DNA of 48,410 bases from a bacterium (GTDB lineage Bacteria; NPL-UPA2; JAUVJM01). The notes beneath the pieces are model-generated. The model had not been told where the DNA came from. It worked only from the letters and a program-made list of their open reading frames with translations, and did not search any database. The stretch is taken from positions 1-48,410 of the forward strand of contig JAUWGW010000010.1 of NCBI GenBank assembly GCA_030606215.1. Direction: 5' to 3'. Positions 1 to 48,410 of the stretch are shown piece after piece. A program made the translations under genes and the position numbers. Positions within the stretch are counted from its first letter, which is position 1; each line of letters begins with the position of its first letter.

Positions 1-247
1 TACAAGTAATCTGCCGTTTTCAAAGTGGGAAAATATATTCAAGGATCCTATGACTACTGCTGCAGCAATTGACCGTTTAGTTCATCATAGTGTTATTCTT
101 GAACTTAATCTTCCCAGTTACCGCATCGAACAAGCAAAAAAACACGTCGGTCAAAATAAAAAAAGGAAGGAGGGATAAATATATTTTTTCTCTTAAAAAC
201 GGGAAAAATAATTGTCGTTGGAGGGAAAAAATAGTTGACGTCAATCA
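1..247 (+). mobile_element. Right end of an IS21-family insertion sequence (partial)
   Basis: The window opens inside the helper gene istB of an IS21-like element, and the element ends shortly after its stop codon. The 3' boundary is inferred. The sequence ...GACGTCAATCA ends in CA at 247 (an alternative CA lies at 243), fitting the TG...CA termini of this family, and from about 248 the minus strand reads as the N-terminus of a GH20 enzyme. The first stop in that reading (245-247) would then be supplied by the element. The transposase istA and the left end lie outside the window, so the terminal repeats cannot be compared. Confidence 0.6.
2..178 (+). CDS. istB: IS21-family helper ATPase IstB, C-terminal part
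   Basis: This frame is open from the left edge to a TAA at 176-178 and encodes the last 58 residues of an IstB-like ATPase. The visible part starts TSNLPFSKW, continues with a KDPMTTAAAIDRLVHH block, and ends in a lysine-rich tail (KKRKEG). This is the typical C-terminal region of IstB in IS21-like elements. IstB is an AAA+ ATPase related to DnaC that helps the IstA transposase select its target. Walker A and B motifs would lie upstream, beyond the edge. The gene is truncated by the window, not visibly broken. The next gene, on the opposite strand, is cut off at the element's border. Confidence 0.85.
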   Translation, partial: TSNLPFSKWENIFKDPMTTAAAIDRLVHHSVILELNLPSYRIEQAKKHVGQNKKRKEG

Positions 248-487
248 TATAATGTAGATTTTTGTGCTTTCTTTAATTTCAAAATCATCTCCTGTGCTCC
301 ATGAAACACTTTGCGGTTTCGGTAGAAGTTCTGGTTCGTTTGCAGCAAATAAGATTGCAGAACACATACTTAATAAAATCAGACTCGAACCTATGATAAG
401 CTTTTTTGTTGTTTGTCGAAAAAATGACGCCGTCAGAATTGTGAAAAAAACACCTCTTCCCAGCCGAACATCTTTTGCCTTCTTCAT
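245..487 (-). pseudogene. GH20 beta-N-acetylhexosaminidase, 5' fragment cut by IS21 element
   Basis: The fragment has 80 codons. A hydrophobic export signal (LIIGSSLILLSMCSAILFAA, about residues 30-49) is followed by PELLPKPQSVSWSTGDDFEI and then STKIYI. The latter matches the start of the N-terminal domain found in front of the catalytic barrel of glycoside hydrolase family 20 (pattern PxPxxv...g.f.l...t.I). A good SD (GGGAGG) precedes the ATG at 485-487, so the start is credible. The reading stops within a few codons of the IS21 end, and the catalytic barrel (normally several hundred residues more) is missing here. The rest of the gene is expected on the far side of the element, outside the window. 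The domain call rests on about 30 residues. Confidence 0.6.
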
Positions 488-549
488 TTTCTTGTCCCTC
501 CCTTTCTGCCTTTTTAAAGGCTTGTTATTATTGATAATAGTGCAACAGC

Positions 550-578
550 ATTCTACATGTCATAAGTTTATACAGCAA
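550..578 (-). promoter_or_regulatory. Possible sigma-70 promoter of the GH20 gene
   Basis: On the minus strand a TTGCTG (-35-like, 573-578) and TAGAAT (-10-like, 550-555) are separated by 17 bp, about 60 bp upstream of the GH20 start. The -10 matches 5 of 6 consensus bases but the -35 only 3 of 6, so this is weak support. Confidence 0.3.
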
Positions 579-741
579 TTTTCGTGCCAACTTTCGGACA
601 CATTTTGCCCGCCCTGTTTTTTTGGTTTTGGTTGTGTTAGAGAACAGCTGGAGGAGAAAACTACTATATCTTATTGGGAGAGAGCCAAATCAACCCCCTT
701 TTTCTCGTTTAAGGTGCTTCATATAGTCAAAGCTAGAGTTT

Positions 742-1545
742 CTATTCTGGACCTTTTGACCTCCACCTAAAAGCTGATAAAAATAAACCTAATAACCCCC
801 CTCCCAGAAGTAATAACGCAGATGGTTCGGGAATCATCATAGCATTATAATTTGTCTCTATTTCAGTTGAACCCAAAGCCCGATTGTAAATCCTGACCTC
901 GTCCATCATACCATCGAAATACCAGCAATTGCAAGAACCAAACCTCCCTATACTTAACGAATAGTTTGCAGTTATTTCCCCAGAGTAGTTAGCTTCCAAA
1001 TTAATTCTTTCATCATTAACATATGCATATACCTTTGTTCCATCCCAAACTCCTACTACATGATACCACTGATTTGTGGATGAAATAGGATTATCTGCAG
1101 ACGAAATATTCACGCCACCTAAATTGGCATTGATTAGAACACGCAACTGTTGATTTTGCTGCATCAGAGCAAAAGTGCATTCACCCCCATTAGTTCTGGC
1201 AAGAATAGTTTTATCACCAGTTAATGAAGTAGGATATATCCATGCCTCAAGCGTAATAGCATCGAAATTATCTAAACTCGCATCACTCCCGCAACCAACA
1301 TAATCATTTGTGCCATCAAAGACTAATGCTTGCGAAGATCCAGGACCTGCAGTGCTACTTGTATATGTGGGACTGCCATATTCTGTGCCGTGATTGTAAT
1401 GAGGCCCTTCCCAGAAATCATCTGCATCCCCATCAAACTTCCACCAGGAAACCAGATCATCGGTTACCACTTGTGCATTCGCGTCAAATGTAAACAGCAG
1501 TATAGCAATAACGCCTACCATCATAGCCAATTCTTTCCTCATCAT
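742..1545 (-). CDS. Secreted LamG-domain protein with PEP-CTERM sorting signal
   Basis: A 267-residue exported protein. A signal peptide (MMRKELAMMVG..., predicted cut after DANA, about residue 25) is followed by one concanavalin A-like/LamG jelly-roll domain (about residues 30-235). Typical strand motifs are SWWKFDGDADD, FDGTNDYV, ITLEAWIYP, QWYHVVGVWDG and MDEVRIYNRALG. The C-terminus has the PEP-CTERM layout: IPEPSALLLL, a glycine/leucine membrane segment, then a basic RWRSK tail. Such proteins are sorted by an exosortase and are often surface or extracellular-matrix proteins; no exosortase gene is in the window. A longer reading could begin at 1605, but that start lies upstream of the predicted transcription start. 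The chosen ATG at 1543-1545 has AGGAGG about 8 bp upstream. The binding partner, probably a glycan, is unknown. Confidence 0.85.
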   Translation of the reverse strand: MMRKELAMMVGVIAILLFTFDANAQVVTDDLVSWWKFDGDADDFWEGPHYNHGTEYGSPTYTSSTAGPGSSQALVFDGTNDYVGCGSDASLDNFDAITLEAWIYPTSLTGDKTILARTNGGECTFALMQQNQQLRVLINANLGGVNISSADNPISSTNQWYHVVGVWDGTKVYAYVNDERINLEANYSGEITANYSLSIGRFGSCNCWYFDGMMDEVRIYNRALGSTEIETNYNAMMIPEPSALLLLGGGLLGLFLSAFRWRSKGPE

Positions 1546-1595
1546 TTTCCTATCCTCCTTTTTATTTTTCATCTTAGTTATCATCACCAGTTTGA

Positions 1596-1624
1596 ATTTT
1601 AACACACCCCCTAAAACTTGTCAA
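1596..1624 (-). promoter_or_regulatory. Strong sigma-70 promoter of the LamG/PEP-CTERM gene
   Basis: On the minus strand TTGACA (1619-1624) and TAAAAT (1596-1601) are separated by exactly 17 bp. Transcription should begin near 1589, leaving a leader of about 45 bases before the ATG at 1545. This decides the start of the downstream gene, because the alternative start at 1605 would not be transcribed. Confidence 0.8.
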
Positions 1625-1776
1625 GTATTTTTTTCAATAGCATTGCGCTATTATCAACGATGTCAGTTCAACTAACAGATGAATGAAAAGTCATGACGAC
1701 ACAATTCAATCACTTGACACGTATTTGCTTGACCGACTATTCCGAGCGTGTTAATATTTGCCTGTTCTGAGAGAGA

Positions 1777-1906
1777 GTAAATGCTCAGTGAAGCCCGTGT
1801 CATTCTGAACAGAGCGAAAAATCTACGGAGATGAGTTCCTTCACTTCGTTCAGGACCGCTTTGCTCCTCAGAATGACAGAGGAGACATAGTTCACCGACG
1901 TTTTAC
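1777..1906. repeat. MITE-like compound palindrome, copy 1
   Basis: The outer ends GTAAATGCTCAGTGAA (1777-1792) and TTCACCGACGTTTTAC (1891-1906) are imperfect inverted repeats (12 of 16). Inside lies a second inverted pair, GTCATTCTGA (1799-1808) and TCAGAATGAC (1868-1877). The interior holds short ...AGCGAAA... and ...TTCGTTC... arms. It has no coding capacity and lies between divergent genes. Related copies are at 4680-4803, 21935-22009, 41205-41368 and 41404-41493. Together with the LamG promoter this accounts for most of the gene-free stretch 1546-1918. Confidence 0.7.
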
Positions 1907-1918
1907 AGGGAAACATAA

Positions 1919-3142
1919 TTGAGATTTGAGTGGTTTATAAGTCTGCGATATTTTAAGAGGAGAGGGAATTTTTTTCTTTCTATGGTAACATTGATAGCTA
2001 TTCTTGGAGTAGCTGTTGGTGTGATGACTGTCCTGGTTGTTTTAGCAGTGATGAACGGGTTTGATAAGGAGCTTGAAGAGAAGATTACAGGAAATCTTTC
2101 ACCGCTCATTGTTGAGAAATATGGGGGGATTGAAAACTACAATGAGCTTATCCCGCAAATTGAGAAAATTGAGCGAGTTGAAAGCGCAACTCCATTTATC
2201 CAGGGGCAGGCACTTCTCCAGTATGGAGAACAAATCTCGGGAACTTCCATAATAGGGGTGGATGTCAGTAGATACACTATCAAAGGAATTAAATATGGGA
2301 GGAATGACTTAGGGGAAAAAGTCAGAATAGAGAGAGGGAAAAGAGTTGAAGTAAATGGCATCGTACTCGGCAGGGAACTTGCGCGCAGAGTTGGAGTTAC
2401 GGTAGGCGCAAGGGTAAAATGTATATCAGGAGCTTTCTCAAAAAATTCTGGAGGTTTATCCCCATCTCTGGTAGAATACGAGGTCAGAGGGATATTTGTA
2501 TCCGGGATGTATGAGATAGATAATTCCTTAGGATACATTTCTTTAAGTTCAGCTCAGGAGTTGTTTAAGACAGGTAATTCAGTTAACGGAATAGAAGTAA
2601 AACCGGATAATATCTATATTGCAGGGGAACTGGCAAGAAAGATTGAAAGGGTTCTGGGTCCATCTTTCATTGCTACAAGCTGGATGGAAAGACACAGGAA
2701 TCTTTTTTCAGCATTGCGCCTTGAGAAAACGACAATGTTTGTGATTCTTACTATGATAGTACTTGTAGCGGCTTTTAACATTACAAGTATTCTCATTATG
2801 GTTGTTATGGGAAAAACTAAGGATATAGGAATACTTAAATCAATCGGGGTAAGTAGTTACGGAATAATGGGCATTTTTATCCTTGAGGGAATCCTTATCG
2901 GTTTATCCGGCATTTTGCTCGGAGCCGGAGGAGGTTTTCTTCTATGCAGTTTGCTTCAGAAATATCCCATTATCCAGCTGCCGCAGGAAATATATTTCCT
3001 GAACAGGTTACCGGTTGAAATGAGCGCAGGAGATTTTGTTTCTATAAGTGCTTTTGCTTTCCTGATGAGCCTGCTTGCTACATTATATCCGGCATGGAGA
3101 GCCGCACACCTGCATCCTGTAGAGGCATTGCGATATGAGTGA
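1919..3142 (+). CDS. lolC: Lipoprotein-releasing ABC transporter permease (LolC/LolE family)
   Basis: A 407-residue inner-membrane protein of the LolC/E family, which extracts mature lipoproteins from the inner membrane and hands them to LolA. The layout is typical: an SLRYFKRR N-terminus, one membrane segment (about 20-45), a large periplasmic MacB-like domain (about 46-265), then three membrane helices of an FtsX domain (about 275-400). It ends in the family signature PAWRAAHLHPVEALRYE. The start is a TTG at 1919 with AGGG about 8 bp upstream; no ATG sits at a suitable place. It overlaps lolD by 8 bp. Only one permease gene is present, so the complex may be a homodimer (LolF-like) or use a partner encoded elsewhere. 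Confidence 0.9.
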   Translation: MRFEWFISLRYFKRRGNFFLSMVTLIAILGVAVGVMTVLVVLAVMNGFDKELEEKITGNLSPLIVEKYGGIENYNELIPQIEKIERVESATPFIQGQALLQYGEQISGTSIIGVDVSRYTIKGIKYGRNDLGEKVRIERGKRVEVNGIVLGRELARRVGVTVGARVKCISGAFSKNSGGLSPSLVEYEVRGIFVSGMYEIDNSLGYISLSSAQELFKTGNSVNGIEVKPDNIYIAGELARKIERVLGPSFIATSWMERHRNLFSALRLEKTTMFVILTMIVLVAAFNITSILIMVVMGKTKDIGILKSIGVSSYGIMGIFILEGILIGLSGILLGAGGGFLLCSLLQKYPIIQLPQEIYFLNRLPVEMSAGDFVSISAFAFLMSLLATLYPAWRAAHLHPVEALRYE

Positions 3143-3806
3143 GTTGTTGGCTGCAGAAAATCTGAAGAGGAGCTTCAAAAACGGACTGAGGGAGCTGCAA
3201 GTTCTAAAAGGGATAAATCTTAAAGTTGAGAGAGGGGAACTAATTGCAATCACAGGTCCTTCAGGAGCAGGGAAGAGCACTCTGCTTCATCTGCTTGGGG
3301 GATTGGACACGCCAACAGGTGGAAAGATTTATTTGAATGGGACTGATATCTACAAACTGTCTGATGGCAAACTGGCAAATCTCAGGAATCAGCGGGTTGG
3401 TTTTGTCTTCCAGTTTTTTTATCTCCTCCCTGAATTTTCTGTCCTTGAAAATGTCTCGTTACCTGCTATGATATCAGGCAGGACGGATAAAGAAAAGGCA
3501 TCACAACTTCTTAAAAGAGTTGGGTTGAGTGAGCGTATTAGTCACCGTCCAGACCAGATCTCAGCAGGGGAGATGCAGAGAGCGGCAATTGCAAGAGCTT
3601 TAGTAAATAATCCAGAGATAGTTTTTGCTGATGAACCAACGGGAAATCTTGACAGGGATAATAGTATCTCTATAATGAATCTCATCAGGGAACTGAATGA
3701 GGAAGAGCAGCAGACTTTTATTATTGCAACACATGATGATAGGCTTGCCAAAATGGCAAGAAGAGTTTTATACATAGTTAACGGAAGATTGGGAGGAAGG
3801 AAATAA
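3135..3806 (+). CDS. lolD: Lipoprotein-releasing ABC transporter ATPase LolD
   Basis: A 223-residue ATPase subunit that powers the LolC/E-type permease encoded just upstream. Visible motifs are Walker A GPSGAGKS (41-48), Q-loop Q93, ABC signature SAGEMQR (143-149), Walker B EIVFADE with E167, and the H-loop H200 in IATHD. The signature reads SAGEM instead of the common SGGER, a mild variation. The ATG (3135) lies inside the end of lolC with an 8-bp overlap, indicating translational coupling. The general family (LolD/MacB/FtsE) is certain, and the LolD assignment rests on the neighbouring permease. Confidence 0.9.
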   Translation: MSELLAAENLKRSFKNGLRELQVLKGINLKVERGELIAITGPSGAGKSTLLHLLGGLDTPTGGKIYLNGTDIYKLSDGKLANLRNQRVGFVFQFFYLLPEFSVLENVSLPAMISGRTDKEKASQLLKRVGLSERISHRPDQISAGEMQRAAIARALVNNPEIVFADEPTGNLDRDNSISIMNLIRELNEEEQQTFIIATHDDRLAKMARRVLYIVNGRLGGRK

Positions 3807-4675
3807 TGGAACAAAAAATATATCTTAACGGGAAATTTGCAACTCGCAGTGAAGCAAAACTCTCAGTATTTGACCACGGACTTCTATATGGCGATGGCGT
3901 TTTTGAGGGGATTCGGGCATATGGAGGGAAAGTTTTTAAATTGAGCGAGCATGTTGACAGATTGTATATGTCCGCAAAAGCAATAATGCTTGAGATTCCA
4001 ATTGAGAAGAGTAAAATGTCGGAAATAATTCTTGCTGCTCTCAGGGAAAATAATCTGAAAGATGGTTATGTAAGAGTTGTGATAACGAGGGGTGAAGGTG
4101 ATCTGGGGCTTGACCCGAGAAAATGTTCTCACCCATCTATTGTCGTGATAGCAGATAAAATCCAGTTGTATGCGGATGAATTGTATAAAAATGGAATAGA
4201 AATTGTAACGGTTGCCACTCACAGAAACTCACCCAGCACACTTGACCCCCGTATAAAATCACTTAACTACCTCAACAATATAATGGCAAAGATTGAGGCG
4301 GCAAATGCCGGTATGACAGAAGCACTTATGCTAACGGGCGATGGGTATGTTGCTGAGTGCAGCGGCGATAACATCTTTATTGTTGTGAAAAACATTCTTG
4401 TTACCCCGCCTGCATCGGCAGGAGCCCTTGATGGAATAACACGAAATGTAGTGATGGAAATTGCCAGTGGAGTTTATGAAGCTTGCGAGAAACTTTTCAC
4501 TCCCTACGATTTATACAATGCGGAGGAATGTTTTCTGACCGGAACTGCCGCCGAGATAATCCCTGTTGTAAAGGTGGATGGTAGAACAATTGGTAATGGG
4601 AAACCCGGCTCTGTTACCTCATTCCTCATAAAAAAGTTCAGAGAGCTGACAAGAACGGATGGAACATCCATTTAA
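3806..4675 (+). CDS. ilvE: Branched-chain amino acid aminotransferase
   Basis: A 289-residue class IV (D-amino-acid-aminotransferase fold) PLP enzyme. It performs the last step of leucine, isoleucine and valine synthesis, transferring an amino group from glutamate to the branched-chain 2-oxo acids. Diagnostic blocks are FDHGLLYGDGVFEGIRAYGG near the N-terminus, the PLP-binding Lys151 in RIKSLNYLNN, and ECSGDNIFIV followed by the phosphate-binding ITRNVV and LTGTAAEI regions. The length is normal for IlvE. Its ATG shares one base with the lolD stop and follows a GGGAGGAAGG SD, so it is coupled to lolCD although unrelated in function. The other branched-chain genes are 32 kb away at 35835-41156. 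A 4-amino-4-deoxychorismate lyase or D-amino acid transaminase is less likely. Confidence 0.9.
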   Translation: MEQKIYLNGKFATRSEAKLSVFDHGLLYGDGVFEGIRAYGGKVFKLSEHVDRLYMSAKAIMLEIPIEKSKMSEIILAALRENNLKDGYVRVVITRGEGDLGLDPRKCSHPSIVVIADKIQLYADELYKNGIEIVTVATHRNSPSTLDPRIKSLNYLNNIMAKIEAANAGMTEALMLTGDGYVAECSGDNIFIVVKNILVTPPASAGALDGITRNVVMEIASGVYEACEKLFTPYDLYNAEECFLTGTAAEIIPVVKVDGRTIGNGKPGSVTSFLIKKFRELTRTDGTSI

Positions 4676-4679
4676 GATA

Positions 4680-4803
4680 GTGAGAAAATGGATTCCCGCT
4701 TTTGCGGGAATGACAGTGGTTCTGAACAAAGTGAAGGAACCCAAGATTCTTCCCCCGTACTTAATACGGGGTCAGAATGACATGACGTTCACTGAACATT
4801 TGC
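4680..4803. repeat. MITE-like compound palindrome, copy 2
   Basis: This fills the gap between ilvE and mcsA. It contains a perfect 8-bp hairpin (ATTCCCGC 4692-4699 / GCGGGAAT 4704-4711), a second 7-bp hairpin (CCCCGTA 4753-4759 / TACGGGG 4765-4771), the GTCAGAATGAC end (4771-4781) and an outer end TTCACTGAACATTTGC (4788-4803) matching the right ends of copies 1 and 4. The left outer end is not clear. The hairpins could also act as a transcription terminator after ilvE, though no T-run follows them. Confidence 0.6.
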
Positions 4804-4824
4804 GGGAGTTGAGAATTAACTAAA

Positions 4825-5304
4825 ATGTTGTGTCAGGTTTGTAATAAAAACGAGGCTACGGTTCATTACACAGAGCTTTCTAACAACAAGGTGAGTGAGA
4901 TACATCTATGCGAGAAATGTGCCTTAGAGAAAGGAATTTCTGTCAAACCAGATTTCCTTCTTGCTGATTTATTAGCAGGGCTTGTAGGACTGGAGAAAAC
5001 CACAACTTTAAAAAAGGAAGAGAAGTGCAGTAACTGCGGGCTTACATATAGTGATTTCAAGGCTACGGGGCGTCTTGGCTGCGCGGAATGTTACCAGACT
5101 TTCAAAAGCAGTCTGACAGCACTTCTAAAAAAAATACAAGGGAGCTTGACTCATGCAGGTAAAACCCCGCTTATTGGCGGTAAGGAAGTTGACGGAGCAA
5201 AGATTTTGAAGAAACTTCGCGCCAAACTTCAGAAACTTGTTGAGAAAGAAGAATTTGAAGAAGCCGCTCGCCTGCGAGATGAAATCAGGAAGCTCGAGAA
5301 ATGA
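4825..5304 (+). CDS. mcsA: McsA, activator of protein arginine kinase
   Basis: A 159-residue zinc-binding adaptor. It has two pairs of CxxC motifs (CQVC at 3-6 with CEKC at about 29-32, and CSNC with CAEC near 73-93). It ends in a UVR (UvrB/UvrC) motif formed by ...[25 protein letters not shown]. In Bacillus and Staphylococcus McsA binds and activates the arginine kinase McsB and links it to ClpC. The gene overlaps mcsB by ATGA, the classical order. No ctsR repressor gene precedes it, unlike the Firmicutes operon; a palindromic repeat lies there instead. Confidence 0.93.
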   Translation: MLCQVCNKNEATVHYTELSNNKVSEIHLCEKCALEKGISVKPDFLLADLLAGLVGLEKTTTLKKEEKCSNCGLTYSDFKATGRLGCAECYQTFKSSLTALLKKIQGSLTHAGKTPLIGGKEVDGAKILKKLRAKLQKLVEKEEFEEAARLRDEIRKLEK

Positions 5305-6347
5305 AACTGAATGACCTTTTGAAAGAAAACAGCCAATGGTTAAGAGGTACAGGTGCTAACGCTGATATTGTCATAAGCTCGCGCGTGCGACTTGCGAGGA
5401 ATCTCGCTGATGTTCCTTTTCCGCACAAAGCAGATCCGAAACAGAGGGAAAAGGTCGTTACAACTGTCCTCAGGGGAATTGAGAACTGTGAATTGCTCAA
5501 AAACTCACTTGTCCTGAACCTGCAAGAGCTAAAGCTTCTGGACAGGCACTTCTTGATGGAAAGACATCTTATAAGTATGGAACTTGTGGAATCCAGGAAA
5601 AGCGGAGCTGTAGTTATAAGTGAGAAAGAAATTATAAGTATAATGATAAACGAAGAAGACCATCTCCGTCTTCAGGCAATACAATCGGGGCTGCAATTGA
5701 TGGATACCTGGCGGTTGATTGACCAGGCAGATACTGCTCTCGGGAAAAGAATAAAATTTGCTTATTCACGGGATTGGGGATATCTTACATCTTGCCCCAC
5801 AAACACCGGCACCGGCATGAGAGCTTCCTTGATGCTGCATCTGCCATGTCTTGTGGTTTCAAAACAAATAGGTAAAGTCCTGCAGGCAATAGCGAAATTA
5901 GGACTTGCGGCACGCGGGCTGTATGGAGAAGGAACTGAGCCATCCGGCAACTTTTTCCAGATTTCAAATCAGATAACACTCGGAAGTTCAGAGGAAGATA
6001 TGATTGATAATATTGAGCGAGTTGGCAAACAGGTTGTTGCGCACGAGGAAAATGCGCGGAAATTTCTTCTCGCCAGAAACCGAAAGCAACTTGAAGATAA
6101 GATATTTCGTGCATATGGAATTCTCCAGAAAGCGCAAATCATAAGCTCTGCTGAAACACTTAATTTGCTTTCAAGCTTGAGGCTTGGTATTGACTTAGGA
6201 CTTGTCCAAGATGTAAATCATAATGTGGTTAATGAACTCTTCATGCTTACTCAGCCGGCACATCTACAAAAAATAGAAGGGGTGGAGCTTTCACCTGAAG
6301 AGCGCGATGTAAAAAGAGGAGATCTTATACGGAGGTTCTTAAAATGA
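5301..6347 (+). CDS. mcsB: Protein arginine kinase McsB
   Basis: A 348-residue phosphagen-kinase-fold enzyme that phosphorylates arginines on proteins and marks them for ClpCP. Visible signatures are [12 protein letters not shown] (24-35, nucleotide-binding arginines), the acidic pair E118/E119 in INEED, and the catalytic block [13 protein letters not shown] with C165. The C-terminus carries RDVKRG (335-340), close to the RDxxRA phospho-arginine-binding motif that mediates allosteric activation in Bacillus McsB, with Gly in place of the last Ala. It overlaps mcsA and clpC by 4 bp each, so all three are translationally coupled. Confidence 0.93.
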
Positions 6348-8800
6348 ACATGTTCAATAGATTCACGGAAAGGGCAAAAAAGGTAATAATTCTCGCGAGG
6401 CAGGAAGCAGGACGACTGAATCACGATTATATAGGGACAGAACATCTGCTCCTTGGACTGGTTAAAGTCGGAGGGGGAGTAGCCGCTGAAGTCCTTGAGA
6501 GTCTTGGTCTCAGTCTTCAAAAAATACGCCTTGAAGTTGAAAAAATGGTTCAACCCGGTCCTTCAACCTTATCAATCGGAGAGATTCCTTTCACTCCACG
6601 GGCAAAGAAAGTTCTTGATTTAGCAGTTGAAGAAGCAAGAGCAATAGGGCATAACTATATTGGAACTGAGCACATACTTCTTGGACTCGTAAAAGAAGGC
6701 GAAGGAGTTGCCTCACAGGTTCTTGAGAATCTTGGGATAAATCTTGACAGTCTCAGGGGAAAAGTCCTGGAACTTCTCGGCGCACAAGACATGCCCGGAG
6801 CAGTTAGCGGGGAAGCGCGAAAGACAAAAACTCCTGCGCTTGATGCTTTTGGGAGGGATTTGACTCAGCTTGCTCGTGAAGGGAAACTCGACCCTGTAAT
6901 CGGACGCGAAGCTGAGATTGAAAGAGTAACCGAAATTCTTGCACGGAGGACGAAAAATAATCCTGTTCTCCTTGGCGAAGCAGGTGTTGGCAAAACAGCA
7001 ATAGTAGAGGGGCTTGCGCAGAAAATCGTTGCAGGAAATGTGCCGGAAATACTTCGCAATAAACGCGTCATCACACTTGACCTTGCGCTGATGGTAGCGG
7101 GCACAAAGTACCGTGGACAGTTTGAGGAAAGAATTAAAGCAGTGATGAATGAAATTCGCCGTTCTGAAGACGTGATGATCTTTATTGATGAACTTCACAC
7201 TCTTGTAGGAGCGGGAGCGGCAGAAGGAGCAATTGATGCCTCTAACATGTTGAAACCTGCTCTTTCCCACGGTGAGTTACAGTGCATTGGCGCAACAACA
7301 CTTGATGAATATCGTAAGCATATTGAAAAAGACGCCGCTCTTGAGAGAAGATTCCAGACTATCATGGTAGAACCGCCAACCGTTGAGGAAACCATTGAAA
7401 TCCTGAAAGGATTGCGCGACAAATACGAAGCTCACCACAGAGCAACGATAACTGATTCTGCTATCGCAGCCGCAGTCCATCTCTCAGACCGCTATGTCAC
7501 AGGCCGGTTTCTTCCTGATAAAGCAATAGATGTCATTGATGAAGCAGGTGCTAAAGCGCGGCTTGCAGTTACAGTTACCCCGCCTAATTTAAAGAAAATA
7601 GAAAAGGAAATAGAAGAACTTGCGAAAGAGAAATCTGCCGCAATTAAATCTCAGGAATTTGAGAAAGCTGCAAAACTGCGGGATGAACTAAAAAAACGCC
7701 AGAGCGAGCTTGTAAACATCAGGAAGGAATGGAAGGAATCCCGAAAGGAGAAACCCACGGTTGTGACAGAGGAAACAGTTGCCCAGATTGTATCACGCTC
7801 GACGGGAGTTCCACTGACGAAAATTGAAGAGAAGGAGACGGAAAAATTACTCAGGATGGAGGATGAACTGCATGAGCGTGTCATAGGCCAGGATGAAGCT
7901 CTCGCCGCACTGACAAGAGCAGTGAGAAGGTCAAGAGCAGGTCTTAAAGACCCGAGACGCCCGGTGGGGTCATTTATCTTTCTCGGTCCGACAGGGGTTG
8001 GGAAAACTGAACTTGCCCGTACGCTGGCGGAATTTCTTTTCGGAGATGAAGATGCAATGATAAGAATTGATATGTCAGAGTTTATGGAGAGGTTTGCAGT
8101 CTCCAGACTTGTCGGGGCTCCTCCCGGGTATGTAGGTTATGAAGAAGGAGGTCAGCTCACAGAGAAGGTCAGGCGCAGACCATATTCCGTTGTCCTCCTG
8201 GATGAAATAGAAAAGGCGCACACGGACGTATTCAACATTCTTCTGCAGGTGCTGGAAGATGGGAGGCTCACTGATAGTCTTAACCGCACAGTTGATTTCA
8301 AAAATACTGTGCTCATTATGACTTCCAATGTCGGCACTTCAGAAATTAAAAAATCCACGCTCGGATTTGCAACTACTGATGAAACTGCCACTTATGAAAA
8401 AATGAAGGATAAATTGTTGAGCTTGTTGAAGGAAAAATTTCCACCTGAGTTCCTCAACAGAATTGATGAAGTAGTAGTATTTCGTTCACTCACAAGAAAG
8501 GAGCTCAGAGAGATAATTGAGCTTATGCTGAGAGATATAAGAGAGCGTCTAAAAGAAAAGAAGATAGAGTTGGAAATACCAGCTCAAGCAAAGGAGTTTC
8601 TGATTGATAAAGGTTATGACCCTACGTATGGTGCAAGACCGTTGAGAAGAGCTATACAGCGCTATATTGAGGACCCGCTTGCGGAGGACTTGCTCAGAGG
8701 GAAATTTAAAGATAACGAGAAAATCCAGGCAATTCTGAAAGAAGGTAAGCTCACCTTTGTTACCAAAAGTGCAAAAAAGAATAAAAAAGATAAAGATTAG
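6344..8800 (+). CDS. clpC: ClpC-type AAA+ unfoldase
   Basis: An 818-residue ATP-dependent unfoldase that feeds substrates to ClpP. Domain order: two Clp-N repeats (about 5-145, each with a GTEHLLLGL-type motif), AAA module 1 (Walker A GEAGVGKT at 211-218), a UVR motif in the middle domain ([15 protein letters not shown]), AAA module 2 (Walker [10 protein letters not shown]), and a C-terminal D2-small domain ending in a lysine-rich tail. The middle UVR motif marks it as ClpC rather than ClpA or ClpB. Translation could begin at 6344 or at the second ATG (6350), where [12 protein letters not shown] matches the family start. It overlaps mcsB by ATGA, and its 3' end overlaps bamA by 44 bp. No clpP is in the window. 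Confidence 0.95.
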
Positions 8801-11018
8801 CTTCATCCTGCTTGCAGCTTTGTTCCCTGCTGTTATAACAGCGGAGGATGTGAGAATTCTGGCTGTAAAAGTTGAAGGGAATATGAAAGTTGCAGCATCA
8901 GTTATACTCAGCAGCATCAGAACGAAAGAGGGGGAGGAACTTTCTTCTGAACTTCTCCGGGAAGATGTCAGGAAATTGTATGAGATGGGAGATTTCACGG
9001 ATATAAAAGTAGAAAAGATTGAAAAACCCGGCGGAATAGAGCTAATTTTCCATGTGAGTGAAAAATATACAATCAGCAAGATTACTTTTAACGGGAATAA
9101 AGCTTTTAGAGATAAAATACTGAAGAAGAAAATAAGTCTTTCTGAAGGGAGCTTTTTTGATGGGAAGAAACTTAAGGAAGATAAGGAGAAAATCATATCT
9201 TTTTACCGTGAAGCAGGGTTTGCTAAAGTTAAAGTGAGCTCAGAAATTGAGGAGAGAGAAGAGGAGAGAGAAGTTTTAATCTCTCTTGAGATTGATGAAG
9301 GAATCTCAGCACAGGTTGTGAAGGTTTCTGTAGAAGGCAATAAGATTTTTTCAGACAGGAAAATAAAGAAACAGATAAAAACAGGGAAAGGTATCTTTCG
9401 CAAGAGAATCTTCAGGGAAGATATATTGAATGAAGATAAGGAAAGAATACTTTTTCTCTACAGGGCTCATGGTTATATAAAAGCAAAAATCTTAGAAACT
9501 AAACTTGATTATGACGAAAAAGGGAGGAAAGCATGCCTCACCATATACATTGATGAGGGAGCTAAATATACTGTTGGGGCAGTAAGTTTAGAAGATGCGC
9601 TGAAGGAAGAAGTCAAACTGCGTGAAGATGTTCCGTTCAGTCCCGAAGAACTCAGAAAAGATATTCGGCGGGTGTATGACTATTTATATGAGAAAGGATA
9701 CCTGTATGCCTCTGCTAATGCGGAAAAAAAGATTGATGAGGAGAAGAAAAAGGTTAACCTGGCTTATAGAGTTGATAAGAAACAGATAGTTTACATTGAG
9801 GAAATTAAAATCAGCGGAAATGTCAGGACAAAAGATAAGATAATAAGGCGTGAAATATTGATTAAACCAGGAGACCGTTTTGACCTAAAAAAAATCAGAA
9901 GTAGTCAGAGGAAGATAAGGAACCTTGGAAGGAGACAACCTTTTTTTGAAAGTGTCACATTTGAAATTGAAGAAGGCAGCGCAGGTGACAAAAAGAATTT
10001 ACATTTTAAGGTTACTGAAGGGAAAACCGGAACATTCCTCTTTGGAGGGGGGTATAGTTCCATAGACAAATTCATAGGTTTTGTTGAAGTTGACATTGAG
10101 AACTTTGACATCACAAACTTTCCAACTTTCACTGGAGGCGGGCAAAGTCTCAGTATTCACAGCGAAGCAGGCACAGAGAAAACAAATTATTCGTTGAGTT
10201 TTACAGAACCCTGGCTTTTTGATATACCGCTTTCTTCAGGTTTTGACCTGTATGACAGACTGAGAGAATGGGATGACTATGAAGAGGATAGAACTGGAGT
10301 AAGAATAAGGTTTGGACACCCGCTCGGTGAATTTAACAGTATCCTCATGAAGTATAAGTATGAAGATGTAGAAATTTTCAATCTTTCCGGTGATGTATCA
10401 GAAGAAATCGGGAGGGAAGAAGGAATAAACACAACAAGCAGTCTCTCGCTCATATTTGCGCGCGATACGAGAGATAATTTCTTCAACCCGAGACATGGCG
10501 GGAGAAGCAGTATCTCAACTGAATTTGCTGGGGATTTTCTTCGCGGCGATAGAGAGTTCACAAAGTATATTGGAAAGACAAGCTGGTATTTTCCAAGCTG
10601 GAGGGAATCCTCAATTAATCTGAGGATGGAACTTGGTCTTGTGGAAGAACTTGGCAGCTCTGAATATGTGCCTATTTATGAAAGATTTTACATGGGAGGA
10701 GCTGACACAGTGCGAGGTTATGCGTACAGGGATATAGGCCCAAAAGATGGGAGGGGCGAACCTATTGGCGGCAAATTCAAAGCTCAGGCTAATATAGAAT
10801 ACATAATCCCCATAATGAAAGATTTAAAAGGAGCGATTTTTTACGATGCTGGTAATGTCTGGAGTTCAAAAGATGAATTTGACTTAGGCGACCTTTGCTC
10901 AGGTGTGGGTGTAGGAATCAGATTTGCAACGCCAATAGGTCCACTTCGTCTTGATTACGGGTATGGAATAGATATCAGCCATGGAAGAATTCACTTCACC
11001 GTAGGCTGGCCATTTTGA
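8757..11018 (+). CDS. bamA: Outer-membrane assembly factor BamA
   Basis: A 753-residue Omp85 protein that inserts beta-barrel proteins into the outer membrane. A signal peptide (basic start, then [16 protein letters not shown], about residues 13-28) leads to five POTRA repeats (about 30-400; motifs such as [27 protein letters not shown]) and a 16-strand barrel. The barrel has the conserved VRGY of loop 6 (in [13 protein letters not shown]) and a C-terminal phenylalanine (FTVGWPF) expected for outer-membrane proteins. The start is a TTG at 8757 inside clpC, with GAAGG 11 bp upstream; a GTG at 8769 is an alternative. The neighbouring skp and lipid A genes are the usual context. Confidence 0.93.
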
Positions 11019-11030
11019 AAGGAGATAGAA

Positions 11031-11540
11031 ATGAGATTAGTACGAGTTATTGGTTTTGTCGGGATAATTCTGTGTTGTCTGAATAGCTTTGCTGAGGATA
11101 CCCTGAAGATTGGTTACGTGGATATCAACAGAGCTTTTAAAGCTTATGATGAAGCGAAGGGTGAATTTATCAAGACGGAAAAAGAAAAAGGCAGAGACGA
11201 ACACGCCAGGAGAGAGAAAAAAATAAGGAAATTAGATGAGGAATTTAAGAAGAAAGCATCCATTCTAACAGAAGAGGAGAAGGGGGAAAGAAGCAAAGAT
11301 ATACAGAAGAAAATTGAGGAGTTAGTTGAATTTGACCGAGCTTATAGAGAAAAAGAGCAGGAATATATCAGGAAAGCCTTAACTGAAATTTACCAGGTAA
11401 TTGAGAAAATAGGTGAAAAGGAAGGGTTTGATCTGATTATCGAAGAACGAAGCATCTTCGGGAAAACTATAATCCTCTTCGGGAAAAAATCGCTTGATAT
11501 GACAGATAAAATTATTAAAGAACTGCTTAAAAAGGATTAA
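11031..11540 (+). CDS. skp: Periplasmic chaperone of the Skp/OmpH family
   Basis: A 169-residue secreted protein. A signal peptide (VIGFVGIILCCLNSFA, cut about residue 21) is followed by the family's opening strand LKIGYVDINRAF, a long charged region of predicted coiled coil (about 45-120, rich in K, E and R) and a final strand/helix block (IYQVIEKIGEKEGFDLIIEE...). Skp trimers hold unfolded outer-membrane proteins on the way to BamA, whose gene is 12 bp upstream. An SD (AAGGAG) precedes the ATG. An lpxD gene, often found directly after skp, is absent here. Confidence 0.88.
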   Translation: MRLVRVIGFVGIILCCLNSFAEDTLKIGYVDINRAFKAYDEAKGEFIKTEKEKGRDEHARREKKIRKLDEEFKKKASILTEEEKGERSKDIQKKIEELVEFDRAYREKEQEYIRKALTEIYQVIEKIGEKEGFDLIIEERSIFGKTIILFGKKSLDMTDKIIKELLKKD

Positions 11541-11543
11541 GGG

Positions 11544-12830
11544 ATGGAATATCAGAAAACCATAGCTAAGGAAATAAGTCATACGGGTACGGGGCTCCAC
11601 ACAGGATGCCGTACAACCATTACTTTCAAACCTGCCCCACCTGATTCAGGCCTTATGTTCATACGCAAATATAACAGCAGGAGCTACCCCATAAAAGTTG
11701 ATGTATCTTCTGTTGTGGATGCACCAAGGCGAACAACTCTCGGCAAGGGTGATGGATGTGTGCACACCGTGGAGCATATACTTGCGGCTATGGTGGGCAT
11801 GGCAATAGACAATTTGGAAATTATGGTGGATGAGGCTGAAGTCCCCGAGATTGACGGGAGTTCATTGCCTTTCGCAAAAATCCTTGAGCAAGCAGGAATT
11901 GTTGAACAGAAAAAACCAAGAAGATTCCTCAAGATAAACGAAGCGGTCTCAGTCAGAGATGGAGATATTCAAGTAACTGCCATCCCATCAGATACACTCA
12001 GGGTTTCATTCACAATTGCCTACGACAAACCTGCACTGGACGCTCAGTATTCTTCTTTTGAAATTAACAGACAAACTTTCCTTACAGAAATCGCACCAGC
12101 CAGGACTTTCTGCTTTGAGGAGGAAGCCAGGCAGCTTCAGGCTCAGGGTCTTGGGAAAGGAGCAAATCTTTCAAATACAATTGTTATAGGGAAAGATGGG
12201 ATTGTCAATGGGAAACTTAGATTTAAGAATGAATTCGTCAGACATAAAATCCTTGATTTACTTGGTGACCTTTGCCTTCTCGGAGGTCCGTTTCTCGGGC
12301 ATATAATTGCTATTAAATCCGGACATTCTTCCAATATCAAGCTTATCCGGAAGCTGAAAGATATAGTTGTCACGGCAGGAAAGAAAGAGGAGGAAAAAAG
12401 TGTTCTTGATATTGAGGCAATCAAAAAGATATTGCCGCATCGTTACCCGTTCCTCTTTGTTGACAGGATTATTGAGTTGGAAGAAGACAAAAGAATAGTT
12501 GGCATAAAAAATGTTACTGCCGATGAGAATTTCTTTGTAGGACATTTCCCACAGAGGCAAATAATGCCGGGTGTGCTTGTCATTGAAGCGATGGCTCAGA
12601 CGGCAGGTGTCATGATGCTGAAGAAAGAAGAAAATCTTGGTAAACTCGCATATGTAATGAGTATTGATAAAGTTAGATTGAGGAAACCTGTTATCCCCGG
12701 GGACCAACTTCGTCTTGAAATAGAGGTCTGCAAACTTCGCAAGAAAACAGGGAAGGTAAAAGGCTGCGCCTTCGTTGAAAATCAACTTGTAGCAGAAGCA
12801 GAATTTATCTTCTCGCTGGTAGAGGTATGA
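11544..12830 (+). CDS. lpxC-fabZ: Fused UDP-3-O-acyl-GlcNAc deacetylase / 3-hydroxyacyl-ACP dehydratase (LpxC-FabZ)
   Basis: A 428-residue two-domain protein. Residues 1 to about 280 are LpxC, the zinc deacetylase that commits UDP-acyl-GlcNAc to lipid A. The base E77 and ligands H78 (HTVEHILAA), H234 and D238 (VRHKILDLLGDL) are present, as is the catalytic H261. Residues about 288-428 are FabZ, with LPHRYPFLFVDRI, H334 in VGHFP and E348 in EAMAQ, spaced 14 apart as in E. coli FabZ. Such fusions are known in Bacteroidetes and other diderms. They put the enzyme that draws 3-hydroxyacyl-ACP towards lipid A and the one that draws it to phospholipid in one chain. The gene lies 3 bp after skp and overlaps lpxA by ATGA. 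Confidence 0.95.
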   Translation: MEYQKTIAKEISHTGTGLHTGCRTTITFKPAPPDSGLMFIRKYNSRSYPIKVDVSSVVDAPRRTTLGKGDGCVHTVEHILAAMVGMAIDNLEIMVDEAEVPEIDGSSLPFAKILEQAGIVEQKKPRRFLKINEAVSVRDGDIQVTAIPSDTLRVSFTIAYDKPALDAQYSSFEINRQTFLTEIAPARTFCFEEEARQLQAQGLGKGANLSNTIVIGKDGIVNGKLRFKNEFVRHKILDLLGDLCLLGGPFLGHIIAIKSGHSSNIKLIRKLKDIVVTAGKKEEEKSVLDIEAIKKILPHRYPFLFVDRIIELEEDKRIVGIKNVTADENFFVGHFPQRQIMPGVLVIEAMAQTAGVMMLKKEENLGKLAYVMSIDKVRLRKPVIPGDQLRLEIEVCKLRKKTGKVKGCAFVENQLVAEAEFIFSLVEV

Positions 12831-13627
12831 AGAAAGCTGAAATTCACCCCACAGCTATAGTCTATCCCGGCGCGAGGATTTCAGAGGATGTGAGAATAGG
12901 TCCGTACAGTATTGTTGGAGAGCATGTATCTATTGGAAAGGGCACAAGCATAGGCTCTCGGGTTGTTATCGAAGGCTGCTGCAGTATAGGCGAGGATAAT
13001 ACTATCTTTACCGGAGCTGTAATTGGAAGTCCTCCACAAGACCTTAAATTTAAAGGTGAGAAGACCTTTTTGGAAATTGGCAACTATAACACTATCCGGG
13101 AATTTGTAACAATTAATCTTGGAACAAGTGGAGGCAGAGGAAAAACTGTAATAGGGAATGATAATCTGCTCATGGCTTACTGTCATGTGGCGCATGATTG
13201 CATTCTTGGAAACCACATTATTATGGCAAATGGCGCTACGCTTGGAGGACATGTCATACTTGAAGATAGAGTAATTATCAGCGGTTTAACAGGGGTGCAT
13301 CACTATATAAGGGTTGGTTGTATGAGTCTTCTCGGTGGATGCTCAAAAGTATTGGTAGATATCCCTCCTTACTGCATTGCCGATGGACATCCCGCAAAAG
13401 TGCGCGGATTGAATATTATAGGCTTGAAACGAAATAACATACCGCTGGAGAGGCGTAACCATTTGAAGCACGCATATAAATTGCTATACCGCTCAGGGTT
13501 AAATTCTTCCCAGGCACTTGGAAGAATACAGAAGGAAATTCCTGAAACTCCTGAGGCCGCACATCTAATAGAGTTTATCAAAAAAATCAGTCAGGGTAAG
13601 ATGGGAAGAGCCCACCAGCCTAAATGA
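12827..13627 (+). CDS. lpxA: UDP-N-acetylglucosamine O-acyltransferase
   Basis: A 266-residue left-handed beta-helix enzyme for the first step of lipid A synthesis, transferring a 3-hydroxyacyl chain from ACP to UDP-GlcNAc. Hexapeptide repeats run from residue 7 to about 190, followed by an all-helical tail (LKRNNIPLERR...). The catalytic base is H123 in AYCHVAHDC (E. coli H125). The residue that acts as chain-length ruler in E. coli (G173) aligns with G171 in LLGGCSK, compatible with a long chain. It overlaps both neighbours by ATGA. Whether the acceptor is UDP-GlcNAc or its 3-amino analogue cannot be read from the sequence; the oxidoreductase two genes downstream makes the question relevant. 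Confidence 0.95.
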   Translation: MKKAEIHPTAIVYPGARISEDVRIGPYSIVGEHVSIGKGTSIGSRVVIEGCCSIGEDNTIFTGAVIGSPPQDLKFKGEKTFLEIGNYNTIREFVTINLGTSGGRGKTVIGNDNLLMAYCHVAHDCILGNHIIMANGATLGGHVILEDRVIISGLTGVHHYIRVGCMSLLGGCSKVLVDIPPYCIADGHPAKVRGLNIIGLKRNNIPLERRNHLKHAYKLLYRSGLNSSQALGRIQKEIPETPEAAHLIEFIKKISQGKMGRAHQPK

Positions 13628-14421
13628 AAAAGATTGGTTTAATTGCCGGGAGTGATGAGCTGCCTCTCATCTTCGCAAGAGAAGCTGTAAGAGAGGGGGA
13701 AGAAGTAGTTGCAATAGCGATAGAGGGATATACCTCCCCTGAGATTGAAAAAATTACAAAGACATACTGGATAAAAGTACCAGAACTCAATAAACTTATA
13801 GAAATTTTCAAGACAGAAAAAATGCACCACGCCGTTATGGAGGGAAAAATCCCGCAATCAATCATTTTCTCACAACTGGACTTTGATGAGAAGACAAAAA
13901 CTATTCTCAAGAAGGTAAGAAATAAACAAACCCAGTCCCTCCTTAAAGGAGTTGCAGACGAACTTGAGAAAGAGGGTATTAGTTTAATGGATGCAAGAAG
14001 TTACCTTAACTCTGTCCTTGCTGTTAACGGCATTCTCACAAGGCGCGAGCCAGCTGAGAATGAATGGATAGATATAGAATTCGGGAAAAATGTTTTAAAA
14101 GTAATTGGCTCACTTGACGTAGGGCAATCAGTGGTTGTGAAAAATCAGGCTATTCTTGCAATAGAGGCAATTGAAGGAACGGACTTTGCTATTCAGCGTG
14201 GAGCAACTCTGGGAAGAGGAGAAGCAGTTGTTGTTAAAATGGCAAAACCAGGCCAGGATATGCGTTTCGACCTCCCTGTAATCGGGGAGAAAACTATTGA
14301 AACAATGTCTGAATATGGCGCAGTGATTCTGGCAATTGAAGCAGGGAAGACAGTCATTCTTAGCAAACAAAAAGCTATAGAAAAAGCCAACACAGCAAAC
14401 ATTTCAATCGTGGCAATATGA
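13624..14421 (+). CDS. lpxI: UDP-2,3-diacylglucosamine pyrophosphatase LpxI
   Basis: A 265-residue protein of the LpxI (former DUF1009) family, which splits UDP-2,3-diacylglucosamine to lipid X and UMP in bacteria lacking LpxH. The N-terminal nucleotide-binding-like domain begins MKKIGLIAGSDELPLIFA. The C-terminal domain carries the family block KMAKPGQDMRFDLPVIGEKT and ends AGKTVILSKQKAIEKA. The position between lpxA and lpxB is the expected one. It overlaps lpxA and the next gene by ATGA. Confidence 0.92.
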   Translation: MKKIGLIAGSDELPLIFAREAVREGEEVVAIAIEGYTSPEIEKITKTYWIKVPELNKLIEIFKTEKMHHAVMEGKIPQSIIFSQLDFDEKTKTILKKVRNKQTQSLLKGVADELEKEGISLMDARSYLNSVLAVNGILTRREPAENEWIDIEFGKNVLKVIGSLDVGQSVVVKNQAILAIEAIEGTDFAIQRGATLGRGEAVVVKMAKPGQDMRFDLPVIGEKTIETMSEYGAVILAIEAGKTVILSKQKAIEKANTANISIVAI

Positions 14422-15332
14422 AAAAAGTAAGGGTTGCAGTGGTAGGCGTTGGGCATCTCGGCAGTGAGCACGCGCGCATCTATTTTAGGATGAAAGAAGC
14501 CTCTCTTGCCGGGGTAGTTGATAGCGCAGAAGAACGCGTATCAAAAATCGGGAAAAAGTACAGAACGGAAAGTTTCACCGATTATAGTCATCTTTTTGGG
14601 AAAGTTGAAGCTGTTAGTATTGCTGTTCCAACAAATCTTCACTACAGAATTGCAAAAGATTTTCTTGAAAGAGGCATTCATGTCCTGCTCGAGAAACCTA
14701 TAACGCAGACTCTTAATCAGGCTGAAAAACTTATCTCTCTGTGTCAGAGGAAGAAAGTAATACTTCAGGTTGGACATATTGAACGCTTCAACTCGGCACT
14801 TCAGAAACTTGAGAGACAAGTGAAAAACCCACGATTCATTGAATGCCATCGTTTAAGTCCATATCAGGAGCGGGGTATAGAAGTTGGTGTTGTGCTTGAC
14901 CTCATGATACATGATATTGATATTATCTTGAACCTGGTTAAATCTCCTATCAGGCGAATTGAGGCAATTGGAGTGAAAGTGCTCTCACCTCATGAGGATA
15001 TTGCCAACGCAAGAATTATCTTTACTAATGGAGCAGTAGCTAATGTAACAAGCAGCCGTATCAGTCGGGAGAAAATGCGCAAGATGAGAATCTTTGAGAG
15101 AGACAGTTATACTTCAGTTGACTTTCTTCATCAAACAATATCAACCTATAGACGCGCTGCCAGTGGAATTGTCAGGGAAACACCAGCAATTAAGAAGGTT
15201 GAACCTCTGAAATTAGAACTCAGGCATTTCATCAACTGCGTCCTCAAGAAGCGTAAACCGCTTGTTTCAGGTACGCCGGCAAAAGAGGCACTGCAAATTG
15301 CCCTCCAGATTTCAAGAAAAATAAATAAGTGA
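14418..15332 (+). CDS. Gfo/Idh/MocA-family NAD(P)-dependent oxidoreductase in the lipid A operon
   Basis: A 304-residue sugar oxidoreductase. An N-terminal Rossmann fold (VAVVGVGHLGSEHAR, about 6-20) is followed by the EKPITQTLNQAEKL motif, which carries the conserved Lys of the family, and a C-terminal alpha/beta domain with HDIDIILNLV. In Acidithiobacillus ferrooxidans, gnnA (same family) lies beside lipid A genes and oxidises the 3-OH of UDP-GlcNAc; the aminotransferase GnnB then gives UDP-GlcNAc3N for amide-linked lipid A. Overlap with lpxI (ATGA) and lpxB (GTGA) ties this gene to lipid A, so a GnnA-like role is plausible. No gnnB-like aminotransferase is nearby, so the substrate is an inference. 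Confidence 0.8.
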   Translation: MKKVRVAVVGVGHLGSEHARIYFRMKEASLAGVVDSAEERVSKIGKKYRTESFTDYSHLFGKVEAVSIAVPTNLHYRIAKDFLERGIHVLLEKPITQTLNQAEKLISLCQRKKVILQVGHIERFNSALQKLERQVKNPRFIECHRLSPYQERGIEVGVVLDLMIHDIDIILNLVKSPIRRIEAIGVKVLSPHEDIANARIIFTNGAVANVTSSRISREKMRKMRIFERDSYTSVDFLHQTISTYRRAASGIVRETPAIKKVEPLKLELRHFINCVLKKRKPLVSGTPAKEALQIALQISRKINK

Positions 15333-16471
15333 AAAAGATAATGATTGTAGCGGGGGAAGCTTCAGGCGACCTGAACGGTTCTGCTCTGGCTCTGTCGCTT
15401 AAAAAGTTTGCTCCTGACATAAAACTCGCCGGTATTGGCGGAAAAAAAATGAGGGAAGCCGGAGTAGAAATCCTCTTTGATATAAATGAACTTGCCGTGA
15501 TGGGTTTTACTGAAGTTCTGCGGAACATCTGGAGATTGAGAAATATTTTCAGGAAGTTCGTCAGAAAAATGGATGAAGAAAAACCCGCCGCTCTTGTGCT
15601 CATTGATTATCCAGGGTTTAATATAAGGCTTGCGGAAAGAGCAAAGAAAAAAGGGATAACTACCATCTACTATATTAGTCCTCAGGTATGGGCATGGGGC
15701 AAGAATAGAGTTAGGAAGTTGGCAAAAGTGATAGATAAAATGCTTGTCATTTTCTCCTTTGAGAAAGATCTCTATACAGGCTCTGGATTGGACGTGGAAT
15801 TTGTAGGGCATCCAATGCTTGACAGAATAAAATTGCAAATGACCAGGGAAGAGTTAGCCGCAAGGTTTGCCCTATCCACTTCTGCTGCAACTGCAGCACT
15901 CCTTCCTGGAAGCAGGAGGCAGGAAGTAAAGAGGCATCTCCCGGTAATGCTTAAAGCAGGAACTATAATGAAGAAGAAAAAGCCAGACCTGCAATTTGTT
16001 CTTCCATGCGCATCAACCATTGATACAGAAGAAGTGAACAATATTATTGGCAGCTATCCTCTAAAAGTAACTATTGTCGAGGATCAAACCTATGAAGTTA
16101 TAAATTTTGCAGACCTTGTCATCGCATCTTCTGGAACTGCCACACTTGAATCAGCTTATCTGGGAAAACCTCTTATAGTGATATACAGAGTCTCTTTCGT
16201 TAGCTTTCTGATTGTGAAGTTTCTGATTAAGGTGAGGAATGTTGCAATGGTAAATATTATTGCGGGGAAGAAAATAGTTCCTGAATTTTTGCAGTTTTCT
16301 GCCAGACCATCAATAATTGCCGGGGAAGCGATAAAGCTTCTTGAGGATAACACATACCGTCTTGACATGCTCAGGGAACTTGAAAGGGCTAAAAATGCTC
16401 TTGGCAGTCATGGAGCAAGCGATAGAGCCGCAAATGCTATTCTGAGAACTATTGGATTGGGAGGAAAATAG
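15329..16471 (+). CDS. lpxB: Lipid A disaccharide synthase
   Basis: A 380-residue GT19 glycosyltransferase that joins lipid X to UDP-2,3-diacylglucosamine to form the lipid A disaccharide. Hallmarks are MIVAGEASGDLNG at the N-terminus, ALVLIDYPGFNIRLA, YYISPQVWAWG, FVGHPMLD, LLPGSRRQEV and SSGTATLESAYLGKP. The start is GTG (15329), overlapping the upstream stop by GTGA. The length is normal. It is the last recognisable lipid A gene of the run; lpxD, lpxK and waaA are not in the window. Confidence 0.95.
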   Translation: MKKIMIVAGEASGDLNGSALALSLKKFAPDIKLAGIGGKKMREAGVEILFDINELAVMGFTEVLRNIWRLRNIFRKFVRKMDEEKPAALVLIDYPGFNIRLAERAKKKGITTIYYISPQVWAWGKNRVRKLAKVIDKMLVIFSFEKDLYTGSGLDVEFVGHPMLDRIKLQMTREELAARFALSTSAATAALLPGSRRQEVKRHLPVMLKAGTIMKKKKPDLQFVLPCASTIDTEEVNNIIGSYPLKVTIVEDQTYEVINFADLVIASSGTATLESAYLGKPLIVIYRVSFVSFLIVKFLIKVRNVAMVNIIAGKKIVPEFLQFSARPSIIAGEAIKLLEDNTYRLDMLRELERAKNALGSHGASDRAANAILRTIGLGGK

Positions 16472-16472
16472 G

Positions 16473-16769
16473 ATGGATGAAAAGAAGATTTTATTGAGTA
16501 TGTTAAAGGCACTTACAACAGAAATCCAGAATATTCAGCAGAAGGGTGCAGGATATTACAGCGCAACGCCTTTTGTTGAAAAGTATAACAAATTGCTTGA
16601 TAAAGCAAAGAAGGTATTTGGAAATAAGTCGGTCTTGCTTGAAACATTCTCTGAAATTGAAGATACAAAATCGGTTGACCCGGCGGACAAGATGAAGACT
16701 ACCCAAAAAGTTATAATTGAAGTAGGTCAGTTGATTGCCTTCATTGAAGCTTCTATGCAACAGGAATGA
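16473..16769 (+). CDS. Small hypothetical protein between lpxB and nadA
   Basis: A 98-residue, mostly helical, charged protein without signal peptide or membrane segment. The chosen ATG (16473) has GGGAGGA at ideal spacing; a TTG at 16452 would add seven residues overlapping lpxB. It contains KALTTEIQNIQQKGAGYYS and a DPADKMKTTQKVIIEVGQLI segment. I do not recognise a family. It is coupled to nadA by ATGA, so it is probably a real gene. Confidence 0.7.
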   Translation: MDEKKILLSMLKALTTEIQNIQQKGAGYYSATPFVEKYNKLLDKAKKVFGNKSVLLETFSEIEDTKSVDPADKMKTTQKVIIEVGQLIAFIEASMQQE

Positions 16770-17704
16770 AGTCCAGAGTCCAAAGTCTAAAGTCCAGAGT
16801 TGAAGAGTTGCGCCGACGGAGAAATGCTGTCATTCTGGCGCATAACTATCAACCACAAGATATACAGGGAATTGCTGATTTCGTCGGTGATTCTCTTGAC
16901 CTCAGCAGAAAAGCGTCAAAAACAAGTGCAGATGTAATTGTCTTCTGTGGTGTAAGATTTATGGCGGAGGTAGCGGCTGTTCTCTGCTCTGAGAAAACTG
17001 TTCTTTTGCCTGATTTGAATGCTGGTTGTCCTCTTGCTGATACAATCACTAAAGAAAAACTATGTCTCAAAAAGAAACTGCATCCAGAAGCTATAGTTGT
17101 ATGCTATGTAAATTCTCCGGTGGAAGTAAAAGCTGAGAGTGATATCTGCTGCACTTCAGCTAACGCAGTGAAGATTGTAAATTCATTGAAAAATCCTGAG
17201 ATTCTTTTTGTCCCCGATGAAAACCTCGGCAACTTCGCAGCTTCAAAAACGGGGAAAAATCTTATCCTCTGGCACGGCTCCTGCCCCCCCCATGTTGAAC
17301 TTAGAGCCGAGGACATTCTTGAACTTAAAGCTAAACACCCGGAAGCAGTGGTAATTGTTCACCCTGAATGCCGCGAAGAAGTGATAAGAGCAGCTGATGA
17401 GGTTTTGAGCACGGGTGGTATGGTGAAATATTCGCGGGAGATAGACGCTAAGGAAATAATTGTGGGGACTGAGAGAGGTTTGCTTGGCCGGTTAAGGAAG
17501 GAAAACCCCGATAAAATATTCCATCTTGCAAGTGAACTCAGTCCCTGCGCACAGGAGCGGGGCGAAAAACTTTTCTGCCCTGATATGAAAGTCATTACGC
17601 TTGAAAAAATTATTGAATCATTAAGTGAGATGAAGTATAAAATTGATGTTCCAGAAGATGTGAGGGAAAAAGCAAGAAGGTCAATTGAGAGGATGTTAAA
17701 ATGA
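16766..17704 (+). CDS. nadA: Quinolinate synthase
   Basis: A 312-residue NadA, which condenses iminoaspartate with dihydroxyacetone phosphate to quinolinate for NAD synthesis, using an oxygen-sensitive [4Fe-4S] cluster. The three cluster cysteines fit C88 (NAGCPLAD), C173 (GSCPPH) and C271 (FCPDMK). The conserved AVILAHNYQPQDIQ and DFVGDSLDLS are present. The first 14 residues (KSRVQSLKSRVEEL) are encoded by a 7-bp tandem repeat and are an unusual leader; family homology begins near residue 15. It overlaps both neighbours by ATGA. nadB and nadC are not nearby. Confidence 0.93.
   Translation: MKSRVQSLKSRVEELRRRRNAVILAHNYQPQDIQGIADFVGDSLDLSRKASKTSADVIVFCGVRFMAEVAAVLCSEKTVLLPDLNAGCPLADTITKEKLCLKKKLHPEAIVVCYVNSPVEVKAESDICCTSANAVKIVNSLKNPEILFVPDENLGNFAASKTGKNLILWHGSCPPHVELRAEDILELKAKHPEAVVIVHPECREEVIRAADEVLSTGGMVKYSREIDAKEIIVGTERGLLGRLRKENPDKIFHLASELSPCAQERGEKLFCPDMKVITLEKIIESLSEMKYKIDVPEDVREKARRSIERMLK
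16770..16804 (+). repeat. Heptanucleotide tandem repeat in the nadA start
   Basis: Five consecutive 7-bp units: AGTCCAG, AGTCCAA, AGTCTAA, AGTCCAG, AGTTGAA. Because 7 is not a multiple of 3, the repeat encodes a seven-residue peptide period at the NadA N-terminus. The same unit occurs at the leuC/leuD junction (39601-39621). Confidence 0.8.
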
Positions 17705-18741
17705 AAGCAGCGGTTTTTGAAGGTCCCGGGAAGATGGAAGTAAAAGAGGTGCCACAACCTTCGTGTGGAAAAGGGGAGGTGTTGATTAAAGTAGAGGCAT
17801 GTGCAATTTGCGGGACGGACATCAGAATTTATCGCTATGGTCAGAAGAATGTAAAACCACCTCATATAATCGGTCATGAGATAGCAGGCACAGTTGAGAA
17901 GGTAGGCTCAGGCGTAGATGGAATCAAAACAGGCGAGCAGGTAATCCTTGTGACTTCTGTAGGTTGCGGGAAGTGTAAATTCTGCCGCAAAGGATGGCAT
18001 AACCTCTGTTCTAATGGAGTGGCAATTGGCTACTACTATCAAGGAGGATTTGCGCAATATATGACAGTTCCAGAACCTGCCGTCAGCCAGGGTAACATAA
18101 TACCATTTCCCGGCAAACTATCTTTTGTATCTGCATCAATCGTTGAACCTCTCTCATGTTGTATTAACGGGCAGGATTACCTAAGAATCAACTCTGAGGA
18201 TATTGTTGTGATATTCGGTTGCGGCCCAATAGGATGCATGCACGCTGAACTGGCAAAGGTAAAAACGGCAGAACAAATCATAATGGTCGATGTTGATGAG
18301 AAAAGGCTGAGGATGGCAGAAAAGTTTTTGCCGGACATTATCATCAATTCTTCAGAGAAGGATCCGGTGGAAGAAATCATATCAATTACAGATGGAGGAG
18401 CTGATGTAATCATTGTTGCCTGCGGGGTGAACAAAGTCCAGGAGCAGGCAATTCAGGTATCAAATAAGAAAGGCAGAATAAGCTTCTTTGCAGGTTTGCC
18501 GAAGGATAAGCCAGTCATCACCCTTGATAGCAATATCATTCACTATGAGGAGATAAGTATCTTCGGCGCATTTGCATCCTATGAAAGGCAGTATAGAGAA
18601 GCGCTTGAATTTATAGTCGATAACAAAGTTAATGCTGAGAAAATAGTAACTCACAGATTTCCATTGGAGAAAATAGTTGAAGCGATTGAAGCAGCGGGAA
18701 GTGGTGAAGGACTAAAAGTTGTAATTGAACCATGGAGATAA
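17701..18741 (+). CDS. Zinc-dependent medium-chain dehydrogenase (polyol/threonine dehydrogenase type)
   Basis: A 346-residue MDR-family oxidoreductase. Catalytic zinc ligands fit C38 (CAICGTD), H59 and E60 (GHE). The structural zinc site is C89, C92, C95 and C103 (CGKCKFCRKGWHNLC). The NAD(P) fold has VIFGCGPIGCMHAELAK. The family includes sorbitol/L-iditol, threonine and other secondary-alcohol dehydrogenases, and the substrate cannot be read. It is the first of four sugar-catabolism-like genes and overlaps nadA by ATGA. With the SDR, isomerase-like protein and kinase downstream, it probably oxidises a polyol or sugar for entry into that pathway. Confidence 0.85.
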   Translation: MKAAVFEGPGKMEVKEVPQPSCGKGEVLIKVEACAICGTDIRIYRYGQKNVKPPHIIGHEIAGTVEKVGSGVDGIKTGEQVILVTSVGCGKCKFCRKGWHNLCSNGVAIGYYYQGGFAQYMTVPEPAVSQGNIIPFPGKLSFVSASIVEPLSCCINGQDYLRINSEDIVVIFGCGPIGCMHAELAKVKTAEQIIMVDVDEKRLRMAEKFLPDIIINSSEKDPVEEIISITDGGADVIIVACGVNKVQEQAIQVSNKKGRISFFAGLPKDKPVITLDSNIIHYEEISIFGAFASYERQYREALEFIVDNKVNAEKIVTHRFPLEKIVEAIEAAGSGEGLKVVIEPWR

Positions 18742-18744
18742 AAA

Positions 18745-19521
18745 ATGAAACTGAAAGATAAAATTGCAATTGTTACGGGGGCGGGGCGCGGTCTTGGCAA
18801 AGGGATAGCGCTTCGTCTTGCAAGGGAAGGCTGCAACCTTATGGTGAGCGATATTGATATTGAGGCTGTTAAAAAGGCTGCAGAAGAAATCAAAACAATC
18901 GGGCGAGAAGCAATTTTTGCAAAAACTGATGTGAGTGACAAAAGTCAGGTCGAAGAAATGGTCAATGAGGCTAAGGAAAAATTCAGCAGGATAGACATAC
19001 TTGTAAATAATGCCGGGGTTACTACAGTCGGTCATATTACAAAGTTAACGGAAAAAGAGTGGGACAGATGTCTTGATATTAATCTGAAAGGTGTCTTCCT
19101 CTGCACCAAGGCAGTTGCAGGTATCATGATTGAACAGAAAAACGGGCGTATAATAAACATCAGTTCCAAATCGGGTAAGCAGGGGGGGTTGTGGCTTTCA
19201 GCCTACTCTGCTTCCAAATCCGGGCTTATAGGGTTAACACAAAGTCTTGCTCTTGACCTCGCCCAATACGGGATAACCGTTAATGCAATATGTCCCGGGA
19301 TAGTCTTCACCCCTCAATGGGATAAACTAATAGTGGAATATGCCAAAAAGCTGAATATTCCGGAAAGCGAAGTAAAATCTTACTACGTGAAGAAGATACC
19401 TCTTGGAAGAAACGCGACTGTAAAAGATGTTGCAAACGTTCTTGTTTTTCTTGTTTCTCAGGAGGCAGATTATATGACCGGGCAGGCTATTAATGTTACC
19501 GGTGGACAGGAGATGAGGTGA
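18745..19521 (+). CDS. Short-chain dehydrogenase/reductase
   Basis: A 258-residue classical SDR. The cofactor motif is TGAGRGLGKG (11-20), with D36 in SDID after the second strand suggesting NAD preference. NNAG is at 88-91, catalytic S140 or S141 with Y154 and K158 (YSASK), and the C-terminal QAINVTGGQEM is typical. It lies 3 bp after the zinc dehydrogenase gene and 3 bp before the TIM-barrel gene. It likely oxidises or reduces a sugar or polyol in the same pathway; the substrate is unknown. Confidence 0.88.
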   Translation: MKLKDKIAIVTGAGRGLGKGIALRLAREGCNLMVSDIDIEAVKKAAEEIKTIGREAIFAKTDVSDKSQVEEMVNEAKEKFSRIDILVNNAGVTTVGHITKLTEKEWDRCLDINLKGVFLCTKAVAGIMIEQKNGRIINISSKSGKQGGLWLSAYSASKSGLIGLTQSLALDLAQYGITVNAICPGIVFTPQWDKLIVEYAKKLNIPESEVKSYYVKKIPLGRNATVKDVANVLVFLVSQEADYMTGQAINVTGGQEMR

Positions 19522-19524
19522 AAT

Positions 19525-20439
19525 ATGGCTAAAGTAACGCTTGGTGTTAATGCTTGTTTTGCAGTTGGCAGATACCCTGAACCTGAAGAGTGGCTTGAAA
19601 TTGTTGGGAAAAAACTTGACCTCAGGTACTGTCAGTTCTTCTCAGACCTTATAGAGCCGCGTGTTGAGGAAACCATAAAGGAGAGAATGTGCAAAAGAAC
19701 TAAGGAAGCCGCTCAAAAATATAATGTGAAGATACACAGTAATTTCACGGGAACAGCGCCGCACTGGTGTCATACGCTGCTCCATCCCGATGAAGGAATG
19801 AGGAAAGACGCTCTCCGATGGTGGGAAAGTTTTTTCAGGATGACCCCAGCGCTTGGGGCAAATGCTGTGGGAAGTCTTCTCGGCTCATTTTCCGTGAGGG
19901 ATATAAAGAACCAGGATAGGAGGAAACTTCTAATCGACGAGGTTATAAAAAAATGGCATTATCTCTCAGAATTAGCTAAAAACATAGGGCTGGACTACAT
20001 AATGTTTGAACCAATGTCAGTTAAAAGGGAGATACCATCAACGATTGCTGAAACAGAGAAGTTTTATGAACGCCTTAATGAAGGTGCTTCTCTTCCTATT
20101 AAGATTTGTCTTGACATTGGACATGGAGCAAGATGTTCAGGAAAGGAAGAAGATAGAAATCCATATGCATGGATAGAACGATTCGCCGCACGGGCCCCCG
20201 TAATTCACATTCAACAGACAGATGGAGTAACAAGTAAACACTGGCCATTTACCACTGAACATAACAAGGTCGGGATAATTGATGCAGAGAAAGTCCTTTC
20301 TGCAATTTCCCGCTCGGGAGCGAAGGAAGTTCTCCTTGTTCTGGAAATATTCCACTCATTTTTTGAGCCGACGGAAGATAAGGTCATTGATGACCTCTTG
20401 ATAAGTGTGGAATACTGGAGAAAATACGTCAAGGAATAA
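19525..20439 (+). CDS. Sugar phosphate isomerase/epimerase-like TIM barrel protein
   Basis: A 304-residue protein of the xylose-isomerase-like/AP-endonuclease-2 TIM barrel superfamily. Likely metal-site segments at barrel strand ends are YIMFEPMS, CLDIGHGARCSG, VIHIQQTDG with HWPFT, and LLVLEIFHSFF; several Glu, Asp and His residues fit a divalent-metal isomerase. The phrase FGVN/LGVNACFAVGRYPEPEEW at the start resembles sugar epimerase relatives. Its place between two dehydrogenases and a rhamnulokinase-like kinase suggests ketose/aldose isomerisation or epimerisation before phosphorylation. The exact sugar is not deducible. Confidence 0.75.
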   Translation: MAKVTLGVNACFAVGRYPEPEEWLEIVGKKLDLRYCQFFSDLIEPRVEETIKERMCKRTKEAAQKYNVKIHSNFTGTAPHWCHTLLHPDEGMRKDALRWWESFFRMTPALGANAVGSLLGSFSVRDIKNQDRRKLLIDEVIKKWHYLSELAKNIGLDYIMFEPMSVKREIPSTIAETEKFYERLNEGASLPIKICLDIGHGARCSGKEEDRNPYAWIERFAARAPVIHIQQTDGVTSKHWPFTTEHNKVGIIDAEKVLSAISRSGAKEVLLVLEIFHSFFEPTEDKVIDDLLISVEYWRKYVKE

Positions 20440-20449
20440 AATTAAAGTA

Positions 20450-21973
20450 ATGGATGCGAAAAAAAATTATCTGGCTTTTGACCTGGGAGCAGAAAGTGGT
20501 CGGGCAATCTTAGGGAAATACGACGGGTCCAAATTAACTTTACATGAGATACATCGATTTTCTAATGGACCTGTGGTAATCTTCGGCCGGATGCACTGGG
20601 ATATACTTTACCTCTTTGAAGAAATAAAGAAAGGACTGGCTCTCACTGTTAAGGAAGGGAACCGGGAATTAGCAGGAATTGGCTGTGATAGCTGGGGGTG
20701 CGATTTTGGATTGGTCGGGAAAGATAATACTCTGCTTGGGTACCCTTATCACTATCGGGATAGCCGCACCGACGGCATGTTGGAGGCAGCATTTCAGAAA
20801 GTGAGCAGGGAGGAAATCTTCCAGCACACCGGAATTCAATTCATGAAAGTCAATACTCTCTATCAACTCCTCTCCATGGTAATTTCAAAATCTCCTCTCC
20901 TTCAAATATCCGAGTGTCTCCTGATGATAGCTGACCTTTTTCATTTCCTTCTTACAGGGGAGAAAGTAGGCGAGTTTACTCTGGCAACAACATCTCAGGC
21001 TTACGATTCTCGCGAAGGGAATTGGTCCACGCCGCTGCTAAAAAAACTTGGCATACCAACTAAAATTATGCCGGAGGTAGTTGCTCCCGGGACAGTAGTA
21101 GGAAACCTTCTTCCCGAAATTGTTCAAGAAGCAAATCTCAAATCACCTTCTCCGGTAATCGCTTCAGCTTGCCATGATACTGCCTCAGCAGTGGCAGCTA
21201 CTCCTACAGGGGGAGATAACTGGGCATACTTAAGTTCGGGAACCTGGTCTCTTTTAGGGATAGAACTTCCTAAACCAATCATAAATAAGAAAGTCCTGAA
21301 ATATAACTTCACCAATGAGGGAGGAGCAGCTGGAACATTCCGTTTCTTAAAGAACATCACAGGGCTATGGCTGGTACAGCAGTGTAAGAAGAGCTGGGAG
21401 AAAGAAGGAAAGCATCTTTCTTATAATGAGCTTATGCAGATGGCGGCTGAAGCAAAGTCCTCTTTATCCCTGATTGACCCTGATGATGAAGCTTTTCTCA
21501 ATCCACCGGATATGCCTGCTGAAATTCTCAAATTCTGCCAGAGGACTTCTCAATCGCTTCCGGAAGATAAAGGAAGCATCATCCGTTGCATTCTTGAGAG
21601 CTTAGCAGTGAAATATAGGATTGTCATTGACCAGTTGGAAGAACTTTCTGGCTGCCGCATAGAACGATTGCATTTAATCGGCGGAGGAGCGCAAAACCAT
21701 CTCCTCTGTCAGTTCACTGCAAATGCCACCGGTATCCCGGTTGTGGCTGGGCCTGTGGAAGCAACAGCTATAGGAAACATTTTGATGCAGGCTATCGCTC
21801 GAGGGGACATATCTTCCCTGGTGGAGGGGCGGGAAATAGTACGCCGCTCGTTCTCCATTATTACCTATCAGCCGAAAGATGCCTCTTACTGGGAGGAGCT
21901 CTATCACCGTTTCCAGAAAACTACATCCCAACCCGTCATTCTGAGAAGCAGAGCGACGAAGAATCTCTCGTAG
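20450..21973 (+). CDS. rhaB: Rhamnulokinase-like carbohydrate kinase (FGGY family)
   Basis: About 507 residues. The FGGY kinase fold starts with LAFDLGAESGRAILG (phosphate-binding loop) and has GCDSWGCDFGLV, PYHYRDSRTDG, SACHDTASAVAATP, YLSSGTWSLLG and LHLIGGGAQNHLLCQFTANATG. These fit rhamnulokinase (L-rhamnulose to L-rhamnulose 1-phosphate) better than xylulokinase, but no rhaA or rhaD is nearby and the substrate may be another ketose. The ATG at 20450 matches the family start; a TTG at 20405 overlaps the previous gene. The last residues, PVILRSRATKNLS, are the translation of a dispersed palindromic repeat, so the native C-terminus has been replaced or extended. Confidence 0.85.
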   Translation: MDAKKNYLAFDLGAESGRAILGKYDGSKLTLHEIHRFSNGPVVIFGRMHWDILYLFEEIKKGLALTVKEGNRELAGIGCDSWGCDFGLVGKDNTLLGYPYHYRDSRTDGMLEAAFQKVSREEIFQHTGIQFMKVNTLYQLLSMVISKSPLLQISECLLMIADLFHFLLTGEKVGEFTLATTSQAYDSREGNWSTPLLKKLGIPTKIMPEVVAPGTVVGNLLPEIVQEANLKSPSPVIASACHDTASAVAATPTGGDNWAYLSSGTWSLLGIELPKPIINKKVLKYNFTNEGGAAGTFRFLKNITGLWLVQQCKKSWEKEGKHLSYNELMQMAAEAKSSLSLIDPDDEAFLNPPDMPAEILKFCQRTSQSLPEDKGSIIRCILESLAVKYRIVIDQLEELSGCRIERLHLIGGGAQNHLLCQFTANATGIPVVAGPVEATAIGNILMQAIARGDISSLVEGREIVRRSFSIITYQPKDASYWEELYHRFQKTTSQPVILRSRATKNLS

Positions 21974-22009
21974 ATTCTTCCCCTTCGCTTTGCTCAGGGT
22001 CAGAATGAC
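21935..22009. repeat. MITE-like palindrome, copy 3, running into the kinase gene
   Basis: GTCATTCTGA (21935-21944) and TCAGAATGAC (22000-22009) form the ends. The inside has AGAATCT (21959-21965) facing AGATTCT (21972-21978). The first half is read as the C-terminus of the kinase, whose TAG stop (21971-21973) lies in the centre of the palindrome. It also separates the plus-strand run from the minus-strand FadL gene and may serve as a bidirectional terminator. Confidence 0.75.
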
Positions 22010-22023
22010 ACGGCGTTTATATA

Positions 22024-23286
22024 TCAGAAGCGGTAAATTAGTGAGATTTCAGCTACATGGGATTTGCTATCGTAATCCCCATCTGTAGGAAAGAGATTTT
22101 TACTGTCTCCCGCTTCTTTCTCTACCCCTTTAGAATACATATAGGCGCCGTTTATTTCCCAATCCCCAAAGGTATATCCTAAACCCACAGAGAGACGGTG
22201 GGTGGAGGTATCAAACATTAGCGGGTCTAATGTCTCCCCCGGAACAGGAGAAGGATCCCACATATAGCCGGCTCTTAAAACTAAATCAGAATTGAGCTTA
22301 TATTCCGTCCCCAGATGGAAGGAGTAGGTATCTTCCCAATTCCGCCCGGTCACAACTTCATCAACTACGGCAGGAGCAAACGGATTGGTTGGATTGAAAA
22401 GCGAAATCGGACTATCCAATTTTTGAATTAGAGTATCCATTGAGGACCATTTTGTCCAATCCACCTGCGCGGCAAAAAGCCACTTCTCCAATCCCTTGTA
22501 AGACGCTCCAATTGAAGCAGTTTGTGGAAAAGTAAATTCCATATCAAAATTTCTACTCTCCTGCGGGTAGACTCCGCTGGTTAAAGTGATTGTTCCATCG
22601 AAATCAACCTTCGTTTCACTTCTCCATACAAACCCAATACACCATTCCTCTGCTGGAGACCACAGGAAACCCAGGTTACTTGAATAGTCTTCCCCTTCCG
22701 CACTTAAATCCGTTTCGGCTAAATACGGCAAAGGGTCCGGCGGGAAATAGGATAATAAACCGACGCTTTTCGCATCAATACTTGCCCAATCCCATCCTAT
22801 CCCTGCGCCCGCAATGAAATCTTCATTAACTCGGTATGAGACTCCCGTATGCAGCTTGTTGAGGCTTATTTCTGATTCTATAGAATTGTATTTGTACACA
22901 CTTTCATCGCTCCACTCCTGTTTCAGTCCAAAGGGCATATAGAACCCTACCCCCCACGCTACAGTTTCACTCAGGGGAAGGGAAAACGCAAGATGAGGAA
23001 TGGGCTGCCATTCGGGTTGGTTATCCTCTGTTTGCCCTGTGGGTATTTCATAACTGGCGTAGCCCTTTACAAAAGTGCTTCCAATGATAATCTGCTTTCC
23101 TTCCACCTGAAGTAATCCAGCCGGGTTCCAGTATATAGCTAAAGGGTCATCAACAATCCCTACATAAGCCCCCGCCATACCTGTAGCCCTCGCCCCTATA
23201 GAAGGAGCCTGAAATGAAGCCGCTTCTGCCAATGTGGACAACAAAATCATCAATCCACCTAAAAAAATAAGATTTAACCGTTTCAT
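22024..23286 (-). CDS. FadL/OmpP1/TodX-family outer-membrane transport protein
   Basis: A 420-residue predicted beta-barrel of the FadL family, which takes up hydrophobic compounds (fatty acids, aromatic hydrocarbons). The signal peptide MKRLNLIFLGGLMILLSTLAEA is cut before ASFQAPSIGARATGMAGAYVG. That block and DDPLAIYWNPAGL are the diagnostic N-terminal hatch motifs. Repeated amphipathic strands follow, and the chain ends in ISLIYRF with a terminal phenylalanine. The start at 23286 has GGAGGGGAGAGG just upstream; a longer reading to 23331 overlaps the promoter. It is monocistronic, between a repeat and the HD-GYP regulator gene. Confidence 0.9.
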   Translation of the reverse strand: MKRLNLIFLGGLMILLSTLAEAASFQAPSIGARATGMAGAYVGIVDDPLAIYWNPAGLLQVEGKQIIIGSTFVKGYASYEIPTGQTEDNQPEWQPIPHLAFSLPLSETVAWGVGFYMPFGLKQEWSDESVYKYNSIESEISLNKLHTGVSYRVNEDFIAGAGIGWDWASIDAKSVGLLSYFPPDPLPYLAETDLSAEGEDYSSNLGFLWSPAEEWCIGFVWRSETKVDFDGTITLTSGVYPQESRNFDMEFTFPQTASIGASYKGLEKWLFAAQVDWTKWSSMDTLIQKLDSPISLFNPTNPFAPAVVDEVVTGRNWEDTYSFHLGTEYKLNSDLVLRAGYMWDPSPVPGETLDPLMFDTSTHRLSVGLGYTFGDWEINGAYMYSKGVEKEAGDSKNLFPTDGDYDSKSHVAEISLIYRF

Positions 23287-23311
23287 AACCTCTCCCCTCC
23301 TTTTTTCAACT

Positions 23312-23339
23312 ATTGTATCAAATCTCATCAAACAGTCAA
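23312..23339 (-). promoter_or_regulatory. Sigma-70 promoter of the FadL-type gene
   Basis: On the minus strand TTGACT (23334-23339) and TACAAT (23312-23317) lie 16 bp apart. The -35 box overlaps the last codons and stop of the upstream HD-GYP gene (ends 23336). Transcription would start near 23305, about 20 bases before the ATG. Confidence 0.75.
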
Positions 23340-24331
23340 GTTTTAAAAAGTTTTAATGCTACCTTCACAACTTCAGGGTCAAACTGGCTTCCCGCTCCAG
23401 CTTTTAATTGTTCCAAAGCTTTTTTCTCACCCATCCCAGGACGATAGGGTCTATCCGACCTCATAGCATGGTAGGCATCAGCAACTGCCAGAATCCGAGC
23501 CCATGAAGGTATCTCTCCATTTTCTTTCCCTTCAGGATAACCTTTCCCGTTAAAACGTTCGTGATGATAGAGAACCATTGGAATAAACTTCTCTAAAAAT
23601 TCTATGGGTTGAAGAATAGAAGCCCCTATTTCTGGATGCTTTTTAATCTCCTTCCATTCCTCCTTATTTAATTTCCCCTTCTTCCTTAAGATTCGTTCGC
23701 TAATGCCTATCTTACCTATATCATGTAAAGTGCAGACATAGCGGAATATCTCCTTGTCCTCAGATGATAAGTCTAAATTTAGCCCTTCAAGGAGAAGCAT
23801 AGCATACTCAGCTACCCCCTCAGAATGGCTGGAAGTATAAGTGTCTTTAGCAGTGACGGCTGCCATTAACGATTCCACAGTAGAAGAGTAGGCTTTCTGC
23901 AGCCTCTCGTCTAAATCTTTTTTTACTATTTCCAGATGCTTTAACTCTTTCTTCTCTTTTATTCTCTGCTTTCTTCTCTTCACTCCATTTCTCACCAGGT
24001 CCTCCAACTTATCTTTATCAAAGGGTTTATATATGTAATCAAATGCTCCGAACCGCATCGCTTCAACCGCTGTATCCAATGTTGCATGGCCGGTAACCAT
24101 AAGCACCTGAATATCCGGGTTTATTCCCTTAATTTTCTTCAACACGTCAATACCGTTCATCTTCGGCATCCTGATATCTAAGAGAGCCACATCAACACGA
24201 TGTTTCTTAACGAATTCTAAGGCATCTTTGCCGTCTGAGTAAATAAACAAATTGTATTTATCTTTAAGAATCATCCTGAAGGATTCTCTGACTCCTAATT
24301 CATCATCTACAACTAAAATATTCTCTTTCAT
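23336..24331 (-). CDS. Response regulator with HD-GYP domain (predicted c-di-GMP phosphodiesterase)
   Basis: 331 residues: a receiver domain (about 3-118; phosphoacceptor D52, K102), a helical linker (about 120-150) and an HD-GYP domain (about 150-330) with H203-D204 in LHDIGKIG, HHERFNGKGYPEG and GYP at 264-266. HD-GYP proteins of the RpfG type hydrolyse cyclic di-GMP. The key metal residues are kept, so activity is likely. It overlaps the preceding regulator gene by 4 bp and is the last gene of the ketosynthase/two-component operon. Confidence 0.92.
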   Translation of the reverse strand: MKENILVVDDELGVRESFRMILKDKYNLFIYSDGKDALEFVKKHRVDVALLDIRMPKMNGIDVLKKIKGINPDIQVLMVTGHATLDTAVEAMRFGAFDYIYKPFDKDKLEDLVRNGVKRRKQRIKEKKELKHLEIVKKDLDERLQKAYSSTVESLMAAVTAKDTYTSSHSEGVAEYAMLLLEGLNLDLSSEDKEIFRYVCTLHDIGKIGISERILRKKGKLNKEEWKEIKKHPEIGASILQPIEFLEKFIPMVLYHHERFNGKGYPEGKENGEIPSWARILAVADAYHAMRSDRPYRPGMGEKKALEQLKAGAGSQFDPEVVKVALKLFKT

Positions 24332-24927
24332 TTTCCACTCCTTACCATTTGCCTGTTATTTAACCCTTTTATACCTAATTTGTCCATCTTATACTTAAGG
24401 ATTCTACGGCTTGTCTTGAGCGATTTTGCCGCTTTAGTCTGGACACCATTAGTCGCTGCAAGAGCAGATTGAATTAGATTTCTCTCAAAACTTTCCACTG
24501 CTTCCTGAAGCGATAATCCTTTTTTAGAGGAGAGCTTAGCCTGAAAAGCCAAAGGTGTGCTAAGTTTCTGCGGCTGTAATGCTCTCTCCACCACTAACCT
24601 TATCTCCTCCACATCCAATGGTTTGGTTATATAACCATAAGCTCCCATTTTCATTGCTTCCACTGCCATCTTTATTGTCCGAGCAGAAGTTAATACAACT
24701 ACTCTTGAGGGACAATTCATCTTCTTAAGTTTTCTTAACACCTCAATTCCATCTATTTCGGGCATGATGATATCTAATATGATTAAATCAGGAGAAGCAT
24801 TCTTAGCAATTTCTAAAGCTTGATGCCCACTTTCGCACATTATAACCTTATATTCACCGTCTAATACTACACCAAATGCCTCCAGGACACTTAATTCATC
24901 ATCAACAACAAGTATAGTCTTCATCAT
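24328..24927 (-). CDS. Response regulator with Fis-type helix-turn-helix, no AAA+ domain
   Basis: 199 residues: a receiver domain (about 3-118; D52 in LIILDIIMP, K102) joined by a short linker to a Fis-like HTH (about 140-190; LQEAVESFERNLIQSALAAT, then TKAAKSLKTSRRILKYKMDKLG). It resembles NtrC-class regulators without the sigma-54-activating AAA+ module, like PrrA/RegA regulators, so it probably binds DNA directly. It begins 1 bp after the kinase stop and overlaps the HD-GYP gene. It is a candidate to bind the repeated sites upstream of the operon, but this is untested. Confidence 0.9.
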   Translation of the reverse strand: MMKTILVVDDELSVLEAFGVVLDGEYKVIMCESGHQALEIAKNASPDLIILDIIMPEIDGIEVLRKLKKMNCPSRVVVLTSARTIKMAVEAMKMGAYGYITKPLDVEEIRLVVERALQPQKLSTPLAFQAKLSSKKGLSLQEAVESFERNLIQSALAATNGVQTKAAKSLKTSRRILKYKMDKLGIKGLNNRQMVRSGK

Positions 24928-26988
24928 TTACTTTCCCGGTTTTATCTCAGGATATAACTTTGCATGAATACCTTTTTTTTTGGATTTTTCCGGGCTTAAA
25001 CTTACGGGTAAAAATACTTTAAAAGATGTCCCTTTTCCCACAGTAGAATCTACCTCGATTCTACCCTCGTGAGTTTCTATAATCTTCTGAGCTATAGGAA
25101 GTCCCAATCCTAAACCTTTAAGACGGACGCTAAAGAAGGGAGAAAACAACTTTTCCATATTTTTCAGGGGAATTCCTCTTCCAGTGTCAGAGAATTCAAT
25201 AACTACCTCTTCAGCTCCCTCTTTCTTAATCTTAGTAGATAGTGTGAGGGTTCCCCCTTCAGGCATAGCTTCAATACTGTTCCTTATTATATGAGAAAAA
25301 GCTTCTGCTAACTGGTCCCGATCTACAACTATGCGAGGAACGTTGGATGAATAATTTCTGTGCACCGGTATATTCTGACGAACCAATTCATCTTTAAAAT
25401 CTACTAAAACCTCGTCTGCAATTGAATTCAAATCGTCAGATTGAAGATTCAACAACAAAGGTTCAGCATATTTCTCCAATTTATCTACCAGTCCATTCAA
25501 CTTTTTGACATCTCCGCCCATGATTCGGTAAAAATTCTCTCTAAATTCTTTATCCTTGTATTTGTCCATGAATAGCTGAGTAAATGTCCTAATAGAAACT
25601 AATGGATTTCTAATCTCATGAGCTATGCCTTCGGTAAACTTCCTCCACAAGTTCTCTTCGTCTAACTTTCTGATTTTCTCATCTACAGCTCTCACCTTGG
25701 AAAGGTTGGTAAACACCATCACTCCACCGATAATCTCCTCATTTTCTTTCTTGAGAAGAGAAGTGGAAACTCCCAGGCGGGCATTTTCCCCGGGAAGGGC
25801 TGCTTCATAGCGATTGTAGGTTTTTTCTCCTTTTAAAGTTCTAAGCATAATATCCGCTATTATGGAACCGGCTCTTTGAATATCTTCGCCGATTATCTCT
25901 GCTTCCTCTAACCCCAGGATTTTCCTCCCGGCTTTATTTAGTGTGGTTATTTTCCCCTCATTGTCCACAGCAATGATCCCGGTGGGAATATTACCCATAA
26001 TTATCTGGTTGTGATTCCTCTGGAAACGAACTTCCTGATAAAGGAATGAATTGTAAATTGATACTGCCGCATAGTTAGCCATTGTGGTAAGGAATCTTAT
26101 ATCTTCATAAGTGAATTTATCTCCTGTGGTCTTCTTGCCTATGGAGATAATGGCAATCAAATCACCCCGGGTAGAGAGGGGAAGACAAAGATGAGCTCCT
26201 AACATATCTAACTGTCTTCTCATAAGAAGATGCTCCGGTAAATGCCCTTCCGCAGATAAATCTTCCCGTTTTAGTATTTGCCCTTCTCTACGAAGCCAAC
26301 CTGCTATTCCTTCTCCCCCCTTGAGTCTTATTTCCCTGACAATATCTTCCTGAAAACCTGTAGAGGCTTTTACTCTATACTCTGAACTTCTCCCATCCTT
26401 GAGGAGGATGGAAACTTTATTAACTTCAAATATCTCTGCTACCGCAGTTACGACTGAATCAAGCAGCTTGGAAGAGTCAAAGACATAGGTAAGGGCTTTG
26501 GAAAATTTTCGAATAGCTTCCTGATAATAGTGAGGAGCTTGAGGGGTAAATTTTTCCTCTCCGGATTTTTCAAAAGGAACCCGGGGCTCCGCCACATTAA
26601 CTTTGTCTGCCCGCAAACGGAGTGCTTTTAGTTCCTCCAGCAGTTTGCTCTTTTCTTGAGCTTTCTTTAAAATATTGAGCAGGTCTTTCTTCTGAAAAGG
26701 TTTATTAACTACCTCATAGATTCCCTCATATGAGGCATTTTGTTTCAACGCGGATAGCGCTACAATAACTGCTTCGTCCTTAACCTCTCTTATCTCTTCT
26801 ACCAGAGTTGAAATATCCGTATCCGGAATAGGCGTGTCAAGTATCACCAAATCTAATGGATTCTCTCTTAAGATAGTTATAGTCTCCTTTTTTCCCCCAG
26901 CCATCATGACTAAAAACTCATCCTTTAAAATCATTTTCAAAGATTCCCGAATTCCCTTATCCTGACTTACAATTAATACAGTATCCAT
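24928..26988 (-). CDS. Hybrid sensor: receiver-GAF-PAS histidine kinase
   Basis: A 686-residue soluble multidomain kinase: N-terminal receiver (about 3-110), linker, GAF domain (about 168-315), PAS domain (about 325-440), HisKA dimerisation domain with H457 in IAHEIRNPLVSI, and an HATPase domain (about 555-675) with IRNSIEAM, DTGRGIP and LGLGLP. The receiver keeps D51 and K96, but the acidic pair usually at the N-terminal loop reads SQD, so one acidic residue is missing and metal binding may be weakened. It has no transmembrane segment. It lies 2 bp after the upstream kinase gene. It could receive phosphate from the membrane kinase (phosphorelay) or act as an independent cytosolic sensor. Confidence 0.9.
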   Translation of the reverse strand: MDTVLIVSQDKGIRESLKMILKDEFLVMMAGGKKETITILRENPLDLVILDTPIPDTDISTLVEEIREVKDEAVIVALSALKQNASYEGIYEVVNKPFQKKDLLNILKKAQEKSKLLEELKALRLRADKVNVAEPRVPFEKSGEEKFTPQAPHYYQEAIRKFSKALTYVFDSSKLLDSVVTAVAEIFEVNKVSILLKDGRSSEYRVKASTGFQEDIVREIRLKGGEGIAGWLRREGQILKREDLSAEGHLPEHLLMRRQLDMLGAHLCLPLSTRGDLIAIISIGKKTTGDKFTYEDIRFLTTMANYAAVSIYNSFLYQEVRFQRNHNQIIMGNIPTGIIAVDNEGKITTLNKAGRKILGLEEAEIIGEDIQRAGSIIADIMLRTLKGEKTYNRYEAALPGENARLGVSTSLLKKENEEIIGGVMVFTNLSKVRAVDEKIRKLDEENLWRKFTEGIAHEIRNPLVSIRTFTQLFMDKYKDKEFRENFYRIMGGDVKKLNGLVDKLEKYAEPLLLNLQSDDLNSIADEVLVDFKDELVRQNIPVHRNYSSNVPRIVVDRDQLAEAFSHIIRNSIEAMPEGGTLTLSTKIKKEGAEEVVIEFSDTGRGIPLKNMEKLFSPFFSVRLKGLGLGLPIAQKIIETHEGRIEVDSTVGKGTSFKVFLPVSLSPEKSKKKGIHAKLYPEIKPGK

Positions 26989-26990
26989 TT

Positions 26991-29516
26991 CTATCCTCTA
27001 CCATATTGTCTGAAGGAACCTGCTTCTTTTACTTCCTCTTTATGAATCGGAAGACGCAGAGAAAAACAGGTCCCTTTTCCTGCCCTGGTATCCTTCACGC
27101 CAATAGTTCCACCATGGTCAGCCATAATTCGGTGAACCACAGCTAATCCCAATCCTGTTCCGTTCTCTCTGGTAGAAAAGAAAGGGTCAAATATCTTGGG
27201 CAGAATCTCTGAAGGTATCCCTCTCCCTGTATCTTTTATTTCTATAACCAATTCCTCTCCTTCAGAAATTAATCCCTCCTTATCCTCATGGTCGTAGAAG
27301 GTGTTTATCACAAAAGTGCCCTCGCCATTCATGCTCTCTATGCCGTTCAGAAAAAGATTTAAGAATACCTGTTTTAATCTATCCTCATCAGCATAAATCT
27401 CAGGAGCATCTTTAATGTAATTCTTAACTATCTTAATAGCTTTCTTCTCTAATTTAGTAGACAGAAACACCAGCGTGGCATCTATCATTTTGTGGATATT
27501 AGTAGACTGATAATTGACAGGGCTTGGGTGAGCGAGGTCAAGCAGCTGTTCTACAAGCCTGTTGATTCTTTCAACTTCTTCCGCCGCTACGCCGGAAAAC
27601 TCTTTTCTAAACTCTTCATCACCAAATTTCTCAGGAAGAAGTTGAAGAAAGGTATTGATAGCTACCAGAGGGTTTTTTATCTCGTGAGCCATTCCAGCGG
27701 CTAATGTTCCTAAAGAAGCAAGTTTCTCTGCCTGATAAAGTTCCTGCTCCAGACGCTTTATTTCAGTAAGGTCAACTAATACAATAACTGCACCGGTAAC
27801 TTTCCCATCGGCATCTTTCAACGGGGCAGTGCTTACAGCTAAAGGGACTGATGTTCCCCCTTCTCTCAAATAGTCTACCTTTTGCTGCGCATAACCTCTC
27901 CCCCTTTTCAAAGTATCTTCTACTAATCTGCCCATAACACCTTTTGCTACATGTTTGAAGGATTTGCCTATAACCCGAGAGGGAAAACCGGTAAGTTTTT
28001 GAACCTTCTGGTTGAAGACAACTATTTTCCCTTTCTTGTCTACGGTAATAACCCCACCAGTAAGGTTCTTCAAGATATTCTCTTGATATATCTTCGCCTC
28101 CTCCATCCGGGTGTATAACTTCGCGTTGTCAATAGCTACCGAAGCCTGATTTGCCAAGGTTAGAAATAGGTCCATATCTTCCTGAGTAAAAATCTCCCCG
28201 GACTGTTTACCGCTCAGGAAAAGAACACCTGTCAAATTGTTCTCCCGGAGGATAGGAATAGCAATTTCCGCACCTACTTTTTGTAAAGTCTCATCCATTT
28301 CTCTTACTGCTTCCGTGGAACGCAGCCGCTCTAAATCTTCCCTGATAACTACCTCTCTCCTTCTTTTTACCCACTTAGTTAAGCTACTCTCTTTTTTCAA
28401 AACTACTCTTCTCTGCACTTCCGTTAATCCAATTTCAGAACCGACATAATATCGGTCTTCCTCCCCCAGCCATATGGACGCTTTCTCAACTCCTATGGAT
28501 TCGGTAATGTTCTTCAATATCATATCCAATAGCTGGGATAAGGACAAAACCCTGGCCAATGCCCTACCGGTTTCTCTTAAAACTTTCTGGTATTCATATT
28601 TCTTTCTATAAAATACACTGTCTACAAATTTCTGGACTTTTTCCCTTAAAGGTAAAAAGACAAAAGCAATAATCAAAGCCGCGAAAACAGCGGGGAAGAA
28701 GGTCTGGTAACCTACTATTCCTCTGAAGAATCTTTCTGCTAAAAGGACAACGATAATATAGAGAGCAGTAGTGAAACCTGTAAGAAGAGCATATATTGCT
28801 GTCTTTCTTACTACTACAGTAATATCAAAAAGGTGGTATTTAACAATTGAATAAGCAACAAAGCCTACAATGATTACTGTAAATGTTGGACCAACAGCAA
28901 TTAGTCGTGAGAATCCCAATGCCGGGAGAACTGCACCAGGAATCACCCCCAAGGAGGTACCGATAAACATCCCGGTAAAAAGAATTTTTAACTGGAGTGC
29001 CTCAACACCTATCCTGGTAGCTTTCCATTTCTTGAACAAATAGTACAAACTTAGACTTACAGTGCCCGCTTCGTAAGCTGCGAACAAAGGATAAAGCAAG
29101 CCAACTTTAGGGCGGAAAACTCCATTTTGCAAATAGACATCTCTCTGGATAAGACTCGTAAAAGACAGGAAAAACAGAAGCCCACCCGTAATAATAACAC
29201 CGTAATTCAAAGCAGGAAAACCATAATGCAGCTTGTTACGTCCTGGTTGGGGCTTAGGAAAAACTATGGAAAAGTATAAAAAAGCTATAGGGAGAAGAGC
29301 ACCTATGGCAAAACACCAATGACCAAAGAATATAACCCATCTTATATCCTGGAAAACAGTTACCAATAAATTAAACAAACTCCAGACAGAAAGGCCATAC
29401 ACAAATAATGAAAGGGACCGATTGACTGTTTTCTTAGGGCCTTTATACAGCACATATGTCCCGATGACCAGATTTGTCAGGGCAGCAACTATTAGACCTA
29501 ATGCTTTTAAACTCAC
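26991..29516 (-). CDS. Membrane histidine kinase with 7TM-like N-terminus, GAF and PAS domains
   Basis: An 841-residue kinase. About eight hydrophobic segments fill residues 1-295 (histidine-kinase 7TM-type/PrsK-like input). These are followed by a GAF domain (about 325-467), a PAS domain (about 475-590), HisKA with H611 in GMAHEIKNPLVAI, and an HATPase domain (about 700-825) with FLNGIESM, DTGRGIPS and GTGLGLAVV. The domain set resembles PrsK (PEP-CTERM-associated sensor) kinases, of interest because a PEP-CTERM protein is encoded at 742, though the resemblance is general. It overlaps the ketosynthase gene by 4 bp. Confidence 0.9.
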   Translation of the reverse strand: MSLKALGLIVAALTNLVIGTYVLYKGPKKTVNRSLSLFVYGLSVWSLFNLLVTVFQDIRWVIFFGHWCFAIGALLPIAFLYFSIVFPKPQPGRNKLHYGFPALNYGVIITGGLLFFLSFTSLIQRDVYLQNGVFRPKVGLLYPLFAAYEAGTVSLSLYYLFKKWKATRIGVEALQLKILFTGMFIGTSLGVIPGAVLPALGFSRLIAVGPTFTVIIVGFVAYSIVKYHLFDITVVVRKTAIYALLTGFTTALYIIVVLLAERFFRGIVGYQTFFPAVFAALIIAFVFLPLREKVQKFVDSVFYRKKYEYQKVLRETGRALARVLSLSQLLDMILKNITESIGVEKASIWLGEEDRYYVGSEIGLTEVQRRVVLKKESSLTKWVKRRREVVIREDLERLRSTEAVREMDETLQKVGAEIAIPILRENNLTGVLFLSGKQSGEIFTQEDMDLFLTLANQASVAIDNAKLYTRMEEAKIYQENILKNLTGGVITVDKKGKIVVFNQKVQKLTGFPSRVIGKSFKHVAKGVMGRLVEDTLKRGRGYAQQKVDYLREGGTSVPLAVSTAPLKDADGKVTGAVIVLVDLTEIKRLEQELYQAEKLASLGTLAAGMAHEIKNPLVAINTFLQLLPEKFGDEEFRKEFSGVAAEEVERINRLVEQLLDLAHPSPVNYQSTNIHKMIDATLVFLSTKLEKKAIKIVKNYIKDAPEIYADEDRLKQVFLNLFLNGIESMNGEGTFVINTFYDHEDKEGLISEGEELVIEIKDTGRGIPSEILPKIFDPFFSTRENGTGLGLAVVHRIMADHGGTIGVKDTRAGKGTCFSLRLPIHKEEVKEAGSFRQYGRG

Positions 29517-30766
29517 TCTAAAACCCCGTTAAACTCTGAAATAATTAAACTGGTATTGCTCCCTCCAAATCCATAAGAGTTGATAAGCACAGCCCCCACA
29601 TTGTTTCTTCTTGCTTCATTAGGCACATAGTCTAAATCGCACTCAGGGTCAGGAAATTCATAATTAATGGTTGGAGGAATTATTCCGTTTTTCATAGTCA
29701 TTAAAGAAGCAATTAATTGCATGGGACCGGCAGAAGCTAAGGGATTTCCTGTCATCGATTTAATTGAACTTACAGGGATTTTATACGCGTAATCGCCAAA
29801 GACCTCTTTAATAGCAAATGTTTCTGCTCTGTCCCTTATGACATCTGAAGGGGCGTGAGCGCAGATATAACCCACATCTACAGGTTCAAGGAATGCTTGC
29901 GCTAAGACTTTTTTCATCTGTTCAACAAATCCGCTCCCCTTCTCATCAGTTTCAAATAGATTAGAAGCCTCTGTACTATTACTATAGCCTGTTATCTCCC
30001 CATATATGAACGCATTTCTGCCCAGAGCGTGTCCCATCTCTTCCAAGATTACAATACCTGCCCCTTCACTTACTATACCCCCATCACGCTCCGCGTCAAA
30101 CGGTCTGCTCGCTTTGGCAGGGTCTCCATTCCGTGTAGAGACAATTCCCGCCGCACATAAACTCCCCAATGTCAAGGGGGTCACAGAGCCATCGGCACCT
30201 CCGGTAATTGCAGTGTCTATTTTGCCTGCCTGCACATCCCAATATGCGGCGCCGATTGCATCTAACCCGCAAGTGCATGCTGAAGAAATAGTGGTAACCT
30301 GGCCTTTACAACTCAACTCAATAGAAATTTCGGTAGCCGCAGAATTATGACAATAAGCCGCCGAACCAAACGGACTCATTTTAGGAATTCCTTTCTCCTG
30401 GAGCTTGATATGTTCTCTTTCAAAAACATCCGTCCCTCCCGTAACCGAGCCTATATATATTCCTGCCCTGTTATCGTTGAGGTGCTCCTCTTCTATTTTA
30501 GCATCCAGAACAGCCATCTTTGCTGAAGCCACTGCGAAGTGGGCAAATCTTCCGGTCCTCCTCACGCTTTTACTATCCATATACCCAGCAGGATTGAAAT
30601 CTTTAATCTCACCGGCAATTCGGGATGGAAAGGAAGAAGCATCAAATTGAGTTATCTTGCCAATACCAGACCTTCCATGAATAAGAGCATCCCAAAAGGC
30701 ATCCTTACCTATTCCGTTAGGAGCTACAATCCCCATTCCTGTAACTACTACGCGCCTCTTATCCAT
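29513..30766 (-). CDS. FabF-like beta-ketoacyl-ACP synthase with Cys-His-Asn triad
   Basis: A 417-residue thiolase-fold condensing enzyme of the KAS I/II type, which would extend an acyl chain on ACP. The nucleophile is C164 (SSACTCG). The first histidine is H304, but in AHAPSD instead of the usual HGTxT. The second histidine of KS enzymes (KSMTGH) is replaced by N341 (KSMTGN). The C-terminal block PPTINYEFPDPECDLDYVPNEARR and FGFGGSN are normal. It may be a condensing enzyme with a FabH-like Cys-His-Asn set or one with altered chemistry. It is the first gene of an operon of signalling proteins. No SD precedes the ATG, which sits in an inverted repeat. Confidence 0.88.
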   Translation of the reverse strand: MDKRRVVVTGMGIVAPNGIGKDAFWDALIHGRSGIGKITQFDASSFPSRIAGEIKDFNPAGYMDSKSVRRTGRFAHFAVASAKMAVLDAKIEEEHLNDNRAGIYIGSVTGGTDVFEREHIKLQEKGIPKMSPFGSAAYCHNSAATEISIELSCKGQVTTISSACTCGLDAIGAAYWDVQAGKIDTAITGGADGSVTPLTLGSLCAAGIVSTRNGDPAKASRPFDAERDGGIVSEGAGIVILEEMGHALGRNAFIYGEITGYSNSTEASNLFETDEKGSGFVEQMKKVLAQAFLEPVDVGYICAHAPSDVIRDRAETFAIKEVFGDYAYKIPVSSIKSMTGNPLASAGPMQLIASLMTMKNGIIPPTINYEFPDPECDLDYVPNEARRNNVGAVLINSYGFGGSNTSLIISEFNGVLE

Positions 30767-30769
30767 TTT

Positions 30770-30783
30770 TGTACAATATTGTC
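30770..30783 (-). promoter_or_regulatory. Repeated site 1 (GACAATATTGTACA), at the ketosynthase start
   Basis: One of three copies of GACAAWATTGNACA on the minus strand. It ends 4 bases before the ATG, where an SD would be expected, so a bound protein (or RNA structure) could block translation or transcription. Confidence 0.5.
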
Positions 30784-30807
30784 CGCATTAGAAAAACCTC
30801 ACATAAA

Positions 30808-30835
30808 ATTTAACATCTCTGTTCAATATTGTCAA
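30808..30835 (-). promoter_or_regulatory. Predicted promoter of the ketosynthase operon with overlapping repeated site 2
   Basis: On the minus strand the -35 box is TTGACA (30830-30835) and the -10 is TTAAAT (30808-30813, 16-bp spacer). The second copy of the repeated site, GACAATATTGAACA (30820-30833), overlaps the -35 box, as expected of a repressor operator. Transcription would begin about 35-40 bases before the start codon. Confidence 0.55.
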
Positions 30836-30904
30836 GGACAAAATGCACAATTTTGCACACAAGTGCGTTTGTTCACAGTTGTGCATTTCTTAGCTACCAA
30901 TAGC

Positions 30905-30932
30905 ATTCAATACCGTTGTTCAATTTTGTCAA
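30905..30932 (-). promoter_or_regulatory. Second, distal promoter-like site with repeated site 3
   Basis: On the minus strand TTGACA (30927-30932) and TTGAAT (30905-30910, 16-bp spacer) form a weaker promoter. The third copy, GACAAAATTGAACA (30917-30930), again overlaps the -35 box. The arrangement repeats that of site 2, 97 bp away. Confidence 0.45.
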
Positions 30933-30967
30933 CAGAAAAATGTACAAAAATGGAGGGATTTTAGGCT

Positions 30968-32608
30968 TCAGACAGAATTGGAGAGTACATTCTTGTTAAT
31001 CTCTTTAATCTGTGTCTCTATACCTTTAAAATTCCCGGTTAAGAAGTTCAAACGATTCTGGTCTCTATACTGTCGGGGTGAGAGGTGGACATATTTAGCT
31101 AAGAGAGCCATCTCATCAGAAACAGTAGTAGTAATCCCCAATTCTTCTACTTTTTTCATAAATTGTTCTAACTCCTGCGCATACTTCTTGAATCTTTCCC
31201 CATTAACTTTATAAGGAAAAGGTTTCCAGAACCGAGGAGGAAACATAAACTTGACCTTATAGTTCATAGTCTTTTGAAGAAAGGTATTTTTATTGAATTG
31301 AAATCCAAAACGCTCAGGGTTCTTAAACCATTCTGTCCCTGGAACAATTAGAGGAAACAGTATAGGAGCAGAGTCGGGCTTCACTTCTGACAATAGATTG
31401 AGAGTTTCCTGTCGTGTCTCTTCCGTTTCTCCAGGCGCGGGAAATATCATACTGCCTACAGTAAACAGCCCTGCTTCCTTCGCATAAAGGATTGCTTTCT
31501 TGATCTGTTCCACCTTTACACCTTTGTTTATACCTCTATCAAGTATCCTCTGGCTGCCAGACTCTATACCTAAGAATATACCAAAACAACCTGAAGATTT
31601 CAAAAGCTTGAAGATTTCCAAACTTACCCCTCGCACATGCCCGAAAGTAGTATATTCAACCCTTAGCCCTCTCTCTAATATTTCCCTGGCAATCTCTTCC
31701 ATAAGTTTCAAGGGGGTGTTTGAACCGGCATACCTAAAAACGCCAATTCCATACTTCTCCTTTATTGCAACCATTTCATTAACCACCCTCTGCGCACTCT
31801 TGACCCTCAGCCTTCCACTTTTCAGCGGATGTATGCAGAAATAGCAGGAATTATTACATCCCCTGCTTTCATCTAAGACAATCATCTTTATCTTCTCGTT
31901 TCCCCTCATTGCCGGATATATCTCATCATCATAGATGGGATAGGGGAGAGCATCTAAATCTTTAATCCTTTTTACAGGAGTTGTGACTATTCTACCATCC
32001 TTTTTAAAAATCAGATTGGGTATCTCTTGAAGCTTCCTTTTCCATCCAATATACTCTGCTAACATTACAATTGTTTCTTCACCTTCTCCATAAGCCAACG
32101 CGTTAAAATCTCTCGTCGCTGTATAAATATGCTCTCTGAAGATATCCACATGAGGACCTCCGGCGAAAATGGGAAGCTCCGGATGTACTTTCTTTAATTC
32201 GTGAGCAATTCTTAAAGAGCCGGTAAAACCATCTCCATTCCACAATTTAAACCCCACAAAATCTACTTTTTCCTTTTCAACCATCCTTGCAATCTCTCTC
32301 CCTATCAAAGAAGCTTCTCTATTCTGATAATGACTCAGCCTCTTCTCTGTTAACCATAATCTTGAAATCTCCTTGAAGGATAAAGTCTCTCCATTCATAA
32401 ACCTTTCCACTATCGGAGTGATTGATTGAGACAGGTGAGAAGGATAGAGGCGTTTGATAATCTTCGGAGTATTAAAATCTAAGATTTTTGTGGTGTGACC
32501 TGCGCTTATAAGCGCAGAAGCTAAATTAGCCAGACCATTATCAGGAAGAAAACTGTTAGGACCAAGTGGATACCCGGCATAGGTAATTAAAAGACTCTTA
32601 GTCGCCAT
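30968..32608 (-). CDS. B12-binding-domain radical SAM protein (1)
   Basis: 546 residues. The N-terminal half (about 1-190) looks like a cobalamin-binding domain of the BchE/radical-SAM type (YGEGEETI near 173-180; the DxHxxG histidine motif is not obvious). It is followed by the radical SAM barrel with the cluster motif C251-x3-C255-x2-C258 in RGCNNSCYFCIHP, and IGSMIFPAPGETEETRQ-like sequence typical of the family. The C-terminal 100 residues are basic and helical. Such enzymes methylate or rearrange unreactive carbons in lipids, tetrapyrroles and natural products. It is directly followed by a second member (the stop of that gene is adjacent to this ATG). The substrate is unknown. Confidence 0.85.
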   Translation of the reverse strand: MATKSLLITYAGYPLGPNSFLPDNGLANLASALISAGHTTKILDFNTPKIIKRLYPSHLSQSITPIVERFMNGETLSFKEISRLWLTEKRLSHYQNREASLIGREIARMVEKEKVDFVGFKLWNGDGFTGSLRIAHELKKVHPELPIFAGGPHVDIFREHIYTATRDFNALAYGEGEETIVMLAEYIGWKRKLQEIPNLIFKKDGRIVTTPVKRIKDLDALPYPIYDDEIYPAMRGNEKIKMIVLDESRGCNNSCYFCIHPLKSGRLRVKSAQRVVNEMVAIKEKYGIGVFRYAGSNTPLKLMEEIAREILERGLRVEYTTFGHVRGVSLEIFKLLKSSGCFGIFLGIESGSQRILDRGINKGVKVEQIKKAILYAKEAGLFTVGSMIFPAPGETEETRQETLNLLSEVKPDSAPILFPLIVPGTEWFKNPERFGFQFNKNTFLQKTMNYKVKFMFPPRFWKPFPYKVNGERFKKYAQELEQFMKKVEELGITTTVSDEMALLAKYVHLSPRQYRDQNRLNFLTGNFKGIETQIKEINKNVLSNSV

Positions 32609-33982
32609 TTAAAATCTTTCTGCATTTCTCACTAAACTATTAAGTCCTTTCAAAAATCTTAACTTTAACCTGAGCTGAGAAACAGAAAAGGCTGCTGTCT
32701 TCTTTTTAGGACTTTTCAAAAACCGACGGAAAGAATAAGCTTTCTTATAGAGATTAACAAAACATCTGTAGAATTCTTTCTTTGGTAACTTAGTGGGCTG
32801 TACAACATGAGAGAAATCAAAAAGTTCATAATTGCTACTTAACCCTCCCTTCATTTCTTCATAAATATCAGTCCCTGGAAATGGAGTAAAGATAGTGAAC
32901 ACAGGTTGAGTTAATCTTCTCTTTTCTATATATTCACTCAATTCCTCAAAATCTTTTTTATCAAAATCAGGGTCTATTACGAAATAAGCCGCCGCTTCTA
33001 CATCATTCTCTTCTAATATTCTTATTGCCTCTTCATTCTGCCGGATATTTGTCTTTTTATTCCATTTTTTAAGCTCTTTATCCCTGAAGGACTCAAAACC
33101 TATAAGTATTAGTTCCAATCCTATCTCTTTCCATTTCTTAATTAAGTCTGGGTGTTTAGCTACTGTATCTGAACGCGCATAAATCTTATAGATTTTCTCA
33201 AACCTTTTTTCTTTAATCAGCTCATATAGCTTATACGCTCTTGTAACATCTGCTAAGGTATTATCGTCAACAAAGTCAATGTACTTTTCCGGAATAGTCT
33301 CTAATTCCTTCACTACCGATTCTGCACTCCGAACTCTATATTTACCCCGATTCACCTTCCACATAGAACAGAAGCTGCATCGGAAAGGACAACCTTTGGA
33401 AGTATAAAGTGAGGTTATCGGACGCCAGGAGGCACGGAAGTATTTGCTTCTATATTTTTCTATTAGCTCCCTTTTAGGAAAAGGTAAATCATCTAATTTT
33501 AAAAGAGGGCGTTCATCGGTAATGAGAAATCTTCCATCCTTGCGGTAGGCAATCCCTCTCACATTGGTTATATCTTCACCCTGCTGTAACTTGTCTGTTA
33601 ATTCTTTAAAGGTCTCCTCGCCTTCACCTATAACTACTGTATCCACAAAATCTTCAAAAAAATCTTCAGGCTTTAACGTGGCGTGGTGTCCACCAATCAC
33701 AGTAATAATATCAGGATTGAACTTTTTTACTTCTCTCAGCAACTCTTTTGCAACATAAACTCCCACAGCGTAGCAGGTAGTCCCTACAATATCCGGTTTA
33801 AACCTCTCCAGCTCTCTTTGCAGGTTATGGTCTATCCGCATATCTAATATCTTAACTTCATGGTCTGGTAACGTAGACGCCACACATTCTAAGGCTAAAG
33901 GCTCAGCTAACCCTATTACTCCAATAGCTATATCATGAGGATTTGGTGGAGGCTCAACAAGTAATATCTTCATAACTTTCAC
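32609..33982 (-). CDS. B12-binding-domain radical SAM protein (2)
   Basis: 457 residues starting MKVMKILLVEPPPNP (GTG at 33982, or ATG at 33973 giving the family-like MKILLVEPP). It has a cobalamin-binding N-terminal domain (about 5-150, with VIGGHHATLKPEDFF and VVIGEGEETF) and a radical SAM domain with C198-x3-C202-x2-C205 (KGCPFRCSFCSMW), followed by VNRGKYRVRSAESVV. This is the pattern of the BchE/HpnR/HpnJ group, which act on bacteriochlorophyll or hopanoids, but also of many uncharacterised proteins. It is the upstream partner of the other radical SAM gene, probably in one operon. Confidence 0.85.
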   Translation of the reverse strand: MKVMKILLVEPPPNPHDIAIGVIGLAEPLALECVASTLPDHEVKILDMRIDHNLQRELERFKPDIVGTTCYAVGVYVAKELLREVKKFNPDIITVIGGHHATLKPEDFFEDFVDTVVIGEGEETFKELTDKLQQGEDITNVRGIAYRKDGRFLITDERPLLKLDDLPFPKRELIEKYRSKYFRASWRPITSLYTSKGCPFRCSFCSMWKVNRGKYRVRSAESVVKELETIPEKYIDFVDDNTLADVTRAYKLYELIKEKRFEKIYKIYARSDTVAKHPDLIKKWKEIGLELILIGFESFRDKELKKWNKKTNIRQNEEAIRILEENDVEAAAYFVIDPDFDKKDFEELSEYIEKRRLTQPVFTIFTPFPGTDIYEEMKGGLSSNYELFDFSHVVQPTKLPKKEFYRCFVNLYKKAYSFRRFLKSPKKKTAAFSVSQLRLKLRFLKGLNSLVRNAERF

Positions 33983-34101
33983 GATTATAGCCCCAAGGAA
34001 AGTCTCTTGTCAACAGGAATGGAATGGAATTTTCTGCTTGATTTCCGGTAGAAAGCATGATAGCCTTAAAGTAGGAAATCTTACCAATGGAGGTGATAAA
34101 G

Positions 34102-34374
34102 ATGGTTGTAAGAGTCAGTAGTAAACATCAGGTTACTATCCCCAAGGATATTGCAGAAGGCTTTCATTTGAAAAAAGGAGATGTCCTGGAAGTGGAGAGA
34201 AAAGGAAATAAAATTATTATGATTCCAAAAGAGGTTATTCTTGAGGATAAGTACCATCAAGAGGATTTAGAAGCAACGGAAAAGGTTTTGTCAAAAGGAT
34301 TACCTGAAGAAGAAATGGCTTTCAAATCGGGAACAGCAATGTTGAGACATTTTAAGAAAAGGACTAAGAAGTGA
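34102..34374 (+). CDS. AbrB/MazE-type antitoxin (SpoVT-AbrB domain)
   Basis: 90 residues. The N-terminal swapped-hairpin SpoVT/AbrB DNA-binding domain is clear: VRVSSKHQVTIPKDIAEGFHLKKGDVLEVERKGNKIIMIPK. An acidic tail probably binds the toxin. A perfect SD (GGAGGTGAT) precedes the ATG at 34102; an in-frame ATG at 34087 overlaps the SD and is rejected. The gene overlaps the RelE-like toxin gene by GTGA, the usual arrangement of type II toxin-antitoxin pairs, which are autoregulated. Confidence 0.88.
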   Translation: MVVRVSSKHQVTIPKDIAEGFHLKKGDVLEVERKGNKIIMIPKEVILEDKYHQEDLEATEKVLSKGLPEEEMAFKSGTAMLRHFKKRTKK

Positions 34375-34661
34375 AGTATATTGTTCTTCACTCGTTTGGC
34401 AAGAAATTTGATTCCTACCGCGAACAAGGGCAAGAACTTATCGTTTCCACTCTGGAAAAGATTAAGAAGTACCTGGAGACCAACCAGGCTCCCTATGGCT
34501 TGAGGATCAAAAGGCTTTCCAAAAAGATATATGAGGCCAGAATAAATATTCACCTTCGTATAGCTTACTTTCGTGAGAAGGGCATAGTGAAATTTTTCTG
34601 TTTGGGAAATCACGATGATATTAATAGGTATCTTAGAACCTTAAAGCGGGACCTCAAATAA
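34371..34661 (+). CDS. RelE/ParE-family toxin
   Basis: 96 residues with the RelE-fold pattern: an N-terminal helical pair (FGKKFDSYREQGQELIVSTLEKIKKYLE), then GLRIKRLSKKIYEARINIHLRIAYF and FCLGNHDDINRYLRTLKRD. Basic residues in the C-terminal strands fit ribosome-dependent mRNA cleavage or gyrase inhibition, but the mode cannot be told. The start is a GTG overlapping the antitoxin stop. Confidence 0.82.
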   Translation: MKYIVLHSFGKKFDSYREQGQELIVSTLEKIKKYLETNQAPYGLRIKRLSKKIYEARINIHLRIAYFREKGIVKFFCLGNHDDINRYLRTLKRDLK

Positions 34662-34750
34662 CGCTGCACCATGAATCAGTAGTGATGCCTCTGTCCCATA
34701 ATTCTGAGCTGATAGTAACTTGGTTTTTCAGCACCTGTTGGCGAATTTTC

Positions 34751-34778
34751 TTGCTTTTTGGAGTAAGTTGGCGATAAT
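34751..34778 (+). promoter_or_regulatory. Possible promoter of the DUF6922/AbiEii pair
   Basis: TTGCTT (34751-34756) and GATAAT (34773-34778) with a 16-bp spacer lie just before the SD of the 34797 gene. The -10 matches 5 of 6 consensus bases. Confidence 0.4.
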
Positions 34779-34796
34779 ATTAACAAGGTGATAAAC

Positions 34797-35042
34797 ATGG
34801 AAAAAGATGATAGTCTTTTATACAAAAAATATATATTTTGGTCAGTAAAACCGGAGAAGGTTGACCTTACTGACCCATGGACGAGAAAGTGGTATCTGAC
34901 ACAGGTTCTCACCCATGGGAAGATGGAAGATATTATTCGTTTGGACGTAGAAGAGATAGAAAAAAGCATGGATGAACTAAACCTGCGTAGTGAAATTGAT
35001 AGATTATGGAGACACTATTTTGCAGAACGAAAAAGCATCTAA
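34797..35042 (+). CDS. DUF6922-like small protein, putative antitoxin partner of AbiEii
   Basis: 81 residues, starting at ATG 34797 behind AAGGTGAT (a GTG at 34788 overlaps the SD). Aromatic residues FWSV, the WTRKWYLTQVLTHGKMEDI segment and the terminal LWRHYFAE match small proteins (DUF6922 type) encoded directly before AbiEii-like nucleotidyltransferases. The gene overlaps the following gene, which suggests a two-component toxin-antitoxin or defence pair. The family call is from memory of the pattern. Confidence 0.65.
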   Translation: MEKDDSLLYKKYIFWSVKPEKVDLTDPWTRKWYLTQVLTHGKMEDIIRLDVEEIEKSMDELNLRSEIDRLWRHYFAERKSI

Positions 35043-35712
35043 AATTTTAACCCTTTTTCAAAGAGAATCTCTTAAGATTTTCTTCTCTCTACCCGACGCT
35101 GACAATTTCTACCTTACCGGCGGTACAGCTCTGTCAGCCTTTTATCTTCAACACAGGCTTTCCGAAGATTTGGATATTTTTGTCCCTGAGGAGAGACTGT
35201 TAAGGTACACAGGCAACAGATTTGCCAAAGAGTTGAAAACAGAAGGTTTTGAGGTTGAGGTTGTAAGAACATTCCTTTCATTCATGGAGTTAATTATAAA
35301 AAAAGAGAAAGAAAGTGTGCTGGTACATTTGGCTGTTGATTCTCCTTTCAGGTTTGAAAAGCCTACGAAAGTAGACATGGGCATCAACGTTGACTCTTTT
35401 CTTGATATAGCAACTAATAAACTTCTGGCATTGTTCGGCAGATTTGAGCCCCGAGACTTTATTGATATTTTCTTTATTGTGAAAGAGAACCATATGGATT
35501 TGGAGTATCTTATCAGTAAAGGTAAGGGAAAAGACCCGGGGCTTGATGAATACTACCTGGCCATTGCTTTTGAAAAAGCTAACGATCTCCCGGACAGCAT
35601 AGAAAAGATACCAGTAAACATGTTAAAGGACATCGATGTAAAGGAGATGAAATCGTTTTTCTCAAAGTATGCCATTCAGCTTTTAGACAAAGGCAGAAAA
35701 GGGTTTACATAG
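35020..35712 (+). CDS. AbiEii/MenT-type nucleotidyltransferase (toxin)
   Basis: About 230 residues. The nucleotidyltransferase motif is YLTGGTALSAFYLQHRLSEDLDIF (GG at 34-35, D50 and D52). The downstream ATNKLLALFGRFEPRDFIDIFFI segment is typical of AbiEii toxins, with the conserved lysine and RD-D. AbiEii proteins act as toxins of type IV systems and in phage abortive infection; the related mycobacterial MenT3 adds nucleotides to tRNA 3' ends. The start is unclear: TTG at 35020 has GGAG 8 bp upstream, and GTG at 34990 adds 10 residues. The gene ends 14 bp before a tRNA-Leu. Confidence 0.82.
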   Translation: MQNEKASKILTLFQRESLKIFFSLPDADNFYLTGGTALSAFYLQHRLSEDLDIFVPEERLLRYTGNRFAKELKTEGFEVEVVRTFLSFMELIIKKEKESVLVHLAVDSPFRFEKPTKVDMGINVDSFLDIATNKLLALFGRFEPRDFIDIFFIVKENHMDLEYLISKGKGKDPGLDEYYLAIAFEKANDLPDSIEKIPVNMLKDIDVKEMKSFFSKYAIQLLDKGRKGFT

Positions 35713-35726
35713 GAGAGATTGGTTGA

Positions 35727-35812
35727 GCCGAAGTGGTGGAACGGAAGACACGTACGGTTCAGGGCCGTATGGGCGTAAGCCTGTGTGGGTTCAAATCCCA
35801 CCTTCGGCACCA
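35727..35812 (+). tRNA. tRNA-Leu (anticodon CAG)
   Basis: A class II tRNA of 86 bases with encoded CCA. The acceptor stem is GCCGAAG/CTTCGGC (35727-35733 / 35802-35808), followed by discriminator A and CCA. The anticodon stem is TACGG/CCGTA with loop TTCAGGG, giving CAG at 35760-35762. The long variable arm is GGGC-GTAA-GCCT, and the T arm is GTGGG-TTCAAAT-CCCAC. It reads CUG leucine codons. It lies 14 bp after the AbiEii-like gene and 22 bp before ilvC. Confidence 0.97.
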
Positions 35813-35834
35813 AGAAAATTAGGAGGAGTTGAAA

Positions 35835-36827
35835 ATGGCAAAAATGTATTATGATAAGGATGCTGATTTGAAGGTTCTCAAGGGAAAGGTTGTTGCAATT
35901 GTCGGTTATGGTATCCAGGGACATGCGCAGGCGCAGAATTTGCGCGACAGCGGCATCAAAGTATTGGTAAGCGATTTAAAAGTAAGCGCTAATTGGAAAA
36001 AGGCAAAGCAGGACGGGTTTGAGCCTGTAGAAACATCTAAGGCGGCTGAGGAGGCAGATATCATCCAGATTCTCACTCAGGACCATATCCAGTCCAGTGT
36101 CTATGAGAAAGAAGTGCGCCCATTTCTTTCAAAGGGGAAAGCGCTTGTGTTCTCTCACGGGTTTAACATCCACTACGGGCAGATTGTCCCTCCATCGAAT
36201 ATTGATGTATTCATGGTCGCTCCAAAAGGGCCGGGGAGTCTGGTGAGGAGTATGTATGTTAAAGGTGGAGGTGTTCCATGCCTTATAGCAGTCCACCAAG
36301 ACTACACGAAGAAAGCTAAGAAACTTGCCCTCGCCTATGCAAAAGGGATAGGCGGGACAAGGGCTGGAGTTATTCAAACTACATTTGCAGAGGAAACTGA
36401 GACGGACCTATTCGGTGAGCAGACAGTCCTGTGCGGCGGGGTATCAGAGCTTATCAAAGCAGGGTTTGAGACACTTGTCCATGCAGGTTTCCAACCCGAA
36501 ATTGCATATTTTGAGTGTCTTCATGAGCTGAAGTTAATTACCGATATGATTCATACTCATGGAATAACAGGAATGAGAGCGAGGGTGAGCGATACCGCTG
36601 AATATGGCGATTTGACGAGAGGAAGAAGAATTATTACAGAGGAAACAAGGAAGGAGATGAAAAAGATACTGAACGAAATTCAATCAGGGGAATTTGCAAA
36701 AGAATGGATTCTGGAGAATAAAACCGGAAGACCTGTATTCAATGCCCTCTCAAAAAAGGATGAAGAACACCCGATTGAAAAAGTCGGGAAAAAATTGCGG
36801 AGTATGATGAGCTGGCTGGAGAAATAG
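35835..36827 (+). CDS. ilvC: Ketol-acid reductoisomerase (class I)
   Basis: 330 residues, the standard class I length. The enzyme converts acetolactate and acetohydroxybutyrate to the dihydroxy acids of valine/leucine and isoleucine synthesis. It has the Rossmann motif [13 protein letters not shown], the metal and substrate-site sequence of the KARI C-domain ([34 protein letters not shown]) and PKGPGSLVR. The ATG at 35835 follows AGGAGGAG; an upstream TTG (35829) is not needed. It leads the ilvC-leuACDB operon, and no leader peptide or T-box is visible in the 22 bp between it and the tRNA. Confidence 0.95.
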
Positions 36828-36828
36828 G

Positions 36829-38337
36829 ATGGCTGAGAGAATTATAATTTTTGACACAACTTTACGGGATGGGGAGCAATCTCCCGGCGCAAGTCTCAGT
36901 GCAGGGGAAAAACTTGAGATTGCAAGGCAGCTCGCAAGACTCAAGGTTGATGTGATTGAAGCAGGTTTCCCTGCAAGTTCTCCGGGAGATTTTGAGGGAG
37001 TCAGATTAATTGCGCAGAAGGTAAAAGGTCCGGTTATTGCAGGACTTGCTCGCTGTATCAGGAAGGATATTGATTCAGCCGCAGAAGCTTTAAAACCTGC
37101 TAAGAGAAGACGTATCCACGTCTTTCTTGCTACCTCCGCCGTCCACAGGAAATACAAACTTAAGAAGGCAAAGCAGGAAATATTAAAACTGGCGGTTGAA
37201 TCGGTAAAATATGCACGCAAGTTTGCCGATGATGTTGAGTTTTCCCCCGAAGATGCATCCAGAACAGAACCGGAATATCTGTGCAGAGTAGTGCAGGCAG
37301 TGATATCTGCAGGAGCAACTGTGGTAAATATTCCTGATACAGTCGGATATGCTACCACAATAGAATTTGGACAGTTAATCAAAAGAATAAAAAGCCGTGT
37401 CCCGAATATTAAAAAGGTAATTTTGAGCATCCACTGCCACAATGATTTAGGTCTTGCAACAGCTAATACATTAGCTGCAATTGAGAATGGTGCAAGGCAG
37501 GTTGAGTGCACAGTGAATGGTATTGGCGAAAGGGCAGGGAATGCTTCGCTTGAAGAAATTGTTATGATTCTTAAAACAAGAAAGGATTTCTTTAAATTCC
37601 GGACAGGAGTGAAGACTGAGGAGATTATCAAAACAAGCAGGCTGGTCAGCACTCTGACGGGTATCCACATCCAGCCGAACAAAGCTATTGTCGGAGATAA
37701 TGCTTTCCGCCACGAGGCTGGTATCCACCAGGATGGGATGCTAAAGGAAAAGACTACTTATGAAATCATGAGCCCTGAGACTATCGGTCTTAAAGAAAGT
37801 AAACTCGTTCTTGGCAAACATTCAGGGCGTCACGCTTTCAAGAAAAGGTTATTAGACCTTGGATATGAACTTTCCGAAAAGGACCTGGTGAAAGCATTTG
37901 ACCGTTTCAAGCGCCTGGCAGATAAGAAGAAGGAAATCTATGACGAGGACCTAACTGCTATTATTGAAGATGAGATTTCAGTAGTTCCTGAAACTTTTAA
38001 ACTTCTCTATATTCATACGACAAGCGGGACCCAGACTGTTCCTACAGCTACAGTAAGATTGGAAAAGAGAGGGAAGGTAATCCAAGACGCCGCTTGTGGT
38101 GATGGTCCTGTAGATGCCGCATACAAAACAATTGACAGGATTACAGGGCTTGGAGCAAAACTTATTGATTATTCACTGAGAGCTGTTACCTCAGGGAAGG
38201 ATGCTCTTGGAGAAGTTACTGTGAAAATAAGGAAAGGGGAAAGGACAATCACAGGAAGGGGAACAAGCACGGACATAATTGAGGCGAGTGCCAAAGCTTA
38301 TGTCAATGCAGTTAATAAACTGGTAGTGAAAAAGTAA
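36829..38337 (+). CDS. leuA: 2-isopropylmalate synthase
   Basis: 502 residues. It catalyses the first step of leucine synthesis (acetyl-CoA + 2-oxoisovalerate). The DRE-TIM barrel N-terminus has [13 protein letters not shown] and the metal motif [11 protein letters not shown]. The C-terminal regulatory domain (about 390-500) with [23 protein letters not shown] is the leucine feedback module. An R-citramalate synthase is excluded less firmly, but the neighbouring leuCDB support LeuA. It starts 1 bp after ilvC. Confidence 0.93.
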
Positions 38338-39614
38338 TGGGATCGACCATAACGCAGAAAATATTATCTTCTCACTGCGCCAGGGAGGAAGTAATACCTG
38401 GCGAATTTATTATGGCAAGAGTCGATTTTCTCCTTGCCAATGACATCACTGCTCCAGTCGCAATTGAGGAGTTTGAGAAAGCGGGCGCCGATAAAGTATT
38501 CGCCAGTGACAGGATTGCTCTTGTTCTTGACCATTTCACGCCTGCCAAGGATATTAAATCAGCAGAACAGGCAAGGTTTGTCAGGGAATTTGCCCGCAAG
38601 CGTAAAATCAAATACTTCTTCAAAGAAGGGAAGGGAATTGAGCACGCTCTTATACCAGAAGAAGGTCTTGCTCTACCGGGTGAAGTTATTATAGGAGCTG
38701 ATTCGCACACATGCACATATGGAGCTCTTGGCGCATTCGCTACCGGTGTAGGAAGCACCGATGCTGCATTTGCAATGATGAAGGGAGAAATCTGGTTGAA
38801 AGTTCCTGAAACTATAAAATTTGTCTATTCCGGAAAACTCCGTCAATGGGTGAGCGGGAAAGATTTAATTCTCTTTACTATCGGTAATATTGGTGTTAAT
38901 GGAGCAAATTATTGCGCGATGGAGTTAAGTGGAGAGGCAATAGAGAACCTTTCCCAGGACAGCCGTTTCACAATGGCTAATATGGCAATTGAGGCGGGTG
39001 CAAAGAGCTGTATTATTGAACCTGATAGGATTACCCAGGATTATCTACGCAATGTTCCAGAAATTGAGGGGCGGTCTGCAGTTGATTACAAAAGTGATTC
39101 AGATGCAGTTTATAAAAACATTCTAAGATACAATGTTGGAGAGATTGAGCCGCAGGTAGCTCTGCCGCCCTCTCCGGGTAATGTAAAACCTGTGAGTGAG
39201 GTGAACTCAATCAACATAGACCAGGCTGTCATAGGGTCCTGCACAAATGGAAGGATTGAAGATTTGAGAATTGCCGCAAAAGTTCTTGAAGGTAAAAAGG
39301 CTCATGAATACGTTAGGCTCATAATTATACCTGCAACAGAAAAAGTTTATCACAAGGCTCTAAGAGAAGGATTGATTGAAATATTTATCAGCTCAGGTGC
39401 AATAGTGAGTCCGCCTACATGCGGTCCATGTATTGGAGGACATATGGGAGTTTTAGGGAAAGGCGAAAAGGCAGTTGCTACTACTAACAGAAATTTCACG
39501 GGACGAATGGGACATCCTGAAAGCGAAATATATCTCTGTAATCCTGCGGTTGCAGCCGCTTCTGCAATTAAAGGACGAATTAGCAGTCCTGAGGGACTTG
39601 AGTCCAAAGTCTAA
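38337..39614 (+). CDS. leuC: 3-isopropylmalate dehydratase large subunit
   Basis: 425 residues, an aconitase-fold subunit with the [4Fe-4S] cysteines C302 (SCTNGR), C362 and C365 (CGPCIGGH) and the active-site segment ADSHTCTYGALG. The length matches the shorter HacA/archaeal-type LeuC. It shares one base with the leuA stop (TAATG). The last residues ESKV and the TAA stop are encoded by a 7-bp tandem repeat. Confidence 0.93.
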   Translation: MGSTITQKILSSHCAREEVIPGEFIMARVDFLLANDITAPVAIEEFEKAGADKVFASDRIALVLDHFTPAKDIKSAEQARFVREFARKRKIKYFFKEGKGIEHALIPEEGLALPGEVIIGADSHTCTYGALGAFATGVGSTDAAFAMMKGEIWLKVPETIKFVYSGKLRQWVSGKDLILFTIGNIGVNGANYCAMELSGEAIENLSQDSRFTMANMAIEAGAKSCIIEPDRITQDYLRNVPEIEGRSAVDYKSDSDAVYKNILRYNVGEIEPQVALPPSPGNVKPVSEVNSINIDQAVIGSCTNGRIEDLRIAAKVLEGKKAHEYVRLIIIPATEKVYHKALREGLIEIFISSGAIVSPPTCGPCIGGHMGVLGKGEKAVATTNRNFTGRMGHPESEIYLCNPAVAAASAIKGRISSPEGLESKV

Positions 39615-39621
39615 TGTCTAA
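39601..39621 (+). repeat. Heptanucleotide tandem repeat at the leuC-leuD junction
   Basis: Units AGTCCAA, AGTCTAA and TGTCTAA. The repeat contains the leuC stop TAA (39612-39614) and the leuD ATG (39614-39616). It is the same unit as in the nadA start at 16770. Confidence 0.7.
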
Positions 39622-40111
39622 ATTAAGAGGTAAAGTGTGGAAGTTTGGGAATAACATAAATACAGATGATATTATTCCAGCCATATATCTCGTAACTACA
39701 GATGAGAAGGAACTTGCAAAACATTGTTTTGAAGGTTTGAGACCTGAGCTCCTTGAGAAAATAAAGTCAGGTGATATAATTATGGCAGGAGAAAATTTTG
39801 GATGCGGCTCCTCAAGGGAACACGCACCAAAAGCTTTAAAGGGGCTTGGAGTATCCTGCGTAGCTGCAAAAAGTTTTGCGCGGATATTCTACAGGAATGC
39901 AATCAATATCGGACTGCCAATTGTTGAATGCCCGGCTATCTGTGATGAGACAAGTGAAGGTGATACCGTCGAAATTGAATTTGAGAAGGGTATTGCGAAA
40001 AATCTGACGAGAAAGAGAGAATACCGTTTTGTTATCTATCCGGAATTCCTGCAAGAAATCATCTCTGCAGGCGGACTTATGAAATATGGTAGGAGCAGCG
40101 AAAATGTATAA
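39614..40111 (+). CDS. leuD: 3-isopropylmalate dehydratase small subunit
   Basis: 165 residues of the swivel subunit. The motif ENFGCGSSREHAPKAL and FGNNINTDDIIPA are diagnostic. The length is of the short, archaeal-type class and pairs with the short LeuC. It shares one base with leuC (TAATG). Its 3' end overlaps leuB by 8 bp. Confidence 0.93.
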   Translation: MSKLRGKVWKFGNNINTDDIIPAIYLVTTDEKELAKHCFEGLRPELLEKIKSGDIIMAGENFGCGSSREHAPKALKGLGVSCVAAKSFARIFYRNAINIGLPIVECPAICDETSEGDTVEIEFEKGIAKNLTRKREYRFVIYPEFLQEIISAGGLMKYGRSSENV

Positions 40112-41156
40112 AATTGCAGTTTTGCCAGGTGACGGAATAGGACCCGAAGTGGTGAGGGAAGGGCTCAAAGTGCTTACTGCTGTCTCTTCAAAAACAGACT
40201 TCAAAATGGATGTAGAAACCTATGACTTTGGCGGAGAAAGATACCTCAAGACAGGTGAGATACTTCCCGATTCAGCACTTGATGAATTCAGGCAGATGGA
40301 TGCAATATACTTGGGAGCAGTTGGGCATCCTGATGTTGCACCGGGAATACTTGAGAAAGGAATACTGCTTAAACTGCGGTTTGGGCTTGACCAGTATATA
40401 AATCTTCGCCCTATAAAACTTTATCCTGGTATCTCCACTCCATTGAAAGATAAAGGTCCCAGCGATATAGATTTTGTCGTTGTGCGTGAGAATACTGAGG
40501 GATTGTATCTTGGAGTTGGAGGATTTGTAAAGAAAGACACACCGGATGAAATTGCAGTCCAGGAAATGGTGAATACGCGAAAAGGTGTTGAGAGATGTAT
40601 CCGCTATGCCTTTGAATACACAAAAGCGCGAAACAAGAAGAAAAAACTTACGCTTTGTGATAAAGCAAATGTCCTGACATATGCTCACGATTTGTGGAGG
40701 AGAACATTTGCTGAGGTCGGGAAGGAATATCCTGATGTAGAGAAAGACCATGCTTTTGTTGATGCTACCTGCATGTGGATGGTGAAGAACCCTGAATGGT
40801 TTGATGTAATTGTTACCTGCAATATGTTCGGTGATATTATTACAGACCTTGGCGCAATCATTCAGGGTGGGATGGGAATTGCCGCAGGAGGAAACATAAA
40901 TCCTAAAGGTGTTTCCATGTTTGAACCAATTCATGGTTCAGCGCCAAAATATACTGGTAAGAACGTGATTAATCCAATGGCGGCTATCTGTGCCGCTCAA
41001 ATGATGCTTGAGCATTTAGGGGAGAAGAAAGCATCAAATATTGTTGAAGAGGCAATAATAAAGGTTCTTGCAAGCGGCAAGATGAAAGACCTGTCAACGA
41101 GAAGCGGTCTCTCAACTTCTGAAATCGGCGACCTTGTTGTAAGCTACCTGAAATAA
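40104..41156 (+). CDS. leuB: 3-isopropylmalate dehydrogenase
   Basis: 350 residues. It oxidatively decarboxylates 3-isopropylmalate with NAD. It begins [16 protein letters not shown] and carries the [22 protein letters not shown] and [20 protein letters not shown] blocks. The ATG at 40104 has AGGAG at good spacing; an in-frame start at 40086 lies inside leuD and is not needed. It is the last gene of the ilvC-leu operon. Isocitrate or tartrate dehydrogenases are relatives, but context supports LeuB. Confidence 0.92.
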
Positions 41157-41204
41157 AGAGGGAAAGAACCCCAATTTTTCAGAAGCAGGTTGCTAAACTT
41201 GATG

Positions 41205-41368
41205 GTAAATGTTCGGTAGAGTGTGTATCCCAAGTGTCATTCCTGCGGAAGCAGGAATCCAGAAGCAAAGACTTGTCCCCACGAAAGTGGGGATAGATTC
41301 CCGCTGGAGTTCATCCCTGTGAAAACAGGGACGGGAATGACAGCCAACACGGTTCACCGAATATTTAC
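41205..41368. repeat. MITE-like compound palindrome, copy 4
   Basis: The outer ends GTAAATGTTCGGTAGA (41205-41220) and TTCACCGAATATTTAC (41353-41368) match in 13 of 16 positions as inverted repeats. Inside lies GTCATTCCTGC (41236) ... GGGAATGAC (to 41341), holding three small hairpins with stems TCCTGC, TCCCCAC and CCCTGT. This and the next copy account for most of the 372-bp gene-free stretch between leuB and asd. Confidence 0.7.
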
Positions 41369-41378
41369 ACTTGTAGTT

Positions 41379-41400
41379 GCCTCATTTATGAGGCTCTTTT
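41379..41400 (+). terminator. Stem-loop with T-run between leuB and asd
   Basis: GCCTCAT (41379-41385) and ATGAGGC (41388-41394) form a 7-bp stem with a TT spacer (in practice a 4-base loop), followed by TCTTTT. It may terminate the ilvC-leu operon. A near copy (20 of 22 bases) lies at 45288-45309. Confidence 0.5.
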
Positions 41401-41403
41401 AGG

Positions 41404-41493
41404 GTAAATATTTGGTCGAGTGTGTTGCGCCCTGTCATTCTGAGGGCAAAGCCCGAAGAATCTCTATAGATTCTTCACTTCGTTCAGAATGAC
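41404..41493. repeat. MITE-like palindrome, copy 5
   Basis: The outer left end is GTAAATATTTGGTCGA (41404-41419). The core runs from GTCATTCTGA (41434) to TCAGAATGAC (41493), with AGAATCT (41458-41464) facing AGATTCT (41468-41474). The right outer end is degraded (GGTTACCTTTTAG, near 41498). Confidence 0.65.
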
Positions 41494-41528
41494 ACACGGT
41501 TACCTTTTAGGAAAATTAGGAGAAGGAG

Positions 41529-42557
41529 ATGCAGGGATATAAAGTAGCGGTGGTTGGAGCAACAGGTGCGGTAGGGAAGGAAATGATAAAAATTGTCGAG
41601 CAGAGAAATTTTCCCGTGCGAGAGATGAGACTTGTTGCTTCAGAAAGGTCAAAAGGGAAAATCCTGAAGTTTTGTAGTGAAGATATAAAAGTGGAAAATC
41701 TGAGTGAGTTTTCATTCAAGGGAATAGATTTCATCCTCTCTTCTCCGGGAGCCTCAGTCAGTAAAGAATATGTTCCGAGAGCAGTGAAGGAAGAAGCAAT
41801 TGTCATCGATAATACAAGTGCTTTCAGAATGGAGCCCGATGTGCCGTTGGTGGTTCCGGAAGTCAACCCGCATGCAATTCAGAAACACAAAGGGTTAATT
41901 GCAAATCCAAATTGTTCAACAATCCAGCTTGTTGTCGTCTTAAAGCCAATACATATGAAAGCGCGGATAAAGAGGATTGTTGTGAGCACATATCAATCAG
42001 CTTCCGGAGCAGGCACGCCTGCGATGAATGAATTGAAAGAGCAGACAGAATCAGTTCTTGCTAATGCAAAGCAAGCTTTGCCACTACCAGGGAAAAATGT
42101 GGAGGTGAAGGCATTACCATCTCAAATAGCTTTCAATGTTTTCCCGCATATTGATATTTTCCTGGATAATGGCTACACGAAAGAGGAGATGAAACTTGTC
42201 CATGAAACGCAAAAGATTATGGAAGATACCTCTATCCGGATAACAGCTACTGCCGTGAGGGTTCCTGTTTTCATCGGACATTCAGAATCTGTCAACATAG
42301 AAACAAAGAAAAACTTAACACCTGGCGAAGCAAGGGAAATTTTAAGTAGAGCTCCCGGAATTATTGTGGTGGATGACCCTGTAAAAAATGAGTATCCCAC
42401 CCCGATTAATTCAGCAGGAACAGATGAGGTCTTTGTCGGCAGAATCAGGCAAGATGAATCAATTGAAAACGGTCTCAATCTCTGGATTGCAGCTGATAAC
42501 CTGCGTAAGGGAGCAGCCCTCAACGCTGTTCAAATAGCTGAAGCGATTATTGGTTAG
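41529..42557 (+). CDS. asd: Aspartate-semialdehyde dehydrogenase
   Basis: 342 residues. It reduces aspartyl phosphate with NADPH at the branch to lysine, threonine, methionine and diaminopimelate. The Rossmann motif is VVGATGAVGKEM (8-19), the catalytic cysteine is C129 (NPNCSTIQ), and substrate-binding QSASGAG and RVPVFIGHSESV follow. AGGAGAAGGAG precedes the ATG. It is separated from leuB by two repeats and appears monocistronic, or first of a run with the nfnA-like gene 70 bp downstream. Confidence 0.94.
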   Translation: MQGYKVAVVGATGAVGKEMIKIVEQRNFPVREMRLVASERSKGKILKFCSEDIKVENLSEFSFKGIDFILSSPGASVSKEYVPRAVKEEAIVIDNTSAFRMEPDVPLVVPEVNPHAIQKHKGLIANPNCSTIQLVVVLKPIHMKARIKRIVVSTYQSASGAGTPAMNELKEQTESVLANAKQALPLPGKNVEVKALPSQIAFNVFPHIDIFLDNGYTKEEMKLVHETQKIMEDTSIRITATAVRVPVFIGHSESVNIETKKNLTPGEAREILSRAPGIIVVDDPVKNEYPTPINSAGTDEVFVGRIRQDESIENGLNLWIAADNLRKGAALNAVQIAEAIIG

Positions 42558-42627
42558 TGAACAGTCCACGGAACAGCTTCCACACCTTATCACTAAATCG
42601 TAAGAAGGGCAATTCTATGGAGGTAAG

Positions 42628-43443
42628 TTGAATAAAATTCTCAGGAAAGAAGTGCTGAGCACAGGGATAAAGTTGATAGAAGTTGAAGCAGTTGAGATTG
42701 CAAGAAAAACAAAACCAGGTCACTTTGTAGTCATACGAATTGAGGAAAAAGGGGAAAGAATCCCTCTTACAATTGCAGATTATGATACGGAAAAAGGAAC
42801 TCTCACAATTGTATTTCAGGAAGTAGGTTTTACCACAGAGAGACTTGGAAAGCTTGAACCCGGAGACACTTTCTTAGATGTTGTTGGTCCAATGGGTAAA
42901 CCTACAAGGATAGAAAAGTTTGGCGTCGTTGTCTGTATTGGCGGAGGTGTTGGAATAGCGCCAGTGTATCCAATTGCCAGGCAATTAAAAAATGCAGGGA
43001 ATAAAATTCTCTCCATTATTGGTGCTCGTTCACATGAATTTCTGTTCTGGGAGGAAAGGACGAGAGGTGTAAGTGATGAAATCCATGTCTGCACTGATGA
43101 TGGTTCATATGGAAGAAAAGGATTTGTGACTGATGAATTGAAAGTTATCCTTGAAAAGAATGAAGGAATTGACCTTGTGATTGCTATCGGTCCCGTCGTA
43201 ATGATGAAAGCAGTCTCGCTCCTGACAAAACCTTATGGTATAAAGACAACAGTGAGCCTCAATCCAATCATGGTTGATGCCACAGGTATGTGTGGTAGCT
43301 GCAGGGTTACAGTTGGAGGAAAGACAAAGTTTGCATGTGTTGATGGCCCGGAATTTGACGGGCATGAGGTTAATTTCGATGAATTGCTCTCCCGCCAGCA
43401 AATTTACCTTGAAGAAGAAAAACTCATCCATAAAAAATTATGA
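42628..43443 (+). CDS. NfnA-like ferredoxin:NADP oxidoreductase subunit (sulfide dehydrogenase beta / PyrK family)
   Basis: 271 residues. An N-terminal FAD-binding barrel is followed by an NAD-binding domain with CIGGGVGIAPVYPIA and a C-terminal [2Fe-2S] segment with C222, C225 and C237 (MCGSCRV...FACVDG). D217 lies at the place of the Asp ligand described for Nfn. This is the pattern of NfnA/SudB, which pairs with a GltA-like subunit (NfnB) for electron bifurcation between NADH, NADPH and ferredoxin. The start is TTG at 42628 with GGAGG six bases upstream. A matching NfnB-like gene is at 45321, three genes away. PyrK is less likely, as no pyrD is present. Confidence 0.82.
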   Translation: MNKILRKEVLSTGIKLIEVEAVEIARKTKPGHFVVIRIEEKGERIPLTIADYDTEKGTLTIVFQEVGFTTERLGKLEPGDTFLDVVGPMGKPTRIEKFGVVVCIGGGVGIAPVYPIARQLKNAGNKILSIIGARSHEFLFWEERTRGVSDEIHVCTDDGSYGRKGFVTDELKVILEKNEGIDLVIAIGPVVMMKAVSLLTKPYGIKTTVSLNPIMVDATGMCGSCRVTVGGKTKFACVDGPEFDGHEVNFDELLSRQQIYLEEEKLIHKKL

Positions 43444-44408
43444 ATAGATATTCAGTCCAAGGATTAGTAGCAGCTATAGCATCTCTTGCTATATTACTTT
43501 CCAGTTGTGGGAAAGTGACGAGTATAAAAGAAAGTTCCCTCCTGATGGGGACAGTCGTTGAAATTACTATTCAGCATAAAGATCCTGCTGCAGCGAGGAA
43601 AGTTATACAGGAAGCCTTTTATGAAGGGGAGAGAATTGAAAATCTTCTGAGCATCTATAAAAAAGAGAGCGAAGTCTCAATGATAAACCTGAAAGCTGGC
43701 GTTGAAGAAGTGAAGGTATCAAGAGATTGCCTATATGTAATAGAAGAGGCTCTTTCCTACAGCGAACTAAGTGATGGCGCATTTGATATAACTGTTGGGC
43801 CACTAATTGAATTATGGGGTTTTGATAGGGGAGGGAAGAAAGTCCCGAATAAAACAGAAATTAAAAAAGCCTTACGCCTTCTGAATTACAAGAATATCAG
43901 TATTAATCGCGAAAAAAGCACTGTTAAACTTAAAAAGCGGGGAATGAAAATTGACTTGGGCGGAATAGCAAAAGGATATGCTGTTGACAGGATGGCTGCT
44001 ATTCTTAAAAATGGCGGGATAAAGAAAGCAATTGTAAATGCCGGAGGTGATATATACGCTCTTGGAAATCCAGCAGGAAAAAGTGGCTGGGAGATCGGGA
44101 TACGGAACCCTCGTGACCATGAAGGTATTGTAGATGTAATCAAGGTTAAAAATAAAGCAATTGCTACTTCAGGGGATTATGAAAAGTTTTTCACTAAAGG
44201 TAGCAGGAGATGCTCGCATATAATTGACCCAAGAACAGGAGAGCCCGCTTCTGATGTTATGAGCGTTACTGTTATTGCCCCGAATGCATTAGAGGCAGAT
44301 GCTCTTGCAACAACTCTTTTTGTCCTCGGGAAAAAGGCTGGTGATGAGCTCATCAGACAATTAGAAAATGTTGAAGTCTTCTTTTTCCCTTTAAAACTGA
44401 CAAAGTGA
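43440..44408 (+). CDS. apbE: FAD:protein FMN transferase ApbE (lipoprotein)
   Basis: 322 residues. A lipoprotein signal with lipobox LLSSC (C23) is followed by the ApbE domain: MGTVVEITI, SDGAFDITVGPL, KIDLGGIAKGYAVD, VNAGGDIYALG, ATSGDYEKFF and HIIDPRTGEPASD. ApbE covalently attaches FMN to threonines of proteins such as RnfG/RnfD and NqrB/C on the outer face of the inner membrane. It overlaps the nfnA-like gene by ATGA. No rnf or nqr genes are in the window. Confidence 0.92.
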   Translation: MNRYSVQGLVAAIASLAILLSSCGKVTSIKESSLLMGTVVEITIQHKDPAAARKVIQEAFYEGERIENLLSIYKKESEVSMINLKAGVEEVKVSRDCLYVIEEALSYSELSDGAFDITVGPLIELWGFDRGGKKVPNKTEIKKALRLLNYKNISINREKSTVKLKKRGMKIDLGGIAKGYAVDRMAAILKNGGIKKAIVNAGGDIYALGNPAGKSGWEIGIRNPRDHEGIVDVIKVKNKAIATSGDYEKFFTKGSRRCSHIIDPRTGEPASDVMSVTVIAPNALEADALATTLFVLGKKAGDELIRQLENVEVFFFPLKLTK

Positions 44409-44432
44409 AATGTATAAAGTGGGAGGAAACAA

Positions 44433-44894
44433 GTGGGGGTGTATTTTAAAATGAGAGTGGTTATTCAGAGAGTGATAAGAGCGGGAGTATCCGTTGAGGG
44501 AAGAACAACAGCCAGCATAGGGAAGGGATTATTACTCCTCGTGGGTATAGGTAAGGGAGATACAAGAAAGGATATAGAATACCTTGCAAGGAAGATAGTA
44601 AACCTGCGAATTTTTGAAGATGATAACGGCAAAATGAATCTGAATATAAAGCAGGTAAACGGAGAAATTCTGAGTATCCCCCAGTTCACATTATTTGGAG
44701 ATATACGCAAGGGGAATAGACCTGGGTTTGATGGAGCCGCCTCTCCTGAAACTGCAGCGGAATTGTGGCATGAACTGAATGCCGAACTCAGGAAAGAAAA
44801 TATCCCTGTTAAGGAAGGCCGGTTCGGAGCACATATGCAGGTAGAACTTGTTAACGATGGCCCTGTAACTTTATGGATTGATACAAGTGAGTAA
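44433..44894 (+). CDS. dtd: D-aminoacyl-tRNA deacylase
   Basis: 153 residues (or 147 from the ATG at 44451). It removes D-amino acids and glycine mischarged on tRNA. The family motifs are MRVVIQRVIRAGVSVEG, SIPQFTLFGD (SQFTL-like) and NDGPVTLWIDT (NxGPVT-like). The GTG at 44433 has a perfect GGGAGG SD at 6-base spacing, while the family N-terminus begins at 44451; either is possible. It lies 24 bp after apbE. Confidence 0.92.
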   Translation: MGVYFKMRVVIQRVIRAGVSVEGRTTASIGKGLLLLVGIGKGDTRKDIEYLARKIVNLRIFEDDNGKMNLNIKQVNGEILSIPQFTLFGDIRKGNRPGFDGAASPETAAELWHELNAELRKENIPVKEGRFGAHMQVELVNDGPVTLWIDTSE

Positions 44895-44944
44895 ATTTAC
44901 ATGTGGTATTAAGAAACTCACTACCAAATTAGGAGGGATTTGGA

Positions 44945-45283
44945 ATGAAAGATTGTCTTTTCTGCAAGATTGCAAATGGAGAAGTTGAAAGTGAAACTGT
45001 TTACACAGATGAACTGGTATGCGCATTTAACGACATAAACCCCCAGACTCCAGTCCACATTCTTATTGTGCCGAGAAAACATATAGAGGGAGTTAATGCT
45101 CTTACGGAGGAGGATAAGGAAATCATCGGGCATATTTTCCTTGTTGCAAGAAAGCTTTCAGAGGAGAAATCTATTTCTGAAAGCGGGTTCCGTATTCTTG
45201 TTAACTCAGGTTCTAATGCGGGTCAGGTCGTTGAACACCTGCACTTTCACCTCCTTGGGGGAACCAGGCTAAAACCTATATAA
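44945..45283 (+). CDS. HIT-family (HinT-like) nucleotide hydrolase
   Basis: 112 residues. The histidine triad is H98-L-H100-F-H102 in VEHLHFHLLGG. N-terminal C4 and C7 (CLFC) form half of the zinc site. PVHILIVPRKHI is the typical nucleotide-binding region. HinT proteins cleave phosphoramidates of AMP and GMP. AGGAGGG precedes the ATG. It stands between dtd and the NfnB-like gene. Confidence 0.92.
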   Translation: MKDCLFCKIANGEVESETVYTDELVCAFNDINPQTPVHILIVPRKHIEGVNALTEEDKEIIGHIFLVARKLSEEKSISESGFRILVNSGSNAGQVVEHLHFHLLGGTRLKPI

Positions 45284-45287
45284 ACCA

Positions 45288-45309
45288 TAGTTATCTCATT
45301 TATGAGGCT
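45288..45309 (+). repeat. Second copy of the CTCATTTATGAG stem-loop
   Basis: This 22-base segment matches 41374-41395 in 20 of 22 positions. The short hairpin CTCAT-TT-ATGAG lies 12 bases before the start of the NfnB-like gene and includes the GAGG that could serve as its SD. Confidence 0.45.
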
Positions 45310-45320
45310 TTGTTAACGAG

Positions 45321-46757
45321 ATGATGACAATATTAAAAAGGCAATCAATGCCTAAACAACCTCCGGATAAGCGAAGACATAATTTTGAAGAAGTTGCTCT
45401 TGGCTACAGTGAGGAGCAGGCTTTAAGAGAAGCGAGCAGGTGTCTTCAATGTAAAAAAGCCCCCTGTATAAATGCCTGTCCTGTTGAGATAGACATCGCC
45501 GGTTTCATTAATCTGATAAATGAGAAGGATTACATCGGTGCGGCTCGTAAAATTAAGGAGAAAAACAGTCTGCCTGCTATCTGTGGTCGCGTGTGCCCCC
45601 AGGAGGAGTTGTGTGAAAAAGCCTGTGTCGCCGGGAAGAAAGGAGAACCAATTGCAATCGGACGTCTAGAGAGATTTGCTGCCGATTATGAACGAAATAC
45701 AGGGCAGGTTGAAATGCCGGAGATAAGTAAAGCAACTGGCAGAAAAGTCGCAGTTGTAGGTTCAGGACCTGCCGGTTTGACTCTCGCATCAGATTTAATA
45801 AAAAAAGGCCGCAGCGTAACAATATTTGAAGCACTTCATAAACCTGGAGGTGTTCTCACCTATGGCATTCCGGAATTCAGATTGCCAAAAGCAATTGTGG
45901 GTGCAGAGATTGATTATGTCAAGAAACTCGGAGTTAAAATAAAAACAGACGTTGTTATCGGGAAACTTTATACAGTAGACGAATTGCTATCCGACTTTGA
46001 TGCAGTATTTATTGGAAGTGGTGCCGGGTTACCACACTTTATGGGAATCGAAGGCGAAAATTTAAACGGTGTGTATTCAGCCAATGAATTCTTAACCAGA
46101 GTTAATTTAATGAAAGGTTACCTTTTCCCTGAATATGCCACGCCGATTAAAAGAGGCAAAAGAGTAGCTGTGGTGGGAGGTGGCAATGTCGCAATGGATT
46201 CAGCGCGCTCAGCGTTGAGACTCGGGGCTCAACATGTTTACTGTGTCTACAGACGGTCGCGAGTTGAGATGCCTGCAAGAGATGAGGAGATTGAAAATGC
46301 TAAAGATGAGGGGATTGATTTTCGACTACTAACAAATCCAATCAGGATTATTGGCGATGAGAAAAACTGGGTAAAAGAAATAGAATGCATAAAGATGGAA
46401 TTGGGCGAACCTGATGAATCAGGAAGAAGACGCCCTATTCCAATTAAAGGTTCGGAATTTAGAATTGACGTTGATGTCGTTGTAATTGCTATTGGTCAAG
46501 GAGCAAACCCATTGATTTCCTCAACAACCCCTGACCTCGAAATCAATAAATGGGGTTACATAATTGCTGATGAAGAAACAGGGAAGACCAATAAAGAAAG
46601 ACTTTATGCCGGCGGAGATATTGTTACAGGAGCCGCTACGGTAATATCGGCTATGGGAGCAGGCAGAAAATCCGCCATTGCAATAGATAAATTCCTATCT
46701 GTCTTTCTTTTCATCCTCGCTCATCATCTTCTCTTGTCCCTTAAGTATGTCCCTTAA
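45321..46757 (+). CDS. NfnB/GltA-like NADPH-dependent flavoprotein (glutamate synthase small-subunit family)
   Basis: 478 residues. An N-terminal iron-sulfur region (CLQCKKAPCINACPVEIDI and ICGRVCPQEELCEKACV) is followed by a first dinucleotide site VAVVGSGPAGLTLASDL, a second VAVVGGGNVAMDSAR, and IAIGQGANPL. The family includes the GltA-type NADPH glutamate synthase subunit and NfnB, the [4Fe-4S]/FAD partner of NfnA. The nfnA-like gene 3 genes upstream supports NfnB. After the conserved AMGAGRKSAIAIDKFL the expected short tail is replaced by a hydrophobic SVFLFILAHHLLLSLKYVP that overlaps the 3' end of the opposite fic gene, so the native end seems to have been replaced. Confidence 0.85.
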   Translation: MMTILKRQSMPKQPPDKRRHNFEEVALGYSEEQALREASRCLQCKKAPCINACPVEIDIAGFINLINEKDYIGAARKIKEKNSLPAICGRVCPQEELCEKACVAGKKGEPIAIGRLERFAADYERNTGQVEMPEISKATGRKVAVVGSGPAGLTLASDLIKKGRSVTIFEALHKPGGVLTYGIPEFRLPKAIVGAEIDYVKKLGVKIKTDVVIGKLYTVDELLSDFDAVFIGSGAGLPHFMGIEGENLNGVYSANEFLTRVNLMKGYLFPEYATPIKRGKRVAVVGGGNVAMDSARSALRLGAQHVYCVYRRSRVEMPARDEEIENAKDEGIDFRLLTNPIRIIGDEKNWVKEIECIKMELGEPDESGRRRPIPIKGSEFRIDVDVVVIAIGQGANPLISSTTPDLEINKWGYIIADEETGKTNKERLYAGGDIVTGAATVISAMGAGRKSAIAIDKFLSVFLFILAHHLLLSLKYVP

Positions 46758-47820
46758 TGTCCCTTATTTTTTCTGTCACTTTTGCTGATAAAACGTAGTA
46801 GGTACCTTTCTTCTCACCGCGCCTTCCGAGGACATTCTTTTCGACCAGAGTAGTCAAATCTCTCGTAGCCGTTCTTTTAATGCTGTTACATACTTTCTGG
46901 CATTGCTCATTATCAATCTTTTCGTTAATGACAAGGTAACGGACAATTTTCTCCTGCCTTGTGTTAAGGCTAATATCCTGTAACATTTCAATGACTTTAT
47001 CCGCGATAATAATTTTTTTGCCTTTCTCTTGAATTTCTGCCATCTGTGACCGTAGTCCTTTAAGAAAATATTCAAGCCAGACCGTCATATTCATGTTATT
47101 TTCCCTTACAGACTGAATGGCCTTATAGTAGGCTGGTCGGTCATTGTCGTAGTATTCTGAAATTGTGAACAATCGTTTAAAGTCGTAACCAGTTTTATAA
47201 AGAATAAGTGTGGAAAGAAGACGGGCAGTCCTACCATTGCCATCAATAAATGGATGAATATGCACAAATTGGAACTGAGATATACCGGCAATAAGAATCG
47301 GAGAGAGGTTTTCTGTTGAATTTATCCACTCTACGAATTCTTGTATGAGATGAGGAACATCAAGAGGTGTTGGGGGAGTATAAATCACCTCACGAGTTCT
47401 GGAATTAACAACATAGTTTTGAATTTTACGGTAATTGCCAGGGTCCGCTTGACCGCCACGGACATCTTTGACAAGAATTTTATGAAGTTCCTGAATAGTT
47501 CCTTCGGTGATAGAGTCATCTTTACCAAGATATTTCGAGATGAAATCCATTGCTCTTTTATAATTTAAAAGCTCCTTTTCGTCATCCCTGTTAATGCCTT
47601 TAAGTCTTTTACCTTCCAGAATACTCTTTGCTTGCTCAAAGGTTAATGCCGTTCCTTCAATGTGCGTGGAATGGTGCGACTCAAGGATAAGAGCCTTTGT
47701 TTGCATATCAGCAATCCATTCATCCTTGAGTTTCACCGCATCAAGAAACCCCCTTACTCGCTCTATCTCAACAAGCAACTTATTAATCTTTGGGGTTATA
47801 GTAAATTTAGGTCTAAACAT
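46741..47820 (-). CDS. fic: Fic-family protein (predicted AMP transferase)
   Basis: 359 residues. The Fic core motif HPFIDGNGRTAR (189-200) matches HPFxxGNGRxxR fully, so nucleotidyl transfer (usually AMP onto hydroxyl side chains) is expected. The inhibitory motif STHIEG (51-56) fits (S/T)xxxE(G/N), making it a class II Fic with its autoinhibitory helix in the N-terminal region. The C-terminus (about 275-350) looks like a winged helix. The start codon directly follows the stop of the 62-codon ORF, with GGGGAAG as SD. The 3' end overlaps the NfnB-like gene by 17 bp, tail to tail. Confidence 0.9.
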   Translation of the reverse strand: MFRPKFTITPKINKLLVEIERVRGFLDAVKLKDEWIADMQTKALILESHHSTHIEGTALTFEQAKSILEGKRLKGINRDDEKELLNYKRAMDFISKYLGKDDSITEGTIQELHKILVKDVRGGQADPGNYRKIQNYVVNSRTREVIYTPPTPLDVPHLIQEFVEWINSTENLSPILIAGISQFQFVHIHPFIDGNGRTARLLSTLILYKTGYDFKRLFTISEYYDNDRPAYYKAIQSVRENNMNMTVWLEYFLKGLRSQMAEIQEKGKKIIIADKVIEMLQDISLNTRQEKIVRYLVINEKIDNEQCQKVCNSIKRTATRDLTTLVEKNVLGRRGEKKGTYYVLSAKVTEKIRDIKGHT

Positions 47821-48009
47821 TTAATTCTTCCCCTCCGCAATCGCAATCTCCTCCGGCGTAAGCCCGTAAATCTTATAGACCATCTGGTCGATTTGGCATT
47901 CGTATTCTTTGACTTTGGCTTGTTTTGCAAAATTTTGGAGATAGCCTTCGCTTTTAATAAATAGGTGTCTGTCCCTAAATTTTCGTTTCCAAATCATCAG
48001 CTTTTTCAT
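47821..48009 (-). CDS. Small protein resembling the C-terminal tail of a DNA methylase
   Basis: 62 residues: basic start MKKLMIWKRKFRDRHLFIKS, then CQIDQMVYKIYGLTPEEIAIAEG. The second half matches the very end of many type II/BREX-type N6-adenine methylases (pattern IDxxVYxLYGLTxEEIxIVE). The methylase motifs themselves (NPPY and others) are absent. It begins with ATGA overlapping the DUF2130 stop and ends directly before fic, so it is positioned as a translated gene. It may be a decayed remnant or a stand-alone small protein. Confidence 0.6.
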   Translation of the reverse strand: MKKLMIWKRKFRDRHLFIKSEGYLQNFAKQAKVKEYECQIDQMVYKIYGLTPEEIAIAEGKN

Positions 48010-48410
48010 CCCTTTGATTCTTCCAATGGTAGCTCTAACAGCTTAATGACAGGCAACGAAGCATCGGCTATTCCTTCCAAATCTCCATGCATACCGGCAA
48101 TATTTTGAATTACGCGCTCTATCTGTTTTTCCCTTTTAGCCCAAATATTCGCCATCTCTCTTTTTTCTGAGTCTAAATCTTGTTTCATTGCAATAAAGCC
48201 TTCCATAATTGCCTGTACTCGATTTCTGAATTCTACACCTGTAAGATAATTATAAACAATTTCCATTTTCTCTTCTTTACCTGTTTGAATCGCACGAGTC
48301 GTGGCTACCTGAATCAAAATAGTCCTTAGAGCCAATGCCAAACTCAACGCTGATGGAATATCGGTAATCCATACTTCCTTTATTCGTCTAAAATGATGAA
48401 ACCCTTTTGG
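48006..48410 (-). CDS. DUF2130-family protein, C-terminal part (5' end beyond window)
   Basis: The frame is open from the right edge to the TGA at 48006-48008 (134 codons). The sequence reads GFHHFRRIKEVWITDIPSAL, then LALALRTILIQVATTRAIQ, GKEEKMEIVYNYLTG, EFRNRVQAIMEGF and WAKREKQIERVIQNIAGMHGDLEGI. These are the conserved C-terminal blocks of DUF2130. A Met at 48345-48347 is internal. Members have a long coiled coil before this region and are often found near restriction-modification or other accessory genes; their role is not known. It overlaps the next ORF by ATGA. Confidence 0.85.
   Translation of the reverse strand, partial: PKGFHHFRRIKEVWITDIPSALSLALALRTILIQVATTRAIQTGKEEKMEIVYNYLTGVEFRNRVQAIMEGFIAMKQDLDSEKREMANIWAKREKQIERVIQNIAGMHGDLEGIADASLPVIKLLELPLEESKG

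Follow-up and report, generated by a model that had tools for sequence, protein, structure and literature searches.

A conserved cassette, in which a gene for a FabF-type ketosynthase (KS) is coupled to a gene for a 7TM sensor histidine kinase, is found in at least five bacterial phyla, and its sequence features suggest that it encodes a self-sufficient system for signalling between cells (or of a cell to itself) with an acyl-derived lipid signal, a reading that is considered reasonably probable. The case for such lipid making and sensing is built on the constant set of KS, B12-binding radical SAM enzyme (rSAM2), channel and 7TM kinase, together with the altered active site and diversified pocket of the KS and the paired variability of synthase and sensor. 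The window, i.e. the whole stretch of 48,410 nucleotides that was analysed, is an entire contig (G000:C29) of a 1.52 Mb draft genome with a completeness of 93%.

The five ORFs reported in the first-pass annotation as one signalling operon were all recovered on the minus strand (Table 1), and every domain assigned to their products was confirmed by Pfam. The KS gene overlaps the 7TM kinase gene by 4 bp, the second (hybrid) kinase gene follows after 2 bp, the REC-Fis gene adjoins it with a gap of 0 bp, and the REC-Fis and REC-HD-GYP genes again overlap by 4 bp. The extent of the unit had been drawn too narrowly, as it also takes in a FadL gene 3' of the HD-GYP gene and rSAM2 5' of the KS gene. 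The FadL ORF opens with TTG 4 bp past the HD-GYP stop codon; a probable ATG at 23286 comes after a signal-peptide-like start, and the gap would be about 50 bp if this ATG is the true start.

Table 1. Predicted features of the KS operon and its upstream region in the window
Feature	Position	Strand	Basis or remark
FadL/OmpP1-family outer-membrane lipid channel, sixth operon gene	22024-23331	-	Toluene_X PF03349, E=4.7e-52
REC-HD-GYP response regulator, c-di-GMP phosphodiesterase type	23336-24331	-	PF00072, PF13487; HD-GYP motifs intact
REC-HTH_8 (Fis type) response regulator	24328-24927	-	PF00072, PF02954
Second histidine kinase, REC-GAF-PAS-HisKA-HATPase, soluble	24928-26988	-	Pfam
7TM sensor histidine kinase, HisKA_7TM (aa 8-233)-GAF-PAS-HisKA-HATPase	26991-29516	-	PF16927, E=6e-9, and others
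FabF-type ketosynthase, Cys164-His304-Asn341	29513-30766	-	Pfam, active-site alignment
Operator-like palindrome, copy 1 (GACAATATTGTACA)	30770-30783	-	Immediately 5' of KS ATG
Sigma-70-like promoter of KS operon, TTGACA-17-TAAATT	30807-30835	-	Consensus match only
Operator-like palindrome, copy 2 (GACAATATTGAACA)	30820-30833	-	Overlaps -35 box
Operator-like palindrome, copy 3 (GACAAAATTGAACA)	30917-30930	-	Farthest upstream of the three
rSAM2, B12-binding radical SAM enzyme	30968-32608	-	PF02310, PF04055; conserved KS partner
rSAM1, second B12/radical SAM enzyme (HpnR/BchE-like)	32609-33982	-	Upstream of rSAM2

Several other genes in the surroundings were noted. A rhamnulokinase-like FGGY kinase gene (20405-21973), the last of a long plus-strand gene run, is convergent with the FadL gene. 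Near the start of the rSAM1 gene lie an ORF for a MazE-type antitoxin and a downstream ORF of 96 aa (34087-34661), a possible toxin-antitoxin module, and after these a gene for an AbiEii-type nucleotidyltransferase (34990-35712), possibly part of another. Further on, a leucine-type biosynthesis operon (36829-41156) encodes HMGL/LeuA, aconitase-family LeuC and isopropylmalate dehydrogenase-like proteins, with a small ORF (39614-40111) at the position expected for LeuD.

The window KS has the complete ketosynthase fold (N-terminal domain PF00109, E=2e-47; C-terminal domain PF02801, E=6e-25) and scores 454.6 bits against the NCBIfam fabF model, below the equivalog cut-off of 493.75. For the alignment, residue numbers follow FabF, anchored at Cys163. 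In place of the Cys-His-His triad of FabF (C163-H303-H340), the window enzyme has Cys-His-Asn, with H340 replaced by Asn; the first-pass annotation described the KS domains correctly and overlooked both this missing second catalytic His and the three palindromes upstream of the gene. Across an alignment of 46 family members, Cys163 (46/46), His303 (45/46), Lys335 (44 Lys, 2 Arg) and an Asp (46/46) are kept, while position 340 is Gln in 38, Asn in four, Ile in one and His in only three, i.e. the second catalytic His is missing in 43 of the 46. Conversely, all 25 housekeeping FabFs retain His340 (Fisher p=3e-16 for the contrast). Since the three members with His340 (L102, L224 and L225) are also kinase-linked, kinase linkage does not need the loss of this residue. 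Likewise, acyl-pocket positions that are near-fixed in housekeeping FabF (I108, F/L133, I/V134, P135, I138 and F202) carry small and variable residues in the family. Retention of all catalytic residues except His340 rules out a decayed copy and suggests, from the sequence, an active enzyme. Nor is the KS a second housekeeping FabF, because the same genome has a separate Cys-His-His FabF on contig C26, beside an ORF of ACP size (82 aa). In short, the family shares with housekeeping FabF (KAS II) the fold, Cys163, His303 and Lys335, but differs from it in the lost His340, the remodelled acyl pocket and the clustering with kinase genes. A different KS context was seen in Omnitrophota and Nitrospirota, where KS genes occur in arrays of two or three (L085:10001-14442 and L088:5341-7568), one of the encoded KSs lacking the nucleophilic Cys (STGF), similar to chain-length-factor partners.

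The family was collected with a profile built from 15 kinase-linked KSs, to which most members score about 550 bits and up and housekeeping FabFs up to about 545, the two ranges overlapping at the kinase-linked L102_9 with 542. Members occur in the phyla of G000 (the window's genome), G514, G050 (Armatimonadota), G047 (Rokubacteria) and G032, with further ones in G023, G035, G563, G760 and a Chloroflexi record; this conservation in at least five phyla rules out chance neighbours. In a maximum-likelihood tree all 46 family KSs fell on one side of a branch with an SH-aLRT of 98, obtained with a quick method and with the H340 column included. The adjacency of KS and signalling genes, for which the first-pass annotation had proposed a check in relatives, held firmly: the 7TM kinase gene directly follows the KS gene in 43 of 46 members, compared with none of about 25 housekeeping FabFs. 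As a control for circularity, 31 members picked by KS sequence alone (L168, L200-L217, L219-L225, L259-L263) were considered separately, and 29 of these have the 7TM kinase directly 3' of the KS. In the three exceptions the kinase lies three genes on (L105), the KS is at the contig end (L168), or regulators take the place of the kinase (L261). L105 and L261, both from the phylum of the window, have the family KS in another arrangement with regulators 5' of it, and in L105 two B12 radical SAM genes and a Phenol_MetA_deg barrel gene are inserted between the KS and the 7TM kinase.

The link between the KS and the radical SAM genes, which the first-pass annotation had implied for both, was borne out by co-occurrence for rSAM2 and not for rSAM1. 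Among 291 genomes of Armatimonadota, 29 have both rSAM2 and the KS, one the KS only, four rSAM2 only and 257 neither (Fisher p=2e-34). In L062, L101, L260 and L262, as in the window, the rSAM2 gene lies directly 5' of the KS; in Armatimonadota it is convergent and behind the cassette, and in G314, G315 and G316 it is on a contig other than that of the KS. rSAM1 is excluded from the conserved core, being missing from that place in L062 and L260. In the window the rSAM1-rSAM2 genes have their own sigma-70-like promoter at 34013-33984, as judged from a 12/12 consensus match only.

The 161 bp 5' of the KS contain three exact copies of the palindrome GACAAWATTGWACA (core ACAAWATTGT). With two mismatches allowed, five matches were found in the window compared with 1.85 expected, a number reached by 7 of 100 shuffles and not exceptional. 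Over the whole genome (1.5 Mb) the motif GACAAWATTGWNCA has four matches, three upstream of the KS and the fourth within a coding frame, and none at any other promoter of this genome. Both genome matches in the relative G043 are likewise upstream of the KS, and similar palindromes precede the KS in L062, L259, L260 and G778. This genome-wide placement suggests autoregulation of the KS operon, with the Fis-type HTH as the likely binder of the palindrome.

The first kinase of the window belongs to the HisKA_7TM type, as PF16927 scores 36.5 bits against a cut-off of 28.6 and a kinase core is present, and the REC-HD-GYP protein contains the motifs HDIGK and HHERFNGKGYP. The phosphorelay originally proposed did not find support, no HPt domain being present among the Pfam matches of the operon. 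The window encodes the Fis HTH on a REC-HTH_8 protein of its own, whereas in L062, L259 and L260 it forms the C-terminal end of the second kinase; the second kinases of these three loci (in L062 at 8112-10370) also have an N-terminal REC in the same polypeptide and could bind DNA directly. The output also differs between clades, with REC-HD-GYP in that of the window and in G023/G563, and REC-kinase-REC in place of HD-GYP in Armatimonadota, so that c-di-GMP, as put forward earlier, does not hold as the general output. For the window itself a c-di-GMP output is possible, as GGDEF proteins are encoded in its genome.

The sixth operon product carries the FadL/OmpP1 domain, with FadL and TodX as relatives in the PDB, and its gene is in the same place in L062 and L260. 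At several family members no FadL was found near the KS. In Armatimonadota a secreted protein without a Pfam match is encoded directly 5' of the KS (21 aligned); its structure, predicted from 7 sequences (pLDDT 75.5, pTM 0.73), is a barrel for which FadL is the best PDB match (TM-score about 0.6) and FadL-family entries hold most top ranks. A FadL fold is accordingly the best match for the modelled barrel. Other envelope proteins encoded at the cassette are an MMPL-family transporter 3' of the kinases in L103 and the Phenol_MetA_deg barrel in L105. A role of FadL in signalling has a precedent in the sensing of long-chain AHLs, which it helps (PMC5977203).

The proposal that the operon both makes and senses a signal was further studied via the variation between close relatives. 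G514 and G650 are from one genus, and the 11-kb background around their fabF is mostly 89-97% identical. Per comparison window, nucleotide identity is 92-100% for the genes of the second kinase and the HD-GYP protein, and mostly 88-100%, with a lowest value of 80%, for the part of the first kinase from GAF to kinase. Conversely, the 7TM domain is only 47-56% identical in nucleotides (32-40% aa), and the KS 77% aa compared with 94% aa for the housekeeping FabF. The divergence is contiguous from the KS into the 7TM domain, and this pair by itself could represent one recombination tract. G778, from the same genus, shows a KS identity of 72-73% compared with 87-88% for FabF, and its radical SAM protein is 33% identical to that of G650. 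Of 57 codon windows compared in a second, independent pair, L071/L072, the five with the lowest identity are those of KS 61-180 and 7TM 1-180; third-position identity in the diverged segments is 47-62%, compared with about 80% elsewhere, and the C-terminus of the KS, located between the two segments, is near background (87-93% nt). The control pairs L101/L262 and L069/L220 displayed even similarity throughout.

Across 39 members, the distance in the KS pocket correlated with that in the 7TM domain in a partial Mantel test, which is lenient with related sequences (r=0.37, p=0.0005; pocket segment KS 81-160, picked after the G514/G650 pair had been seen), and did not correlate with that in the GAF domain (r=-0.04, p=0.70). 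Sliding windows gave peaks in the KS at 81-140 and 241-300 and in the kinase at residues 1-180. No correlation between KS and 7TM was found in sister-pair ratios (Spearman rho 0.11, p=0.65). The 7TM domain of the window is 62% identical to that of L259 and 40% to that of L260, but its KS pocket is 70% identical to that of L260 and 58% to that of L259, and together with the sister pairs this rules out a simple, clean one-to-one matching of pocket and 7TM types. In combination, the make-and-sense proposal is supported by the way in which the KS and the 7TM domain co-diversify, whereas the expectation of clean type matching and of a sister-pair correlation failed.

From these features the identity of the product, its binding and transport, phosphotransfer and the regulator-operator contact are inferred as follows. 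The KS would be acylated at its Cys by acyl-ACP and, because the second His is missing, would probably not carry out ordinary malonyl-decarboxylating elongation; instead, it would condense two acyl chains head to head or pass the acyl group to an acceptor. rSAM2 may then alter the product, e.g. by methylation. The lipid would pass the outer membrane via the FadL-type channel and bind the first kinase at its 7TM domain; both kinases would act on receiver proteins, in the window the HD-GYP phosphodiesterase (c-di-GMP) and the Fis-type regulator, the latter probably exerting feedback through the three operator copies at the KS promoter.

The main rival is envelope-lipid homeostasis, in which KS and rSAM2 would produce or modify a structural lipid of the membrane, exogenous lipid would be imported by FadL, the 7TM kinase would read the state of the membrane to set the amount, and nothing would leave the cell. 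All enzymes and the channel are lipid-related, homeostasis would also use a KS, a FadL and a membrane kinase, and both the MMPL-family transporter of L103 and the operator, which suggests feedback on the KS operon, would fit. Still, a KS pocket and a sensor domain that are hypervariable together while kinase and output stay fixed are unexpected for a structural lipid sensor, and the swap of rSAM2 inside one genus likewise argues against this explanation, which appears unlikely. The KS could also be a pseudo-synthase, i.e. a cytosolic acyl-ACP sensor and partner of the kinases, whose Cys acylation would report fatty-acid flux and switch the kinase by contact. The loss of the second His in 43 of 46 members, the 4-bp overlap of the KS and kinase genes and an operon without a dedicated ACP are in line with this. 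However, the other catalytic residues are almost invariant and the pocket is diversified, the B12 radical SAM enzyme that is always alongside implies a pathway, and the part of the kinase with which the pocket co-varies is the membrane domain rather than the cytosolic GAF, all of which makes the pseudo-synthase very improbable. Least probable of all is a secondary-metabolite or lipid locus placed for regulatory convenience beside kinases that sense something unrelated, with the 7TM/KS variability as a recombination hot spot: B12 radical SAM and KS enzymes are frequent in natural-product loci and the G514/G650 divergence runs unbroken from KS to 7TM domain, but the gene set is minimal (KS, rSAM2, channel) over at least five phyla and the variable segments of L071/L072 are split by near-background sequence.

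The signalling reading finds its closest parallels in two known systems; on the best reading of the comparison, the cassette would work like Rpf/DSF or ComQXPA and belong to neither. In Rpf/DSF (RpfF-RpfC-RpfG), as here, an acyl-ACP-using enzyme of the fatty-acid pathway (the signal synthase), a membrane sensor kinase (a hybrid) and an HD-GYP response regulator are encoded together, and FadL has been proposed for uptake (PMC4504480). The signal there is a cis-2-unsaturated fatty acid and the synthase a crotonase, whereas here the synthase is a FabF-type KS with rSAM2, and no RpfF-type crotonase is present among the Pfam matches of the operon. RpfC is a hybrid with 5 TM, a C-terminal REC and an HPt domain, in contrast to the HisKA_7TM kinase (7TM-GAF-PAS) and the soluble kinase with N-terminal REC found here. 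The cassette also adds a second kinase and the Fis regulator and has the channel inside the operon; the REC-HD-GYP output is shared by the window and is not conserved in Armatimonadota.

With regard to ComQXPA, synthase and membrane sensor are both polymorphic among close relatives, the N-terminal part of ComP varying together with comQ. Within one species, strains whose gyrA is clonal fall into clusters between which comQ has 65-70% nt identity (PMC4408185). The same pattern of a polymorphic synthase and N-terminal sensor with a conserved kinase core is present in G514/G650 and L071/L072, i.e. in few close pairs and with unclean matching in the window clade. Unlike in the cassette with its lipid enzymes, the ComQXPA signal is an isoprenylated peptide, ComX, of Gram-positives; the operon contains no ComQ isoprenyl transferase, and no ComX-type peptide gene is evident, for which its 0-4 bp gaps leave no room. 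A third comparison is photopyrone signalling by PpyS/PluR, in which a LuxR solo serves as the sensor in Photorhabdus. PpyS is a ketosynthase that joins acyl chains head to head into the signal photopyrone without normal elongation, and its triad of C129, H281 and N310 is of the same Cys-His-Asn type as that of the window KS; KSs with acylating activity are listed in the same publication (PMC4578411). PpyS is of the FabH/OleA type, but the cassette KS is of the FabF type and is encoded in a kinase operon.

No description of the cassette was found in the open-access literature, including on the topic of KS and histidine kinase, and the system appears not to have been described before. It may represent a new class of quorum sensing, with a lipid pheromone made by a FabF-derived KS and a B12 radical SAM enzyme, a FadL-type channel, a 7TM kinase and synthase-receptor alleles acting as pherotypes, across at least five phyla whose members are mostly uncultured; this wider proposal is a serious possibility that falls somewhat short of being probable. 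The paired variability offers a direct test, as near-identical operons differ in the 7TM domain and the synthase. If the proposal is true, the FabF family would have given rise to signal synthases, and lipid signalling that has a synthase, a channel and a receptor of its own would exist in phyla that are nearly devoid of described cell-cell signalling.
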